Shown here piece after piece: positions 1 to 43,838 of a stretch of DNA of 43,838 nt. The stretch lies in the IMG/VR virus record IMGVR_UViG_3300045996_000511, positions 1 to 43,838 of that record; one strand, given 5' to 3'. The notes beneath the pieces are model-generated. The model was given only the letters and a program-made list of their open reading frames with translations, did not search any database and was not told the DNA's origin. A program made the translations under genes and the position numbers. The DNA comes from a virus. Within the stretch, counting starts at the first letter, position 1, and each line of letters opens with the position of its first letter.

Positions 1-26
1 GATGGTGCGGTCGAGAAGACTCGAAC
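1..26 (-). other. attP: attP core matching the 3' end of a tRNA (probably tRNA-Leu)
   Basis: Read on the minus strand this segment contains T-loop TTCGAGT, 3' T-stem CTTCT, acceptor strand CGACCGC, discriminator A and CCA. The 5' half of a tRNA is absent: the bases before the T-loop (ACCTG) cannot pair with CTTCT except at the last G, so the match to a host tRNA should stop there. An acceptor pairing with GCGGTCG and the T-arm sequence recall alphaproteobacterial tRNA-Leu, from memory. The core is repeated at 43712-43737 because of the circular overlap. A palindrome GCTTAAGC lies just outside the core and could be part of an integrase arm. Confidence 0.85.
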
Positions 27-127
27 AGGTTATTATAGATCAACGGCTTAAGCGTTGAGTGGGCATATAACGGGCCATTTGGAACGATAAGGATTATTTC
101 AGCCGTGTGCCAACCCTTGTTCCATAC
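1..127. repeat. 127-bp exact terminal direct repeat, copy 1 (circular overlap)
   Basis: Bases 1-127 are identical to 43712-43838. An exact 127-nt overlap at both ends of a contig is what a de Bruijn assembler with k=127 leaves on a circular molecule. I read it as one physical copy, giving a genome of about 43,711 bp, rather than as true phage terminal repeats. Confidence 0.95.
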
Positions 128-149
128 CCGTTCTCCATGCTGAATCGGG

Positions 150-482
150 GTGGAAGAGCCGCTCAAGGCCGCTAGGGCCGAGGAGAATGTTATCGGAGAT
201 CTACGGAACAAATACGCCAAGATCGAACGTGACGAGCGCCATAGGGCATACCTGGCGAAACGATACCCGCCGAAGCCCCAGGTTGAGCCTACATGCCTGT
301 GTGGACTGACATGGCACCAGACCACCCTATACAGCCATACTGAGGTGAAGCTGAGCCGGAGACATCTAAATGGGCTCTACTGTGTCGTTTGTATGCCCCA
401 TGAAGTGAAGATGGAATTGATCGATATTATGATTACACAGGGTATTAAATACGACCCTGAGGAACATGGGGATTCACTTTAA
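150..482 (+). CDS. small cysteine-containing protein of unknown function
   Basis: A 110-residue protein with a GTG start. It is basic and charged in its first half, then has CLCG (around 49-52) and CVVC (around 78-81), a spacing that could form a zinc ribbon. The family is not recognised. It is the first gene after attP on the rightward arm and may be transcribed from upstream through integrase and attP. Its first bases (GGGGTGGAAGA at about 147) match the left flank of the hairpin family, and GGCC-GCTAG-GGCC follows, so the N-terminus may carry a decayed hairpin copy. The start codon is therefore uncertain. Confidence 0.6.
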   Translation: MEEPLKAARAEENVIGDLRNKYAKIERDERHRAYLAKRYPPKPQVEPTCLCGLTWHQTTLYSHTEVKLSRRHLNGLYCVVCMPHEVKMELIDIMITQGIKYDPEEHGDSL

Positions 483-507
483 GGCTTATAGATATTAGGG
501 TGGAAGG

Positions 508-523
508 GCGGCCGACCGGCCGC
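508..523 (+). repeat. NACY hairpin element, GACC loop
   Basis: GCGGCC-GACC-GGCCGC, a perfect 6-bp stem. The left flank is GGGTGGAAGG and the right flank AAGAAGTGGAG, which supplies the ribosome-binding region of the gene at 540. It lies between genes. Confidence 0.9.
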
Positions 524-539
524 AAGAAGTGGAGCGATC

Positions 540-1004
540 ATGACTGTCATCGCGTCTTGCCATCACACCCTGATGCCGGGCGAAGAAACGGTGTCGGTGC
601 GGTATGCCGATGAGGTCTGCGATGCGGTCGATGGCTTCAAACCGTGCGTCGTCTACGCCGAGTTCTGTCCGAAATGCGCCGCCGACTGGCAGGCGCGTGG
701 TTGGTTGCTGACTGCGGAACAGGCCGCGACTTTCCACCATCACGCAAATCATGGAGATGATATGACGAATTTAGTTCAGAGACTTCGAGAATTCCGATTC
801 GTTGACGGCGGTGAAAGCGAAGAGGCCGCTGCTGAGGCCCTATTAGGTGAAGCGGCTTCTGAAATAGAGCGACTGGAACGGAAGGCGGCGCTCGGGTGGC
901 AGCCAGATGTAACTGGAGTGGCCACCATCTCAGCTAACCCCGGGCGGCCGACCGGCCGCAGAAGGAGGAAGCCACGCGATGATACGCGACCCGCGCAAAC
1001 CTGA
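540..1004 (+). CDS. two-part small phage protein, possible fusion
   Basis: A 154-residue protein. The first 75 residues hold a cysteine/histidine-rich module (CHH near 7, CPKC near 43-46, HHH near 66-68). An internal methionine then begins a second module, MTNLVQRLREF, with the acidic helical EIERLE pattern seen in many phage early (Ead-like) proteins. This looks like a fusion of two genes that are usually separate, or a frame in which the second gene could also start alone (about 762). The C-terminus PGRPTGRRRRKP is encoded by a hairpin element at 944-959 and its purine flank. The end overlaps the next gene by 26 nt. The function is unknown. Confidence 0.65.
   Translation: MTVIASCHHTLMPGEETVSVRYADEVCDAVDGFKPCVVYAEFCPKCAADWQARGWLLTAEQAATFHHHANHGDDMTNLVQRLREFRFVDGGESEEAAAEALLGEAASEIERLERKAALGWQPDVTGVATISANPGRPTGRRRRKPRDDTRPAQT
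944..959 (+). repeat. NACY hairpin element, GACC loop
   Basis: GCGGCC-GACC-GGCCGC, identical in its 16 bases to the copy at 508. It encodes GRPTGR near the end of the gene at 540, and its AGAAGGAGG tail is the Shine-Dalgarno of the gene at 979. Confidence 0.9.
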
Positions 1005-1389
1005 CCCGGCCTATATGGTGCCCGCCAACAGCACACACCCCGCACACCAGAAAATGCGCAAGACGCTAGTGCTGCTCAAGATCGATACAAAGGAAGAGCC
1101 AGTCTATTTCGTCATAGAGGGACTGGCCGAATGGCCCATGACTGCGGCAGATCTGTGCGACAAAGAGCGCTTCTTCTATGAAGAACACACCTGCCCGACC
1201 AACTTCATCCGCATTCCGATGATCTGTCAGGGCGGTGATACCGACCCGCACGGCGTCTTCGAGTTCGTGGATGCGGTCTGGATGATGGACGAGTACGACA
1301 GCGAGGAAGCGAGCGAGTATCTGGCCGAGGTTTTCCCGCAGCTAGAAATAACCTTCTCAGCCCAGCCGGTCGGCCGAACTGCCCTCTAA
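979..1389 (+). CDS. hypothetical acidic phage protein
   Basis: A 136-residue protein with no recognised domain. Its start follows AGAAGGAGG, 13 nt upstream, supplied by the hairpin element at 944. A later methionine (MRKTLVLLKID) is an alternative start after a proline-rich leader. The middle is rich in aromatic and acidic residues. The last residues (QPVGRTAL) are encoded by a decayed hairpin copy. It is the last small gene before the homing endonuclease. Confidence 0.6.
   Translation: MIRDPRKPDPAYMVPANSTHPAHQKMRKTLVLLKIDTKEEPVYFVIEGLAEWPMTAADLCDKERFFYEEHTCPTNFIRIPMICQGGDTDPHGVFEFVDAVWMMDEYDSEEASEYLAEVFPQLEITFSAQPVGRTAL
1363..1376 (-). repeat. decayed NACY hairpin element (G-U wobble in stem)
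   Basis: On the minus strand this reads CGGCC-GACC-GGCTG, a 5-bp stem with one G-U pair and the same GACC loop as 508 and 944. It encodes the C-terminus of the gene at 979, a position like that of intact copies at 27937 and 36599. Confidence 0.5.
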
Positions 1390-1396
1390 AGCATAA

Positions 1397-1428
1397 TCCC
1401 GCCCCAGCCCTTTCGGGCCAGAGCGGGA
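1397..1428. terminator. bulged hairpin, possible terminator
   Basis: TCCCGC pairs with GCGGGA outside and GCCC with GGGC inside, separated by a symmetric 4x4 internal loop and closed by TTTC. It lies just after the stop at 1389. There is no T-run on either side, so intrinsic termination is unproven. Confidence 0.4.
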
Positions 1429-1519
1429 CCAGCATCGCCTACAAGCACCGGGAGGGGACCGATGCGAGACAATTCAGAATGTGATTTGTTCTTGATTCGT
1501 GCTGGTGTAGAATCCAGCC

Positions 1520-2035
1520 ATGCGACACCCGAAACGAAACTCAGAAATCTCGCTTGAGCGTCTAAAGGAGATCATTTCGTACGACCCTGAGACCGGGCTT
1601 TTTACTTGGTTAGTCAAACGCGGCAGTAGGGCCATGCCCGGGTACAGTGCGGGCAAGAAGACCAAAAATGGGTATTGGACTATCTCAATCGACTACCAGT
1701 CTGTGAAGGCACACCGCTTGGCATGGTTTTATATGACGGGCGAATGGCCGGATCTCGACATCGACCATATAAATGGATGTGGCACTGACAACCGCTGGGC
1801 CAATCTGCGCCTCGCAACATGCTCTCAAAACTCTGCCAACACTCGCACCCCAAAGAATAATAAATCGGGACACAAGGGTGTAAGTTGGCACGCGCCATCT
1901 GCTCGATGGCGAGCCGCCATTTGGCGGGGCGGGCGGCAATACCACATTGGGTTCCACGCCACGGTTGATCTTGCGGCGGCAGCTTACGAAAAGAAGGCCG
2001 CTGAACTGTTTGGCGAGTTTGCCAGACACACCTAG
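1520..2035 (+). CDS. HNH homing endonuclease with AP2 DNA-binding domain
   Basis: A 171-residue protein. The HNH core is at about 80-100 (DIDHINGCGTDNRWANLRLAT, with Asp82, His83, Asn91 and Asn95), typical of phage HNH_3 enzymes that cut DNA. An AP2-type DNA-binding module follows at about 117-160 (GHKGVSW then RWRAAIWRGGRQ). No Shine-Dalgarno precedes the ATG; TAGAAT lies 6 nt upstream, so the message may be leaderless. The stop overlaps that of the convergent protease gene by 4 nt. Free-standing genes of this kind are selfish elements that insert between phage genes, and its place at the meeting point of the two arms fits that. Confidence 0.9.
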   Translation: MRHPKRNSEISLERLKEIISYDPETGLFTWLVKRGSRAMPGYSAGKKTKNGYWTISIDYQSVKAHRLAWFYMTGEWPDLDIDHINGCGTDNRWANLRLATCSQNSANTRTPKNNKSGHKGVSWHAPSARWRAAIWRGGRQYHIGFHATVDLAAAAYEKKAAELFGEFARHT

Positions 2036-2397
2036 AAAGTGACTAGATTAAACCCGTGATACCGGCACACCTGTTTCGCCAGCGTCTTGAATGACGGGCC
2101 GTGCGTAGGCCCACGCTTGCGATAGCCCTGGTCCATGAGCTGCTTGAGATGGATCATCTCGTGCGCCAGCGTCTCGATCAGATCCGCCGTGGTCTTCGAC
2201 TCTATCGAGATGCCAATTGTCTGATGCCTCCCAGATCGCATGGGGAAGCTGTGCAGGTGCCCGTAGCGGTCGGTGTGCGGGATGACCTCAAAGGCCAGTT
2301 CGTCCGAATGTGGAAGCTTCCACTTGTTGAACGGCGCGGTTGTCCGCAGGTATTCGTAGGCCGCAATGATAGATTGGGGCGTAAGACGAAGGCCCAC
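2032..2397 (-). CDS. SprT-like zinc metalloprotease
   Basis: A 121-residue protein. The zinc-binding HExxH motif is AHEMIHLKQ (His79, Glu80, His83), and a further His occurs in THGPSF about fifteen residues on, as in SprT/Spartan-like domains. The family includes proteases that remove DNA-bound proteins; the phage substrate is unknown. The GTG start overlaps the previous stop (TAGTG). It is the last gene of the leftward arm and is convergent with the homing endonuclease. Confidence 0.8.
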   Translation of the reverse strand: MGLRLTPQSIIAAYEYLRTTAPFNKWKLPHSDELAFEVIPHTDRYGHLHSFPMRSGRHQTIGISIESKTTADLIETLAHEMIHLKQLMDQGYRKRGPTHGPSFKTLAKQVCRYHGFNLVTF

Positions 2398-2618
2398 TAT
2401 CTGACCACCGTCTGCGCTACGTCAGTTTTGGGAGTGAGTGGCGGGTTATACCCACCAAGCGCCCCGTTCACGGTCCACGATGCTTCGGACGCCACTCGTG
2501 CCAATTGCTTGACCGTCACGGGGAAGCGATGGAAGCCGTCAAAGTCCTGATTGATGACACAGAGATATAGCTGCTGCCCGTCTTGGATGACGTAGCAGAT
2601 GCTTCCCTGCTCGCTCAT
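2397..2618 (-). CDS. hypothetical phage protein
   Basis: A 73-residue protein. The start ATG overlaps the preceding stop as ATGA. No membrane segment or known motif is visible. It has a compact beta-rich look (YVIQDGQQLYLCVINQ). It is co-transcribed with the genes on both sides. Confidence 0.65.
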   Translation of the reverse strand: MSEQGSICYVIQDGQQLYLCVINQDFDGFHRFPVTVKQLARVASEASWTVNGALGGYNPPLTPKTDVAQTVVR

Positions 2619-2803
2619 GGCTTGTACTGCATGATGCGGGATATTTGCGTGCTCAGATCATAGAAGAAGTTATCCAGATCGTGGCCGCTCTTGCCTCTGG
2701 CCATGATGAACACGGCATGAGGCGCACCCGTCACCGGGTTGAAATCCACCTTAGCCGTGAATGGGCCTACCGAGACAGACTGCCCCGGAAATCTTGTCGT
2801 CAT
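2615..2803 (-). CDS. hypothetical phage protein
   Basis: A 62-residue protein. The ATG at 2803 was chosen because GAGGGGGAACG precedes it and the alternative upstream start would run into the phosphoesterase gene. It contains PFTAKVDFNPVTGAPHAVF and MARGKSGHDLDN, a pattern seen in small phage proteins near late genes. The function is unknown. Confidence 0.65.
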   Translation of the reverse strand: MTTRFPGQSVSVGPFTAKVDFNPVTGAPHAVFIMARGKSGHDLDNFFYDLSTQISRIMQYKP

Positions 2804-2820
2804 CGTTCCCCCTCGGGATG

Positions 2821-3660
2821 TTAAAGGTTGGTCCAGTCGCCTGATGGATATTTGGCGGTCAGGAATTGTTGCAGCGGCATTCCTGTTGCCTTCCTGCAAA
2901 GGAAATCCAAGCTCACCGGCATCACTAGAAAATCGCCATCATGGACTTCCTGTAAAACCACGATGCCTCTAAAATGCTTGTTGCACTGAGGGCCGCGATA
3001 GTCTTCGGAATGAACGTAGGCGCTACCGCATGTCAGCGAGTGGCGCGTCTTGCCGTCCGGGTAGACGCGGTTCCCGTATAGAAACCCAACCTGATGGCCC
3101 TGCACATGGCTGGCGCCAATCTTGTTCAGCCTGTTATCAGTCGAACCACCGATTGGGTTATTCGAGTTCTGCATCTTGAAGTAGTGGCTGTAGAGAACTC
3201 CGTCGATATCCACGACCTTCAGGAACTCATGTCGCTCCCATCCCGGGGTCAGGCAGTCATCGGATGAAAGTACGCCTTGATACTTCGGGTCGTTATTGAT
3301 GATCCTGTCGGCGCGGATTTCGTGGTTGCCCTTCAGGAAGACCTTGCGCGGATTCCAGTGCTTCCTCTTGTTAGCCTTGGCGCGGGCCATCTCCGCATCC
3401 ATCGGAGCGGACAGACGGGCGAAGGCCTCATTCCCGACATAGATATCGTCTTTGTACCGCGTGCCCTCTAGCGGCGCGGAGCCCTTCTCGGAATGAGAAT
3501 TGAGACTCGCCAGATCCCACCAGTCCCCGAGGCAAACAACTACATCGGGTTTCTTGGCTGCAATATAATCAGCGATCCAATCAACATGATCGGTTGGAAC
3601 GCCGGGACGAATTTGCGCGTCCGGCACGATAATATGCCGGCGCTTCTCTGCCCCTCCCAT
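2821..3660 (-). CDS. calcineurin-like metallophosphoesterase
   Basis: A 279-residue protein. The metallophosphoesterase motifs occur in order: PDAQ (Asp14), GDWWD (45-49), KGNHE (110-114), YSHY (His159) and GHQ (188-190), where GHxH is more usual. These residues bind two metal ions and hydrolyse phosphomono- or diesters. Phage members are often called DNA repair exonuclease or phosphatase without proof. It lies downstream of the lysis genes, 3 nt after the holin stop. Confidence 0.85.
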   Translation of the reverse strand: MGGAEKRRHIIVPDAQIRPGVPTDHVDWIADYIAAKKPDVVVCLGDWWDLASLNSHSEKGSAPLEGTRYKDDIYVGNEAFARLSAPMDAEMARAKANKRKHWNPRKVFLKGNHEIRADRIINNDPKYQGVLSSDDCLTPGWERHEFLKVVDIDGVLYSHYFKMQNSNNPIGGSTDNRLNKIGASHVQGHQVGFLYGNRVYPDGKTRHSLTCGSAYVHSEDYRGPQCNKHFRGIVVLQEVHDGDFLVMPVSLDFLCRKATGMPLQQFLTAKYPSGDWTNL

Positions 3661-3663
3661 GCG

Positions 3664-3864
3664 CTACTTTCGCCCCAGAAGGCGCTGTACGGTGTCACTC
3701 TCGTATATCCGCAGGGCCGTCCAGATGATCGTCAGCAACGCCGCCAATGGCGGCAGCCAGCTTAGGAGCGCGCCAAAGGCAAACCCGGCAGCGATAACGT
3801 CGCCTCCGGATTTAATTGATTCAAATGTTTGGTGGTTCATTTGACTATTCGCAGCTTTCGGCAT
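3664..3864 (-). CDS. putative holin
   Basis: A 66-residue protein with two closely spaced hydrophobic segments (DVIAAGFAFGALLSWL and LAALLTIIWTALRIY) and a charged tail (RLLGRK), the build of a class II holin. The ATG at 3864 follows GCGAGG; an internal Met at 3840 is an alternative start, and dual starts are common in holins. It would form membrane pores that release or trigger the lysozyme. It lies after the spanin pair. Confidence 0.6.
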   Translation of the reverse strand: MPKAANSQMNHQTFESIKSGGDVIAAGFAFGALLSWLPPLAALLTIIWTALRIYESDTVQRLLGRK

Positions 3865-3914
3865 TGTGATTGCCTCGCCATGTTCAAGCCTTCTAAGGAG
3901 GTTTGGGTGGAAGT

Positions 3915-3947
3915 CGGGGCGGTGTCTCTGCAAAGATTGCCGCCCCG
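3915..3947. repeat. long hairpin in the lysis cassette
   Basis: CGGGGCGG (3915-3922) pairs perfectly with CCGCCCCG (3940-3947) across a 17-nt loop. It lies in the gap between spanin and holin genes. On the plus strand it is preceded by GGGTGGAAG, the same flank that precedes the NACY hairpins. There is no T-run, so it may affect mRNA stability or holin translation rather than terminate. Confidence 0.55.
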
Positions 3948-3959
3948 GCGCTGTCGCAG

Positions 3960-4214
3960 CTACTTGGGCCACGCTTTCACGGTCGCTGCGTGTCTTGCAG
4001 CGCAATCGCTGTATGCTCTTAAAACGCTGTCCTGAATCCAAAGTTGCCAAACATCGTAATCAGGGGCTCCCGGCTTCGGGAGTTGTTCGCACGGTTTCGC
4101 CAATCCCGTGGCTAGAGGGGGCGGTGTTAGCGGCGTCGATTGCGGCGTCGAGTGACTGCACCCGAGCAACATCGGGACGACAATCGACAGGCAAAGGAGT
4201 GGCTTTAAAAGCAT
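3960..4214 (-). CDS. outer-membrane spanin subunit (Rz1-like lipoprotein)
   Basis: An 84-residue protein starting with MLLKPLLCLSIVVPMLLGCS. The lipobox LLGC (16-19) makes Cys19 the lipidated residue, and a proline-rich stretch follows (TPQSTPLTPPP). The gene starts inside the Rz-like gene in another frame and runs past its end, the classic overlapping spanin arrangement. It pairs with the inner-membrane spanin to fuse the membranes at lysis. Confidence 0.85.
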   Translation of the reverse strand: MLLKPLLCLSIVVPMLLGCSHSTPQSTPLTPPPLATGLAKPCEQLPKPGAPDYDVWQLWIQDSVLRAYSDCAARHAATVKAWPK

Positions 4215-4503
4215 TGAGCAAGTCCCTTTTGAGCGTGGCAAACTCAAAGAGCATTGCTTCCTTGCTCTTGCCGTACTCTCGCGCGGCGGTATCCACGTTG
4301 TTGATGAATTGCTGGTAGCGAGCCAGTGCCGCCGTAGCATCCAGCGCTTTGCTTTCCGCTGCGGCGGTTTCCATCTTGGATATGGTGAGCTGATAGGGGA
4401 GCGCGACGGTGTAATAGAGGGCGCCAGTCACCACCGCAGCGCCAAGCGCAGCGGCTCCTACATAACCCCAGACACCGCCCAGCAGCCCCCTCAGAAACAC
4501 CAT
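4060..4503 (-). CDS. inner-membrane spanin subunit (Rz-like)
   Basis: A 147-residue protein with an N-terminal transmembrane anchor (about 8-33, WGYVGAAALGAAVVTGALYY), then a long alanine-rich helical region (about 40-100) and a flexible tail, as in i-spanins. The Rz1-like gene overlaps its distal part in another frame. It acts after peptidoglycan degradation, bridging to the lipoprotein partner. Confidence 0.8.
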   Translation of the reverse strand: MVFLRGLLGGVWGYVGAAALGAAVVTGALYYTVALPYQLTISKMETAAAESKALDATAALARYQQFINNVDTAAREYGKSKEAMLFEFATLKRDLLNAFKATPLPVDCRPDVARVQSLDAAIDAANTAPSSHGIGETVRTTPEAGSP

Positions 4504-4506
4504 CTA

Positions 4507-4638
4507 TTAGGCGAACCAAGCGATGGCGATACCAATGGCCAGGCAGATGGCGATACCAGTCTTCGGATGCGCCTTCACATAGGAGACGAAACGCTCCCAC
4601 TTGGAATTGACGGTCTTCTCAGCGTTCTTGATGTCCAT
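4507..4638 (-). CDS. small single-span membrane protein, possible holin or antiholin
   Basis: A 43-residue protein with a soluble basic N-terminus (MDIKNAEKTVNSKWERF) and a C-terminal membrane helix (GIAICLAIGIAIAWFA) that ends the protein. The start follows AAGGACC. It sits between the second holin-like gene and the i-spanin, so a role in lysis timing is likely but not shown. Confidence 0.65.
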   Translation of the reverse strand: MDIKNAEKTVNSKWERFVSYVKAHPKTGIAICLAIGIAIAWFA

Positions 4639-4655
4639 TGCTTTGGTCCTTTGGG

Positions 4656-4895
4656 TTAAGAGGGAGTTCCATTGGTCTTCGCGACATCCGCTTTCGCAGC
4701 GATGTTTTTTTCGACAGCCTTCGCGCCGAAGTAGGCCATGACAATGCCGCCCGCGACGGGCACGGCAATGGGCGCAACTGCCGGGATAAAGCATGAGCCG
4801 GCCACAGCAGCACCGCACATGAGCGCAATAGTGGGCCGTGATTGATTGGAATACAGTTGGTCGAGTTTGTCGGCTATCGCCGCCCACTGGATCAT
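4656..4895 (-). CDS. holin-like membrane protein
   Basis: A 79-residue protein with a hydrophobic core (TIALMCGAAVAGSCF, then PIAVPVAGGIVMAYFGAKAV) flanked by polar ends, compatible with two short membrane helices. It starts 10 nt after the lysozyme stop. With the proteins at 4507 and 3664 it gives three candidate membrane permeabilisers in one cassette; which one is the true holin cannot be told from sequence. Confidence 0.6.
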   Translation of the reverse strand: MIQWAAIADKLDQLYSNQSRPTIALMCGAAVAGSCFIPAVAPIAVPVAGGIVMAYFGAKAVEKNIAAKADVAKTNGTPS

Positions 4896-4905
4896 TGTCG
4901 TTTTC

Positions 4906-5340
4906 CTATTTCATTGACCAAAGCGCGGCTTCTGCAGCCCGGCGCCTGACTAAGCCCTTTTGGATTTTCTTGTTGTCGAAGATCCAGCACTTGAGCTGGA
5001 CCGGAACGGCGTCGTAATCGCCGTCGTTCAGTTTCCGAAGCAGTGTGCTGCGGGTGAACTGCGGGGCGCCTATGTTGAAGACGAACGAGACGAGCGCCGC
5101 ATACTGGTTGTCTGTAAGCGGGACTTTCACCAGCCGTTGGACATCCCTCTCGGCGGATTCCAGATCGGCTTCTAGCCAGACCTCAGCCTCTTCGGGGGTA
5201 CACGACTGGCCCATTTGGACCCCCCGCGTGTGCCCATAACCTATGGTCGGGACGCCCCCAGTATCTAAGTAGGCATGGCCCTCGTAGCCTTCGTATTCTT
5301 TGATAAGGGCTAAACCAGCGGAATTTATGAGGCGTGGCAC
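4906..5340 (-). CDS. endolysin, T4-type lysozyme (GH24)
   Basis: A 144-residue protein. The catalytic triad of the family is visible with its usual spacing: Glu17 (EYEGYE), Asp26 (YLD) and Thr32 (VPTIGYGHT). It cleaves the glycan backbone of peptidoglycan. There is no signal peptide or N-terminal anchor, so export should depend on a holin. It is the first lysis gene after the ejection proteins. Confidence 0.93.
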   Translation of the reverse strand: MPRLINSAGLALIKEYEGYEGHAYLDTGGVPTIGYGHTRGVQMGQSCTPEEAEVWLEADLESAERDVQRLVKVPLTDNQYAALVSFVFNIGAPQFTRSTLLRKLNDGDYDAVPVQLKCWIFDNKKIQKGLVRRRAAEAALWSMK

Positions 5341-5360
5341 TTATTGGAGGCCCCTCTGGA

Positions 5361-5519
5361 ATGTGCTATGGGTGCGGGATGGACTTCGACACGTTCAGAA
5401 TCGCAGCGGTTGCCACAGGCCCATTTTGGTTCTGGGCCATATTCAAATTCGCGCTATGGGTTTTCCCGGCTACTGATACGCCAGAGCGCCGCCAGCCGAA
5501 CCGCCAAGAAGCGGATTGA
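5361..5519 (+). CDS. possible small membrane protein on the opposite strand
   Basis: A 52-residue reading frame, 5361-5519, with GGAGG 10 nt upstream of its ATG. It has one hydrophobic segment (IAAVATGPFWFWAIFKFALWVF) and a charged tail. It fills the 129-nt gap between lysozyme and ejection genes and overlaps the end of the latter by 50 nt on the other strand. Another start is the Met at 5379. It resembles a moron gene, like the pair at 13656-14104, but could be spurious. Confidence 0.4.
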   Translation: MCYGCGMDFDTFRIAAVATGPFWFWAIFKFALWVFPATDTPERRQPNRQEAD

Positions 5520-7047
5520 CGTAACGCAAATCCGGAAGCGCGGGGAACGCGGAGCCAAACATCCCAGCCGCGCCTCGATTGATCTGTCCTGCCCCATGCG
5601 CCAGTTCGCCAACCACGCGTGGAGACGCCAGCGGCAACGCCGCAAGGTTCATGGGATTGGTCATCGCCGCAGCAGTCGCCAGCCCCATGTCACCGTAACG
5701 AGCCAGTCCGCGCGGAAGGGGTGAACTCAAGGCTTGGCCGGCAAGAGACGGCAGCATGTTGGGCGCGCCCTTCTCAGACAGGATGCTCGCGTAATCGGCG
5801 CGCTTGCCCCAACTGGTGTTCACATTGTCACGCATCACCGATTGCAGCTTGCGGAGCGCGGTGTTGGGATTGCCTTTGGCGCCCAGCGATAGTTCGCGCT
5901 GAAGATCGTCAACAAGCTGCGAAGCCTTGGCGTAATCGGACATCACCTTTTCGTAGGCTGGAGCCTGCTTGGCGATGGTATTGCGCACGGCGTCATACGC
6001 GCCCTTCGCCACGACATAGGACGGCTTGGTCGGGTCCTGAGAGTCTAGAATATCCTTAAGCTGCTGCTTGAGGGCGTCCATACCTTCCGGCGTGTGATAC
6101 TCAGCAGGGTCGAGCGCTTTCCAGTTCTGAACCGTCTCCGTGATTTCCTGACGAACCCCGGCAGTACTTTTGGAGAGGTCTTGGCCCTTGAAGTTCTTGA
6201 CGGTCGAGACGCCAGACAGCGCGTTGTCGATGTCGGCAAAATCCAAGACGGTCTTGTCCTTGGAGATGTCGGCCATGCCGGAGCGATACGCGGCTCCGCG
6301 TTCCGCCCGCATCTTGCCGAGCGCACCCTTGGCCTGCTCCACAACCTGTTCCATCGGGACTTCACCGCGCATGGAGGCCGTGAAAGCCTTGGAGGCGTCG
6401 CCACCTTCCCTGCCAGCCTGGAACGCCTGACGGATGGAATTGGCGCCCGCGCCAGTCGAAAGGCTAAGGGCGTTCGGGACAACGCTCTTAATGGAATTGA
6501 CGGCAGCACCGGCCAAGGGCAGCGCGCCACCCAAAGCGGCGCCAAGCCCGAGCTGTTCGTCTAGTGGCGCATCGCTGGCGGATGATGTCAGACCAGCAGC
6601 GGCTGCGCCCTGCCCCGCGCCCTCAACAATTCGGCCGGCATTCCCTAACAATCCAGTGCGTGCGGCAACACCAGGAAGTCGCAGCGCAGCAACTGGGAGA
6701 GTTCCGGCGATCTGGCCAACAACATCGCCGCCCTTGGCGTACTTGCTGCCACCCTGAAAGCTGGCGTTGTCCTTTTTGAACATCTCGTGGAGCATCGGAT
6801 ATGCGCCATCGGAGAGGCCGACCGCATCCGTACCACGGGCGACCAATTCCGCCGCAGACTGCGGGATGCGATGAAGGCCGCCGTAAATGCCTTTGACAAA
6901 GTTGCCGGCCGCGCTTGGCAAGCCTTCTTCCGGGTTGGCAGGCACCGACATGTCTCGGGAGGCGTCGGACGGCGCGCCAATCTCAGGCGCAGAAGCCCAT
7001 GCAGGCTGTTGCTGATTGCCGACTTCCGGTGCGGCAGCCCACCCCAT
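5470..7047 (-). CDS. putative DNA ejection / internal virion protein
   Basis: A 525-residue protein of low complexity, rich in Ala and Gly, with glycine-rich hydrophobic stretches (AAAAGLTSSASDAPLD and ALGGALPLAGAAV) and a helical middle. This composition and its place after the propeller and before the lysozyme match the injected proteins of P22-like phages, which build a DNA conduit across the envelope. The start overlaps the upstream stop (TAATG). No enzymatic motif is visible. Confidence 0.65.
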   Translation of the reverse strand: MGWAAAPEVGNQQQPAWASAPEIGAPSDASRDMSVPANPEEGLPSAAGNFVKGIYGGLHRIPQSAAELVARGTDAVGLSDGAYPMLHEMFKKDNASFQGGSKYAKGGDVVGQIAGTLPVAALRLPGVAARTGLLGNAGRIVEGAGQGAAAAGLTSSASDAPLDEQLGLGAALGGALPLAGAAVNSIKSVVPNALSLSTGAGANSIRQAFQAGREGGDASKAFTASMRGEVPMEQVVEQAKGALGKMRAERGAAYRSGMADISKDKTVLDFADIDNALSGVSTVKNFKGQDLSKSTAGVRQEITETVQNWKALDPAEYHTPEGMDALKQQLKDILDSQDPTKPSYVVAKGAYDAVRNTIAKQAPAYEKVMSDYAKASQLVDDLQRELSLGAKGNPNTALRKLQSVMRDNVNTSWGKRADYASILSEKGAPNMLPSLAGQALSSPLPRGLARYGDMGLATAAAMTNPMNLAALPLASPRVVGELAHGAGQINRGAAGMFGSAFPALPDLRYVNPLLGGSAGGALAYQ

Positions 7048-8483
7048 TAAGGCTTCTTCCTTTGTTTGCCGTCAGGACCAACAAACACCGCTCCGGACGG
7101 GAGGCGGTCATACTCAGCGTCGCTCGAAACGCGCACGGGCTGCTGTGACTGAGCCTGCCCCTGCGGATTGGCAAGCGGCGTCTGCTTGCGGGCCAGATCA
7201 TCCACGCCATAACCGAGCGCGCCTTCAATGGCCTCCTTGTCGTAACCCATGGCCACATAAGCCTTGGACTGGCGCTGTGCAGCGCGGGTCGATATCTGCG
7301 TCTGACGGTCCATATTCTTCTTCGCCTCTTCCGGCGACATGCGGGGCGTTACAATGGACTTCTCGAACTCGGATTTTTCGCCGGGGGTCAACGCCGCGCC
7401 GAACAAATCGTTACGGACCTGATTGACGTAGGTCTGATAGTCCTGCCACCACTGGGCTTGACCGCTGGGATCGCCGCCCGGTTTGTTGCGGCGCAGGAAG
7501 TTTTCCGCACCGCCTAGAACATAGTTGCCAGCATACTCCGGCTTGAACGTGGTGTTGAGGCGTTCGAGATTTTCCAGGTTGGTTCCGACCTTGACCAAGC
7601 CATCGACCATGCGAGTGCCGGGCGCGCGGCTCTGCGGCTTCGGGGAAGCCCCATCAACCACCATGCGCCCGCCGTTGCTGCCATAACGCACAACCACGGG
7701 CTTGCCGTCCGGGCCTGACTCCGTGACGGGCTGGCCCCAATTCTCGCGCCCAGAGCCGCCCTGAGAGGGCTGCCAAGCGTTACCGCGCGCAACCTCTTTC
7801 CATGTTCCGTCTGGCTGGAATTCCTGCGTGATGTCGATTGAGCCTTGACGGATGGTGCGGCTTGTCGGGGCCTTCATCGGCCCATCAATGACCTTAGTTG
7901 GCTTGCCGTCAGCCGTGCGGGGAAGCTCATAGAGCGCGCCCCCTACGTCCCGATATTCTGGGGGGGCATTGGCTGCCTTCTGCTGATCCTGCATGGCATT
8001 GAACGCCAGCGGTATCCCCCTCTCCGGGTCCATGACTTGGAGAAGCGGTAGCATCTGGGCGAATTGCGAGCCAGCCAGCGGACCGGGAGCGGTCGAGTTC
8101 AAGGAACCGGGGTCGGTGACCTGCATCGGGCCGGGCGCAACATCACGAGGCATAATCTCGCGGTTCGGCCCAAGCTGCGGAAGACTGCCAGGAGCGGAAG
8201 GCGCGGGAGCAAATGTCGGGTTCGTGACGGACGCCGTACCCGGCGCGGAAAGCTGCCCCAGCATCTCCTGATACTTCTTCTGATCGCCTAGGCGCTGCTG
8301 CTGATAGCCAAGCATCGGAAGCGCGCGGCCCTGCTGGCCGTTGTAATTCGCGCCCAGGTCCTGCAAGAGCGCGCCGATTTTTTCAGCCCAGCCGATTTCG
8401 CCACTCAGCGGCATACCGGGCATGATGCCACGTTCGCTACCAAACATGCCGTAGCCCTGCATACCGCTGCCGAACATGGCCAT
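7047..8483 (-). CDS. putative DNA ejection / internal virion protein
   Basis: A 478-residue protein with a Gln, Pro and Gly-rich N-terminal half and a helical, charged second half (ENFLRRNKPGG, then WWQDYQTYVNQVRNDLFG). It lies between two other large proteins of the same style and is coupled to both by TAATG overlaps. By position and composition it is an ejection protein; no lytic motif was found. Confidence 0.65.
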   Translation of the reverse strand: MAMFGSGMQGYGMFGSERGIMPGMPLSGEIGWAEKIGALLQDLGANYNGQQGRALPMLGYQQQRLGDQKKYQEMLGQLSAPGTASVTNPTFAPAPSAPGSLPQLGPNREIMPRDVAPGPMQVTDPGSLNSTAPGPLAGSQFAQMLPLLQVMDPERGIPLAFNAMQDQQKAANAPPEYRDVGGALYELPRTADGKPTKVIDGPMKAPTSRTIRQGSIDITQEFQPDGTWKEVARGNAWQPSQGGSGRENWGQPVTESGPDGKPVVVRYGSNGGRMVVDGASPKPQSRAPGTRMVDGLVKVGTNLENLERLNTTFKPEYAGNYVLGGAENFLRRNKPGGDPSGQAQWWQDYQTYVNQVRNDLFGAALTPGEKSEFEKSIVTPRMSPEEAKKNMDRQTQISTRAAQRQSKAYVAMGYDKEAIEGALGYGVDDLARKQTPLANPQGQAQSQQPVRVSSDAEYDRLPSGAVFVGPDGKQRKKP

Positions 8484-9514
8484 TAGTGCCTCGTCAATTT
8501 GCTGTAATCGATGCGATAAAACCCGTCTGCGCCCATAACCACGGCGTCAGGATCGGTCTTGAGGGTTTCCTGGGCGATGAGGCCGAAGTGACGAACGCGC
8601 GAGTCTTCCCAATTATAGCGCCACGTTGCCCAGCGGCGCCCATGCGTGTCGTAGCCAACCGTCTCGATATCAGCCTTCGTGCGTACGTCCGACATGAACA
8701 TCGCAGCAGTGCCGAGCGCGCCGAGGAGCTGTCCGGTGCGATCCGGGCCGGGCTGCGTGCTGGTCGTGGTTCCGCCCTGCGGCAAAAGCCCCAAGCTCTG
8801 ATTGATGAGCGATTGGCCCTGATAGGGATACTGCTGCTGGCGCAAGAACTCTTGGAACTGTGCGTCGAGGCCCGCCTGTCCGGTCTGCTGCTCAAGCCCA
8901 CCCGTCTGCAATAGCCCCTGAAGGCCTGCACCGTACATCTGCTGCTGCTGGCCGCCCAACTGGCCGAGAAGCCCATTGGTCTGCAGATTGCGAGCGGCGT
9001 CGTTCTGAGCATAACCCGCAGCGGTGTTGAACCCCTGACTGCGCAATAGCCCGGAGGTGTCGCCAGCCTGTTTTAGAGCCGCTTCGTTGGTCAGGCCGTC
9101 TGCAACTCCAATGCGGGAGTTGTTGCCAAAGGCGCGGGAGGCGATGGCCATGTCCGTATTGCCAGCGATAGCACGCTGACGCTGTTGCTCAATGTCGCCC
9201 ATTGCGCCCTGGACAACCTGATTTTCAAACGGATTGCGGTAGGCATCCATCTGGGCAACTACATTGCCGGGCACATGGCTAAGTCCGCGCACGGCTTCAT
9301 TGACAGCGCCAGACCCGGCATTGAGCAGGCCCGGGGCCATGTTGATTGCTTGGCTCTGATTGCCCGTCAGGTCCGCCGTGAACTGTCCGCCATAGGATTG
9401 GAACGGCTGATCGGCAATGCCACGGGCGCGGCCCATGTTTTGTTCAACAGCGCTCCAAATGCGGGGGTCCGCCTGGTTTACGCTTGTAGAGGTCTGGCTA
9501 CCGCCACCACTCAT
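8483..9514 (-). CDS. ejection or tail protein with C-terminal S74 chaperone domain
   Basis: A 343-residue protein. Residues 1-250 are Gln, Gly and Asn-rich. The last 70 residues begin SDVRTKADIETV and continue to HFGLIAQE, matching the intramolecular chaperone of endosialidase type (Peptidase S74), which trimerises and then cleaves itself off at the Ser-Lys dyad. The domain is normally at the end of fibres and spikes; here it ends a protein in the ejection block. The ATGA overlap with the upstream gene sets the start. Confidence 0.8.
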   Translation of the reverse strand: MSGGGSQTSTSVNQADPRIWSAVEQNMGRARGIADQPFQSYGGQFTADLTGNQSQAINMAPGLLNAGSGAVNEAVRGLSHVPGNVVAQMDAYRNPFENQVVQGAMGDIEQQRQRAIAGNTDMAIASRAFGNNSRIGVADGLTNEAALKQAGDTSGLLRSQGFNTAAGYAQNDAARNLQTNGLLGQLGGQQQQMYGAGLQGLLQTGGLEQQTGQAGLDAQFQEFLRQQQYPYQGQSLINQSLGLLPQGGTTTSTQPGPDRTGQLLGALGTAAMFMSDVRTKADIETVGYDTHGRRWATWRYNWEDSRVRHFGLIAQETLKTDPDAVVMGADGFYRIDYSKLTRH

Positions 9515-9996
9515 TTAAGTTTCTCCAAATACTGTTCGAGGGATTCGTGATGAGTGAAGAACTGCCTGATTTCCATGCTCACGCAACGCAGGTAAGGCAT
9601 TCCCTTTGTGAGCCAGATCACGGTGCCAAGCAGTTCGACGTACCAGTCCCTCAGTACATAGGAGAACACCCTGTCGTTCTCCGACCCTTTCTCAAGTTCG
9701 TTCGCGTCAAGCCAAGCATTGATGCCGGTGTTGATGACCGGGATCAATTGGCGCTTCCACTGCTCGAAGAATGGATTGAGCGGCAATTCCGTCAGCAGGG
9801 AGAACAGCACCCGCGTTGCGTGCGCGTCCTCTACCGGCTTGTCCTTGTCTACGACATCATCAAACAATTCGCAGGCATCACAGAAGGCAAGAAAGAACGC
9901 TATGGCCTGCGGATCGCCAACCCATGTTCTAAGCTTATCGTCTCGAAGCGCCTGCCATTCTGCGGTGTCAAATTCCAACCCGTGATCGCCTATCAA
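9511..9996 (-). CDS. conserved late phage protein of unknown function
   Basis: A 161-residue acidic helical protein. The TTG start overlaps the previous stop (TTGA). It has an aspartate-rich FCDACELFDDVVDKDK segment (about 38-53) and tryptophan-rich helices. It is probably a virion-assembly or tail accessory protein because it sits between the propeller and the ejection proteins. Confidence 0.6.
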   Translation of the reverse strand: MIGDHGLEFDTAEWQALRDDKLRTWVGDPQAIAFFLAFCDACELFDDVVDKDKPVEDAHATRVLFSLLTELPLNPFFEQWKRQLIPVINTGINAWLDANELEKGSENDRVFSYVLRDWYVELLGTVIWLTKGMPYLRCVSMEIRQFFTHHESLEQYLEKLK

Positions 9997-10187
9997 GTTG
10001 CGTCCACCGCTGAAATCGTATTGGCTATGTTCACCGTGATATCCTTGAGGCGTGTGTTTGTTGCGTCGTCAGACGCCCGGAGCGTGATCTTGTCCAACGG
10101 CATTCCGAAGCGGAGTTCGAGCGCGTCCATACGCTTCACAATCTCTTGGATGTACTGCGGGTCATATGTTGCGGGTGCGGCGCGCAT
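9993..10187 (-). CDS. small late phage protein
   Basis: A 64-residue protein whose ATG overlaps the propeller stop (TAATG). It is mostly helical, with no cysteine or membrane segment. The position directly after the propeller gene suggests a tail or ejection accessory. The family is not recognised. Confidence 0.6.
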   Translation of the reverse strand: MRAAPATYDPQYIQEIVKRMDALELRFGMPLDKITLRASDDATNTRLKDITVNIANTISAVDAT

Positions 10188-11686
10188 TAACGGCGCCCCC
10201 CAAGCGTGACGTTCAGGCGATTAGTCCCAAGCCGTGCGCTTGCGGTCAGAAATTCAGCCCTTACGGCAGCCTGCCTGGCTGTGAACCGGACATCCGTTTT
10301 GCCCGACCCGCTGAGCGTTGCCTGCGCAACAGTGGTTTCATCGCCGTCCGGATAGAACTTCGTTAGAAACCCCATCGTGATATCGCCAACATTATCGGCG
10401 TCCGAGATAATTTCAGTCACGCGCGCAACCCTATCGCCCTCACCCATCTCAAGCGGACCGGTTTGGAAATACGGCGTTGCGCCGTCATACATTCCGCCCA
10501 CTTCATGGTCATAAACATCACCATCGGGATCAACAGAGATCGGGTTGGCAAAAACACCAGGCCCAATTGATGCCGTGCGCGAACGTTGGCCGTGATACCA
10601 GAAGCTTCTCGGGTCGGCGGCGGTCGGGTAATGCCACACGAGATAGGAATTGTTTTCTGTCGAGGTCTGAGACGGGTAGTCCCAGACTAACTCGTTAAAA
10701 TCGCTGTTGTGATGAGCAGAAATCTTGGAGCGCTGCGCCGTGTTCAGGTTGGCCCGAACGTATTCCCATTCCTCGCAAGGAATTTGACGAAAGCTGCTGT
10801 CAAACAGGCAGAAGCCGGAATAGCTCCACCAGACTGCAAAGTCGCCGGCCGATACAACAGCGCCGCGCGCTATCAGTCCGCAGCCGGTCCCAACCTGATC
10901 CCAACTATAGAAAAGAACATTGCCATTGAACGTGGCTGTCCAGGCGTCAACAGTCGTGAGGATCAGCGTCTTGCCAGGCACCCTGCGGCCGGCCATGAGC
11001 TTGCCTTGCGTCTGCAAGGAAAAGCCACCCGCCCTGCTGGTCGCGCTTGGCGTCCAGTCTGTATTGTCGCCTGGTTTTGACCATTCGATACGCCTGGGGT
11101 CGCCATCCGGCGCCAATGCCATCAGGGTCAACTCAGGCGTCACGACAATGCCCGTGCAACCCGTGGGCGCGTTCGTGATGACTACAGCGTCGTTGCCGGG
11201 ATCAACATCCCACTCGTAGATATCGCCATCGCTGTCAGAGACGCCGACCAAAAACTCGCCCCAAGTGTCCACATCCCAAACGGTTGCGGGAAGTGGGTCG
11301 CCAGTGTCCGGTCGCGGCGTGCCATAGAGGCCAGCTCCGTAAATGCCGAAGCCGTATCCGGTCTTCACCGTGCTATCAGCCTGCCCCGCAGTAAATCCGG
11401 AGGGCGTGATGTCGGTTAGAGTGTTGTCGGGATTGAAGGCGTAAAGATTGCTGCTTGTGCCTATAGCGCCCCAGCGCGAGCCGCTATTGTCAGCCCATGC
11501 GATGATGGCTCGCGGCGCGCCCGAAACCGAAGCGCCTGACATCTCACGCTCTTGCCAGCCGCCGATGGGGCCAATGGCCTTGTCGTACCAGCGAACGAGA
11601 TTGGTGTCGTAAACGCGCCCTTTTGCTTGGTACTCCGTCCCAGACCTATCGACGCCGGGAGGGATTACAAGCGGGAACAAAGACAC
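10187..11686 (-). CDS. gp10-like tail hub / packaged-DNA stabilisation protein
   Basis: A 499-residue beta-rich protein with repeated WD/SD blades (for example VWDVDTWGEFLVGVSDSDGD, ARGAVVSAGDFAVWW and SFWYHG), as expected of the propeller that plugs the P22-type tail after packaging. The GTG start overlaps the previous stop (TAGTG). The gene order adaptor, fibre, propeller, ejection proteins supports the call. Confidence 0.75.
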   Translation of the reverse strand: MSLFPLVIPPGVDRSGTEYQAKGRVYDTNLVRWYDKAIGPIGGWQEREMSGASVSGAPRAIIAWADNSGSRWGAIGTSSNLYAFNPDNTLTDITPSGFTAGQADSTVKTGYGFGIYGAGLYGTPRPDTGDPLPATVWDVDTWGEFLVGVSDSDGDIYEWDVDPGNDAVVITNAPTGCTGIVVTPELTLMALAPDGDPRRIEWSKPGDNTDWTPSATSRAGGFSLQTQGKLMAGRRVPGKTLILTTVDAWTATFNGNVLFYSWDQVGTGCGLIARGAVVSAGDFAVWWSYSGFCLFDSSFRQIPCEEWEYVRANLNTAQRSKISAHHNSDFNELVWDYPSQTSTENNSYLVWHYPTAADPRSFWYHGQRSRTASIGPGVFANPISVDPDGDVYDHEVGGMYDGATPYFQTGPLEMGEGDRVARVTEIISDADNVGDITMGFLTKFYPDGDETTVAQATLSGSGKTDVRFTARQAAVRAEFLTASARLGTNRLNVTLGGRR

Positions 11687-12534
11687 TAGGCTTTTCCCCG
11701 ATTGTCGATCCAGCCGTAGGTTGTGAGGTATAGGGTGGTGCCGCTATTATCCGAGGCAACCGTGCGAACCTGCGCGCTCGTGTTCGTAGTGACGCCCGGA
11801 AGATCAAACCCAACTGGCTGGCTTGCGACCTGGCTATAGGCCGTCACGTTTCCATCGGTTGCTCCTGCGACGGCTGAGTCTTCAGGGTTCCCAGTTACTA
11901 GAATGATTATATTGGGCGACGGGTTGGCCATGAGGCCGCGCACTTTTGCCTTTACGATGCGCCCGGTCGGAACAGTCAGGGTTCGCATGACGGGAGTGGT
12001 GCCGACATCTGTTACCGCGAGGTCGTTGACCGGGACGCCCCATGTGAAATCGTCGCCAATCTGCGAGAACTTTTTCCACTGCGACGAAGCATCAGTCCGA
12101 ACGGAACCGATGCAGCGATAGACCGTGTAGTTGGCCGGGAGAGCGGGCGTGGAAGCGTTCAGGGAGAAAATGACATCCACAACAGCGGTATCGAGGCGCT
12201 TGATGAGGTAGACGTGATACCATGTATTAATGGCGATAGAGCCGGTATCGAGGCCGCCATTGCCAGTTCCTACGGCCCATGCCGAAGTCGTCTTGGTGAT
12301 GGCTGCAGCAAGGCGCAGCAGCTTGGCCGAAGTGGTGTCGATGGCAACGCCAGACGCAATGCCAAACGATGCCGACCCGCCAGCCGCAGATAGCGTCAGC
12401 CCGTCAATGTGCGTCGGGAAGCGATTGGCGAAAGCGGCGTCGATTGCCCCAAGCGCGGTATTGAGCAGCCCGCCCCATGTGTCTTCGCTGCCGCCGTCCG
12501 TAGGGAGGGTGAGGCCGAGGTTGTCAGTTGCCAC
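11686..12534 (-). CDS. tail fibre-like protein
   Basis: A 282-residue protein. The N-terminus DNLGLTLPTDGGSEDTWGG followed by LLNTALGAIDAAF is a motif typical of phage fibre or collar proteins that dock on the tail. The remainder is beta-rich. The GTG start abuts the upstream stop without a gap. It has no signal peptide, unlike the two large fibre/spike proteins further upstream. Confidence 0.7.
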   Translation of the reverse strand: MATDNLGLTLPTDGGSEDTWGGLLNTALGAIDAAFANRFPTHIDGLTLSAAGGSASFGIASGVAIDTTSAKLLRLAAAITKTTSAWAVGTGNGGLDTGSIAINTWYHVYLIKRLDTAVVDVIFSLNASTPALPANYTVYRCIGSVRTDASSQWKKFSQIGDDFTWGVPVNDLAVTDVGTTPVMRTLTVPTGRIVKAKVRGLMANPSPNIIILVTGNPEDSAVAGATDGNVTAYSQVASQPVGFDLPGVTTNTSAQVRTVASDNSGTTLYLTTYGWIDNRGKA

Positions 12535-12948
12535 TTATGCGAGTTCCTTGCACATCAGCACGCTGGTCGCCTTGTAGTCAGGCAAGCGCGGCATCCATTT
12601 TCTGGGGGTGAGGAAGAACAGGGCGGCACAGCCGTCTTCCTTCGCTCGTTTCTCAAGCGTCGCGCGGAAGTCGAAGATGTCGTATTTCACTTTGCCGCCC
12701 ATGATTTCCACGATGCGCCCCCTGCCAGTGGCGAGCGGAATTTCTGAAGTCATGCAGGTGGCGGTGACTTCGGTGTCTGCGTCGTCCGCTGTGATCCAAA
12801 GCTGGCCAGAACCATTGATGGAGCGGATGCGGACGGCCTCTTTCGTTAGAAGCCCGCTAGAGTGCTTGCAGGCTTCCTCATAGACAGCGTCGAGCCGGGG
12901 CCAGATCACATTGACCGTGGCCGGAGGCACCCCTACGAGATGGATCAA
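12535..12948 (-). CDS. GNAT-fold-like late protein
   Basis: A 137-residue protein with a TTG start overlapping the adaptor stop (TTGA). The order of helices and strands (IWPRLDAVYEEACK, then QLWITADD, ATLEKRAKEDGCAALFF and LPDYKATSVLMCKEL) resembles small GNAT-like phage proteins found beside tail adaptors. A clear acetyl-CoA loop (QxxGxG/A) is not visible, so catalysis is doubtful. Confidence 0.55.
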   Translation of the reverse strand: MIHLVGVPPATVNVIWPRLDAVYEEACKHSSGLLTKEAVRIRSINGSGQLWITADDADTEVTATCMTSEIPLATGRGRIVEIMGGKVKYDIFDFRATLEKRAKEDGCAALFFLTPRKWMPRLPDYKATSVLMCKELA

Positions 12949-13595
12949 GGATTGCCTGTGTCCGAAGTTGCGACCCACGGCGAACCGGAATAGCGGTCAG
13001 ACTGGTCGGCCGCGTTCAGCGCGTTGATGATCCCACAGAAGTTTGCATAGGCTCGCTGCCGGCGCTCTTCATCCATCATATGGTCCCAGAGGTCGATTAG
13101 TGCGCCCTGCACATAAGCGCCGGGAGCATTGGTCAGGAGCCAGTTTGTGTCCGTTTCAGCGCTCAGCGCCTCGAAGGATTTGTAGGACAGCAGTTTTCCC
13201 GTATAGGTCGAATCCGGGGCCGGACCGAAGACGTAGTTTCCACCCTCAAGGCAGAATGCAGCAGGGCAACCAGATGATGCAGCAAGCCGAGATCCCCACA
13301 TCTTGTCCGGGCTGACCAGGTCCACCTTATGAATCGGGTCAGTGTAGAGATAGAGACGGCGGGTTTGGATAACGCGATCAGGTATGGCCACTGTGCGACC
13401 GCTTATCGTCAGATCGTCAGATGCCTCCATGGCCCGGATGCGCAGCGGCTCGCTGAATAGCGGCGGCTCCTTGCACCCGAAGTGGATGCGGGAGTGCGCG
13501 CCGGTAATGAAGTCAGGAATCAGCGATGTCAGGTCAGAGCGGTCGGCCCGTGAGGCTATCGCAGCCTTTAGCTCCGCGTATGTACCTATAGCCAT
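12945..13595 (-). CDS. head-to-tail adaptor protein (SU10 adaptor-like)
   Basis: A 216-residue protein. Its pattern of N-terminal helices (TYAELKAAIASRADRSDL, then LIPDFITGAHSRIHF), a central beta region and C-terminal helices (DLWDHMMDEERRQRAYANF) fits the adaptor family that binds below the portal in short-tailed phages. It precedes the fibre and propeller genes. The start was placed at the first ATG. Confidence 0.75.
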   Translation of the reverse strand: MAIGTYAELKAAIASRADRSDLTSLIPDFITGAHSRIHFGCKEPPLFSEPLRIRAMEASDDLTISGRTVAIPDRVIQTRRLYLYTDPIHKVDLVSPDKMWGSRLAASSGCPAAFCLEGGNYVFGPAPDSTYTGKLLSYKSFEALSAETDTNWLLTNAPGAYVQGALIDLWDHMMDEERRQRAYANFCGIINALNAADQSDRYSGSPWVATSDTGNP

Positions 13596-13655
13596 TAGCT
13601 ATTTTACTTTCCTGATAATTTGAGCAAGACTCCCGCCCTATCGCTGGGGAGTGGG

Positions 13656-13931
13656 ATGACATTTCAAGAATGGCTCTATGTGTATGGCGCGGTCGGACTA
13701 TTCATGGCCGCAGTGGGTATGTACGCCACCAATCGCAAGGGCTGGCCGACACGCGGCGAAACGCTGTCCCAGATTTTCCTGTGGACTACGCTTGGCCCGT
13801 TCGTTCTGATCCTGGTTGCAATCTCATCGCCGGTATGGGTGCCACGATTTATCCTCAATGAGTTTGAGGAAGGCCGCCGTGCCTACGGGCGCATCTCGCG
13901 CTGGTTCAGCAAACCCATTTGGCGTTCATAG
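13656..13931 (+). CDS. opposite-strand membrane protein (moron candidate)
   Basis: A 91-residue protein with two membrane helices (about 8-25 YVYGAVGLFMAAVGMY and 41-62 FLWTTLGPFVLILVAISSPVWV) and a basic tail. The ATG at 13656 is preceded by GGGGAGTGGG. It lies on the plus strand between two leftward virion genes, so it needs its own promoter; GATAAT at 13614-13619 is a possible -10 but no good -35 is seen. It may be expressed in the lysogen. The family is unknown. Confidence 0.7.
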   Translation: MTFQEWLYVYGAVGLFMAAVGMYATNRKGWPTRGETLSQIFLWTTLGPFVLILVAISSPVWVPRFILNEFEEGRRAYGRISRWFSKPIWRS

Positions 13932-14104
13932 TGACCGATAAGAGCCAGTGGCACCTAACTTACATTTTCCTCAGCAAACACGATGCTGCTGGGAACGAGG
14001 TCAACGGCCCACCTTGCATGGGGCGAAAGATCAATGGCCAGTGGGAATACCGAAACATGACGTCTGAGGAAGAGGCGACCTATGTCAGCGATGAGGCGCG
14101 GTGA
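13931..14104 (+). CDS. opposite-strand small protein, second moron gene
   Basis: A 57-residue protein. The GTG start overlaps the stop of the membrane protein gene (TAGTG), so the two form an operon. It is hydrophilic with a possible beta core (WHLTYIFLSKHD, then GQWEYRNMTSEEE). It ends 1 nt before the stop codon of the convergent tailspike gene. The function is unknown. Confidence 0.6.
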   Translation: MTDKSQWHLTYIFLSKHDAAGNEVNGPPCMGRKINGQWEYRNMTSEEEATYVSDEAR

Positions 14105-16210
14105 TTATTGCGGGTTGGTACCAGGACACGAACCGAAGCTGAGGCTTATGTCGTCGGCCGTTAAGGCGTTGCCACTCAGAACATCAAAATTATCGGTTAC
14201 ATCGTCATCGATCGTAACGAGATTTCCGATTGCGAGCCCCTGTCCGACCGCGTGCCAATTCAGAGTGCTGGCGACAGTCCGCTCCTGACCCACGGCATAT
14301 GTCCCGTTGTAGTTTGTCGAGTTTGAACCGCCCGTAGCGGTTGTACCGTGCGAACCAAAATCCTGAATCACCTGCGCGCCACGGAATGATTGTTCTGCGC
14401 GAGTTTCGCCGTTACCACTGCCATTACTGACTATGTAGCTATCGCTATCGATTTGAGAAACAATCAAAGTTGGGTTTGTTTTCGGATTCAACATCCTAAG
14501 CGCTGCAACCTGAATTCCAACTGACAGCGCGGTTGTAGTGCCAACTTGGGTGGACGTGATGTCCATTCGGCTAGTGCCGTCCCCGAGGTCAGTCAAAGTC
14601 GCTCGCCAACGCGTTGTGCCACTTGCGGCCTGGGTTGTGATGTATTGGCCCGGATACGGTAGCAGACTGCCATTCACAAGCCCGGAAACCGTCCAAATTG
14701 AATACCCATTTCCTACGCTGGGTGCCATTGAGGCAGTCGTAGAGCCTTGGATATCTCCGCCAATCAGATAGCAGCCGTTATGAACGATGCCGATGGTGCT
14801 GACGTAGTTGTTTTTGATGGTCAGATTGCTGAGCGCGCCGACCCGAAGGGCTGTAAACCACTGCGACGAGATCGCCTGGCTGGGTGCCGCAACATTTACA
14901 ATCGAAGTGGTTAGTTGCTGGTCGTAGCCTATTGTTGACGCAGAACCTGTGCCACCAAGCAACGCAAACGGTCCAGTCGTAACGCCGGGGCGCGTGCCGT
15001 AAGGATAAATGACGACATCATTGTACCTGCGGATTGTACCTGTCGTGCCCTCAGTGGTGGTATTCCAATTGATAGACGCGCCATGAAGGCCAGTTTGTCC
15101 ACCAGCTATATTGTTCCCATTGTTCATGCCAATGCGATAAAATACGTTCGCCTGCGTAATTATGTCGGCATAGGCATTGCTGATCTGAATGGGATTGCCT
15201 GCAAAATCATGAATCCAGTTCCGCTTGAACGAGCCCGTTATGTGATTGCCTGAGATGCCCTCAAAGCCCGAACCGAATCCGCCCGTCTGGACCGAATAAT
15301 TAAAGTTTGCCGGTACTGGTTCTCCTGTCGCTACACTAGCATTGCCGCCATCGAATTCATTGTCTTCAACAATGAAATTTGCACGAACGGCAGGGTTGGT
15401 GCGAATGATAGTCTGACCATTGGTCTGAGCATCCACAACGATGTGACTGTTCGTGACCTTCAGAGTCGGAACACCATTATCGCTGGACGTGACAAGCAAC
15501 GTCGAACTCGTGTGGCCGCCGATGGCCCCGAAGTCAAACCCATCAAAGTCAGCAATTAGCGCTTGGTTTGGGTATTTGAAATCGCAATTCCACGACGATG
15601 ACGAAGCCCCGCCATCGGTCCAATAACAACCCGGCGCATGAGAGCCTTTATATGGTCCACTCTTGTTGGACTGGCTGATGCTGAGTGTGCAGACGGTACC
15701 GCTTCCACCTGCCGGCGTACCGCCAGTGCAGTTACTCAAAACTGGATGATTGGTAAGTAGTCCACTTGTCCCAGGCGACGACCAGAGGATAAGGCCATTT
15801 CGGACAGTGCCGCTAGTTACAGTCGTCGCGGTGAATGTCGTCCCATTGACGTTAGAACTAGATGTCGTGAAGGAATATTCTGCCGGGTCTTTGAAGACGG
15901 TGACGCGAGGCCCGATTGGGAAATCGCGCATAGCGACATTGAACGGAACACCTGATGCGAGACCGGGCCTAACTGCCAACGTTGCGATATTCCCATCATT
16001 GTCACGGAAATATTCGTCCATGTTTGCCATGCTGAACGTGGCGTCTAGGCTGGCGTCCTCGCATCCATCTATCGATGAATTGGCCGTGCCATTAGGGCAT
16101 GTACTGGCCGGGCTCGTGAGGGCAACGCCACCGCGAATGCGCGCTTCTGCCAGCCCGGAACAGACGAGCAGCGGCAACGCTGCGGCCGATAGGAGAAGCA
16201 GCTTCCGCAC
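14105..16210 (-). CDS. tailspike with right-handed beta-helix and signal peptide
   Basis: A 701-residue protein. I chose GTG at 16210: AAGAGGG lies 9 nt upstream and the start falls just after the previous stop. It then begins MRKLLLLSAAALPLLVCSGL with a predicted cleavage after AEA (about residue 23), a clear Sec-type signal. The body has parallel beta-helix rungs (LKVTNSHIVVDAQTN, RANFIVEDNEFDGG, FKRNWIHDFAGNPIQISNA) as in polysaccharide-binding or degrading spikes. It probably recognises the host surface. A cleavable signal on a virion spike is unusual. Confidence 0.8.
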   Translation of the reverse strand: MRKLLLLSAAALPLLVCSGLAEARIRGGVALTSPASTCPNGTANSSIDGCEDASLDATFSMANMDEYFRDNDGNIATLAVRPGLASGVPFNVAMRDFPIGPRVTVFKDPAEYSFTTSSSNVNGTTFTATTVTSGTVRNGLILWSSPGTSGLLTNHPVLSNCTGGTPAGGSGTVCTLSISQSNKSGPYKGSHAPGCYWTDGGASSSSWNCDFKYPNQALIADFDGFDFGAIGGHTSSTLLVTSSDNGVPTLKVTNSHIVVDAQTNGQTIIRTNPAVRANFIVEDNEFDGGNASVATGEPVPANFNYSVQTGGFGSGFEGISGNHITGSFKRNWIHDFAGNPIQISNAYADIITQANVFYRIGMNNGNNIAGGQTGLHGASINWNTTTEGTTGTIRRYNDVVIYPYGTRPGVTTGPFALLGGTGSASTIGYDQQLTTSIVNVAAPSQAISSQWFTALRVGALSNLTIKNNYVSTIGIVHNGCYLIGGDIQGSTTASMAPSVGNGYSIWTVSGLVNGSLLPYPGQYITTQAASGTTRWRATLTDLGDGTSRMDITSTQVGTTTALSVGIQVAALRMLNPKTNPTLIVSQIDSDSYIVSNGSGNGETRAEQSFRGAQVIQDFGSHGTTATGGSNSTNYNGTYAVGQERTVASTLNWHAVGQGLAIGNLVTIDDDVTDNFDVLSGNALTADDISLSFGSCPGTNPQ

Positions 16211-16214
16211 GGGC

Positions 16215-17804
16215 TTAAGCCCTCTTGCGGAACGTGAGCGCTGCAACCCATCCGGTCAGAAGCGCGTTCCAGAAGAACAGCAGCCAAACCAGCCACCCAA
16301 TCGTCTGAACGGCATTCACTAGGATGGGGATTACGCCGACATAATCGGCCGTGTCCGCACGACCCTGCTTGTCGCGACCAACCAGCGCGGGAGCGACCTT
16401 CTCCATGTCTTCCGCGAGGAAGCCGTAGAGGGTCTTGTTGGGATCGCCCTTGTCTTTGTTGAGCTTATAGACGACCGGCTTCAACGCCATGATCTGGGAC
16501 AAGCCCATGCTCAACGGTGCGATGTCATGCTTGTAGCGAGCGCTTGAGGTACCGAGGCAGATGCCAGCGGTGCCGGAACCGAAATAGAGAGCGTGGGTTG
16601 TCGTATCCTGGCAAATGGTACTAGTGGTGTGGGTCGCGTCGGTCGCTATGCGGGGCAGTTGAACGAGCCCGGTTTCACCCTTAATGACCACAGCATTGGT
16701 CGCAGTTGAGCCACTAGCCCCGCTGCCAACAGCGACGCCGGTTTGAAAAACGAGATCGCCCGGCACGCCCGTGCCTGTTGCAAGGGGGCCAACGATAGTG
16801 GCCGTGGCTGCCGCAGCGATATTGGTGCCTGCGGCATTCTGGAAAAAGAGAGATTGCGCTGCTGGCGCGGCGCTACTGTCGCCGCCGATTTGTATAACGT
16901 TAGAGCCGGGCGACGTAATTCTGCCTCGACCGTTAAATACAAAATCTCCTGAGGCAATTATCGTCAGGTCGCCGGATGTACTGGTGATTGCACCATTAAC
17001 GCACAGGCCAAGCGCACCAATCGTGCAGCCATTGAGCGCAAGAGTGGTTGTTTGGAGATTCGCAGGCAGCGAAAGCGTGACCGCCCCCGTCGAGGCCGAC
17101 GCAGTAATTTGGTTGGCGGTGCCGGTGATAGATGAGACCCCAGAGGGGCCCAGAGCGGTGCAGCTATCAACCTGATAGTTGGTGCCGTCTGATGTTATCC
17201 AGCAGCCTTGATTTGTGGCGATAGCGAGACTCGCACCGCCATTGATTGTCGATGTCGTTGGCGTGATGGTGGCTGTTCCAACACCCTTATTCTGAACACC
17301 GAAGGAAAATCCTGCCGCGAAGTCGCCGGTAGCCTGCGGCAACGTGACGGCAACAGCCGAACCATTGGAGAACGTAACGAGCTTGGCGGCGTCTGTGGAC
17401 AGCACCGTGTAGCTGGTGCCGGTCTGGGCGTTGATAACGGCTGAGGCCGAAATCGTGATCGCGCCGGATGAACCACCACCGGTCAGGCCCGCCCCAGCCG
17501 TTACGGCTGTAATGTCGCCCGCGCCACTCGCGCAAGCCTGTTCCGATATGGCCGTGATGAGGCCCTTGGCGTTGACGGTGACAGTCGGGCAATCGGTGTC
17601 AGAACCGAACGTTCCAACATCGCTGTTGACCGTCGCGAGGGACGGATTTGGATACGTCCCCGTCAGGTCGCCGCCAGCGGCGCCGGTAGGCGATCCGCCA
17701 CCAGAGCCGCCACCGCTAGGAATAGGAGTTGGCTGGGCAAGCGCGGCGCCGCCAACGGCAACCGCAATCACACAGCCAGCAAGCAAGCTGCGCAATTTAA
17801 TCAT
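16215..17804 (-). CDS. tail fibre with signal peptide, S74 chaperone domain and C-terminal membrane helix
   Basis: A 529-residue protein. Residues 1-23 (MIKLRSLLAGCVIAVAVGG then ALA) form a signal peptide; LAGC at 8-11 looks like a lipobox but lies before the hydrophobic core. A Gly/Thr/Ala-rich fibre body with repeated short beta strands follows. From about 420, SARYKHDIAPL to YGFLAEDMEKVAP is a Peptidase S74 intramolecular chaperone. The last 30 residues contain a membrane helix (GWLVWLLFFWNALLTGWVAA) then FRKRA. The start overlaps the previous stop (ATGA). Confidence 0.8.
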   Translation of the reverse strand: MIKLRSLLAGCVIAVAVGGAALAQPTPIPSGGGSGGGSPTGAAGGDLTGTYPNPSLATVNSDVGTFGSDTDCPTVTVNAKGLITAISEQACASGAGDITAVTAGAGLTGGGSSGAITISASAVINAQTGTSYTVLSTDAAKLVTFSNGSAVAVTLPQATGDFAAGFSFGVQNKGVGTATITPTTSTINGGASLAIATNQGCWITSDGTNYQVDSCTALGPSGVSSITGTANQITASASTGAVTLSLPANLQTTTLALNGCTIGALGLCVNGAITSTSGDLTIIASGDFVFNGRGRITSPGSNVIQIGGDSSAAPAAQSLFFQNAAGTNIAAAATATIVGPLATGTGVPGDLVFQTGVAVGSGASGSTATNAVVIKGETGLVQLPRIATDATHTTSTICQDTTTHALYFGSGTAGICLGTSSARYKHDIAPLSMGLSQIMALKPVVYKLNKDKGDPNKTLYGFLAEDMEKVAPALVGRDKQGRADTADYVGVIPILVNAVQTIGWLVWLLFFWNALLTGWVAALTFRKRA

Positions 17805-18163
17805 CGATAGTAGCTCACATTGAGGATCGCGGAGGCGGTCTGCTCGATGAATCTCAGAGCGGCCAAGTTCGCGGCACCATTGAACGAATAGGAATTGCCA
17901 GAGGCGATGGGCATACCAACCGAGGCGGTCGGGTTCGTGCCGTCATCGCGCCAGCGAACGGCCTGCGATTCAGCGGTGACGATGCAGTAGGTTGCCCCGG
18001 CGGGGACTGTCAGCGCCGTTGCACCGGAGAGCGATGTGATCTGTTGGTATCCGAGCTTCGCCAGGGCCGCCGTAACTGTCGGAAGCGGAGAGCTTGGAGA
18101 GACGGGCCTGCTGCCAATGACGGAGCCATTGGAGCTTTCAACGCCCACATGAATCTGCGGCAT
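17801..18163 (-). CDS. putative small virion surface or decoration protein
   Basis: A 120-residue protein. ATG at 18163 follows AGGAATTCTA. The region GYQQITSLSGATALTVPAGA, followed by AVRWRDDGTNPTASVGMPI and AALRFIEQTASAILNVSYY, is a beta-sandwich pattern seen in small phage structural proteins linked to heads or fibres. It is coupled to the fibre gene downstream (ATGA). The exact role is not known. Confidence 0.65.
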   Translation of the reverse strand: MPQIHVGVESSNGSVIGSRPVSPSSPLPTVTAALAKLGYQQITSLSGATALTVPAGATYCIVTAESQAVRWRDDGTNPTASVGMPIASGNSYSFNGAANLAALRFIEQTASAILNVSYYR

Positions 18164-18171
18164 TAGAATTC

Positions 18172-18744
18172 CTATTTCGGGAGGGGCGGCGCGTCTGGCT
18201 GCTGCCAAAATCCGTACGGCACACCAAAGGCGTGCGTGCAGAGAGCGCTTTGCGGGGGGATATAAACCTTGATACCTCTGCCCCGGGCGAGCCCGATCAG
18301 GTATTCAAGATTTGGCCTTTGATATGCGTATTCAGACTCGCAGTGCAGATCGACGCCCCAGATGCCGATGCGGTCGCCGGGCTGAAGCTCCAAGAGGGCT
18401 TGCGCCATCATCCAGCCGATTGAGCTTTCGATGTAAGGCGTGCCCTGAACGGTCTTCCCGACCAGTTTCGTTACGGCCGCCATGTCGATGGCGACGGAGG
18501 CGGGAATGTCGTCTTGCTTGTCCAGCATGTAGACAGGCACCTTCGACATGCGAAGGCCGCTCACATGGAAGTCACCCTCTTCCTGAGAGCCCATGTACAT
18601 GCGGAAGTTTTGATGCGTCTCGAAGATGCGGGCTGTGACCGGGACGGGGTCCCATGCCAGCGTCCACAACTCCCAACTCTTATCGGCCCATGGTGCGTCT
18701 GATCTGGTGCTGTAGCAGCGCCCGATAATCGCAACCTTCCTCAA
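18172..18744 (-). CDS. Rossmann-like protein linked to glycosyltransferase
   Basis: A 190-residue protein with a TTG start overlapping the glycosyltransferase stop (TTGA). The N-terminus KVAIIGRCYSTRSDAPW is a Rossmann-type beta-strand/loop, and a second strand IGIWGVDLH occurs near residue 128. Similar proteins, related to motility-accessory (MAF/DUF115-like) folds, occur in phage late operons. Coupling to the glycosyltransferase suggests a joint role in sugar chemistry on virion or cell surface; this is inference. Confidence 0.55.
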   Translation of the reverse strand: MRKVAIIGRCYSTRSDAPWADKSWELWTLAWDPVPVTARIFETHQNFRMYMGSQEEGDFHVSGLRMSKVPVYMLDKQDDIPASVAIDMAAVTKLVGKTVQGTPYIESSIGWMMAQALLELQPGDRIGIWGVDLHCESEYAYQRPNLEYLIGLARGRGIKVYIPPQSALCTHAFGVPYGFWQQPDAPPLPK

Positions 18745-19466
18745 ATCGACTGATCCGGCCCGCTTGTCGGCATTGCGCGGTACTGGCGCTGCTTCTCAGC
18801 CTGCGCGAGATCAGACATGGCGCAGGTGTATTCCCAATCCCCCAGATGCGCGCACTGCTTGGACAGATCGTGGTCGATCACGATGTCAAAGCCGGCTTCC
18901 CGCGCCTTGCGGCAGAAAAACACATCCTCCGTCTCGGTCTGGATGCCTTCCGGGCCATCCTGGCTGAACTGAAACAGCGGAGTCTGCATCTTTTGCAGCA
19001 CGCTCATCTCAATGAGCATCAGGCCGAAGCCGCACGATGAAACAGCCTGTAGGCCGGTGTGATGCTCTTGGCTAAAGCACGGGCCTACATACTCGTCAGT
19101 GTCGATATAGGCGGTAGGGCGCGCCTCGGGCTCTTTCTTGGCGTAATTGATGGCGACGATGGGCAGGTGATGATTTACCATTCGCACAATGGCGTCGGCC
19201 GGCACCTTGATATCAGCATCCCAGAACAGCATGTGGGTTGCTTCAAACTGGAATGCCCGCGAAACCAGCACATGGCGGTTTTCGACAAGGTTTGAGCTAT
19301 AGACCATCGAAACGTCGATGTATTTCTCAACGTCAGATTTGACCTGACAGAAGAACGTCATGGCTTGGGCCATGCTGTGCGCGTAACCCCTCTTGACGCT
19401 ATCGCCATACACAGGCGTGCAGACGAGTATTCGGAGGCCATGCGCCACTCCGGTCCCATCAGTCAT
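18741..19466 (-). CDS. glycosyltransferase, GT-A fold
   Basis: A 241-residue protein. ATG at 19466 overlaps the previous gene by 8 nt and yields MTDGTGVAHGLRILVCTPVY, the first GT-A strand. The metal/nucleotide-sugar motif is MLFWDADI (DxD). Further on SSCGFGLMLIE and EDVFFCRKAREAGF resemble the acceptor region of GT2 enzymes. It probably transfers a sugar from an NDP-sugar to a virion protein, DNA or cell-surface glycan. It is unusual between capsid and fibre genes. Confidence 0.75.
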   Translation of the reverse strand: MTDGTGVAHGLRILVCTPVYGDSVKRGYAHSMAQAMTFFCQVKSDVEKYIDVSMVYSSNLVENRHVLVSRAFQFEATHMLFWDADIKVPADAIVRMVNHHLPIVAINYAKKEPEARPTAYIDTDEYVGPCFSQEHHTGLQAVSSCGFGLMLIEMSVLQKMQTPLFQFSQDGPEGIQTETEDVFFCRKAREAGFDIVIDHDLSKQCAHLGDWEYTCAMSDLAQAEKQRQYRAMPTSGPDQSI

Positions 19467-19710
19467 AGGCCGGGCCCTTGAGAACGTCTCCAGACCTCTT
19501 GAATGGGGGGAAGGGAACCGGTTTCGGCTCGCCCGGCTCCGGGCCAATCGGCTTTACCTGCGACTTCATGTAAGCAAGCGCAGTGTCGATACTGTCGCTG
19601 CCAAACATGATGTTGCCATGTTCGCCCACATAGCCTTTTGAGATGACTATGAACCCGCCCTCAGGCAGTCGGCGCAACGTTAATTCTTCCTGTGAGCCAC
19701 AGTCAGGCAT
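19459..19710 (-). CDS. hypothetical late protein
   Basis: An 83-residue protein starting after GAGGGGTTCAAC. It has an N-terminal beta-rich half (LTLRRLPEGGFIVISKGYV) and a proline-rich tail (GPEPGEPKPVPFPPF). No family is recognised. It is co-transcribed with the glycosyltransferase gene. Confidence 0.6.
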   Translation of the reverse strand: MPDCGSQEELTLRRLPEGGFIVISKGYVGEHGNIMFGSDSIDTALAYMKSQVKPIGPEPGEPKPVPFPPFKRSGDVLKGPAYD

Positions 19711-19730
19711 GTTGAACCCCTCAGTTCGGT

Positions 19731-20054
19731 TTAGTGTTGTCCCGGAGTGCCGATGCGCCCGCCCCAGACCCGGAATCCCTTGAGATCGGGATCGTTTAAA
19801 AGCTGCCGCCAGCGCTTTTTATCGTGAAGCCAGCCCTCTTGGACGGCTTGGTGGTGGAAGATTAGCGGTAACCTAGCTGCCAGCCGCCAGGTCTTGCCGA
19901 CGGGCTTGTCACGGTCGATCTTCACTTGATCGAGGATGGCCTGAAAATCATCCTGCGTCGTCTCGATGACCAGATCATTCGGCTTCATCGGGTCGATATG
20001 CGCGTATTCCGTCAGCCCGTTATATCGGGCGAACAGGATTCTCTCTGAACTCAT
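19731..20054 (-). CDS. conserved phage protein downstream of the capsid gene
   Basis: A 107-residue basic protein. The C-terminal part HHQAVQEGWLHDKKRW followed by RQLLNDPDLKGFRVWGGRIG is a pattern I associate with small proteins next to capsid genes in podoviruses, but no function is assigned. It follows a strong terminator-like hairpin, so it is expected to be expressed less than the capsid. Confidence 0.6.
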   Translation of the reverse strand: MSSERILFARYNGLTEYAHIDPMKPNDLVIETTQDDFQAILDQVKIDRDKPVGKTWRLAARLPLIFHHQAVQEGWLHDKKRWRQLLNDPDLKGFRVWGGRIGTPGQH

Positions 20055-20063
20055 TGCGGCCTC

Positions 20064-20099
20064 GAAAAGGGGGGGGGGGCGGAGATTGCTCCCCGCCCC
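20064..20099 (-). terminator. terminator after the major capsid gene
   Basis: On the minus strand GGGGCGG pairs with CCGCCCC (7 bp, 10-nt loop), followed by a C-run and TTTT. It lies 8 nt after the capsid stop. The run of 11 G on the plus strand (20069-20079) is also a place where sequencing errors are likely. Confidence 0.7.
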
Positions 20100-20107
20100 A
20101 GCCAGGC

Positions 20108-21082
20108 TTACGAAGAGGTGTTGATGTCAGCGACCACGCCGATGCCGCCCGGGTTCTTCACACGGAGGGTGTACTCGGCAGTAACAGCCTTGCGCATCGA
20201 GTCGCCAGTCTTGGCGAGATCGTAGCTGAAGGCGGGGCGCAGATAGTCGATGGACACCATGTCCGGGTCCAGCAGGACAGCCTCACGCTCACGGCCGAAG
20301 ATGTTCGGGATGACCTTGATGTCACCATAGTCCGAACAATAAACGTCCGCCGCGCCGAGGATCTTGTTCTTGTCAACCAGTTCGCGGCTCGAAGAACGGC
20401 CGGCAAAGGTGGACACGACCTGCTTGTTGTGCGGGCCGACCATCAAATGGCTGAATTCCGCACCGGCAGCATAGCCTTCCGCCAGAACGCTCTTGAGCAG
20501 CAGTTCCGTGAACGCACGGGTATTGCCCGCATCGGTCGGGGCGCCGGTCGCGCTGTTCGGGGCGGTGGAGTCCTTGCCCTTGGTGACGTGGGTCGAACCG
20601 GTATAGCGGTTGGAGTTGACGTTATTGAACGCAGCCAGGCCACGCAACTTGCGGGCCGTGCCGGTCGCACCGGAGGCGCCGCGCTGATTGGAGCAAAGCA
20701 CGCTCTCCATGTCGCGCTTCAGTTCGGCAAGGCGCTTGCCAACCTGATAGGCCATTTCCGACGCGCGGCCGGCCTTCAGCACCTTTTCCTGGGTGCCGGT
20801 CACAACGGCATCCTTGGTGCTGATCTGGCAATAGTTCGCCAGGCGGACGGTCGGGGTCGAAGCAGTGCCGACAATCACATCGCCTTCGATCTGGGCGTTG
20901 GTGGTGACTGCAGCAGCGAGGGCGTCAGTCTGCCACTCGTGGGTTTTGCCACTCGCCTTGCCCTTGCCCGCCAGCATGGTGAACGGCGTGCGGGTCGGGG
21001 AGATCGTGGTGATGATGTCGGACAGGTCTTCACGATTACCAATGGCAGCATAGGTGCCAAAGGCAGCGGTCTGTACAGTCAT
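20108..21082 (-). CDS. major capsid protein (SU10-like)
   Basis: A 324-residue protein starting MTVQTAAFGTYAAIGNREDL. The N-terminal segment DIITTISPTRTPFTML followed by the E-loop like EWQTDAL, then GRASEMAYQVGKRLAEL, corresponds to the SU10-type HK97-fold capsid family. It follows the scaffold gene with an AAGGAAC ribosome-binding site. It forms the head shell. Confidence 0.88.
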   Translation of the reverse strand: MTVQTAAFGTYAAIGNREDLSDIITTISPTRTPFTMLAGKGKASGKTHEWQTDALAAAVTTNAQIEGDVIVGTASTPTVRLANYCQISTKDAVVTGTQEKVLKAGRASEMAYQVGKRLAELKRDMESVLCSNQRGASGATGTARKLRGLAAFNNVNSNRYTGSTHVTKGKDSTAPNSATGAPTDAGNTRAFTELLLKSVLAEGYAAGAEFSHLMVGPHNKQVVSTFAGRSSSRELVDKNKILGAADVYCSDYGDIKVIPNIFGREREAVLLDPDMVSIDYLRPAFSYDLAKTGDSMRKAVTAEYTLRVKNPGGIGVVADINTSS

Positions 21083-21113
21083 GTCAGGTGTTCCTTGAGG
21101 CTAGTCCGGCGGG

Positions 21114-22040
21114 CTAGTAGCCCTTGGCGGACAGGAGCATCGCGACATCGTCGAGATGCCCGGTTTTGGACAACCGCTCTTCAAGTTCCTTAATCTTCTC
21201 AGTTCCCTTGTCGGTCTGGCGTGTGACACCAGGCTTTTGCACGGGCGGCGCATTGGCCGCCTTCTTCTGAGCTTCCTTGAGGGCAGCCGCATGAGCCACA
21301 GCTTTCGCCTGCTCCTGCTTCTTGGCCTCGCGGAACTGCATCGCATCCCGAAGGAGAACGATGTCGCTTGCGCCAGCTTGTGCGATCTGCGCGTCCGAAT
21401 AGCCCACTTCCTTGGCGAAATCCGTCAGGCTCTGCTTAAGCGCAGGCCCCTTTACGGGATCGTTCCATTCGGGGAGCAGGTTGCCCAGCTTGACGGCTTC
21501 CTGCTGCGTCCAGTGAGCGCGATACTCGGCAGAAGCGCGGGCCTGAGCCTGCGTTGCTTCCGTCAATCTCTTGCTCAGAACGTCATACTGGAAGTATCGG
21601 GCCGGATCTTCGGCGGCCAGCTTTTCCAGATCATCAAACGTCTTGATGTCCGGGAAGGCGGCTGCCATCCGTGCCTGAATCTGGGGGACAAGGGTATTGA
21701 GTTGAGTAAGTAACTCGGTTGTAGCGGTTAACTTGTCTTGTGCCGGCGCATCCGCAACCTTCGGCGCCACTGGTGCGGGCTCTGGTGCCTTGGTGATGAC
21801 TGGCGTGGGGTTTTCCTCTTGCGAGGGTTCGGCGGGTTCTGCTTCAGCAGCTACCTCGTCGGGGGTCTGTGTTTCTTCCTCTACAGCGGGCGCCGCCTCT
21901 ACAGGCGCGGCTTCTGCTGCGGGTGCGGGTGTCTCATCCTCGGGTTCAGGAGCCTGTACCTGCGGACCCTTGTCGAATAGGGCCTGGATTGCGTTTGCCG
22001 CCTCATCAGCGCCGCCGCCTACTAGGTATTCGTCACCCAT
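21114..22040 (-). CDS. capsid scaffold protein
   Basis: A 308-residue protein. The first 110 residues are extremely acidic and rich in Pro, Ala and Glu; the rest is helical and charged (KLAAEDPARYFQYDVLSKRL, then QQEAVKLGNLLPEWNDPVKG). This composition and the place between portal and capsid genes are those of podovirus scaffolds, which guide head assembly and then leave. There is no protease motif. Confidence 0.82.
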   Translation of the reverse strand: MGDEYLVGGGADEAANAIQALFDKGPQVQAPEPEDETPAPAAEAAPVEAAPAVEEETQTPDEVAAEAEPAEPSQEENPTPVITKAPEPAPVAPKVADAPAQDKLTATTELLTQLNTLVPQIQARMAAAFPDIKTFDDLEKLAAEDPARYFQYDVLSKRLTEATQAQARASAEYRAHWTQQEAVKLGNLLPEWNDPVKGPALKQSLTDFAKEVGYSDAQIAQAGASDIVLLRDAMQFREAKKQEQAKAVAHAAALKEAQKKAANAPPVQKPGVTRQTDKGTEKIKELEERLSKTGHLDDVAMLLSAKGY

Positions 22041-22290
22041 GTATCTTATCCCTCAGTGTCTTTTCCTCGGCTTCGGCAAGCTGGCCCGTCACAATGACGT
22101 TGCGAAGGTCGCCACGAAGACGGTCAATCACCTGTAGCAAGCGGTGGAAATCCTCACGGGCCTCCACTGTCTTTGCCTCGCGCCATTGCTGGACATAGGT
22201 GGTTTCGAGTTCGGCTACCGCTTGGGCAAATATGCCATCCTCGCGGAGGAGTTGATCGGCTTGGTGGCCGCGTTCGATTTTATCAGCCAG
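22033..22290 (-). CDS. small conserved protein between portal and scaffold, CTG start
   Basis: An 85-residue protein, MADKIERGHQADQLLREDGI and so on, ending TLRDKIHG. The frame is open between portal and scaffold and overlaps each by 8 nt, but it has no ATG, GTG or TTG near its start. CTG at 22290, just after GGCGGCGAC, gives a natural N-terminus and would be the first residue Met. Charged helical proteins like this occur at this locus in other short-tailed phages. Antisense coding on the plus strand is less likely. Confidence 0.75.
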   Translation of the reverse strand: MADKIERGHQADQLLREDGIFAQAVAELETTYVQQWREAKTVEAREDFHRLLQVIDRLRGDLRNVIVTGQLAEAEEKTLRDKIHG

Positions 22291-24382
22291 GGTCGCCGCC
22301 CATGTTGACCTTGCTGGCTATCTTGGCATGGGAGCGGATGCCCTCGATATTGGGCTGCTGGTCTATACGACGCTTTTCCAGGCTGGCCTCGATGAGGATC
22401 TCGTTCCACTTCATCTCAAGCTCTTCGCGCATCTGGATCATTTCCAGTTGGAACTTCTTTTCCATCTCCGTCATGGAAAGCTGGAAGTCCTGCTGCTGCG
22501 ATTCCTGCTGCAACTGGCCCTTTTGTTGGAGGGCAGCCTTATCAGCCTCGGCCTTGGCCATGACCTTCGCCATCTCTGGGTCAGGCGGCTTCGGCGCGTT
22601 TGGATCGGGGAGCGAAAAGAACCGCTCCGCTCCCTTCTGACCGGCCGCATTGACGATCATCTCAGCGGTCGCCATCGCGTTATCAGGCGTGATCGTCAAC
22701 AGCCCGGACTGGTGCGCCGCAGACTGAGCCTGGCCAATCATCGTGGCGGCCTGCATCTGCAATTGCTTGTCGCCAGTGCCAATGCCAACGGACACGGTCA
22801 TGTCCATGTCGGCATTCCACTGGGACGGGTCCATTGGGACAAACTCCTCACCCGTCAGGCGGATCATCCGGGGCTTGTCCTGGTACATGCAGTTAAGTTT
22901 GTGAATGAGCCGGAACGCATCCTTCATGGCCTCGGCATATACCCGGGCGATAAGCTCGATCTTGCCCATGGCGGCCGTCATGAGCATTTGCTCGCCGCCC
23001 AGCGTGTCGTGCAGGGTGTTTGAGCCAAGACCTTGTGTGCGAGCCGAGACGCCAGTGGCGTTCTCCTTGAGCTGCTCGCTGTAGCTCATGCCCTCAAGGG
23101 CGGCGGCACCAATCTGCGGGACGACAATCGGAATGATTGCCGGGCCCGGCCCGCCCTTGGTGCGTATCTTCTGACCAGGCTTCGAGGACATCACCTCGTC
23201 TGGGTCAACAATGCGAGCCGCCTCGACCTCTTCTCGCTGATTATTGGAGAGGTAGAGGTTGTCCAAATACTGGCGGAAGATAGTGGTGCGGATAAGCTGC
23301 CAAATCTTCGTGATGTCCGCCATCGAAAGGCCGATGAGGCGGTGCGGCAGCGGGATGGGGGTCAGGTTGACGAACGGCTTGGGAGCGTCCCACGCCTCGT
23401 CCTTGAGGATCGTATAGCCAGGGCCAGCCGCCGTGACTTGGCGCATCTCTGCAATGCCGTCGCCGTCTACATCGACCTTGATGTAGCACTCGTAAACCCA
23501 GATTTCCCGCATCGCCTTGTTGAGGGGGACGGTTTCTGAGCCGGTGTTCTCTTGCACCGTGTCGCGGGCAATCTCTTCCTGATCGGTCGGAGCTTCATTG
23601 CCGGAAGCAATGGCCTCAACCTTATCACGGTCGTAACCGTCTTCAATCAGGTCAGATACGGTCCGCTTGCGTTTATGCCCCTCTAGCCGGGCCTCAACGT
23701 TCGTGCGCGCGTCCTTGGAAACCAGATACTCTTCAGGCGGGACGGTATCAACACAGACGCGCCCTACCTTCTGGGTGCGCGTGATGACTAGATCGTGGGT
23801 CTTCTGCTTTAGTAGCTGCGGCGGCTGGTTGGGCCGAAGGTCTGGAACAATGACCTCGATCTCGTTTTCGGTGTGCTCAGACACCGTCACCTCGGGGTCA
23901 TTGACCACCTTGGCAAAGGCTTCGTCATCAAGGCCGGCGAACCGCTCGCGCTTGGTCTTCTCGATCTTATTGTAATAGATCTTGAGCGTTCCGAGCTTGG
24001 AAATCAGCCCGTCTTTGAACCAGGTGAGGGTATTGGTGAAGCCGGGGTTATCCCGGTTCCACACGAAATTCGTGTATTCTGTCGCCTGCTTGGCGCCCTC
24101 AATATCGCTTTCTTCCTCGGGGTCGAACTCGGCAATCTTCTCGCCAGATGTGAAGATGCGCATGAGGGTTGCAACAACCCATTCCACGGCATCGCGCACA
24201 TCGGGTATGACTACCGAGGAGCGGCCCTCCTGCTCGGTCCCATAGGGCCGGCCGAAGTAGCGGTCCAGATTTTCGACGCGGTCATTGGACAGCGCAGAGC
24301 CGCCCGCACCGTCGCAATTGGCTATCTCGGCTTTGAGGATGGCGGATAGATCGCTCTCGGCAATCTTGTTCTTCTTAGCCAA
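22283..24382 (-). CDS. portal protein (P22-type)
   Basis: A 699-residue protein with a TTG start directly after the terminase stop. Key stretches: SSVVIPDVRDAVEWVVATLM near 55-75, WFKDGLISKLGTLKIYYNKI near 120, NLTPIPLPHRLIGLSMAD near 340 and TGVSARTQGLGSNTLHDT near 440. A long Gln/Glu/Met coiled coil fills about 590-690, matching the barrel helices of P22-like portals. It forms the dodecameric ring for DNA packaging. Confidence 0.9.
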   Translation of the reverse strand: MAKKNKIAESDLSAILKAEIANCDGAGGSALSNDRVENLDRYFGRPYGTEQEGRSSVVIPDVRDAVEWVVATLMRIFTSGEKIAEFDPEEESDIEGAKQATEYTNFVWNRDNPGFTNTLTWFKDGLISKLGTLKIYYNKIEKTKRERFAGLDDEAFAKVVNDPEVTVSEHTENEIEVIVPDLRPNQPPQLLKQKTHDLVITRTQKVGRVCVDTVPPEEYLVSKDARTNVEARLEGHKRKRTVSDLIEDGYDRDKVEAIASGNEAPTDQEEIARDTVQENTGSETVPLNKAMREIWVYECYIKVDVDGDGIAEMRQVTAAGPGYTILKDEAWDAPKPFVNLTPIPLPHRLIGLSMADITKIWQLIRTTIFRQYLDNLYLSNNQREEVEAARIVDPDEVMSSKPGQKIRTKGGPGPAIIPIVVPQIGAAALEGMSYSEQLKENATGVSARTQGLGSNTLHDTLGGEQMLMTAAMGKIELIARVYAEAMKDAFRLIHKLNCMYQDKPRMIRLTGEEFVPMDPSQWNADMDMTVSVGIGTGDKQLQMQAATMIGQAQSAAHQSGLLTITPDNAMATAEMIVNAAGQKGAERFFSLPDPNAPKPPDPEMAKVMAKAEADKAALQQKGQLQQESQQQDFQLSMTEMEKKFQLEMIQMREELEMKWNEILIEASLEKRRIDQQPNIEGIRSHAKIASKVNMGGDPG

Positions 24383-25660
24383 TTAGACGACCCACGCGAC
24401 GTTGGGGGCGTCCCAATTGCCAGGCTTCTCAGGGATCTCATACGCCACGCACATCAAGCCGAAGGCGTCCGCCCCATGGCTCGACCAGTCATGTTCAGGT
24501 CCAAGGCCCATGTTGCGCTGCTCGTCTCGTTTTTCGTGGTAATAGCCGAGCGCATCGCGCCCAGCTTCCGTAGTCGTTTCGTTGAACCAGATTTGCGGAA
24601 ACAGACGACGCGCGGCCTCAATCCGCATCATCGCAGCGCCCTTGCCTTGGTTCTTGATGACAACCACCTCGAACCCCGCCTCTTCAACGTGGTCCTTGTA
24701 TTTCTTCCCCGTCAGATTGTTTTCGTTAATGCCGTCATGGGGGAGAATGCAGATGGCCTTGCCCCAGCCTCGGGAGCGCAGCTCATTGACGTAATAGGCC
24801 AGAACCTGTCCGACGCCCTCAATGTAGTCCAGTACGCGGATTTCCCGCCCGACCCACTGAGTGATCCAGATTGCCATGGCGTCGGCGCTTGCGCCTGATC
24901 CACCAAGGTCGAATACGGCCCGGATGGGCAGCAGCGGATCGGCGGCGACCTTGCCAATTCGGCCCTGCGCTTTGCATTCCGCCAACTGCTTAGCGAAATA
25001 GGCGCCTTCGAGAGCTCTGGCATATTCACCCTCCCAGATATGCTCGTAGCGATCTGGGTAAAGTTCCAGATCAAGCTTGCGTTCGTCTTCCAGAACTGAT
25101 GGGAAGAACGGGTTGTCACGCCAGTTGGCTTTTACAACCACGGCGCCGGCAGGTTTCTTGGCTCTCAGGAAGTCGTCAATCGCATCAGACTTGCGGCGGG
25201 CATTCCAGGACGCCCAAATCTCAGACCCCTCGGCTCGTATCGTGGGGCGCAGCAATGTCAGGGAGCGAGTGGATAGCGTCTGCGCTTCCTCAATCCAAGC
25301 CCGCTTAAACCCCTCAAGTGACTTGATCGACTCTGCGGTGTGATCCTGCATACCCTGGAAGATGATAAGCCCGCCGCCCGGCGTCTTGATCTTATCGTCC
25401 AGCACATCGAACAGGCTGCCGACGCCCAGATCCTTGATCTTGCTTTCGATCAGTCGTTTAGACGATTGCGCTAGGGTCTTTTGGACTTCGCGGATACACA
25501 CCGCGAGCATCCCAGGCTCTGACAGGCAATCAGAAACAAGCTGCTCGGCAAAGAAATGGGATTTCCCAGACCCGCGCCCTCCGTATGCGCCCTTATACCG
25601 GCTCGGCTTCAGGAGCGGGGAGTAAACCTGCGGGACAGCCCGTCTCAGTAGCTGAGCCAA
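24383..25660 (-). CDS. terL: terminase large subunit
   Basis: A 425-residue protein. The ATPase part has Walker A GGRGSGKS (27-34) and Walker B AWIEEAQ (121-127). The nuclease part has FDLGGSGASADAMAIW near 250 and HDWSSHGADAFG near 395. This is the PBSX/Terminase_3 type motor that cuts and pumps DNA. The TTG start at 25660 overlaps the small subunit gene by 68 nt; the N-terminus cannot be much shorter because Walker A begins at 27. Confidence 0.93.
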   Translation of the reverse strand: MAQLLRRAVPQVYSPLLKPSRYKGAYGGRGSGKSHFFAEQLVSDCLSEPGMLAVCIREVQKTLAQSSKRLIESKIKDLGVGSLFDVLDDKIKTPGGGLIIFQGMQDHTAESIKSLEGFKRAWIEEAQTLSTRSLTLLRPTIRAEGSEIWASWNARRKSDAIDDFLRAKKPAGAVVVKANWRDNPFFPSVLEDERKLDLELYPDRYEHIWEGEYARALEGAYFAKQLAECKAQGRIGKVAADPLLPIRAVFDLGGSGASADAMAIWITQWVGREIRVLDYIEGVGQVLAYYVNELRSRGWGKAICILPHDGINENNLTGKKYKDHVEEAGFEVVVIKNQGKGAAMMRIEAARRLFPQIWFNETTTEAGRDALGYYHEKRDEQRNMGLGPEHDWSSHGADAFGLMCVAYEIPEKPGNWDAPNVAWVV

Positions 25661-25880
25661 TCAGAACGACTTCGATCCGACGAATTGTAAGCGGTGCATC
25701 TTCATCCCCTGCGATGATCTGTGCTGCTTTGCCCCAGCCCCTATCGAGGAGCGAATTAGCTGCAGCAACGCGAGCAGCGTGAGGTGCCTCCTCCTGATTC
25801 ATGACACCAGCCAAAACCTTGATGGCTGTCTCAGTGTGTGCGCGTGCGAGGGATTTGATTTGTGTTGGTGCTAAAGCCAC
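25593..25880 (-). CDS. putative terminase small subunit
   Basis: A 95-residue protein with a GTG start and GGAG 9 nt upstream. The helical segment SLARAHTETAIKVLAGVM then HAARVAAANSLLDRGWGK is typical of small proteins preceding large terminases in alphaproteobacterial phages and probably forms the DNA-recognition helices. It overlaps terL. The call rests on position and this motif. Confidence 0.7.
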   Translation of the reverse strand: MALAPTQIKSLARAHTETAIKVLAGVMNQEEAPHAARVAAANSLLDRGWGKAAQIIAGDEDAPLTIRRIEVVLIGSATETGCPAGLLPAPEAEPV

Positions 25881-25911
25881 TTAGAGAACTCCGGTCCTCC
25901 TGCTTTCATTG

Positions 25912-26349
25912 TCATGTTGCCCGCACCATGCGGAAGCCCCGGCCGAACACATTCTCGATCACGAACTTGCCGGCCAACCTCTTGCGGAGACGAAATAAAA
26001 ACACGTCGATGATCTTCGGCTGGGCCTCCTCGACCTTGTTGAAATACAAGGCGCTCATGATGGCGTCCTTGTTGACGACCAGACCAAGCTTGCTGAGGAG
26101 TAAGTCGGCTATGACGCGCTCACTCGGGGAAAGGCTGCAGCCAGCGAAGTTATCCACCATGGTCGGGGCCAAGTAGGCCCGGGCAAATTCCGTAAGTTCA
26201 TCGCTCAGCCTGTCGTAATGGCCGAAGTTACGCCCTATCGCGGCCTCGCGCATGTCCTTGAGAAGCCTGGCTACCGTTGCGGGGGCATCCAGCATCTTGC
26301 CGGATTTATCCCAGAAGCCCACGGGGCCGGTTGTTTCTCCAACTTGCAT
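25912..26349 (-). CDS. stand-alone OmpR/CtrA-type winged-helix regulator
   Basis: A 145-residue protein, GAGGGGGACAA before its ATG. Residues about 70-143 match the C-terminal effector domain of OmpR-family response regulators: LSPSERVIADLLLSKLGLVV, then DVFLFRLRKRLAGKFVIENV and FGRGFRMV. The usual receiver domain with its phospho-aspartate is absent; the N-terminal 65 residues are different. In alphaproteobacteria the close relative CtrA controls the cell cycle. It lies just before the packaging genes, where a late-gene activator would be expected. Confidence 0.8.
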   Translation of the reverse strand: MQVGETTGPVGFWDKSGKMLDAPATVARLLKDMREAAIGRNFGHYDRLSDELTEFARAYLAPTMVDNFAGCSLSPSERVIADLLLSKLGLVVNKDAIMSALYFNKVEEAQPKIIDVFLFRLRKRLAGKFVIENVFGRGFRMVRAT

Positions 26350-26367
26350 TTGTCCCCCTCGGGCGGA

Positions 26368-26565
26368 CTAACGTGTAAAACCAATTGGCTGCATGACTTC
26401 CACCGACATGATCGGGTTGCCGCGCTCGTCCAGTAGTCCGGTATCGCGCGGGGTGTCATCTTGCAGAACGGTGATGCTGGCGGGGCTTTGAGCCCAGTAA
26501 TAATCGTCAACGTGACTAGGCTCGATTGCCTTTATCCGGCGAACCGCTGTCTGGTAAACTCTCAT
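26368..26565 (-). CDS. hypothetical protein
   Basis: A 65-residue protein, MRVYQTAVRRIKAIEPSHVD and so on. The start overlaps the stop of the upstream small gene as ATGA. It is mixed polar with no motif. It is likely co-transcribed with the winged-helix gene 18 nt downstream. Confidence 0.6.
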   Translation of the reverse strand: MRVYQTAVRRIKAIEPSHVDDYYWAQSPASITVLQDDTPRDTGLLDERGNPIMSVEVMQPIGFTR

Positions 26566-26735
26566 TTGTAGGTCTTCCGGCCCTGCGGTGTGCAGTCGAA
26601 GGAATGGCCATGGGCTACCTGCCTACGGGCCTCATCCTCTGCTTCCTCTATTGCGTCGAAGTCGCGCGGAAGTACGTCACTGATAGGCGAGAATGCAGCA
26701 TTGGGGAGCGGCAAAATGTGTTTGCGCTGATGCAT
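26562..26735 (-). CDS. small hypothetical protein
   Basis: A 57-residue protein starting MHQRKHILPLPNAAFSPIS and ending GRKTYK. Its ATG follows CCAAGGCA, and its stop overlaps the next start (ATGA), which supports it. The middle is acidic and helical (DFDAIEEAEDEARRQVAHG). It is the first gene after the regulatory gap at 26736-26929. Confidence 0.6.
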   Translation of the reverse strand: MHQRKHILPLPNAAFSPISDVLPRDFDAIEEAEDEARRQVAHGHSFDCTPQGRKTYK

Positions 26736-26759
26736 TGCCTTGGATGTTGGATGGGTAGG

Positions 26760-26775
26760 CCGACCTACCGGTCGG
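26760..26775 (+). repeat. NACY hairpin element, TACC loop
   Basis: CCGACC-TACC-GGTCGG with left flank GGGTAGG and right flank AAGAGAAAA. It lies between genes in the regulatory gap, antisense to the leftward transcript, immediately after an attenuator-like hairpin. Confidence 0.9.
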
Positions 26776-26820
26776 AAGAGAAAATGCCGGGACCGATTAA
26801 GACCCCGGCTGGCTCAGCCT
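26776..26820 (-). terminator. attenuator-like pair of mutually exclusive hairpins
   Basis: In the leftward RNA, GGCTG-AGC-CAGCC comes first. GCCGGG pairing with CCCGGC across a 12-nt loop, then ATTTTCTCTTC, comes second. The last GCC of the first hairpin is the first GCC of the second, so only one can form. The second resembles a weak intrinsic terminator between the early and late parts of the leftward arm. Confidence 0.5.
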
Positions 26821-26844
26821 TAACTGAGGGATGATTTGACCTCG

Positions 26845-26879
26845 CCACACACCTCTAGCGAGTATGCCAATATGTGTGG
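26845..26879. promoter_or_regulatory. 7-bp inverted repeat in the early/late gap
   Basis: CCACACA (26845-26851) and TGTGTGG (26873-26879) are exact inverted copies 21 nt apart. It could be a protein-binding site or a long-loop RNA hairpin ahead of the attenuator. No convincing promoter hexamers were found in 26736-26929. Confidence 0.4.
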
Positions 26880-26929
26880 AACGTTCTGTCCCGCAGCGCT
26901 AGTGTGTTTTACTCTATGCTGCGAATGTT

Positions 26930-27136
26930 TTACGCACCGCCACCAATCACTAGTTTTACGTTGCGCGCTATCTCGATCAGCTTCTTGACGCTGCGCCGAT
27001 ATTTCTTGGCTGCCTCGGCATTGCAAAAATGGCAATTGCGCTGACCGGGGCGATGCGGTGCGCGATTGCAACGGCACATGCGCAAAACAGAGACGTTCGA
27101 TGCTAAAACGCCATCGGGTTCGATTATTTCGCTCAT
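26930..27136 (-). CDS. small zinc-finger-like protein
   Basis: A 68-residue protein. The ATGA overlap with the previous gene fixes the start at 27136. It contains CRCNRAPHRPGQRNCHFCNA, a CxC...CxxC arrangement able to bind zinc, followed by basic helices (KKYRRSVKKLIEIARNVK). Such miniature fingers are common in phage early operons. DNA or RNA binding is inferred. Confidence 0.7.
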   Translation of the reverse strand: MSEIIEPDGVLASNVSVLRMCRCNRAPHRPGQRNCHFCNAEAAKKYRRSVKKLIEIARNVKLVIGGGA

Positions 27137-27402
27137 GTGTTTCCCGTGAAAATGTCTCGGAAATCCTGCTCGAACGTCTTGCGCAACGAGCAAAGCCAGT
27201 GCGTCGGCGGGTTGGGCCACGGCTTCTTATCGCTGCAATCAATCCAAGTGCCATTGTACGCGTCACACCAACCGACACCGAAGAACATGACGACTCCGTT
27301 GGGATCACCAGTGTCCCACCCCAGCAGCACTAGATCAGTCCAGCCCACATATTCAGGACGCTGATAGGTCTCGATCAACTTCCAGCGTAACGGCTCACTC
27401 AT
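27133..27402 (-). CDS. DUF551-like small phage protein
   Basis: An 89-residue protein with the start in an ATGA overlap. It is tryptophan-rich, ending with PWPNPPTHWLCSLRKTF, reminiscent of DUF551 proteins that end THWMPLPEPP. The family function is unknown. A better DUF551 example is at 35073. Confidence 0.55.
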   Translation of the reverse strand: MSEPLRWKLIETYQRPEYVGWTDLVLLGWDTGDPNGVVMFFGVGWCDAYNGTWIDCSDKKPWPNPPTHWLCSLRKTFEQDFRDIFTGNT

Positions 27403-27905
27403 GTGCAGTACCCATAATGACGAGCCAGGAGCGAAAGCCCCGAACGGATAGCCAGGGGAATAGCCCGCTTGTCCTCCCCTACTCGTCTGGCGATATTCTC
27501 AAAGCTGGTTGCGCCATCTTCCGAACTGCCCAGCACGAAAAGCGTGATGATGGTTTCAATCTCGGCCGGCAGATTCGACATAGCGGCCCTGAGGCGCCTG
27601 CTGGCGTCGATTGCGGAGTCGGGTATCTCGGTAGGCCCGCAACTGCTGCGAACGCCTGACGTGCCGCCGGAACGCGCGCCAGCCTCCATCTGGGATAGCT
27701 GGTAGTCCTCTTGCAGACGGTTGCCCGCTTCCCATTGGTGGCCTGCAATTTGTTTGCGGTCCCGCATGAAGGCCAGGCCATCAGGACGCCGCCATGCCTT
27801 TGGTGCGCCTGCTACGGTCGAGATTTCACGGTCTTGGACATAGGCGGTTGAAGGCCGGGCCGGGCCCTGGATGTCTTCTGGTTGGATGCGGTCGGGCTTG
27901 GTCAT
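27399..27905 (-). CDS. DUF6456-like phage regulator
   Basis: A 168-residue protein. The second half, ASRRLRAAMSNLPAEIETII then FENIARRVGEDKRAIPLAIR and LSLLARHYGY, resembles the DUF6456 domain found in alphaproteobacterial phages and some host regulators. The middle RKQIAGHQWEAGNRLQEDYQ is also typical. Its place before the early/late gap resembles that of lambda Q, but an antiterminator role is only a suggestion. ATGA overlap at the start. Confidence 0.65.
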   Translation of the reverse strand: MTKPDRIQPEDIQGPARPSTAYVQDREISTVAGAPKAWRRPDGLAFMRDRKQIAGHQWEAGNRLQEDYQLSQMEAGARSGGTSGVRSSCGPTEIPDSAIDASRRLRAAMSNLPAEIETIITLFVLGSSEDGATSFENIARRVGEDKRAIPLAIRSGLSLLARHYGYCT

Positions 27906-28342
27906 TCTACACCACCTTTTGAAGTAGGGTGGGAGGGCGACCTACCGGTCGCAGAAGGCGGAAGGCCCAGAGCGAACTTGGCGATGCCCTGCGCTTGGTT
28001 GAAGCACTCGGCTTCACCCCACTCGTTGTAACCGTTTGCGCTGTGCACTTCGGGATCGAGGGCAACAATTCTCGCCAGCGCGGCAGCCATGCTCAGTTTT
28101 AGCCACGCATCGCCATCGTCTGCGGCCGGTCGGCCGCCCTCCCCCTCTAACTCTCCAACAACAAATCTAACCTCTTCAATTAGTTTAGAAGTCCTAGGAG
28201 AAATCAAAACAGATTCCTCATGTATTGCTGATTTTAAACGGGCTATTAGTTCTGGAATGGGGGTCATGGCCTTAGCTCCGGAAAAGATGCGTTGGTCCAA
28301 TTCTGGTGGCGATATTGACGGGGCGAATGGGAGCGTAAACAT
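27902..28342 (-). CDS. hypothetical protein carrying two hairpin insertions
   Basis: A 146-residue protein. ATG at 28342 overlaps the replication gene stop (TAATG); another start, MTPIPELIARLK at 28267, has its own GGAG and may be the true one. The segment GEGGRPAADD is encoded by the hairpin at 28122, and the C-terminus ATGRSPSHPTSKGGVE by the one at 27937 with its flank. Between them WLKLSMAAALARIVALD and GEAECFNQAQGIAKFALGL form a helical domain of unknown role. Confidence 0.6.
   Translation of the reverse strand: MFTLPFAPSISPPELDQRIFSGAKAMTPIPELIARLKSAIHEESVLISPRTSKLIEEVRFVVGELEGEGGRPAADDGDAWLKLSMAAALARIVALDPEVHSANGYNEWGEAECFNQAQGIAKFALGLPPSATGRSPSHPTSKGGVE
27937..27952 (+). repeat. NACY hairpin element, TACC loop
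   Basis: GCGACC-TACC-GGTCGC with left flank GGGTGGGAGG and right flank AGAAGGCGGAAGG. It is antisense to the gene at 27902 and encodes ATGRSP in its C-terminal tail. The copy at 36599 has the same 16 bases and encodes the same residues in an unrelated gene. Confidence 0.92.
28122..28137 (-). repeat. NACY hairpin element, GACC loop
   Basis: On the minus strand GCGGCC-GACC-GGCCGC, identical to the copies at 508 and 944, with left flank GGGGGAGG. It lies inside the gene at 27902 in frame, encoding GRPA. Confidence 0.92.
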
Positions 28343-29259
28343 TACGCTGCACCTCTGTAATCGGGGGCGTACTTGCCGCGTTGTAAAGATCGATCTGTTT
28401 TGTCCGCCAATTCGGCCAATCGTTCCTCTGAGAAATCTGAGGCCGCCTCGGTCGAGAACCCGTTCCACACCTCGCCGCGCAGCCAGGTCGCCGCGTGCTG
28501 TTTGGGGTATTCTCGGTTTTGCTTTCTGGACTGATCAGCCAGCCACGAGTTGTAGCCTTCGACGGCGCGCAAAAGGTCTTTGAGGGGCGGCCTAGCCTTG
28601 GCAGTTGCGTTCCACGCGGCACGAGCGTCAGGCTTTTTCGAGTTTGGGGGGGGGGTGTAGGTTTTCCAGAACTGCTCAAACTCAGGATCTTCACCACGCA
28701 CGCAGCCCGCGTCAGCGGGCAGTGTTGGTTTGGATAAGGTTAGGTTAGGAGAAGGTAAGGGCTTCAACCCTTCGCCAAGGGTATCGAAACCGTCCCGCAA
28801 CAGTTGAATCTTGTTTTTCTCGTCGTCCGATACCCTGTATTTAGAGCCGTCTTTGCACATACGGTCCTCGCCAGCCATGGCGAGCAGCTCGTCGGCAATA
28901 ATTTGGCCGGCGGTGATGGCCCCGGGGAGTTCGGAAAGCTCCCGGGCGCACTTCCGCCAGACGTTTGGGTTCTCCGGGGGGTTGTGGCGCAGGAAGTTCG
29001 GGATGAAAATCCACGGTGTGCGCTCACAAGGCACGGCGTAACCGGCCTGGTGCAACTCGGCCAAGGCCCGTTCCAAGGATTTCTTGTCCAGCCGGGTATC
29101 ATTTAGGATGTAGGCGATGGGCAATCGGAAGCAACCGATGGCGTTCGTGTGTCTGGACGTGATCAGGTAAAGAGCCAGATAGTTGGCCTCAATCGACAAT
29201 TCACGCAGGGCGTCGTCATCCCAGAACTGCGCCCTCACCTTTCCGTAGTCGCGGGTCAT
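28342..29259 (-). CDS. phage replication initiation protein (O/DnaT-like)
   Basis: A 305-residue protein. The first 110 residues look like a winged-helix domain (KVRAQFWDDDALRELSIEAN, then ILNDTRLDKKSLERALAELH). The C-terminal part FEQFWKTY, AWNATAK, YNSWLADQ and YPKQHAATWLRGEVWNGF is the conserved tail of many phage replisome-organiser proteins. It likely binds the origin and recruits helicase. A run of 10 C encodes the PPP of YTPPPNSKK and is a possible slippage site. TGATG overlap at the start. Confidence 0.75.
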   Translation of the reverse strand: MTRDYGKVRAQFWDDDALRELSIEANYLALYLITSRHTNAIGCFRLPIAYILNDTRLDKKSLERALAELHQAGYAVPCERTPWIFIPNFLRHNPPENPNVWRKCARELSELPGAITAGQIIADELLAMAGEDRMCKDGSKYRVSDDEKNKIQLLRDGFDTLGEGLKPLPSPNLTLSKPTLPADAGCVRGEDPEFEQFWKTYTPPPNSKKPDARAAWNATAKARPPLKDLLRAVEGYNSWLADQSRKQNREYPKQHAATWLRGEVWNGFSTEAASDFSEERLAELADKTDRSLQRGKYAPDYRGAA

Positions 29260-29534
29260 CAGAACGCGCTCCCTGATACGGCCTTGCGAGCCTGCCGCCG
29301 GGCGGCCCGCTGCTCTTTCGTCTCACGTCTCAACCGCCTGATGCTGGCCTTCTCAAGGTGCTCCGTACCCCGCTGGGTGATCTCGACGCTCACCCGGATC
29401 ATGCCGCGAGCCGCCATGTTGCGAATGACGGATGGCGTGGCCGTGAACCCAATCTCAAGCATGTTCATGGGCCGGCCGATTTCAGTCAGCTTTGAGAGGA
29501 CGACGAAATGCGCGGTTTCGAGAGTAAGTTTCAC
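29259..29534 (-). CDS. small winged-helix-like protein
   Basis: A 91-residue protein. The GTG at 29534 overlaps the previous stop (GTGA). The sequence ETAHFVVLSKLTEIGRPMNM then TATPSVIRNMAARGMIRVSV and EITQRGTEHLEKA reads as a winged-helix DNA-binding domain with a very basic tail (RRLRRETKEQRAARRQARK). It is probably an early regulator. Confidence 0.65.
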   Translation of the reverse strand: MKLTLETAHFVVLSKLTEIGRPMNMLEIGFTATPSVIRNMAARGMIRVSVEITQRGTEHLEKASIRRLRRETKEQRAARRQARKAVSGSAF

Positions 29535-29770
29535 GACACCCCCTCCACCAAATGCAGCATGAGTAGTTCTTTGGTTTCTGGATCTGGTGCAGCGCGGTAG
29601 CGCTCCATGAACTCGTCGGCTTGATTGCCGGATAGGACTTTCATTTCCGCAATATCGGAAGCGCCCACGTACCAAGATATGCAAATCTCTCCTGGATTGA
29701 GCTGATCGCAATTCTCTCTGAGGTAGAAGTTGTGCGGAGTGCGGTCTGTCCAGAGTTCGTGCGCGTTCAT
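29531..29770 (-). CDS. hypothetical early protein
   Basis: A 79-residue acidic protein; the start lies in an ATGA overlap with the Dam-type methylase gene. It holds CISWYVGASDIAEMKVLSG and a helical EADEFMERY-like segment. No family is recognised. Confidence 0.6.
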   Translation of the reverse strand: MNAHELWTDRTPHNFYLRENCDQLNPGEICISWYVGASDIAEMKVLSGNQADEFMERYRAAPDPETKELLMLHLVEGVS

Positions 29771-30258
29771 GCTACCGCTCTCCATTCAGCGGGACAGATG
29801 CCCAGACCGCTTTTGCGAAGTGCCGTAACCGCTTCCTTGCCCATGGCTATAATGACGACGCCAGTCCCCGGCGAACCACCGACTGTGCCGTCCGGCCTTA
29901 CGAAGCGCGTCTTACCGCGTGGGAAAAGAACACAGTCGGCCTCGGGCATCATGTCTTGAAACCACTTTGCCGAAGTGCGCGCCGCTACAATTGCGATGCC
30001 GTGCCCGTGATCCAAGAACTTGCGAAGCCAAGGCACCTGGCCGTTACGTCCGCCCCATGGTGGATTCATGAACACAAGCCCCTCCCACTTCTGGGAAAGG
30101 CCATCATCCTCCTTCGTGTAGACGAATCTGGCGGGCACCCAATGACCCTTGCCGGGGGAGCAGGGGTCAAGATCAAAGCGCAGTTTCAGGGCCTCGAAAA
30201 TATCGCGCGGCGTGTACCACTCGTCCGATGCACCGATGCAGGGCTCATGCTCAGCCAT
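29767..30258 (-). CDS. phage DNA N6-adenine methyltransferase (Dam-type)
   Basis: A 163-residue protein. The catalytic NPPW motif is at 65-68 (VFMNPPWGGRNGQ), and DEWYTPRDIFEAL (12-24) followed by FDLDPCSP is the typical N-terminus of the phage Dam family. It transfers a methyl group from S-adenosylmethionine to adenine N6. No partner nuclease is near, so it probably protects phage DNA or changes regulation. It overlaps neighbours by 1-4 nt. Confidence 0.9.
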   Translation of the reverse strand: MAEHEPCIGASDEWYTPRDIFEALKLRFDLDPCSPGKGHWVPARFVYTKEDDGLSQKWEGLVFMNPPWGGRNGQVPWLRKFLDHGHGIAIVAARTSAKWFQDMMPEADCVLFPRGKTRFVRPDGTVGGSPGTGVVIIAMGKEAVTALRKSGLGICPAEWRAVA

Positions 30259-30656
30259 TATGCGCGCCTCCGCTGTGCGTCTCGGAATATCTGCTGGATC
30301 TCGGGCGAGACTTTGCGGGCAGTTGCCCGCCCTTTCCCAATTCCTATTTCTCGATGGTCAATGCCAGGATGGGTGGCGAGTAATAGCTTGCGTTTGATCT
30401 TGTACTCAGCAGTCTTGAAGCCCTTCACATCCTCGGTAACGGACATGCCATTTTCCAAATAACGGAAATCACCAACATAGGTGCAGACAACTTGTCCGTT
30501 GACGATCAGGGGAAAGCGCGGCTGTAATTCCAGATGGGTGATGATCCCTGCCCGCTGCAGGTTCGAAAGTTCACCGTATCTCGCTGCCTCTCGTTTCGAG
30601 GCGAAGCGAATGCCGTCCACATGTGTGGGTTTTGCAGCATACTTGCTGTAAGCCAT
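30258..30656 (-). CDS. DUF1064 nuclease-like protein with hairpin insertion
   Basis: A 132-residue protein. KYAAKPTHVDGIRFASKREA followed by ARYGELSNLQRAGIITHLEL and QPRFPLIV is the DUF1064 pattern, a restriction-endonuclease-like fold linked to Holliday-junction resolution in phages. FRYLENG...TEDVKG would carry the active-site acid and lysine. After this core the residues GRATARK are encoded by a hairpin element, in frame, before a short basic tail. Confidence 0.8.
   Translation of the reverse strand: MAYSKYAAKPTHVDGIRFASKREAARYGELSNLQRAGIITHLELQPRFPLIVNGQVVCTYVGDFRYLENGMSVTEDVKGFKTAEYKIKRKLLLATHPGIDHREIGIGKGRATARKVSPEIQQIFRDAQRRRA
30315..30330 (-). repeat. NACY hairpin element, AACT loop
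   Basis: On the minus strand GCGGGC-AACT-GCCCGC preceded by GGGAAAGG. It lies inside the DUF1064 gene, sense orientation, encoding residues in GRATARK. Compare DRATARRK in the gene at 34344. Confidence 0.92.
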
Positions 30657-30698
30657 TTATACCTTCGACAGCTACGCTCCGCCCAGAGCGACGATTAT

Positions 30699-30881
30699 TC
30701 AGATGCTATTGATGATTCCGATTGCGCCGAACACGGCCAGCGCGAACACAACGATGTTGGCCAGTAAGATTACCGGGATCGACCAATCGAACTTCGGCTT
30801 AGCCGGAGCGGGCAACAGATGGCTCGGCATGTAGACCGGATCCGAAACATGCGGCTTGCTGAGATAGATGATGTCACTCAT
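30699..30881 (-). CDS. small single-span membrane protein
   Basis: A 60-residue protein with a soluble N-terminal half (MSDIIYLSKPHVSD and so on) and one membrane helix (IPVILLANIVVFALAVFGAIGII) at the C-terminus. The ATG at 30881 overlaps the previous stop (ATGA). Role unknown; early membrane peptides often alter host envelope functions. Confidence 0.65.
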   Translation of the reverse strand: MSDIIYLSKPHVSDPVYMPSHLLPAPAKPKFDWSIPVILLANIVVFALAVFGAIGIINSI

Positions 30882-31063
30882 GAGCAATCTCCTCTGCGAC
30901 GCGCCTCTCTGTCGTTGAAGTGCCGAGGAAGATGCGCGTCGAAACGCTTCTCGGCTTTGTGGTTTTCCAGATCGCGGCGAACACGGGCGCGGGCATCAGC
31001 TAAGGCGCGGGTGTCGCAACGCTTGCGCTCAGGCTTCTGGATCGGACGCAGATGCAGCGTCAT
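30878..31063 (-). CDS. small basic early protein
   Basis: A 61-residue, highly basic protein (KPERKRCDTRALADARARVR and on). The start at 31063 is set by the ATGA overlap. It is probably nucleic-acid binding by composition, but no fold is recognised. Confidence 0.6.
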   Translation of the reverse strand: MTLHLRPIQKPERKRCDTRALADARARVRRDLENHKAEKRFDAHLPRHFNDREARRRGDCS

Positions 31064-31476
31064 GCGCGCACCTGTGAATTTCGTGGTGACATTGCAAACC
31101 AGTGCCACCACTGGCGGGCCTTGGAGGCGAGCCGCGCCGTGAAGCTGGGCGTACTAGGCGCGCCCAGTCCCTCAATAGCCGCCGCGACTTGCACTGTCTC
31201 GGAACGGCCCTTCGCTACCTGCGTAGCGTAGCCATGCAGCGCGCCGGTAACGCGCTTTATAATTGCTTCACGCGCCCGCATCTGACCACGTGTTGTCAGA
31301 TAGTCGGGATGATTGGCGAAGGTATCGCGGACCGCGCCGTCAACGATGCGCCAGATTTGTCGATGGGCATCGTCACGGGGCTTCAGGACCTTGACGCGGC
31401 GCCCGTGTGAACGAGGCGCGGGCGGGCGGTACAGACCTGAAAGCTTATGGCCGGAAAGATCAAGATTCCCCCTCAT
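31060..31476 (-). CDS. hypothetical early protein
   Basis: A 138-residue protein; ATG at 31476 overlaps the upstream stop (ATGA). The N-terminus is basic and proline-rich, then a helical domain (DDAHRQIWRIVDGAVRDTFA, REAIIKRVTGALHGYATQV). The C-terminus ends with ARQWWHWFAMSPRNSQ. Helix content suggests nucleic-acid or protein binding; unassigned. Confidence 0.6.
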   Translation of the reverse strand: MRGNLDLSGHKLSGLYRPPAPRSHGRRVKVLKPRDDAHRQIWRIVDGAVRDTFANHPDYLTTRGQMRAREAIIKRVTGALHGYATQVAKGRSETVQVAAAIEGLGAPSTPSFTARLASKARQWWHWFAMSPRNSQVRA

Positions 31477-31826
31477 GTCCCCACCCTCTGTGCAGCCTGG
31501 ATAAACTTGGCGAGCTGCGCCTGAAATTCTGGGTCGTGATCCTCTTCCAATAGAAGAAGCTTCCGAGCCCAAGCCTTGAATGTCGGATTTGCGTGATAGG
31601 CGTTTAGAAACGCCGTCAGCGACATGGGATTGTCTGCTGCAAACCAATTCTCTGCAGCGCGCGGCGAACTCGCGGAGTCCTGCGCTGCCGCCTTGTGCTT
31701 TGACGGATCGCCGTCATACGTCGCCTCAAGAACTTCCTTGAGCTTGTGGGCTACATCCTGGCTTCCCAGAACGTTTCGCGAATTGCCCCGGAATTTTCGG
31801 GCATATGGCCCGTGTGAAATGTGCAT
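31473..31826 (-). CDS. helix-turn-helix-like early regulator, first gene of the leftward arm
   Basis: A 117-residue protein. ATG at 31826 follows AGAGGG with 7 nt spacing. KHKAAAQDSASSPRAAENWF then MSLTAFLNAYHANPTFKAWA resembles small HTH-like proteins of alphaproteobacterial phages; the tail DHDPEFQAQLAKFIQAAQR is shared with them as I recall. As the promoter-proximal gene it may act like a CII-type or early activator. Confidence 0.65.
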   Translation of the reverse strand: MHISHGPYARKFRGNSRNVLGSQDVAHKLKEVLEATYDGDPSKHKAAAQDSASSPRAAENWFAADNPMSLTAFLNAYHANPTFKAWARKLLLLEEDHDPEFQAQLAKFIQAAQRVGT

Positions 31827-32065
31827 GTGGTTGCCCTCTAATGGTTGGGCAACGCGAGTATTTTCATAAAATGCAGATCGATTATTCAGGCAGGCAGAAG
31901 AAGACGGGATTGCAGTCCCGTTTAATGAATAAGCTACGGAGGCTTCTAAGAAGGACATCAGACCCGAGCCTCCATCCATTGATGGAACGGGCACTGGAGC
32001 GCGTAGCAGAGAAACAGAAGCGCCTCAGTCATGGCGGAAAGACCCCCGCACGAGACACGCGATGA
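31805..32065 (+). CDS. possible small protein in the divergent region
   Basis: An 86-residue frame starting MARVKCACGCPLMVGQREYF with CxCxC-type cysteines, then basic and amphipathic helices. It overlaps the start of the leftward operon by 22 nt and has a poor ribosome-binding site. The hairpin at 31904 lies within it. It may be real with a later start (31871), or the region 31827-32112 may be only regulatory. Confidence 0.4.
   Translation: MARVKCACGCPLMVGQREYFHKMQIDYSGRQKKTGLQSRLMNKLRRLLRRTSDPSLHPLMERALERVAEKQKRLSHGGKTPARDTR
31904..31921. terminator. hairpin, weak terminator candidate
   Basis: ACGGGA-TTGCAG-TCCCGT, followed by TTT on the plus strand. It lies in the divergent region and may separate the arms. 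A further 7-bp inverted repeat, GGAGGCT and AGCCTCC 22 nt apart, follows shortly after. Confidence 0.4.
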
Positions 32066-32114
32066 TGACGAACACGATGCCCGCCAGAACGATTGCGCCG
32101 GAGTGATCAAACAT
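32025..32114 (-). CDS. possible 29-residue membrane peptide
   Basis: MFDHSGAIVLAGIVFVIIAC, then LVRGSFRHD. One membrane helix, and GGGGGG 8 nt upstream of the ATG. Its start codon overlaps the start codon of the rightward gene at 32113 on the other strand (CATG). It conflicts with the plus-strand frame 31805-32065, so at most one may be real. Confidence 0.3.
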   Translation of the reverse strand: MFDHSGAIVLAGIVFVIIACLVRGSFRHD

Positions 32115-32346
32115 GGACCGAACCCCCCCGCTGACAGAGCCGGAAATCGTGCAATGCCTTTATGTCACCGGCATTGGGATTGAGATCGCCGATAGCGTCG
32201 TGCGCTTTGTTGGCTGGGTAAGTTTGCCGACGCTTGGCGGGGAAATGGACGAGAGGCGAATTGTGATGCGGTGCGCAATGTCCAACACCCAGGCGCGAAA
32301 TTTCTCTGCCGTGCTGAAAAAGGGCCTGACGCGGGGCGGCAATTGA
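32113..32346 (+). CDS. small conserved phage protein
   Basis: A 77-residue protein with GGAGTGATCAAAC before the ATG. The motif VRFVGWVSLPTLGGEMDERR followed by IVMRCAMSNTQARNFSAVL occurs in small proteins of alphaproteobacterial phages, to my knowledge without function. It is transcribed toward the immunity genes, opposite to the Cro-like gene. Confidence 0.6.
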   Translation: MDRTPPLTEPEIVQCLYVTGIGIEIADSVVRFVGWVSLPTLGGEMDERRIVMRCAMSNTQARNFSAVLKKGLTRGGN

Positions 32347-32428
32347 TTCAAAGTGTTGAGATTCAGAGCAATTGCGATGATTAATTTCTGGGCGTACGGT
32401 TCCCATTCTAGGGGCCGGAGAAACTACT

Positions 32429-32662
32429 ATGGATACGGGAGCGCTATTAGTTCCGCTCGTAGTTGCGTGGGCGCATTTGCAAGAGAGAAATCTGGGACGC
32501 AAACGATGCCGCAAAGAAGGCGTCGGCGGATTGATCCGCGAATTGGAACGCGACATTCCAATGAATGGCGTGGGGCCACATATAACAGCTCGACGCGAGG
32601 CGGCAGGGCTGCTGCGAAGGCATTGCGGCGTTTGTGGCAAGTGCCGGGAGTCGCACGAATAG
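32429..32662 (+). CDS. possible small cysteine-containing protein
   Basis: A 77-residue frame with GGAG 9 nt upstream of the ATG. The C-terminus has HCGVCGKC, a possible metal-binding site. It ends 2 nt before the stop of the convergent GIY-YIG gene, which suits two real genes meeting. The other plus frame through this region reads across the GIY-YIG gene and is probably not coding. No family recognised. Confidence 0.45.
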   Translation: MDTGALLVPLVVAWAHLQERNLGRKRCRKEGVGGLIRELERDIPMNGVGPHITARREAAGLLRRHCGVCGKCRESHE

Positions 32663-32663
32663 G

Positions 32664-32825
32664 TCATGCGCGGCCACCGATAAACGAATGCCACGGGATG
32701 CCGATCAGCGAAAGGCATGCGGCGGACCCAGTTTGGAGACACTTGAGTCTCTTGGAGACATCGTTCGTTACGCCAATCTTTATCGCGCCGTCAGTGCCAG
32801 ACTGAATGAAGTTCACGAAGCTCAT
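32664..32825 (-). CDS. miniature GIY-YIG-like protein coupled to the Cro-like gene
   Basis: A 53-residue protein. MSFVNFIQSGTDGAIKIGVT and NDVSKRLKCLQTGSAACLSL correspond to the first half of T5orf172/GIY-YIG domains, where the GIY and YIG strands appear as NFIQ and IKIG and the arginine helix as KRL. The second half with the catalytic glutamate is missing: the protein stops at FIGGRA. The start overlaps the Cro-like stop (ATGA). It is either a remnant or a small binding protein. Confidence 0.65.
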   Translation of the reverse strand: MSFVNFIQSGTDGAIKIGVTNDVSKRLKCLQTGSAACLSLIGIPWHSFIGGRA

Positions 32826-33040
32826 TGCGTCACCGGCTGCTGGGACGCTTCCCAAAACTTGTACAGGTCGGGCCCAGTGATCGCGCCATCGGTCTTCTCA
32901 GAGAGCTTGGCAATTGTGCCGGAGCTCGGCAGATGAACGCCGCGCTCGATACGGCTGACCGTTGGTTGGGAGACGCCAAGCTGAATGGCGGCCTCGGCCA
33001 TACTCAGCTTCGATTTGGTTCGCCACTGCTGAAGGTTCAT
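32822..33040 (-). CDS. Cro-like XRE-family regulator
   Basis: A 72-residue protein. The helix-turn-helix is at about 13-32 (MAEAAIQLGVSQPTVSRIER). The tail DGAITGPDLYKFWEAS is usual for short phage Cro/YdaS-type proteins. It is divergent from the repressor-like gene at 33134. Its promoter lies so close that transcription should begin at the ATG itself. It should repress at the ATACGTMA repeats between the two genes. Confidence 0.85.
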   Translation of the reverse strand: MNLQQWRTKSKLSMAEAAIQLGVSQPTVSRIERGVHLPSSGTIAKLSEKTDGAITGPDLYKFWEASQQPVTQ

Positions 33041-33049
33041 GCGCCAAAT

Positions 33050-33057
33050 ATACGTAA
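33050..33057 (+). promoter_or_regulatory. operator repeat 1, ATACGTAA
   Basis: First of three similar octamers between the divergent XRE genes. It overlaps the -10 of the leftward promoter. Confidence 0.65.
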
Positions 33058-33065
33058 GGCGAATG

Positions 33066-33073
33066 ATACGTCA
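33066..33073 (+). promoter_or_regulatory. operator repeat 2, ATACGTCA
   Basis: Second octamer, 16 nt after the first; it overlaps the -35 of the leftward promoter. Confidence 0.65.
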
Positions 33074-33083
33074 AGAGTATTTT

Positions 33084-33091
33084 ATACGTCA
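33084..33091 (+). promoter_or_regulatory. operator repeat 3, ATACGTCA
   Basis: Third octamer, 18 nt after the second. It lies upstream of the leftward promoter, on the side of the repressor gene, and may control the rightward one. Confidence 0.6.
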
Positions 33092-33133
33092 GGCGGACTC
33101 GTGAAGCGGGCAACTCGGGCGCAAGAATATTTC

Positions 33134-33451
33134 ATGGCAAAGAAGCGCAGACGCCGCCCCACCTTCATACGTGCATGGCGGAAATTCCGGGGCCTCACGC
33201 AAGACGAGTTGGCCGAAAAGCTAGATCTTACCCAGGCGACTATCGCCAGGATCGAGCGGGGGGATATCTCTTACACCCAGCCAGTCCTTGAGGCCTTGGC
33301 GGACGCCCTGCACTGCGAGCCGGCTGATCTGATCATGCGCGACCCTGGCAAACCCAATCCCTGGTCCCTCTTAGAGGGCGTTCCGGATGTCGATAAGCCG
33401 AAAATTATGCAGATAATTGAAGCCTTTAAGAGGACGGGAACTGAAAACTAG
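33134..33451 (+). CDS. XRE-family immunity repressor candidate
   Basis: A 105-residue protein. A basic N-terminus (MAKKRRRRPTFIRAWRKFRG) leads into an HTH at about 22-44 (TQDELAEKLDLTQATIARIE) and a typical XRE follow-up (QPVLEALADALHCEPADLIM). There is no S24 LexA/CI-type peptidase domain, so induction by RecA-driven self-cleavage is not expected. No Shine-Dalgarno is visible before the ATG. GTG at 33101 is an alternative start. Confidence 0.8.
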   Translation: MAKKRRRRPTFIRAWRKFRGLTQDELAEKLDLTQATIARIERGDISYTQPVLEALADALHCEPADLIMRDPGKPNPWSLLEGVPDVDKPKIMQIIEAFKRTGTEN

Positions 33452-33464
33452 CTGGGAGGCGAAT

Positions 33465-33779
33465 TTGCGCAAACTATTGATTTTACTTGCAATTCCACTA
33501 TCTGCCTGTGCCATGGCCAGCGACGTCATGGATACCGGGAATGGGACTTACCTGATCTCGGCTAGGGCTTCCCCTGCTCGTGGCGGTGCGGCCGGTGCCA
33601 ACCAGGTGGCCTACAAGGACGCTCAGACCTTCTGTGGGGCCAAGGGGCTTCGGCCTATCGTCATCACTGCCGACTCCCGGGACAGCACCCAGGCCTCGTT
33701 TGGAGGCTCTGGCGGGTCGTTTGGCGGCGGCGTGTTCCAAGCTGGTAACGCGGACCTCCGTTTCCGCTGCGAGCAGTAA
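33465..33779 (+). CDS. small lipoprotein downstream of the repressor (superinfection exclusion candidate)
   Basis: A 104-residue protein with a TTG start and GGGAGG 5 nt upstream. It begins MRKLLILLAIPLSACAMASD; LSAC (12-15) is a lipobox. The mature part (GNGTYLISARASPARGGAAG, then DAQTFCGAKGLRPIVIT) resembles small bacterial lipoproteins. Its place directly after the repressor implies expression in the lysogen, as for superinfection-exclusion or conversion lipoproteins. Confidence 0.75.
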   Translation: MRKLLILLAIPLSACAMASDVMDTGNGTYLISARASPARGGAAGANQVAYKDAQTFCGAKGLRPIVITADSRDSTQASFGGSGGSFGGGVFQAGNADLRFRCEQ

Positions 33780-33806
33780 CTAAGCCTAACCCTAAGATTT
33801 AGCGGG

Positions 33807-33824
33807 ACGAATATTTTTATTCGT
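33807..33824. promoter_or_regulatory. AT-rich palindrome
   Basis: ACGAATA-TTTT-TATTCGT, a perfect 7-bp inverted repeat just after the lipoprotein stop. It may be an operator or a weak terminator of the lysogenic transcript. Confidence 0.5.
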
Positions 33825-33841
33825 TACCCGTATCTTTTCGC

Positions 33842-33871
33842 TTGCACCCCTACATACGCTTGGCGTATATA
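33842..33871 (+). promoter_or_regulatory. rightward early promoter with internal operator
   Basis: -35 TTGCAC (33842-33847), 18-nt spacer, -10 TATATA (33866-33871). The spacer and -10 contain the palindrome ATACGC-TTG-GCGTAT (33854-33868), whose half-site resembles the ATACGT repeats by the Cro-like gene. The first gene starts at 33910 after GGAG, with a small hairpin ATCGC-CTCAC-GCGAT just upstream. Confidence 0.6.
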
Positions 33872-33909
33872 TTCTTCCATCAAATCGCCTCACGCGATGG
33901 AGTTGATGG

Positions 33910-34347
33910 ATGGGAACGCAAAGTAATTCGACAGACCGGCCAACTGGCCGGGTTCGCACCGATAGGTTGCTGAAGCTCGCGGACTTCCTTGAGACAGTGC
34001 CGCGCAAGAAGTTCGACATGCGCTCGTGGCAGAGGTCAGCTGCCGACAAGCCTGAGGGCCGCCGTCCAGGCGAGTGCGGGTTTGCTGGCTGCGCAGTTGG
34101 CTGGGCCGTGCATCAGAGGATGTTTCGCGGCCTCAAATTCATCCCGGACTGGTCGTGGGGCGGTGATCTAATCCCACATTACAACGGCCAAACGGAATGG
34201 CGCGCGATCACGGACCTATTCTTGATCGGATATGACGAGGCGTTTGGTCTATTTGGTCCCCAGACAGGCGGCACCCCCAAGCAAGTCGCCAAGCGTATCC
34301 GCAAGTTCGTCAAAGACCTTTCTTCCGACGCGGTAGCGGCGCCATGA
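33910..34347 (+). CDS. conserved phage protein, first gene of the rightward operon
   Basis: A 145-residue protein. RLLKLADFLETVPRKKFDMR followed by ECGFAGCAVGWAVHQ is a pattern seen in many small phage and bacterial proteins without known role. The N-terminal residues TDRPTGRV are encoded by a hairpin element. The end overlaps the next start (ATGA). Confidence 0.7.
   Translation: MGTQSNSTDRPTGRVRTDRLLKLADFLETVPRKKFDMRSWQRSAADKPEGRRPGECGFAGCAVGWAVHQRMFRGLKFIPDWSWGGDLIPHYNGQTEWRAITDLFLIGYDEAFGLFGPQTGGTPKQVAKRIRKFVKDLSSDAVAAP
33936..33951 (+). repeat. NACY hairpin element, AACT loop
   Basis: CCGGCC-AACT-GGCCGG, codons 9-14 of the gene at 33910, in frame. Left flank GACAGA, right flank GTTCGC, so the purine flanks are less complete than in other copies. 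Confidence 0.9.
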
Positions 34348-34631
34348 CCTCCACTACTCATATAGGGGGTGGGGTGGAAGACCGCGCAACTGCGCGGAGG
34401 AAAGGCCGACCGCTCAAAGGCGCGCCCGAACTGTTTGGCCGCGAGAAGCTGGCGCGGCTTGCCTACATCATGGGGCAGAACTCAGCGGCGCAGAAGGCTC
34501 TTGAGAATTTCGATGAGCGCGTGAGCCGTGGCGTCGCTACTGACTGCTACCTGTTTTGTGGGCGCGTGATTGTTGGCGACCCTATCCGTGGCCTTACTGA
34601 AGCCCTAGCGGCGTCTGAGCGGCTCCCATGA
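34344..34631 (+). CDS. hypothetical protein with N-terminal hairpin insertion
   Basis: A 95-residue protein. The start is in an ATGA overlap. The leader MTSTTHIGGGVEDRATARRK is encoded by the hairpin element at 34382 and its flanks; the conserved-looking body starts around RPLKGAPELFGREKLARLAY. GTG at 34371 could be an alternative start. No known family. Confidence 0.6.
   Translation: MTSTTHIGGGVEDRATARRKGRPLKGAPELFGREKLARLAYIMGQNSAAQKALENFDERVSRGVATDCYLFCGRVIVGDPIRGLTEALAASERLP
34382..34397 (+). repeat. NACY hairpin element, AACT loop
   Basis: CCGCGC-AACT-GCGCGG with the fullest flanks: GGGGTGGAAGA before and AGGAAAGG after. It encodes DRATAR near the N-terminus of the gene at 34344. Confidence 0.93.
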
Positions 34632-34873
34632 CCCTAGCAACCACCCTCTCCCACATACGAGATCACTACTCGATGAGTGATGACCAGTTAGCTCGTGAAG
34701 TCCGTCTGCAGAAGCAGTGGTTTGGAGCACTGGCAATCCTACGCTCTGCCGCTGCTGAGATTAATGCAGGGTCTTGCTGTGTCGAAGTCGATGCCGAGAG
34801 CCTGGAGAACTTCATTCATGACGAGTTTCCCGATCAAAACCTGTGGGACGAACGCATTCAGGAGAACAGGTAA
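34628..34873 (+). CDS. hypothetical protein
   Basis: An 81-residue acidic helical protein, MTLATTLSHIRDHYSMSDDQ and so on. ATGA overlap upstream, TAATG overlap downstream. No motif recognised. Confidence 0.6.
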   Translation: MTLATTLSHIRDHYSMSDDQLAREVRLQKQWFGALAILRSAAAEINAGSCCVEVDAESLENFIHDEFPDQNLWDERIQENR

Positions 34874-35073
34874 TGGCTGAGAAGATCGACAGCGGTTTTT
34901 GCTTTCTGGATGTGAAGCGCGGCCGCGTGAAGCTGGCCAAGCGGGTCAATACTGGTGAAGCGCGTATCCCGGTCACCATCCGAGGCTACATCACCGGCAT
35001 TTCCAGTCAGGATGACGGCACCTCAATCGAGTTTGAGGTCACCGTTTCCGATGCCGTCGAGAGGTTGCGGTAA
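34873..35073 (+). CDS. hypothetical protein
   Basis: A 66-residue protein with a beta-rich pattern (CFLDVKRGRVKLAKRV, then IPVTIRGYITGISSQDDG). TAATG overlaps on both sides fix its ends. Its first bases (ATGGCTGAG) repeat at the next gene start. Unknown function. Confidence 0.6.
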   Translation: MAEKIDSGFCFLDVKRGRVKLAKRVNTGEARIPVTIRGYITGISSQDDGTSIEFEVTVSDAVERLR

Positions 35074-35354
35074 TGGCTGAGTGGATGCCGATAGAGACAG
35101 CGCCGAAGGATGGGACGGTGGTGGACTGCTGGGTCGGCGGTGAATTTCCGACCCGGTACGAGAATTGTTACTTCGGCACTCCGCACCACGAATGTCTGTC
35201 TGAATATTGCGACTCCTGCCCGAGTGACCTGAAGGTCAAGGCTTGGCGGTGGTCATTCTGGAGCGAGCGCATCAAGCCAACCCACTGGATGCCGCTTCCT
35301 GAGCCCCCTTCTTCCTCCGGCCAGTTGGCCGGTCTTCCTACCTCATCCATATAG
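35073..35354 (+). CDS. DUF551 protein with hairpin-encoded tail
   Basis: A 93-residue protein. EWMPIETAPKDGTVVDCW at the start and THWMPLPEPP near the end delimit a DUF551 domain, common in phages and without known function. The domain normally ends at PEPP; here SSSGQLAGLPTSSI follows, encoded by the hairpin element at 35317 and its pyrimidine-rich flank. Confidence 0.85.
   Translation: MAEWMPIETAPKDGTVVDCWVGGEFPTRYENCYFGTPHHECLSEYCDSCPSDLKVKAWRWSFWSERIKPTHWMPLPEPPSSSGQLAGLPTSSI
35317..35332 (-). repeat. NACY hairpin element, AACT loop
   Basis: On the minus strand CCGGCC-AACT-GGCCGG, left flank GGTAGGAAGA and right flank AGGAAGAAGGG. It is antisense to and inside the 3' end of the DUF551 gene, encoding SGQLAG. 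Confidence 0.93.
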
Positions 35355-35368
35355 AGGAGAATAGATAG

Positions 35369-35551
35369 ATGGAACGAATTCGCTTCGACATCCTGATGTC
35401 AGCCAAGCCCGATTGCGGCGGCACGACACGCGAGCCGTCTCTGAACGAGATAATCCACAAATACTACAGCGCCCATTTCCCCGCAGCGGAGGCGTCTGGC
35501 TGCACCGCTGACTACATCGAAGCACTCGCCAAGTTCATAGGTGCGAAATGA
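35369..35551 (+). CDS. hypothetical protein
   Basis: A 60-residue protein preceded by GAGGAGAATAGATAG. The helix SLNEIIHKYYSAHFPAAEAS is followed by YIEALAKFIGAK. No family recognised. The stop overlaps the next start (ATGA). Confidence 0.6.
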   Translation: MERIRFDILMSAKPDCGGTTREPSLNEIIHKYYSAHFPAAEASGCTADYIEALAKFIGAK

Positions 35552-35745
35552 GCGACTCCAATCTCTCTCTACCTACTGAAAGTGAAAGAGAAGCTAGACG
35601 TAGGATGGCGGTTAGAAGGATTCGTAAGTCCGCCCAACTGGGCGGGCAGTGTCCTGACGGTGCCGAGAACGCCCTGCGTAACGCATTCGGGATCAGCGAT
35701 GCCTTCCTGAACAATCTGGCGGGAACGCCGCGAGGTGTCCTGTGA
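35548..35745 (+). CDS. hypothetical basic protein with hairpin insertion
   Basis: A 65-residue protein, basic in the middle (SEREARRRMAVRRIRKSA). The hairpin at 35630 encodes residues in SAQLGGQ, in the middle of the protein. It overlaps both neighbours (ATGA, GTGA). Role unknown. Confidence 0.55.
   Translation: MSDSNLSLPTESEREARRRMAVRRIRKSAQLGGQCPDGAENALRNAFGISDAFLNNLAGTPRGVL
35630..35645 (+). repeat. NACY hairpin element, AACT loop
   Basis: CCGCCC-AACT-GGGCGG, left flank AAGGATTCGTAAGT. It lies inside the gene at 35548 in frame. Confidence 0.9.
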
Positions 35746-35963
35746 GCAGTATCATCAACGAGGTGATAGCGGCCATTGGTTGCGTAGGCGGCGCGTTCCT
35801 GTTCATCGGAATGTTCCAGGTTGTCTTTGTGATGGCGTTTGGGTCGGGAGATTTACCCAACCCGCCACGGGCCATGTGGGTCGGTATGTTCTTGGGCCTT
35901 TGTGCAATTGTGGCCTTCGCGGTGAAGGAGGTCGTTGGCGAGGTATTTGGGTGGCGGCGATGA
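35742..35963 (+). CDS. two-span membrane protein
   Basis: A 73-residue protein with a GTG start in a GTGA overlap. Two hydrophobic helices (AAIGCVGGAFLFIGMFQVVFV and VGMFLGLCAIVAFAVKEVV) flank a short loop. An early-expressed inner-membrane protein of unknown function. Confidence 0.65.
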   Translation: MSSIINEVIAAIGCVGGAFLFIGMFQVVFVMAFGSGDLPNPPRAMWVGMFLGLCAIVAFAVKEVVGEVFGWRR

Positions 35964-36100
35964 CCATCTTCTTTCTCCGCGCAGTTGCGCGGCCTTACCG
36001 TCCTCATCTCCTCTCTCCCCACGCATGGAATATCCTAGGTCAATGTTTAGTAGGGGTGATGTTTGGAGTTGGAGTCTTTCTACTGGGATTTGGGGATTAG
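35960..36100 (+). CDS. small membrane protein with hairpin near its start
   Basis: A 46-residue protein, MTIFFLRAVARPYRPHLLSP then a helix LGQCLVGVMFGVGVFLLGF. The ATG overlaps the previous stop (ATGA). RAVARP is encoded by the hairpin at 35977. Two small membrane genes in a row suggest a shared site of action. Confidence 0.55.
   Translation: MTIFFLRAVARPYRPHLLSPHAWNILGQCLVGVMFGVGVFLLGFGD
35977..35992 (-). repeat. NACY hairpin element, AACT loop
   Basis: On the minus strand CCGCGC-AACT-GCGCGG, the same stem as the copy at 34382 but in the other orientation, left flank GACGGTAAGG and right flank AGAAAGAAGATGG. Confidence 0.92.
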
Positions 36101-36101
36101 G

Positions 36102-36117
36102 GCGCGGTACCCCGCGC
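36102..36117 (+). repeat. NACY hairpin element, TACC loop
   Basis: GCGCGG-TACC-CCGCGC. It lies between genes, right after the stop at 36100. The right flank AAGAAAGG is the ribosome-binding site of the gene at 36132. Confidence 0.9.
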
Positions 36118-36131
36118 AAGAAAGGTTGGCC

Positions 36132-36278
36132 ATGAGCGATAAGTTTGAAGAAGTTCACAAGGTGCCGTTGGAGCATGTCTGGCTCGTGGTCAGCGCCCTT
36201 CTGGACCACTGCGACGCCAAGCTTGAAAAGCGCGAGCATTTCTACGGCGAACCGGAATACCGGGTGGTGGCGAGATGA
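36132..36278 (+). CDS. small hypothetical protein
   Basis: A 48-residue protein, MSDKFEEVHKVPLEHVWLVV and so on. ATG at 36132 follows AGAAAGG provided by the adjacent hairpin element; the stop overlaps the next start (ATGA). Unknown function. Confidence 0.6.
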   Translation: MSDKFEEVHKVPLEHVWLVVSALLDHCDAKLEKREHFYGEPEYRVVAR

Positions 36279-36652
36279 GCGATTACCAGGCGATTTACGA
36301 CGCGGTTCGCAGCCGCATTCATGGTGGTGATGTTGGCTCAATCGCCCGAGAAGTGATGTGGCAGCAGTTCGACATCAGCCATCAGACTGGGATCGCGCTA
36401 CAGGAATTTCTCTACACCCAGGGCGAGCAACAGCGGCCATCCGTCCTGTTCAAGCCGACAATATCACTGGACGGCAATATGTACTGCGCCCTGTATGGGG
36501 AAGACCTGATGGAAGGTGTCGCGGGCTTCGGAGACACGATGGAAGCCGCCATGCGTGACTTTGACAAGAACTGGCGCGAACAGAAGGCACCAACTCCTGC
36601 GACCGGTAGGTCGCCCATCTCTCCCCCTAATACTAATCCTGTGGTGACGTAG
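36275..36652 (+). CDS. conserved phage protein with hairpin-encoded tail
   Basis: A 125-residue protein. The segment KPTISLDGNMYCALYGEDLM then GVAGFGDTMEAAMRDFDKNW is a pattern I know from small phage proteins, function unknown. After it the C-terminus PATGRSPISPPNTNPVVT is encoded by the hairpin at 36599 and its flank, nearly the same tail start as in the gene at 27902. Confidence 0.7.
   Translation: MSDYQAIYDAVRSRIHGGDVGSIAREVMWQQFDISHQTGIALQEFLYTQGEQQRPSVLFKPTISLDGNMYCALYGEDLMEGVAGFGDTMEAAMRDFDKNWREQKAPTPATGRSPISPPNTNPVVT
36599..36614 (-). repeat. NACY hairpin element, TACC loop
   Basis: On the minus strand GCGACC-TACC-GGTCGC, left flank GGGGGAGAGATGG, right flank AGGAGTTGG. It encodes ATGRSP near the C-terminus of the gene at 36275. 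Confidence 0.92.
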
Positions 36653-36868
36653 ATGGATGAGCCACTCGCTACGCTCGTTCAAGAAGGCTGTCCGTGGCCC
36701 GTGGTGGCAAAGTGCGGCGGCTGTTGCGGGCACACTCCATGCGATTTGGAATGGTATTACCCCTGTGAAGCTGAGGGCGGTTGCTGGGACCGAGCGACTT
36801 GCGGCCCGTACGGTTGCGCTACGCCATCAACACTTCTTCAAGCGACCAAAGGGAGCGGCTCCCCATGA
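36653..36868 (+). CDS. possible cysteine-rich small protein (frame ambiguous)
   Basis: A 71-residue frame with nine cysteines (CGGCCGHTPC, then CEAEGGCW, TCGPYGC). It begins directly after the previous stop and its stop overlaps the next start (ATGA), both habits of this operon. A competing frame, 36657-36884 (MSHSLRSFKKAVRGPWWQSA), is equally open and basic. Only one is likely real. Confidence 0.4.
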   Translation: MDEPLATLVQEGCPWPVVAKCGGCCGHTPCDLEWYYPCEAEGGCWDRATCGPYGCATPSTLLQATKGSGSP

Positions 36869-37044
36869 TGTGTCCAGAATGTAAGCGCTATCGGCATGAC
36901 GGCCCATATGAACCATACATGTCAGACATGGAAATATACGAACACGACTATCAGGAAATGGCTATGGCCTTTCATGAACTTGAAAGAGAGAGATTGAGCA
37001 AGAGCCGCTCGCCGCTTGGGCAAGAAGAAAAGAGGATCACATGA
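36865..37044 (+). CDS. small protein with N-terminal CPEC
   Basis: A 59-residue protein, MMCPECKRYRHDGPYEPYMS then an acidic helical region. GGGAG precedes it, and its stop overlaps the recombinase start (ATGA). The single CxxC could bind metal as a dimer. Unknown function. Confidence 0.55.
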   Translation: MMCPECKRYRHDGPYEPYMSDMEIYEHDYQEMAMAFHELERERLSKSRSPLGQEEKRIT

Positions 37045-37796
37045 ACGCGCCAGTCAAAATTAGCAGCATCCACGGCAAGATGGTGGAAATCCTGCGCGAG
37101 CTGGACGCCATCGGCAAGGACCAGAAGAACACTCAGCAGGGGTTCCAGTATCGCGGCATTGACCAGGTCTACAACGCCATAAACCCGATCCTTGCCAAGC
37201 ATGGCGTCTATATGACCGCCGAGGTGCTGGGGAAGACCCGAGAGGAACGGACCAACAAGAATGGGACCGTTCTGGCCTTCACCTGCCTGCGTATGCGCTA
37301 CCACTTCCACGCCGAAGACGGGTCCAGCGTTTCGACCGAGGCCGAAGGCGAAGGCATGGACAGCGGCGACAAGTCATCCAACAAGGCCATGGCCGTGGCG
37401 CACAAGTACGCCCTGCTCCAAGCCTTCTGCGTCCCGACCAAGGATCTGGACGATCCCGACAAGGAGAGCCACGAGGTTGTGGCAAAGCCTGCCCCCACGC
37501 CAGCACCAGCCCCCACGCAGCGCGAAGTCATCCACCAGCCAAAGACGCTGAACCAAGACCCTGACGTTTTGGCCGGCAACCGCAACTGGATAGATACCGA
37601 GAAGGCCAACATCACGGCCTGCGAGCGCCTTCCAGACATGTACCAGTGGCTTGATGAGAACGGGGAGTCTTGGAGTGAGCCTGTTTCTGGCAGCAACCTT
37701 TGGAAGACGAAGCGCTCTTGCCCCACCCACTTCGAGGAAATCAAGGCGCACTATTTGGCGCGCATGGCAGAGATCAACAAGAAAGGCACGAAATGA
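37041..37796 (+). CDS. ERF-family single-strand annealing protein
   Basis: A 251-residue protein. The ERF domain fills about 8-150: [20 protein letters not shown], the hydrophobic strands, then [20 protein letters not shown] and [13 protein letters not shown] proline-rich linker ([10 protein letters not shown]) joins a C-terminal part ending with [19 protein letters not shown] proteins anneal complementary strands in phage recombination. It is followed directly by SSB. Confidence 0.93.
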
Positions 37797-38194
37797 GCGG
37801 TTCAGTTAACAAGGTGATTTTGGTCGGGAACGTGGGCAAGGACCCCGAGGTTCGCCGCATGACATCCGGCGACCCGGTTGTGACGCTCTCCCTCGCCACC
37901 TCTGAACGCTGGCGTGACAAAGCCTCTGGCGAACAAAAGGAAAAGAGCGAGTGGCACCGCATTGTGATTTTCAACAAGAACTTGGCCGAGGTCTGCGAGA
38001 AGTACGTCAAGAAGGGTTCCAAGCTCTATGTCGAGGGCCAGCTTCAGACCAGGAAGTGGACCGACAAGGACGGCGCCGAGAAATACTCAACCGAAGTTGT
38101 TCTGCAAAACTTCAAGGGCGAGCTAACGCTCCTGGACAGCAAGAAGTCAGGCAGCGAGCCCGGCTCCGATGACGGTGAGGATCTGCCGTTTTGA
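37793..38194 (+). CDS. ssb: single-stranded DNA-binding protein
   Basis: A 133-residue protein. ATG in an ATGA overlap. The OB fold runs from [20 protein letters not shown] to about 105, and the acidic tip DDGEDLPF ends the protein as in bacterial SSB. It coats single strands and works with the ERF annealing protein. Confidence 0.95.
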
Positions 38195-38673
38195 GCGAGC
38201 CTCGCGCCATAGCTGCTGACTTCGTGACCTTCCGGCATGTGCAAGGCCGCAAGGTGCTGCAGGTCGTGTGCGAAGTCCCTGTCGAGGAGATGGGCAAGGT
38301 GTTTGACGTTCTTGGAACGCCCAGCACTGGCGAAAGCCTGTGGATCGCCTTGGCTCCCATGCCGAAGCAGGCACAGGCAGAGCCCAGCGCAGCGGCTCCT
38401 ACAAAAGAACATCGCAAGTTCTCAGAACTCCCCCTTCCACAACAAGCAGGCATCCGCTGTCAGGATAAAGACTTCCACTGGTTCCTGATGGATGAGTACC
38501 CGACGATTGCTGCCCGCTCGACAGAACCCAAGGGCATCATCTGCGAGCTTTGCGGCGTTAATACGCGATCCGAGCTTACCCACGGTGAAGCATCTGGCGA
38601 CATGTGGCACTCGATTGAGGCCCGCTATCAATCCTGGCTCACGGACAGGAAATTCGCGGAGGCCCGTAGATGA
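38191..38673 (+). CDS. conserved hypothetical protein in the recombination module
   Basis: A 160-residue protein with a TTG start overlapping the SSB stop (TTGA). The N-terminal half ([35 protein letters not shown]) looks like a conserved phage domain; the C-terminal half has a CELC pair and FHWFLMDEY. It may take part in recombination because of its neighbours. Not assigned. Confidence 0.6.
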
Positions 38674-38996
38674 GCCGCTCCGAGTTTCCAGCCAAGGTAA
38701 AGCGCGCTGCTTGGGAGAGGTGCAAGGGCCTCTGTGATGGCTGCACCGCCAAGCTGTTTCCTGGCCGGTATCAATTCGACCATGACAGGGCTGATGGTCT
38801 GGGCGGCGAGCCCACGCTTGAGAACTGCAAAGTTCTCTGCACGTCATGTCATGGCGAAAAGACCCACAAGCACGACCGCCCGATTATGCAGAAGGCGGAC
38901 AACATCCGGGACAAGCACCTGAGCATCAAGAAGCCGTCCGGATTTCGTAAGCCGCCCCCTGGATACAACGCATGGACGCGGAGGATCGAGACATGA
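38670..38996 (+). CDS. HNH endonuclease
   Basis: A 108-residue protein. The HNH site is QFDHDRADGLGGEPTLENCK (Asp37, His38, Asn52), with zinc-binding pairs CDGC (22-25) and CTSCH (57-61). It nicks or cuts DNA; in this position it may serve recombination or packaging rather than homing. Coupled to both neighbours by ATGA. Confidence 0.88.
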   Translation: MSRSEFPAKVKRAAWERCKGLCDGCTAKLFPGRYQFDHDRADGLGGEPTLENCKVLCTSCHGEKTHKHDRPIMQKADNIRDKHLSIKKPSGFRKPPPGYNAWTRRIET

Positions 38997-39172
38997 CCAC
39001 TTCTACTCCGGGCAGTTGCCCGGTCTTCCCCACCAATAGCGTTACACCAACGCCTATCGGAATTGGTTCCTCCACCAATCGTCCGACTACTGAATATCGG
39101 TATTTCACCAATGAACAACACAATGCCGGCGCATCTGGAAATTTGCGCCATTCAATTCAATCTCAAAGTTAG
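38993..39172 (+). CDS. low-complexity small protein with hairpin near its start
   Basis: A 59-residue protein rich in Thr, Ser, Pro and Asn, MTTSTPGSCPVFPTNSVTPT and so on. The hairpin at 39008 encodes PGSCPV. The start is in an ATGA overlap. It may be little more than an element-derived reading frame. Confidence 0.45.
   Translation: MTTSTPGSCPVFPTNSVTPTPIGIGSSTNRPTTEYRYFTNEQHNAGASGNLRHSIQSQS
39008..39023 (-). repeat. NACY hairpin element, AACT loop
   Basis: On the minus strand CCGGGC-AACT-GCCCGG, left flank GGTGGGGAAGA and right flank AGTAGAAGTGG. Codons 6-11 of the gene at 38993. Confidence 0.92.
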
Positions 39173-39181
39173 CGAGCCGCA

Positions 39182-39361
39182 ATGAGCGATTGGCCCGAAG
39201 ACGCTTACGCCTGCGATCCATACGCGGAAGAAGACCCGTGCCCGACATGCAAGGGGCGAGGAACGGTCAACCCTTTGACCGCGCCGAACCGCTCCGGCTT
39301 CTTCATCACCGGCACAACCACATGCCCCGACTGCGAAGGTTCGGGGACATTCGATTTTTGA
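39182..39361 (+). CDS. DnaJ-type zinc-finger microprotein
   Basis: A 59-residue protein with two CxxCxGxG repeats, CPTCKGRG (20-27) and CPDCEGSG (49-56), the signature of the DnaJ cysteine-rich domain and of other small zinc modules. There is no J domain. It may bind protein or nucleic acid. The ribosome-binding region is GAGCC as in the following genes. Confidence 0.75.
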   Translation: MSDWPEDAYACDPYAEEDPCPTCKGRGTVNPLTAPNRSGFFITGTTTCPDCEGSGTFDF

Positions 39362-39371
39362 GGAGCCATCT

Positions 39372-40013
39372 TTGAAACCGCGTCTGATCGACCTCTATTG
39401 CTGCGCTGGCGGGGCCTCAATGGGCTACCACCTGGCGGGCTTTGATGTCGTCGGCGTGGATATAGAGCGTCAGCCGCATTACCCCTTCCCGTTCATCCGC
39501 GCCGATGTGACGGACATGGACCCCAGGTTCATCGCCACCTTTGATGCCGCCGCTGCCTCCCCGCCGTGCCAGCGGTACACGAACTGCCAGCGCATCATGG
39601 ACAATGACCATCCCGATCTGGTGGCACCGACACGCGCGCTGCTGAAAGCCTCGGGCCGCCCCTACGTCATAGAGAATGTGGTGGGCGCCCCGCTGCTGGA
39701 CCCGCTTGAGCTTTGCGGCGCCATGTTCGGCCTGCGGGTTTACCGGCATCGCCTTTTTGAGTGCAGCTTCCCGGTGGACGTTCCAGCCCACCCGCCGCAC
39801 ACCGCGCCGCTCCGCAAGATGGGCCGCCGTCCCCAGCCGGGCGACTTCCTGCATGTCGTCGGGAATTTCTCGGGTGTGGCGCAGGCCAAGGAAGCCATGG
39901 GCATAGATTGGATGGTGCGCGACGAACTGCGCGAAGCCATCCCGCCCGCTTACACAAAATTCATCGGAACGGCCCTGCTGGCGCATATCGCGTCAGTGCG
40001 CCGGGCCGCGTAG
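39372..40013 (+). CDS. DNA cytosine-5 methyltransferase
   Basis: A 213-residue protein with a TTG start and GGAGCC upstream. Motif I is LIDLYCCAGGASMGYH, motif IV SPPCQ (63-67, nucleophile Cys66), motif VI IENV (100-103), motif VIII RHRLFE. The target-recognition region is very short, as in compact phage enzymes. It methylates cytosine C5, probably to evade host restriction. No partner nuclease nearby. Confidence 0.9.
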   Translation: MKPRLIDLYCCAGGASMGYHLAGFDVVGVDIERQPHYPFPFIRADVTDMDPRFIATFDAAAASPPCQRYTNCQRIMDNDHPDLVAPTRALLKASGRPYVIENVVGAPLLDPLELCGAMFGLRVYRHRLFECSFPVDVPAHPPHTAPLRKMGRRPQPGDFLHVVGNFSGVAQAKEAMGIDWMVRDELREAIPPAYTKFIGTALLAHIASVRRAA

Positions 40014-40024
40014 GGGAGCCACAA

Positions 40025-40324
40025 ATGAACAAAGAACGCGAATACGATATTGCGCTGAAAGCGGCGGGCCATGTGCCGGTCTTAAACGAAGACGGCCAGA
40101 CAGATTTTGTTGCCTATGCCCCTGACGGGCATAACGGCCCGCGCTGTTCCGTCTGCGGCGATGATTGGTGCATGTGGTGTACGCCGCCCGACAAAATAGC
40201 GCCCTGTATCGGCGTCGAAGCTGCTGCGGCGCGTGACGCCAAATATAAGCGCGAACGGGAAGACCGCATCTTGGCCGAAGCGGAGGAAATTAAAGCCCGC
40301 CGCTCCAATACACCCACCACATAA
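40025..40324 (+). CDS. small zinc-ribbon-like protein
   Basis: A 99-residue protein with CSVCGDDWCMWC (about 41-52), four cysteines able to bind zinc, and a charged helical C-terminus (DAKYKREREDRILAEAEEIK). GGGAGCC lies upstream. It is in the run of small genes between the two methyltransferases. No function known. Confidence 0.65.
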   Translation: MNKEREYDIALKAAGHVPVLNEDGQTDFVAYAPDGHNGPRCSVCGDDWCMWCTPPDKIAPCIGVEAAAARDAKYKREREDRILAEAEEIKARRSNTPTT

Positions 40325-40337
40325 GGCGAGCGCCAAG

Positions 40338-40499
40338 ATGAAAAAATACCGGGTCTATATCCAGACCAACAAAGTTGGGTCCGAGTGTTCCGATATTTTT
40401 GAAATGGAAGACGACGCGACCGAAGCAGAGATCGAGAACGAGGCCAAGGAAATTGCTTTCAACATGATCGAGTGGGGCTTCCGCCCCGTTGCGGAATAG
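40338..40499 (+). CDS. DUF7167-like small protein
   Basis: A 53-residue protein, MKKYRVYIQTNKVGSECSDI then acidic helix TEAEIENEAKEIAFNMIEWG. This pattern is widespread in phages, and I recall it as DUF7167. GGCGAGCGCC precedes the ATG. Confidence 0.65.
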   Translation: MKKYRVYIQTNKVGSECSDIFEMEDDATEAEIENEAKEIAFNMIEWGFRPVAE

Positions 40500-40506
40500 G
40501 AGCCCC

Positions 40507-40701
40507 ATGCGTTACGCCAATAAATACTATGTTCGGCATGAACCGCGCACCTTGGAAGAGAAGGCGCTGGTCAATCGGTACAACCGGCTGAACGCCATCT
40601 TTGTTGCGCGCCGCGATAGCGGGCGGGACATTGAGCAAATCTATTCTCGGTTGAAGGCGACGGAGCGGCGCATTACTGCCGCCCGCGTCTGGTCATTTTG
40701 A
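40507..40701 (+). CDS. small basic protein
   Basis: A 64-residue basic helical protein (MRYANKYYVRHEPRTLEEKA, then SRLKATERRITAARVWSF). Preceded by TAGGAGCCCC. Possibly nucleic-acid binding. No family recognised. Confidence 0.6.
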   Translation: MRYANKYYVRHEPRTLEEKALVNRYNRLNAIFVARRDSGRDIEQIYSRLKATERRITAARVWSF

Positions 40702-40715
40702 AGGGAGGGGAAATC

Positions 40716-40913
40716 ATGCCGCAATTCTGGGCCGGTTTCGTCGAAGGCAAGTTGCACATGCGCCACGTCGATGACGAGCATGGCGGCGCTGACCATGGCT
40801 ATCACCTGGCGCCGGCCATCTTCCCGAGAAAGCGTGACGCAGAGAGCCGCTTTGAAGACGTGCGGAAGGTCGAAGTCCGCGTCATCAGCAAGTCGAAGAC
40901 CAAGCGGAAATAG
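40716..40913 (+). CDS. hypothetical small protein
   Basis: A 65-residue protein with GGAGGGG 5 nt upstream of ATG at 40716. It is His-rich in the middle (MRHVDDEHGGADHGYH) and basic at the end (KSKTKRK). Unknown function. Confidence 0.6.
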   Translation: MPQFWAGFVEGKLHMRHVDDEHGGADHGYHLAPAIFPRKRDAESRFEDVRKVEVRVISKSKTKRK

Positions 40914-40921
40914 GAGCCGTT

Positions 40922-41674
40922 TTGAACACGCAGATTTACACCGGCGATTGCCTTACCGAAATGCAGCGGATTGCTGCGTCATCGGTGGACATGGTGCTGT
41001 GCGATCTGCCGTATGGGAAGACGCGCAACGCTTGGGACAAGATCATCCCGATCCAGCCCATGTGGGATGCGATCCGGCGCGTGGCCAAGCCAACCGCCGC
41101 TATCGTCCTGATGGCCGAAATGAAGTTGGCGGCCCGGCTGATTACCTCCAATGAGGGTGAGTTCCGGTACGATCTGGTCTGGCACAAGAACAAGCCCACC
41201 GGGCTGTTCAACGCCAACCGAATGCCGATGCGGCAGCACGAAACAATCTTGGTGTTCTATCGTTCGCCGCCAACCTTCACGCCGCAGAAGACGCAGGGCC
41301 ACAAGCCGGGCAATAAGGCGCACCAGACTTCGGTAGGCCAAAACTATGGCGCGACGGATAAGGCCAAGGTGGAAGTCTATGGCGGCAACACTGACCGCTT
41401 CCCCACCAGCGTCATTCCCATCCCGATCATCAACAATGATGACGCCGCGAAGGTCCACCCGACACAAAAGCCAGTCGCCCTCATGGAGTGGTTGGTTCGG
41501 TCATACACCCAGCCGGGCGACACAGTTTTGGACTTCTGCGCGGGGTCTGGGACCACTGGCGTTGCTGCCGTCCACCAGCGCCGCGATTTCATCGGAATTG
41601 ATTTGTTGCCGGAATACACCGCGATTGCGGCTGACCGGCTTTACCGCACGCTGCCAATGCTGGCGGCGGAATAA
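40922..41674 (+). CDS. DNA adenine-N6 or cytosine-N4 methyltransferase (beta type)
   Basis: A 250-residue protein with a TTG start after TAGGAGCC. The catalytic motif DLPYG (28-32) comes first and the S-adenosylmethionine site FCAGSGTTG (205-213) last, the order of the beta class that also includes CcrM. HPTQKPVALMEWLVRSYTQP is the usual helix before the cofactor site. The specificity is unknown. It is the third methyltransferase of this phage. Confidence 0.92.
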   Translation: MNTQIYTGDCLTEMQRIAASSVDMVLCDLPYGKTRNAWDKIIPIQPMWDAIRRVAKPTAAIVLMAEMKLAARLITSNEGEFRYDLVWHKNKPTGLFNANRMPMRQHETILVFYRSPPTFTPQKTQGHKPGNKAHQTSVGQNYGATDKAKVEVYGGNTDRFPTSVIPIPIINNDDAAKVHPTQKPVALMEWLVRSYTQPGDTVLDFCAGSGTTGVAAVHQRRDFIGIDLLPEYTAIAADRLYRTLPMLAAE

Positions 41675-41688
41675 TTTGGAGCCGCAAT

Positions 41689-41781
41689 ATGGAAGGCGAA
41701 GGACTTGGAATATTGACGTTGGGGATGCTGGCAATCGGCGTCGCCTTGATCGCATACGGCTACTGGCCGCGTAGCAAATAG
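41689..41781 (+). CDS. 30-residue membrane microprotein
   Basis: MEGEGLGILTLGMLAIGVAL then IAYGYWPRSK. One membrane helix with a positive C-terminus. TTTGGAGCC precedes the ATG and it fits exactly between two genes, so it is probably real. Confidence 0.6.
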   Translation: MEGEGLGILTLGMLAIGVALIAYGYWPRSK

Positions 41782-41789
41782 GAGCCAAA

Positions 41790-41981
41790 ATGAACGACAC
41801 AGCGAACGCCGCCGTTGACCTCAAGTGCCGCTGGTGCGGCCATATCCACCTGACGCCGCAATGCCCTGCAGTGAAGGCCATCGAATACTGGCCTGACGGC
41901 ATCACGGTTAAGCGCGTGGAGTTCTTCGTGGATAAGCCGCTGGTTGGCCCGGCGCTCTCCACCAATTCACCAATCACATAA
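41790..41981 (+). CDS. small zinc-ribbon protein
   Basis: A 63-residue protein. KCRWCGHIHLTPQCPAVKAI holds CxxCxH...C, and YWPDGITVKRVEFF follows; this pattern recurs in alphaproteobacterial phages. GGAGCC upstream. Function unknown. Confidence 0.7.
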   Translation: MNDTANAAVDLKCRWCGHIHLTPQCPAVKAIEYWPDGITVKRVEFFVDKPLVGPALSTNSPIT

Positions 41982-41995
41982 GGCGAGCCAAAACA

Positions 41996-42262
41996 ATGTC
42001 TGACTACAAAACCGAAATCAGCCACGACGATTATCTAAAGGTGATCGCACTCGCCACGATGGCGAACGACCACTACGTCAAATCCAGCGAATGCGCGATG
42101 GTGGTCAACCGCCTCATCATGCAGACGGCGGAACAGTACCCAGGCGGCCACGTCGATGACCTGATCTACACTGGTGAGCGCCTGACCGTCGCCCAGATTG
42201 ATGAGGCGATCCGCAAGGAGGGCATCACAGTCCTTCCCGCCATTGCGCCAACCGAAGAATAG
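41996..42262 (+). CDS. hypothetical protein
   Basis: An 88-residue helical protein (HDDYLKVIALATMANDHYVK, ECAMVVNRLIMQTAEQYPGG). GGCGAGCC upstream. No motif recognised. Confidence 0.6.
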   Translation: MSDYKTEISHDDYLKVIALATMANDHYVKSSECAMVVNRLIMQTAEQYPGGHVDDLIYTGERLTVAQIDEAIRKEGITVLPAIAPTEE

Positions 42263-42274
42263 CGAGGGTTTGAA

Positions 42275-42382
42275 ATGCTTACACCGTGGATGTCCCAGGC
42301 GATCTGCTTTGGCCTTATCGGCGCATTTTTTGGATTGATCGGCGGCTGTGTTTCATGGTTCGCCGGATTCCGTCCGTTTTGA
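42275..42382 (+). CDS. 35-residue membrane microprotein
   Basis: MLTPWMSQAICFGLIGAFFG then LIGGCVSWFAGFRPF, glycine-rich membrane helix. CGAGGGTTTGAA precedes the ATG; its stop overlaps the next start (TTGA). Confidence 0.6.
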   Translation: MLTPWMSQAICFGLIGAFFGLIGGCVSWFAGFRPF

Positions 42383-42567
42383 GCAGGGGCACTCACCGCT
42401 TTAAGCAACTGGATGTGGAGCGCGCAATTCGCGCTGCCCGCAAGCAGAAGGGCTTGGCGGTGAAGATCTGCCCTGACGGTGCGATTTTGCTGGTCGAGAT
42501 ATCCACAAGCCAGGAGGTGCCCGGCGGCACTGGGGCGGTTGGTGACCGGCCGCCCATGGTGTTCTGA
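42379..42567 (+). CDS. small protein coupled to the integrase
   Basis: A 62-residue protein, TTG start. RFKQLDVERAIRAARKQKGL then AVKICPDGAILLVE is the pattern of a small protein typically found directly before integrases of alphaproteobacterial phages. It could be a recombination directionality factor, but this is only from location. The C-terminal GGTGAVGDRPPMVF may derive from a decayed hairpin element. Confidence 0.7.
   Translation: MSRGTHRFKQLDVERAIRAARKQKGLAVKICPDGAILLVEISTSQEVPGGTGAVGDRPPMVF
42535..42555 (-). repeat. decayed NACY-type hairpin (uncertain)
   Basis: On the minus strand GGCGGCCGGTCACCAACCGCC: outer arms GGCGG and CCGCC still pair and GGTC is present, but the inner stem is disrupted. 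It lies at the 3' end of the gene before the integrase. Confidence 0.3.
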
Positions 42568-43682
42568 TGTCCGCCATGCCGCGCCCCCGCCCCCGATTCC
42601 TGCATAAGTTCTGGACGCGACACCGGAAGATTATCTGGTACGTCCGAAAGCCCGGCGAAAATCGCATCAGGATCAAGGGCGAGTACGGCTCAGATGAATT
42701 CTGGGCTGCCTATGAGGCGGCTGTTGCAGGGGCAACTAGTGCAAATCAAAGGCCACGCAAGCCCGCGTCAGGATCAGTCCGTTGGCTTTGGGAGAGATAC
42801 AAGGAAACTGGCGCATGGGGCTCACTAAGCCGCGCCACGCGGCGACAGCGCGAAAATATCATGGACGGGGTTTTGAAGGTCATAGGCGACAAGCCTTACG
42901 CCCTGATTTCAAAGAAGGACGTAGTCGCTTCCCGTGACGCCAGGGCGGCCACCCCTGCCCAATCCCGTAACTTTCTGGATTGTCTCCGTGGGATGTTTCG
43001 CTGGGCGTTAGAAGCCGAACACCTGAAGGAAGACCCCACCGAAGGGGTCAAGAATCCTCGGCGCCCGAAGACTGAAGGCTTTAAGGAATGGGACCATGCC
43101 GATGTGGCAAGGTATGAAGCCCGTTGGCCGGCCGGCACACGCGAGCGTGTCTGGATGCACGTCATCCTCTATATCGGCTCCCGGCGCGGCGATGCGGTCA
43201 CCCACGGCAAGCAGCATGTAAAGCAGGGCGTTATCAGCTTCACCACCGAAAAGAGCCGGAACGGTAATGTTGTACGGGTGGAGGTGTCGCGGCGGATAGA
43301 GCCGGAATTAGCCGAAACCTTGCGAATTGGCCCGACGAGCGATCTGGCTTTCATATGCGGCGACCATGGCACACCGCTGACGAAAGAGAGCTTCGGCAAC
43401 TATTTCAAGGAAGCCTGCGTACTGGCCGGCATCCCGGCCAAATCCGCGCACGGGCTTCGCAAGCTGTCAGCGACGATATGGGCAGAGCGCGGCGCCACGG
43501 AGCATGAGCTGATGGCGATGTTTGGATGGATGACGCCCCAGATGGCCGCGCTCTATACCAGAAAGGCCAGGCGCAAGATGCTCGCCCTCAATGCCAGCGA
43601 CCGGCTACCGCGAACAGTGAACGAACATGCTATATGCCAACCGGAAGGGACGATATGCCCACCTGAAAAAACAGGAAGCTAA
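42567..43682 (+). CDS. int: tyrosine recombinase (phage integrase)
   Basis: A 371-residue protein. Arm-binding N-terminus (FWTRHRKIIWYVRKPGENRI), SAM-like core around 68-160, catalytic domain from 180. Active-site residues seen: Arg206 or 207 (YIGSRRGDAV), His295 and Arg298 (HGLRK), Trp321 in the place of the second His, and Tyr330 (MAALYTRKA). TGATG overlap with the preceding gene. It lies 29 bp from attP and would integrate the phage into the tRNA gene. Confidence 0.95.
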   Translation: MSAMPRPRPRFLHKFWTRHRKIIWYVRKPGENRIRIKGEYGSDEFWAAYEAAVAGATSANQRPRKPASGSVRWLWERYKETGAWGSLSRATRRQRENIMDGVLKVIGDKPYALISKKDVVASRDARAATPAQSRNFLDCLRGMFRWALEAEHLKEDPTEGVKNPRRPKTEGFKEWDHADVARYEARWPAGTRERVWMHVILYIGSRRGDAVTHGKQHVKQGVISFTTEKSRNGNVVRVEVSRRIEPELAETLRIGPTSDLAFICGDHGTPLTKESFGNYFKEACVLAGIPAKSAHGLRKLSATIWAERGATEHELMAMFGWMTPQMAALYTRKARRKMLALNASDRLPRTVNEHAICQPEGTICPPEKTGS

Positions 43683-43711
43683 ATCAGTCGGTTGAGGAGA
43701 AATAAAAAACT

Positions 43712-43838
43712 GATGGTGCGGTCGAGAAGACTCGAACAGGTTATTATAGATCAACGGCTTAAGCGTTGAGTGGGCATATAACGGGCCATTTGGAACGATA
43801 AGGATTATTTCAGCCGTGTGCCAACCCTTGTTCCATAC
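43712..43838. repeat. 127-bp exact terminal direct repeat, copy 2
   Basis: This is identical to bases 1-127. It begins 29 bp after the integrase stop codon, so integrase and attachment site are adjacent in the circular form. Features of bases 1-127 are duplicated here. Confidence 0.95.

Follow-up and report, generated by a model that had tools for sequence, protein, structure and literature searches.

Palindromic repeats in bacteria, phages and organelles

The in-frame entry of short palindromes into proteins is already known in bacteria (RPE, intragenic REP). REP elements are GC-rich palindromes of 20-40 bp, mostly with a 6-9 bp stem and often with a 2-4 nt loop; they carry an asymmetric head on one side and sometimes lie within ORFs, in some cases at the ends of the protein (PMC3733652, PMC2817692). 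The Rickettsia palindromic elements (RPE) occur within unrelated proteins, in frame and with no disruption of the protein (PMC10969869, PMC3733652). For T4-like phages, the account in PMC4503421, citing Arbiol 2010 and Comeau 2014, describes PeSL cassettes as repeated stem-loops at gene boundaries in a variable region, tied to gene shuffling. The promoters of the N4 virion RNA polymerase are small DNA hairpins with some stem bases fixed and others free but paired (PMC4496689), and nematomorph mitochondria keep perfect inverted repeats in protein-coding sequence (PMC6649704). Our literature search returned no report of a palindromic family of the in-frame, protein-entering kind in a phage genome. 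With 14 copies in 44 kb, this virus would make it possible to test how tiny palindromes spread, and also whether stems are kept paired by selection or by replication errors that re-copy one arm.

The hairpin element of the phage

The window analyzed here is the whole 43,838-nt record of a temperate podovirus-like phage (IMGVR_UViG_3300045996_000511). The element family has 14 copies in this window, against an earlier count of six. Each unit is about 49 bp long and strand-asymmetric, with a purine tract, a 6-bp GC hairpin and a purine tail. The G-rich purine tract closes with a head-like NAG-R before the stem, the stem is a perfect SCGNSS, and the loop is DACY; in 10 of the 14 copies, a 7-bp palindrome is centered on AC. 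The similarity between copies drops sharply at about -21 and +28, and outside these limits the flanks have nothing in common. The covariance model R1, run on the window, scored the 14 copies at 30-47 bits and the next-best match at 13.5 bits. The copies are listed below, with R1 scores; the Shine-Dalgarno assignments were made from the sequence.

487..535, plus strand: GCGGCC-GACC-GGCCGC, intergenic (copy 508), 47.0 bits; purine tail likely the Shine-Dalgarno sequence of ATG 540
923..971, plus strand: GCGGCC-GACC-GGCCGC, C-terminal end of ORF 540-1004 (GRPTGRRRRK), 31.5 bits; tail AGAAGGAGG likely the Shine-Dalgarno sequence of ATG 979
26739..26787, plus strand: CCGACC-TACC-GGTCGG, between minus-strand genes (copy 26760), 42.3 bits
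27916..27964, plus strand: GCGACC-TACC-GGTCGC, antisense, C-terminal end of ORF 27902-28267 (ATGRSP), 44.1 bits
28110..28158, minus strand: GCGGCC-GACC-GGCCGC, inside ORF 27902-28267 (EGEGGRPAADDG), 42.8 bits
30303..30351, minus strand: GCGGGC-AACT-GCCCGC, C-terminal extension of the DUF1064 protein 30258-30656, 34.9 bits
33915..33963, plus strand: CCGGCC-AACT-GGCCGG, N-terminal part of ORF 33910-34347 (DRPTGR), 30.0 bits
34361..34409, plus strand: CCGCGC-AACT-GCGCGG, N-terminal part of ORF 34344-34631 (DRATAR), 42.8 bits
35305..35353, minus strand: CCGGCC-AACT-GGCCGG, antisense, C-terminal tail of the DUF551 protein 35073-35354 (SSSGQLAGLPTSSI), 44.5 bits
35609..35657, plus strand: CCGCCC-AACT-GGGCGG, weak flanks, middle of ORF 35548-35745 (RKSAQLGGQ), 31.6 bits
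35965..36013, minus strand: CCGCGC-AACT-GCGCGG, right after the stop of ORF 35742-35963 (copy 35977), 40.6 bits; start of a possible 46-codon ORF 35960-36100
36081..36129, plus strand: GCGCGG-TACC-CCGCGC, intergenic (copy 36102), 36.6 bits; its TAG terminates ORF 35960-36100 and its tail AAGAAAGG is likely the Shine-Dalgarno sequence of ATG 36132
36587..36635, minus strand: GCGACC-TACC-GGTCGC, antisense, C-terminal end of ORF 36275-36652 (ATGRSP), 40.9 bits
38996..39044, minus strand: CCGGGC-AACT-GCCCGG, right after the stop of the HNH gene 38670-38996 (copy 39008), 44.8 bits

All 84 stem cells of the 14 copies were paired, versus 73% in shuffles, and none was a G-T pair. Between copies, 20 cells were changed on both sides and none on one side only (7.1 double changes in shuffles), and 17 of these 20 paired changes were swaps between C-G and G-C. 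The stems have 83-100% GC, and the nine copies that were folded gave predicted DNA energies of -6.5 to -8.3 kcal/mol. Positions G-2, C1, G2, A7, C8, C13, and G14 are invariant in all copies, whereas pairs 1, 4, and 5 swap freely. The unpaired positions -1, loop 1, and loop 4 are linked and separate two subtypes, as expected for copies sharing descent. Flank identity from copy to copy is only about 39%, while every stem is perfect; the hairpin itself has therefore been maintained, unlike in a decaying selfish copy. Counting all GC hairpins with a 4-nt loop gave 18 in the window versus 4.5 in shuffles, of which 14 have AC at the loop center (GT on the opposite strand); no single loop type exceeded four in 200 shuffles.

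Comparison with described systems

As in REP elements, the phage element is a GC-rich, short-loop palindrome able to form a hairpin, with a head on one side. However, its head is NAG-R, and the REP tag GT(A/G)G does not hold at the palindrome foot, where positions -5 to -2 read GAAG in four copies, GGAG in two, TAAG in two, GTAG in one, and otherwise in five; the element lacks the tags by which known REP families are defined. It also differs in having purine tracts on both sides, a stem sequence that varies strongly between copies, and 14 copies in a virus instead of tens to thousands in a bacterium. A PF01797 search for a RAYT (Y1) transposase gave no match in the phage, whereas the controls matched in five genomes.

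The phage palindromes resemble RPEs in sitting in frame in unrelated proteins. RPEs as reviewed are, however, about 150 bp long with a conserved peptide, whereas the phage element is about 49 bp and is read in several phases and on both strands. The short types RPE-4 and RPE-6 end in CGTC, which stands at the foot of none of the 14 copies, and RPEs are internal, whereas the phage copies lie mostly at gene edges.

Repeated stem-loops at the gene boundaries of a phage also recall the PeSL cassettes as described in that account; in contrast to this description, the copies tested here have no promoter match, and the copies lie in part inside coding sequence and occur in both orientations. Promoter-like matches in 26500-39400, searched with the sigma-70 consensus only, fell at no copy and were in no excess over shuffles, and the PeSL reading was rejected because no early promoter stands beside the stem-loops there. 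Intrinsic terminators, which have a T run after a GC stem, were rejected as well, since none of the 18 terminator-like matches in the same interval is a copy. The fixed and the free-but-paired stem bases are shared with the N4 promoters, but the phage hairpin has a 4-nt loop and both orientations relative to genes; an N4-type promoter was rejected because the longest ORF in the window has 713 aa, so that a very large virion RNA polymerase like that of N4 is absent. The coding palindromes of nematomorphs differ in reaching 284 bp, whereas the phage has one short repeated family. A DGR target hairpin was discarded, as PF00078 found no reverse transcriptase in the phage while the controls matched in three genomes. 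Rfam gave no match at the gathering score in the window and none at E up to 1 in 33800-36700.

Search in other genomes

The family was absent from 80 related viral contigs, including relatives with the same genome plan, and from 38 related phage or prophage loci (about 1.7 Mb scanned in total), which indicates that it was probably a late gain in this phage lineage. The related loci showed no different hairpin families of their own. The model search also covered about 580 alphaproteobacterial genomes, 385 in a general set and 199 from the Bradyrhizobium family, and did not return the family; a genome gave one match of 26-33 bits at most, which we attribute to chance given the GC-rich DNA. In IMG/VR, the AACT and KACC types were sought with exact and with degenerate patterns, and this yielded isolated chance matches that were never accompanied by a second copy. 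Chance matches (Gordonia; Rhizobium RHph_Y2_11) likewise came from BLAST comparisons of single elements with phages, and 87 of the 117 kb of RHph_Y2_11 were scanned without finding the family. The collections contain no close relative, and the related genomes offered neither an empty site, nor a target duplication such as a MITE leaves on insertion, nor a polymorphic copy; movement of the copies is, therefore, something that we infer.

Placement in genes and reading frames

The original prediction placed the elements in frame inside unrelated proteins, usually at their ends. Five copies are at C-terminal ends of ORFs and two near N-termini; five (508, 26760, 35977, 36102, and 39008) lie between genes and two (28122 and 35630) well inside genes. 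Gene 27902 contains two copies (27937 and 28122). Of the 14 copies, 10 have a gene boundary no more than 50 nt away, where 4.9 would be expected (P=0.006), and the intergenic share of 5/14 compares with an expected 10% (P=0.008). The interval 1400-26700 is without copies (P about 5e-6 if placement were uniform); the 25-kb structural block is free of them, and the copies stand mostly at the edges of early genes. A filter on protein function explains the emptiness of this block only partly.

Phase and orientation are mixed between copies, which encode RATAR, RPTGR, ATGRSP, SGQLAG, or SAQLGG. As the reading phase varies, the conserved thing is the DNA and not a selected peptide. The similarity of copies was unrelated to their distance in the genome (Mantel P 0.42 and 0.56), and clustering of the two subtypes among neighbors gave P 0.08. 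It had also been claimed that no copy interrupts a frame. The statement is true but weak as evidence, since a frame drawn arbitrarily through the element has no stop in 60% of cases on the purine strand and 76% on the other (background 66%), and where a copy does bring a stop codon, the gene just ends there, as at the TAG in 36102.

Element residues and protein homologues

The predicted peptides were all recovered. ATGRSP is common to the ends of the proteins at 27902 (minus strand, ..PPSATGRSPSHPTSKGGVE) and 36275 (plus strand, ..APTPATGRSPISPPNTNPVVT), and the proteins at 34344 and 33910 carry DRATAR and DRPTGR, respectively, close to their N-termini. At 35073, the DUF551 protein (Pfam match of 24.1 bits, residues 56-79) ends in PLPEPP-SSSGQLAGLPTSSI. 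In the DUF1064 protein at 30258, GRATARK follows the core (domain match 4-96), and the element forms a 28-aa C-terminal extension (GIGKGRATARK), whereas most homologues end at the core, where the element starts. The homologues of the 36275 protein, L005 among them, and of the DUF551 protein have no element tail. Thus, in the three proteins with usable homologues (DUF1064, 36275, and DUF551), the element residues are a terminal extension without counterpart, as had been anticipated, and no homologue was seen to keep the residues without a hairpin. The element shows a route by which small viral proteins can gain terminal tails. In ORF 33910-34347, the copy sits in an N-terminal stretch whose length varies among homologues. 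Searches found no homologues of the 27902 and 35548 proteins, both with mid-gene copies, and the 33910 and 30258 proteins gave no match when searched against whole genomes.

Origin and maintenance of the family

We favor, at a probability of roughly 0.5, the reading of the element as a family of short DNA palindromes carried by the phage, which works in a REP- or RPE-like manner and is maintained as a hairpin. The copies would most likely have been duplicated within this phage lineage by DNA copying, with an enzyme that may be the host's, and would survive at low-cost sites (between genes, in C-terminal tails, and near N-termini), some having perhaps been exapted locally as a stop codon or a Shine-Dalgarno sequence. 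Selection on DNA structure, template-switch correction, or both may hold the hairpins perfect. The related earlier proposal, in which a repeat spreads while selection on proteins filters its copies, is plausible: a single DNA element, the edge bias, and the terminal extensions agree with it, whereas the perfect stems are unlike decaying junk, and spread is what we infer from the pattern. Against the favored reading, more broken copies than the one visible would be expected of a family that is wholly selfish and under no selection; moreover, 1400-26700 has no copies, the phage has no Y1 transposase, and the family occurs in no host or relative searched.

Fixed functional sites, at which a phage or host protein recognizes the hairpin once it is extruded, as a cruciform or in single-stranded DNA, in the early or accessory region, are a serious though doubtful alternative; the same reading covers possible roles in, for example, replication, recombination, or early transcription. 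The protein would read as bases the AC of the loop, stem pairs 2 and 3 (C-G/G-C), and the G and A of the flanks; for the other stem pairs, pairing alone would matter. The invariant positions beside the free pairs 1, 4, and 5 fit this, with the same logic as the N4 early promoter hairpins (PMC4496689), as do the confinement of copies to the non-structural arms and the immateriality of orientation, proper to a DNA site. The irregular spacing, the copies within coding sequence, and the two copies in one gene speak against it; relatives with the same genome plan show no equivalent, and no candidate binding protein emerged. It is unlikely, in our view, that these are virus-specific palindromic repeats recognized as an extruded DNA hairpin, with a phage-encoded protein reading the loop AC and selected stem bases while the rest only pair; they would then represent a new mobile palindrome of viruses, served by a mobilizing enzyme of its own, or else a new DNA-hairpin signal, dispersed in copies, which early proteins adapted to encode.

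An RNA-level signal in early mRNAs, acting as a processing, translation, or antitermination hairpin, appears quite improbable. The perfect stem and conserved loop, the Shine-Dalgarno-like tails of 508, 944, and 36102, and the many copies near stop or start codons would suit it, but both orientations relative to transcription occur, antisense copies score as well (40.6-44.8 bits) as sense copies (30.0-47.0 bits), G-U pairs are absent, and no copy in 26500-39400 has a terminator pattern or any copy an Rfam match. A mutational origin, with replication template switching making palindromes and keeping them perfect (quasipalindrome correction) in the absence of mobility and function, is very improbable. 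Template switching is reported to create and repair perfect hairpins (PMC8794818), and the 17 swaps of C-G to G-C among 20 paired changes are impossible through a G-T intermediate; however, the common loop DACY, the purine flanks, and the two subtypes are left unexplained, and an inversion of the loop relative to the flanks, expected at times, was seen in 0/14 copies. Chance GC-rich hairpins chosen by eye have a negligible probability, although short hairpins are common in a window of 58% GC, as this reading is refuted by the shuffle counts (one loop type 14 times versus at most four), by the 0 copies in about 1.7 Mb of related sequence, and by the covariance score gap from 30.0 to 13.5 bits.

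Besides the 14 copies, one probable decayed copy was recognized by eye and compared with copy 28122.

1349..1393, minus strand: CGGCC-GACC-GGCTG with one G-T pair, C-terminus of ORF 979-1389, only 12.4 bits with R1

Identification of the hairpin family

A systematic hairpin scan of the window resulted in 14 copies of one unit, listed below with a likely decayed fifteenth. Position is the hairpin's lowest plus-strand base, and strand is the orientation that reads the loop as DACY.

Copies of the element (position, strand, placement)
508, +, between genes
944, +, C-terminal end of ORF
26760, +, between genes
27937, +, C-terminal end of ORF, antisense to gene
28122, -, inside gene
30315, -, C-terminal end of ORF
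33936, +, near N-terminus (true start codon uncertain)
34382, +, near N-terminus (true start codon uncertain)
35317, -, C-terminal end of ORF, antisense to gene
35630, +, inside gene
35977, -, between genes, antisense
36102, +, between genes
36599, -, C-terminal end of ORF, antisense to gene
39008, -, between genes, antisense
1349-1393, likely decayed copy (12.4 bits, covariance score), C-terminus of ORF 979-1389

The unit spans about -21 to +28 and comprises, in order, a G-rich purine tract, the stem SCGNSS, the loop (AACT, TACC or GACC), the complementary arm, and ARRARR; upstream of the stem, G at -2 is invariant and -3 is mostly A. Beyond these limits the copies resemble one another no more than chance (pairwise identity 0.25-0.27 versus 0.26 at random). 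The window harbors 18 GC hairpins with a 4-nt loop versus 4.5 in dinucleotide-model shuffles, and 14 of the 18 share the loop centre AC, whereas the shuffles never had more than four with one loop centre. A covariance model, trained on the same 14 copies, which qualifies the score gap, gave them 30-47 bits and everything else in the window at most 13.5 bits. Two GC hairpins outside the family (28705-28720 and 26786-26809) both fit the intrinsic-terminator pattern.

Stem pairing and interpretation

Watson-Crick pairing was found in 84 of 84 stem cells, with no G-T pairs. Twenty stem cells were altered on both sides (17 by C-G/G-C swaps) and none on one side; sliding the partner columns by one lowered pairing to about 35%. 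The loop-edge bases pair in 10 of 14 copies (seven A-T, three G-C), giving a 7-bp palindrome around AC, and two-base loops form more easily in DNA than in RNA. Both orientations relative to transcription occur, and conservation is as good in the antisense copies (27937, 35317, 35977, 36599, and 39008; 40.6-44.8 bits) as in the sense copies (30.0-47.0 bits). For these reasons, we favour a structure acting at the DNA level rather than the RNA level.

The likeliest reading, at about even odds (0.5), is a REP/RPE-like DNA palindrome, which would have multiplied within this phage lineage and whose copies would persist at sites where harm is small. The defining features of REPs are a GTAG head and a GC-rich palindrome, often with an associated RAYT (PMC3733652, PMC2817692), and CGTC tags occur on short RPE types (PMC3733652). 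In palindrome and behaviour the phage element resembles both, but it has neither tag and was therefore filed as working like these families, not as a member. Intragenic REPs are on record, some at protein termini (PMC3733652, PMC2817692), and RPEs have entered Rickettsia genes in frame (PMC10969869).

The main rival, judged less likely, is a set of fixed DNA-hairpin sites read by a putative protein; the seven invariant bases next to freely swapping pairs resemble a recognition motif, as in N4 promoter hairpins, where fixed recognition bases lie beside swappable stem pairs (PMC4496689). Template switching can explain the perfect stems (PMC8794818) but leaves the common loops and flanks unexplained. 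A purely selfish element sits poorly with flanks that diverged between copies (mean identity 39%) while every stem remained intact.

Placement and encoded residues

Five copies lie at C-terminal ends, two near N-termini, two inside genes, and five between genes. Under random placement within the element-bearing arms, using our own gene models, 10 of 14 hairpin centres are no more than 50 nt from a gene boundary versus 4.9 expected (P=0.006), and 5 of 14 copies are intergenic versus 10% expected (P=0.008). The structural block (1400-26700) has no copies (P about 5e-6 under uniform placement). Copies 508, 944, and 36102 probably double as Shine-Dalgarno donors for ATG 540, 979, and 36132, and a TAG within copy 36102 terminates the preceding ORF. 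A possible 46-codon membrane-protein ORF (35960-36100) sits between two inverted copies, beginning at 35977- and stopping at that TAG in 36102+.

One reading phase of the element yields GRATAR, DRPTGR, DRATAR, and GRPTGR, a second yields EGGRPAA and KSAQLGG, and the opposite strand yields ATGRSP and SGQLAG. Since reading phases vary between copies, the peptide is a by-product. The original prediction was that element residues form an insertion or extension missing from most homologues. For terminal extensions this holds where testable (DUF1064, 36275, and DUF551 proteins), as their homologues lack the element tail. Six of eight DUF1064 homologues stop within three residues of the core, one is about ten residues longer, and one has a longer unrelated tail; none contains the GRATARK stretch, which opens a 28-residue extension in the window protein. 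The sole viral relative found for the 36275 protein, L005, is 57% identical to it across residues 1-107 and has the C-terminus ..APALQSQPKQGE, versus ..APTPATGRSPISPPNTNPVVT in the window, and the phiGT1 DUF551 homologue terminates PLPEAPALSHEGGE versus PLPEPPSSSGQLAGLPTSSI. Homologues of the 33910 protein vary in N-terminal length ahead of a conserved RLLKLA motif; thus, the element sits in a tolerant region there. The search for homologues of the 27902 and 35548 proteins, which carry the putative mid-gene insertions, found none. The further claim that no copy interrupts a frame is of little weight as evidence.

Distribution and phage genes

Model searches, in collections from which near-identical records may be missing, brought up no match that scored comparably: the best reached 16.4 bits among 80 related IMG/VR contigs and 19.8 bits among 38 phage or prophage loci, and 20 genomes or records containing relatives gave a single 26.8-bit match. 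Among 385 alphaproteobacterial and 199 Bradyrhizobium-family genomes there was never more than one match per genome. The phage has no Y1 transposase or reverse transcriptase gene, and a mobilising activity is not visible among its genes. Two HNH nuclease genes, both free-standing and one of them carrying an AP2 domain, adjoin copies: 1520-2035 by 944 and decayed 1349, and 38670-38996 by 39008.

The window corresponds to one complete IMG/VR virus record, with genes for an integrase, an Erf-type recombinase, and a DnaD-like helicase loader. The nearest relatives of its large terminase are in IMG/VR contigs, at up to 78-80%, in a Kaistia prophage, at 75%, and in Bradyrhizobium prophages, at 69-71%. 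Sites resembling ATACGT(A/C)AGGCG recur at 33047-33095, beside divergent XRE repressor genes on the minus strand (32822-33040) and the plus strand (33134-33451). Upstream of the 33910 gene lies the palindrome ATACGC-TTG-GCGTAT (33854-33868). The repeated sites and the palindrome probably serve as operators in the switch between lysis and lysogeny. The top minus-strand promoter-like matches fall among these candidate sites. The record ends (1-127 and 43712-43838) share 127 identical bp, either a true terminal repeat or a circular-assembly overlap.
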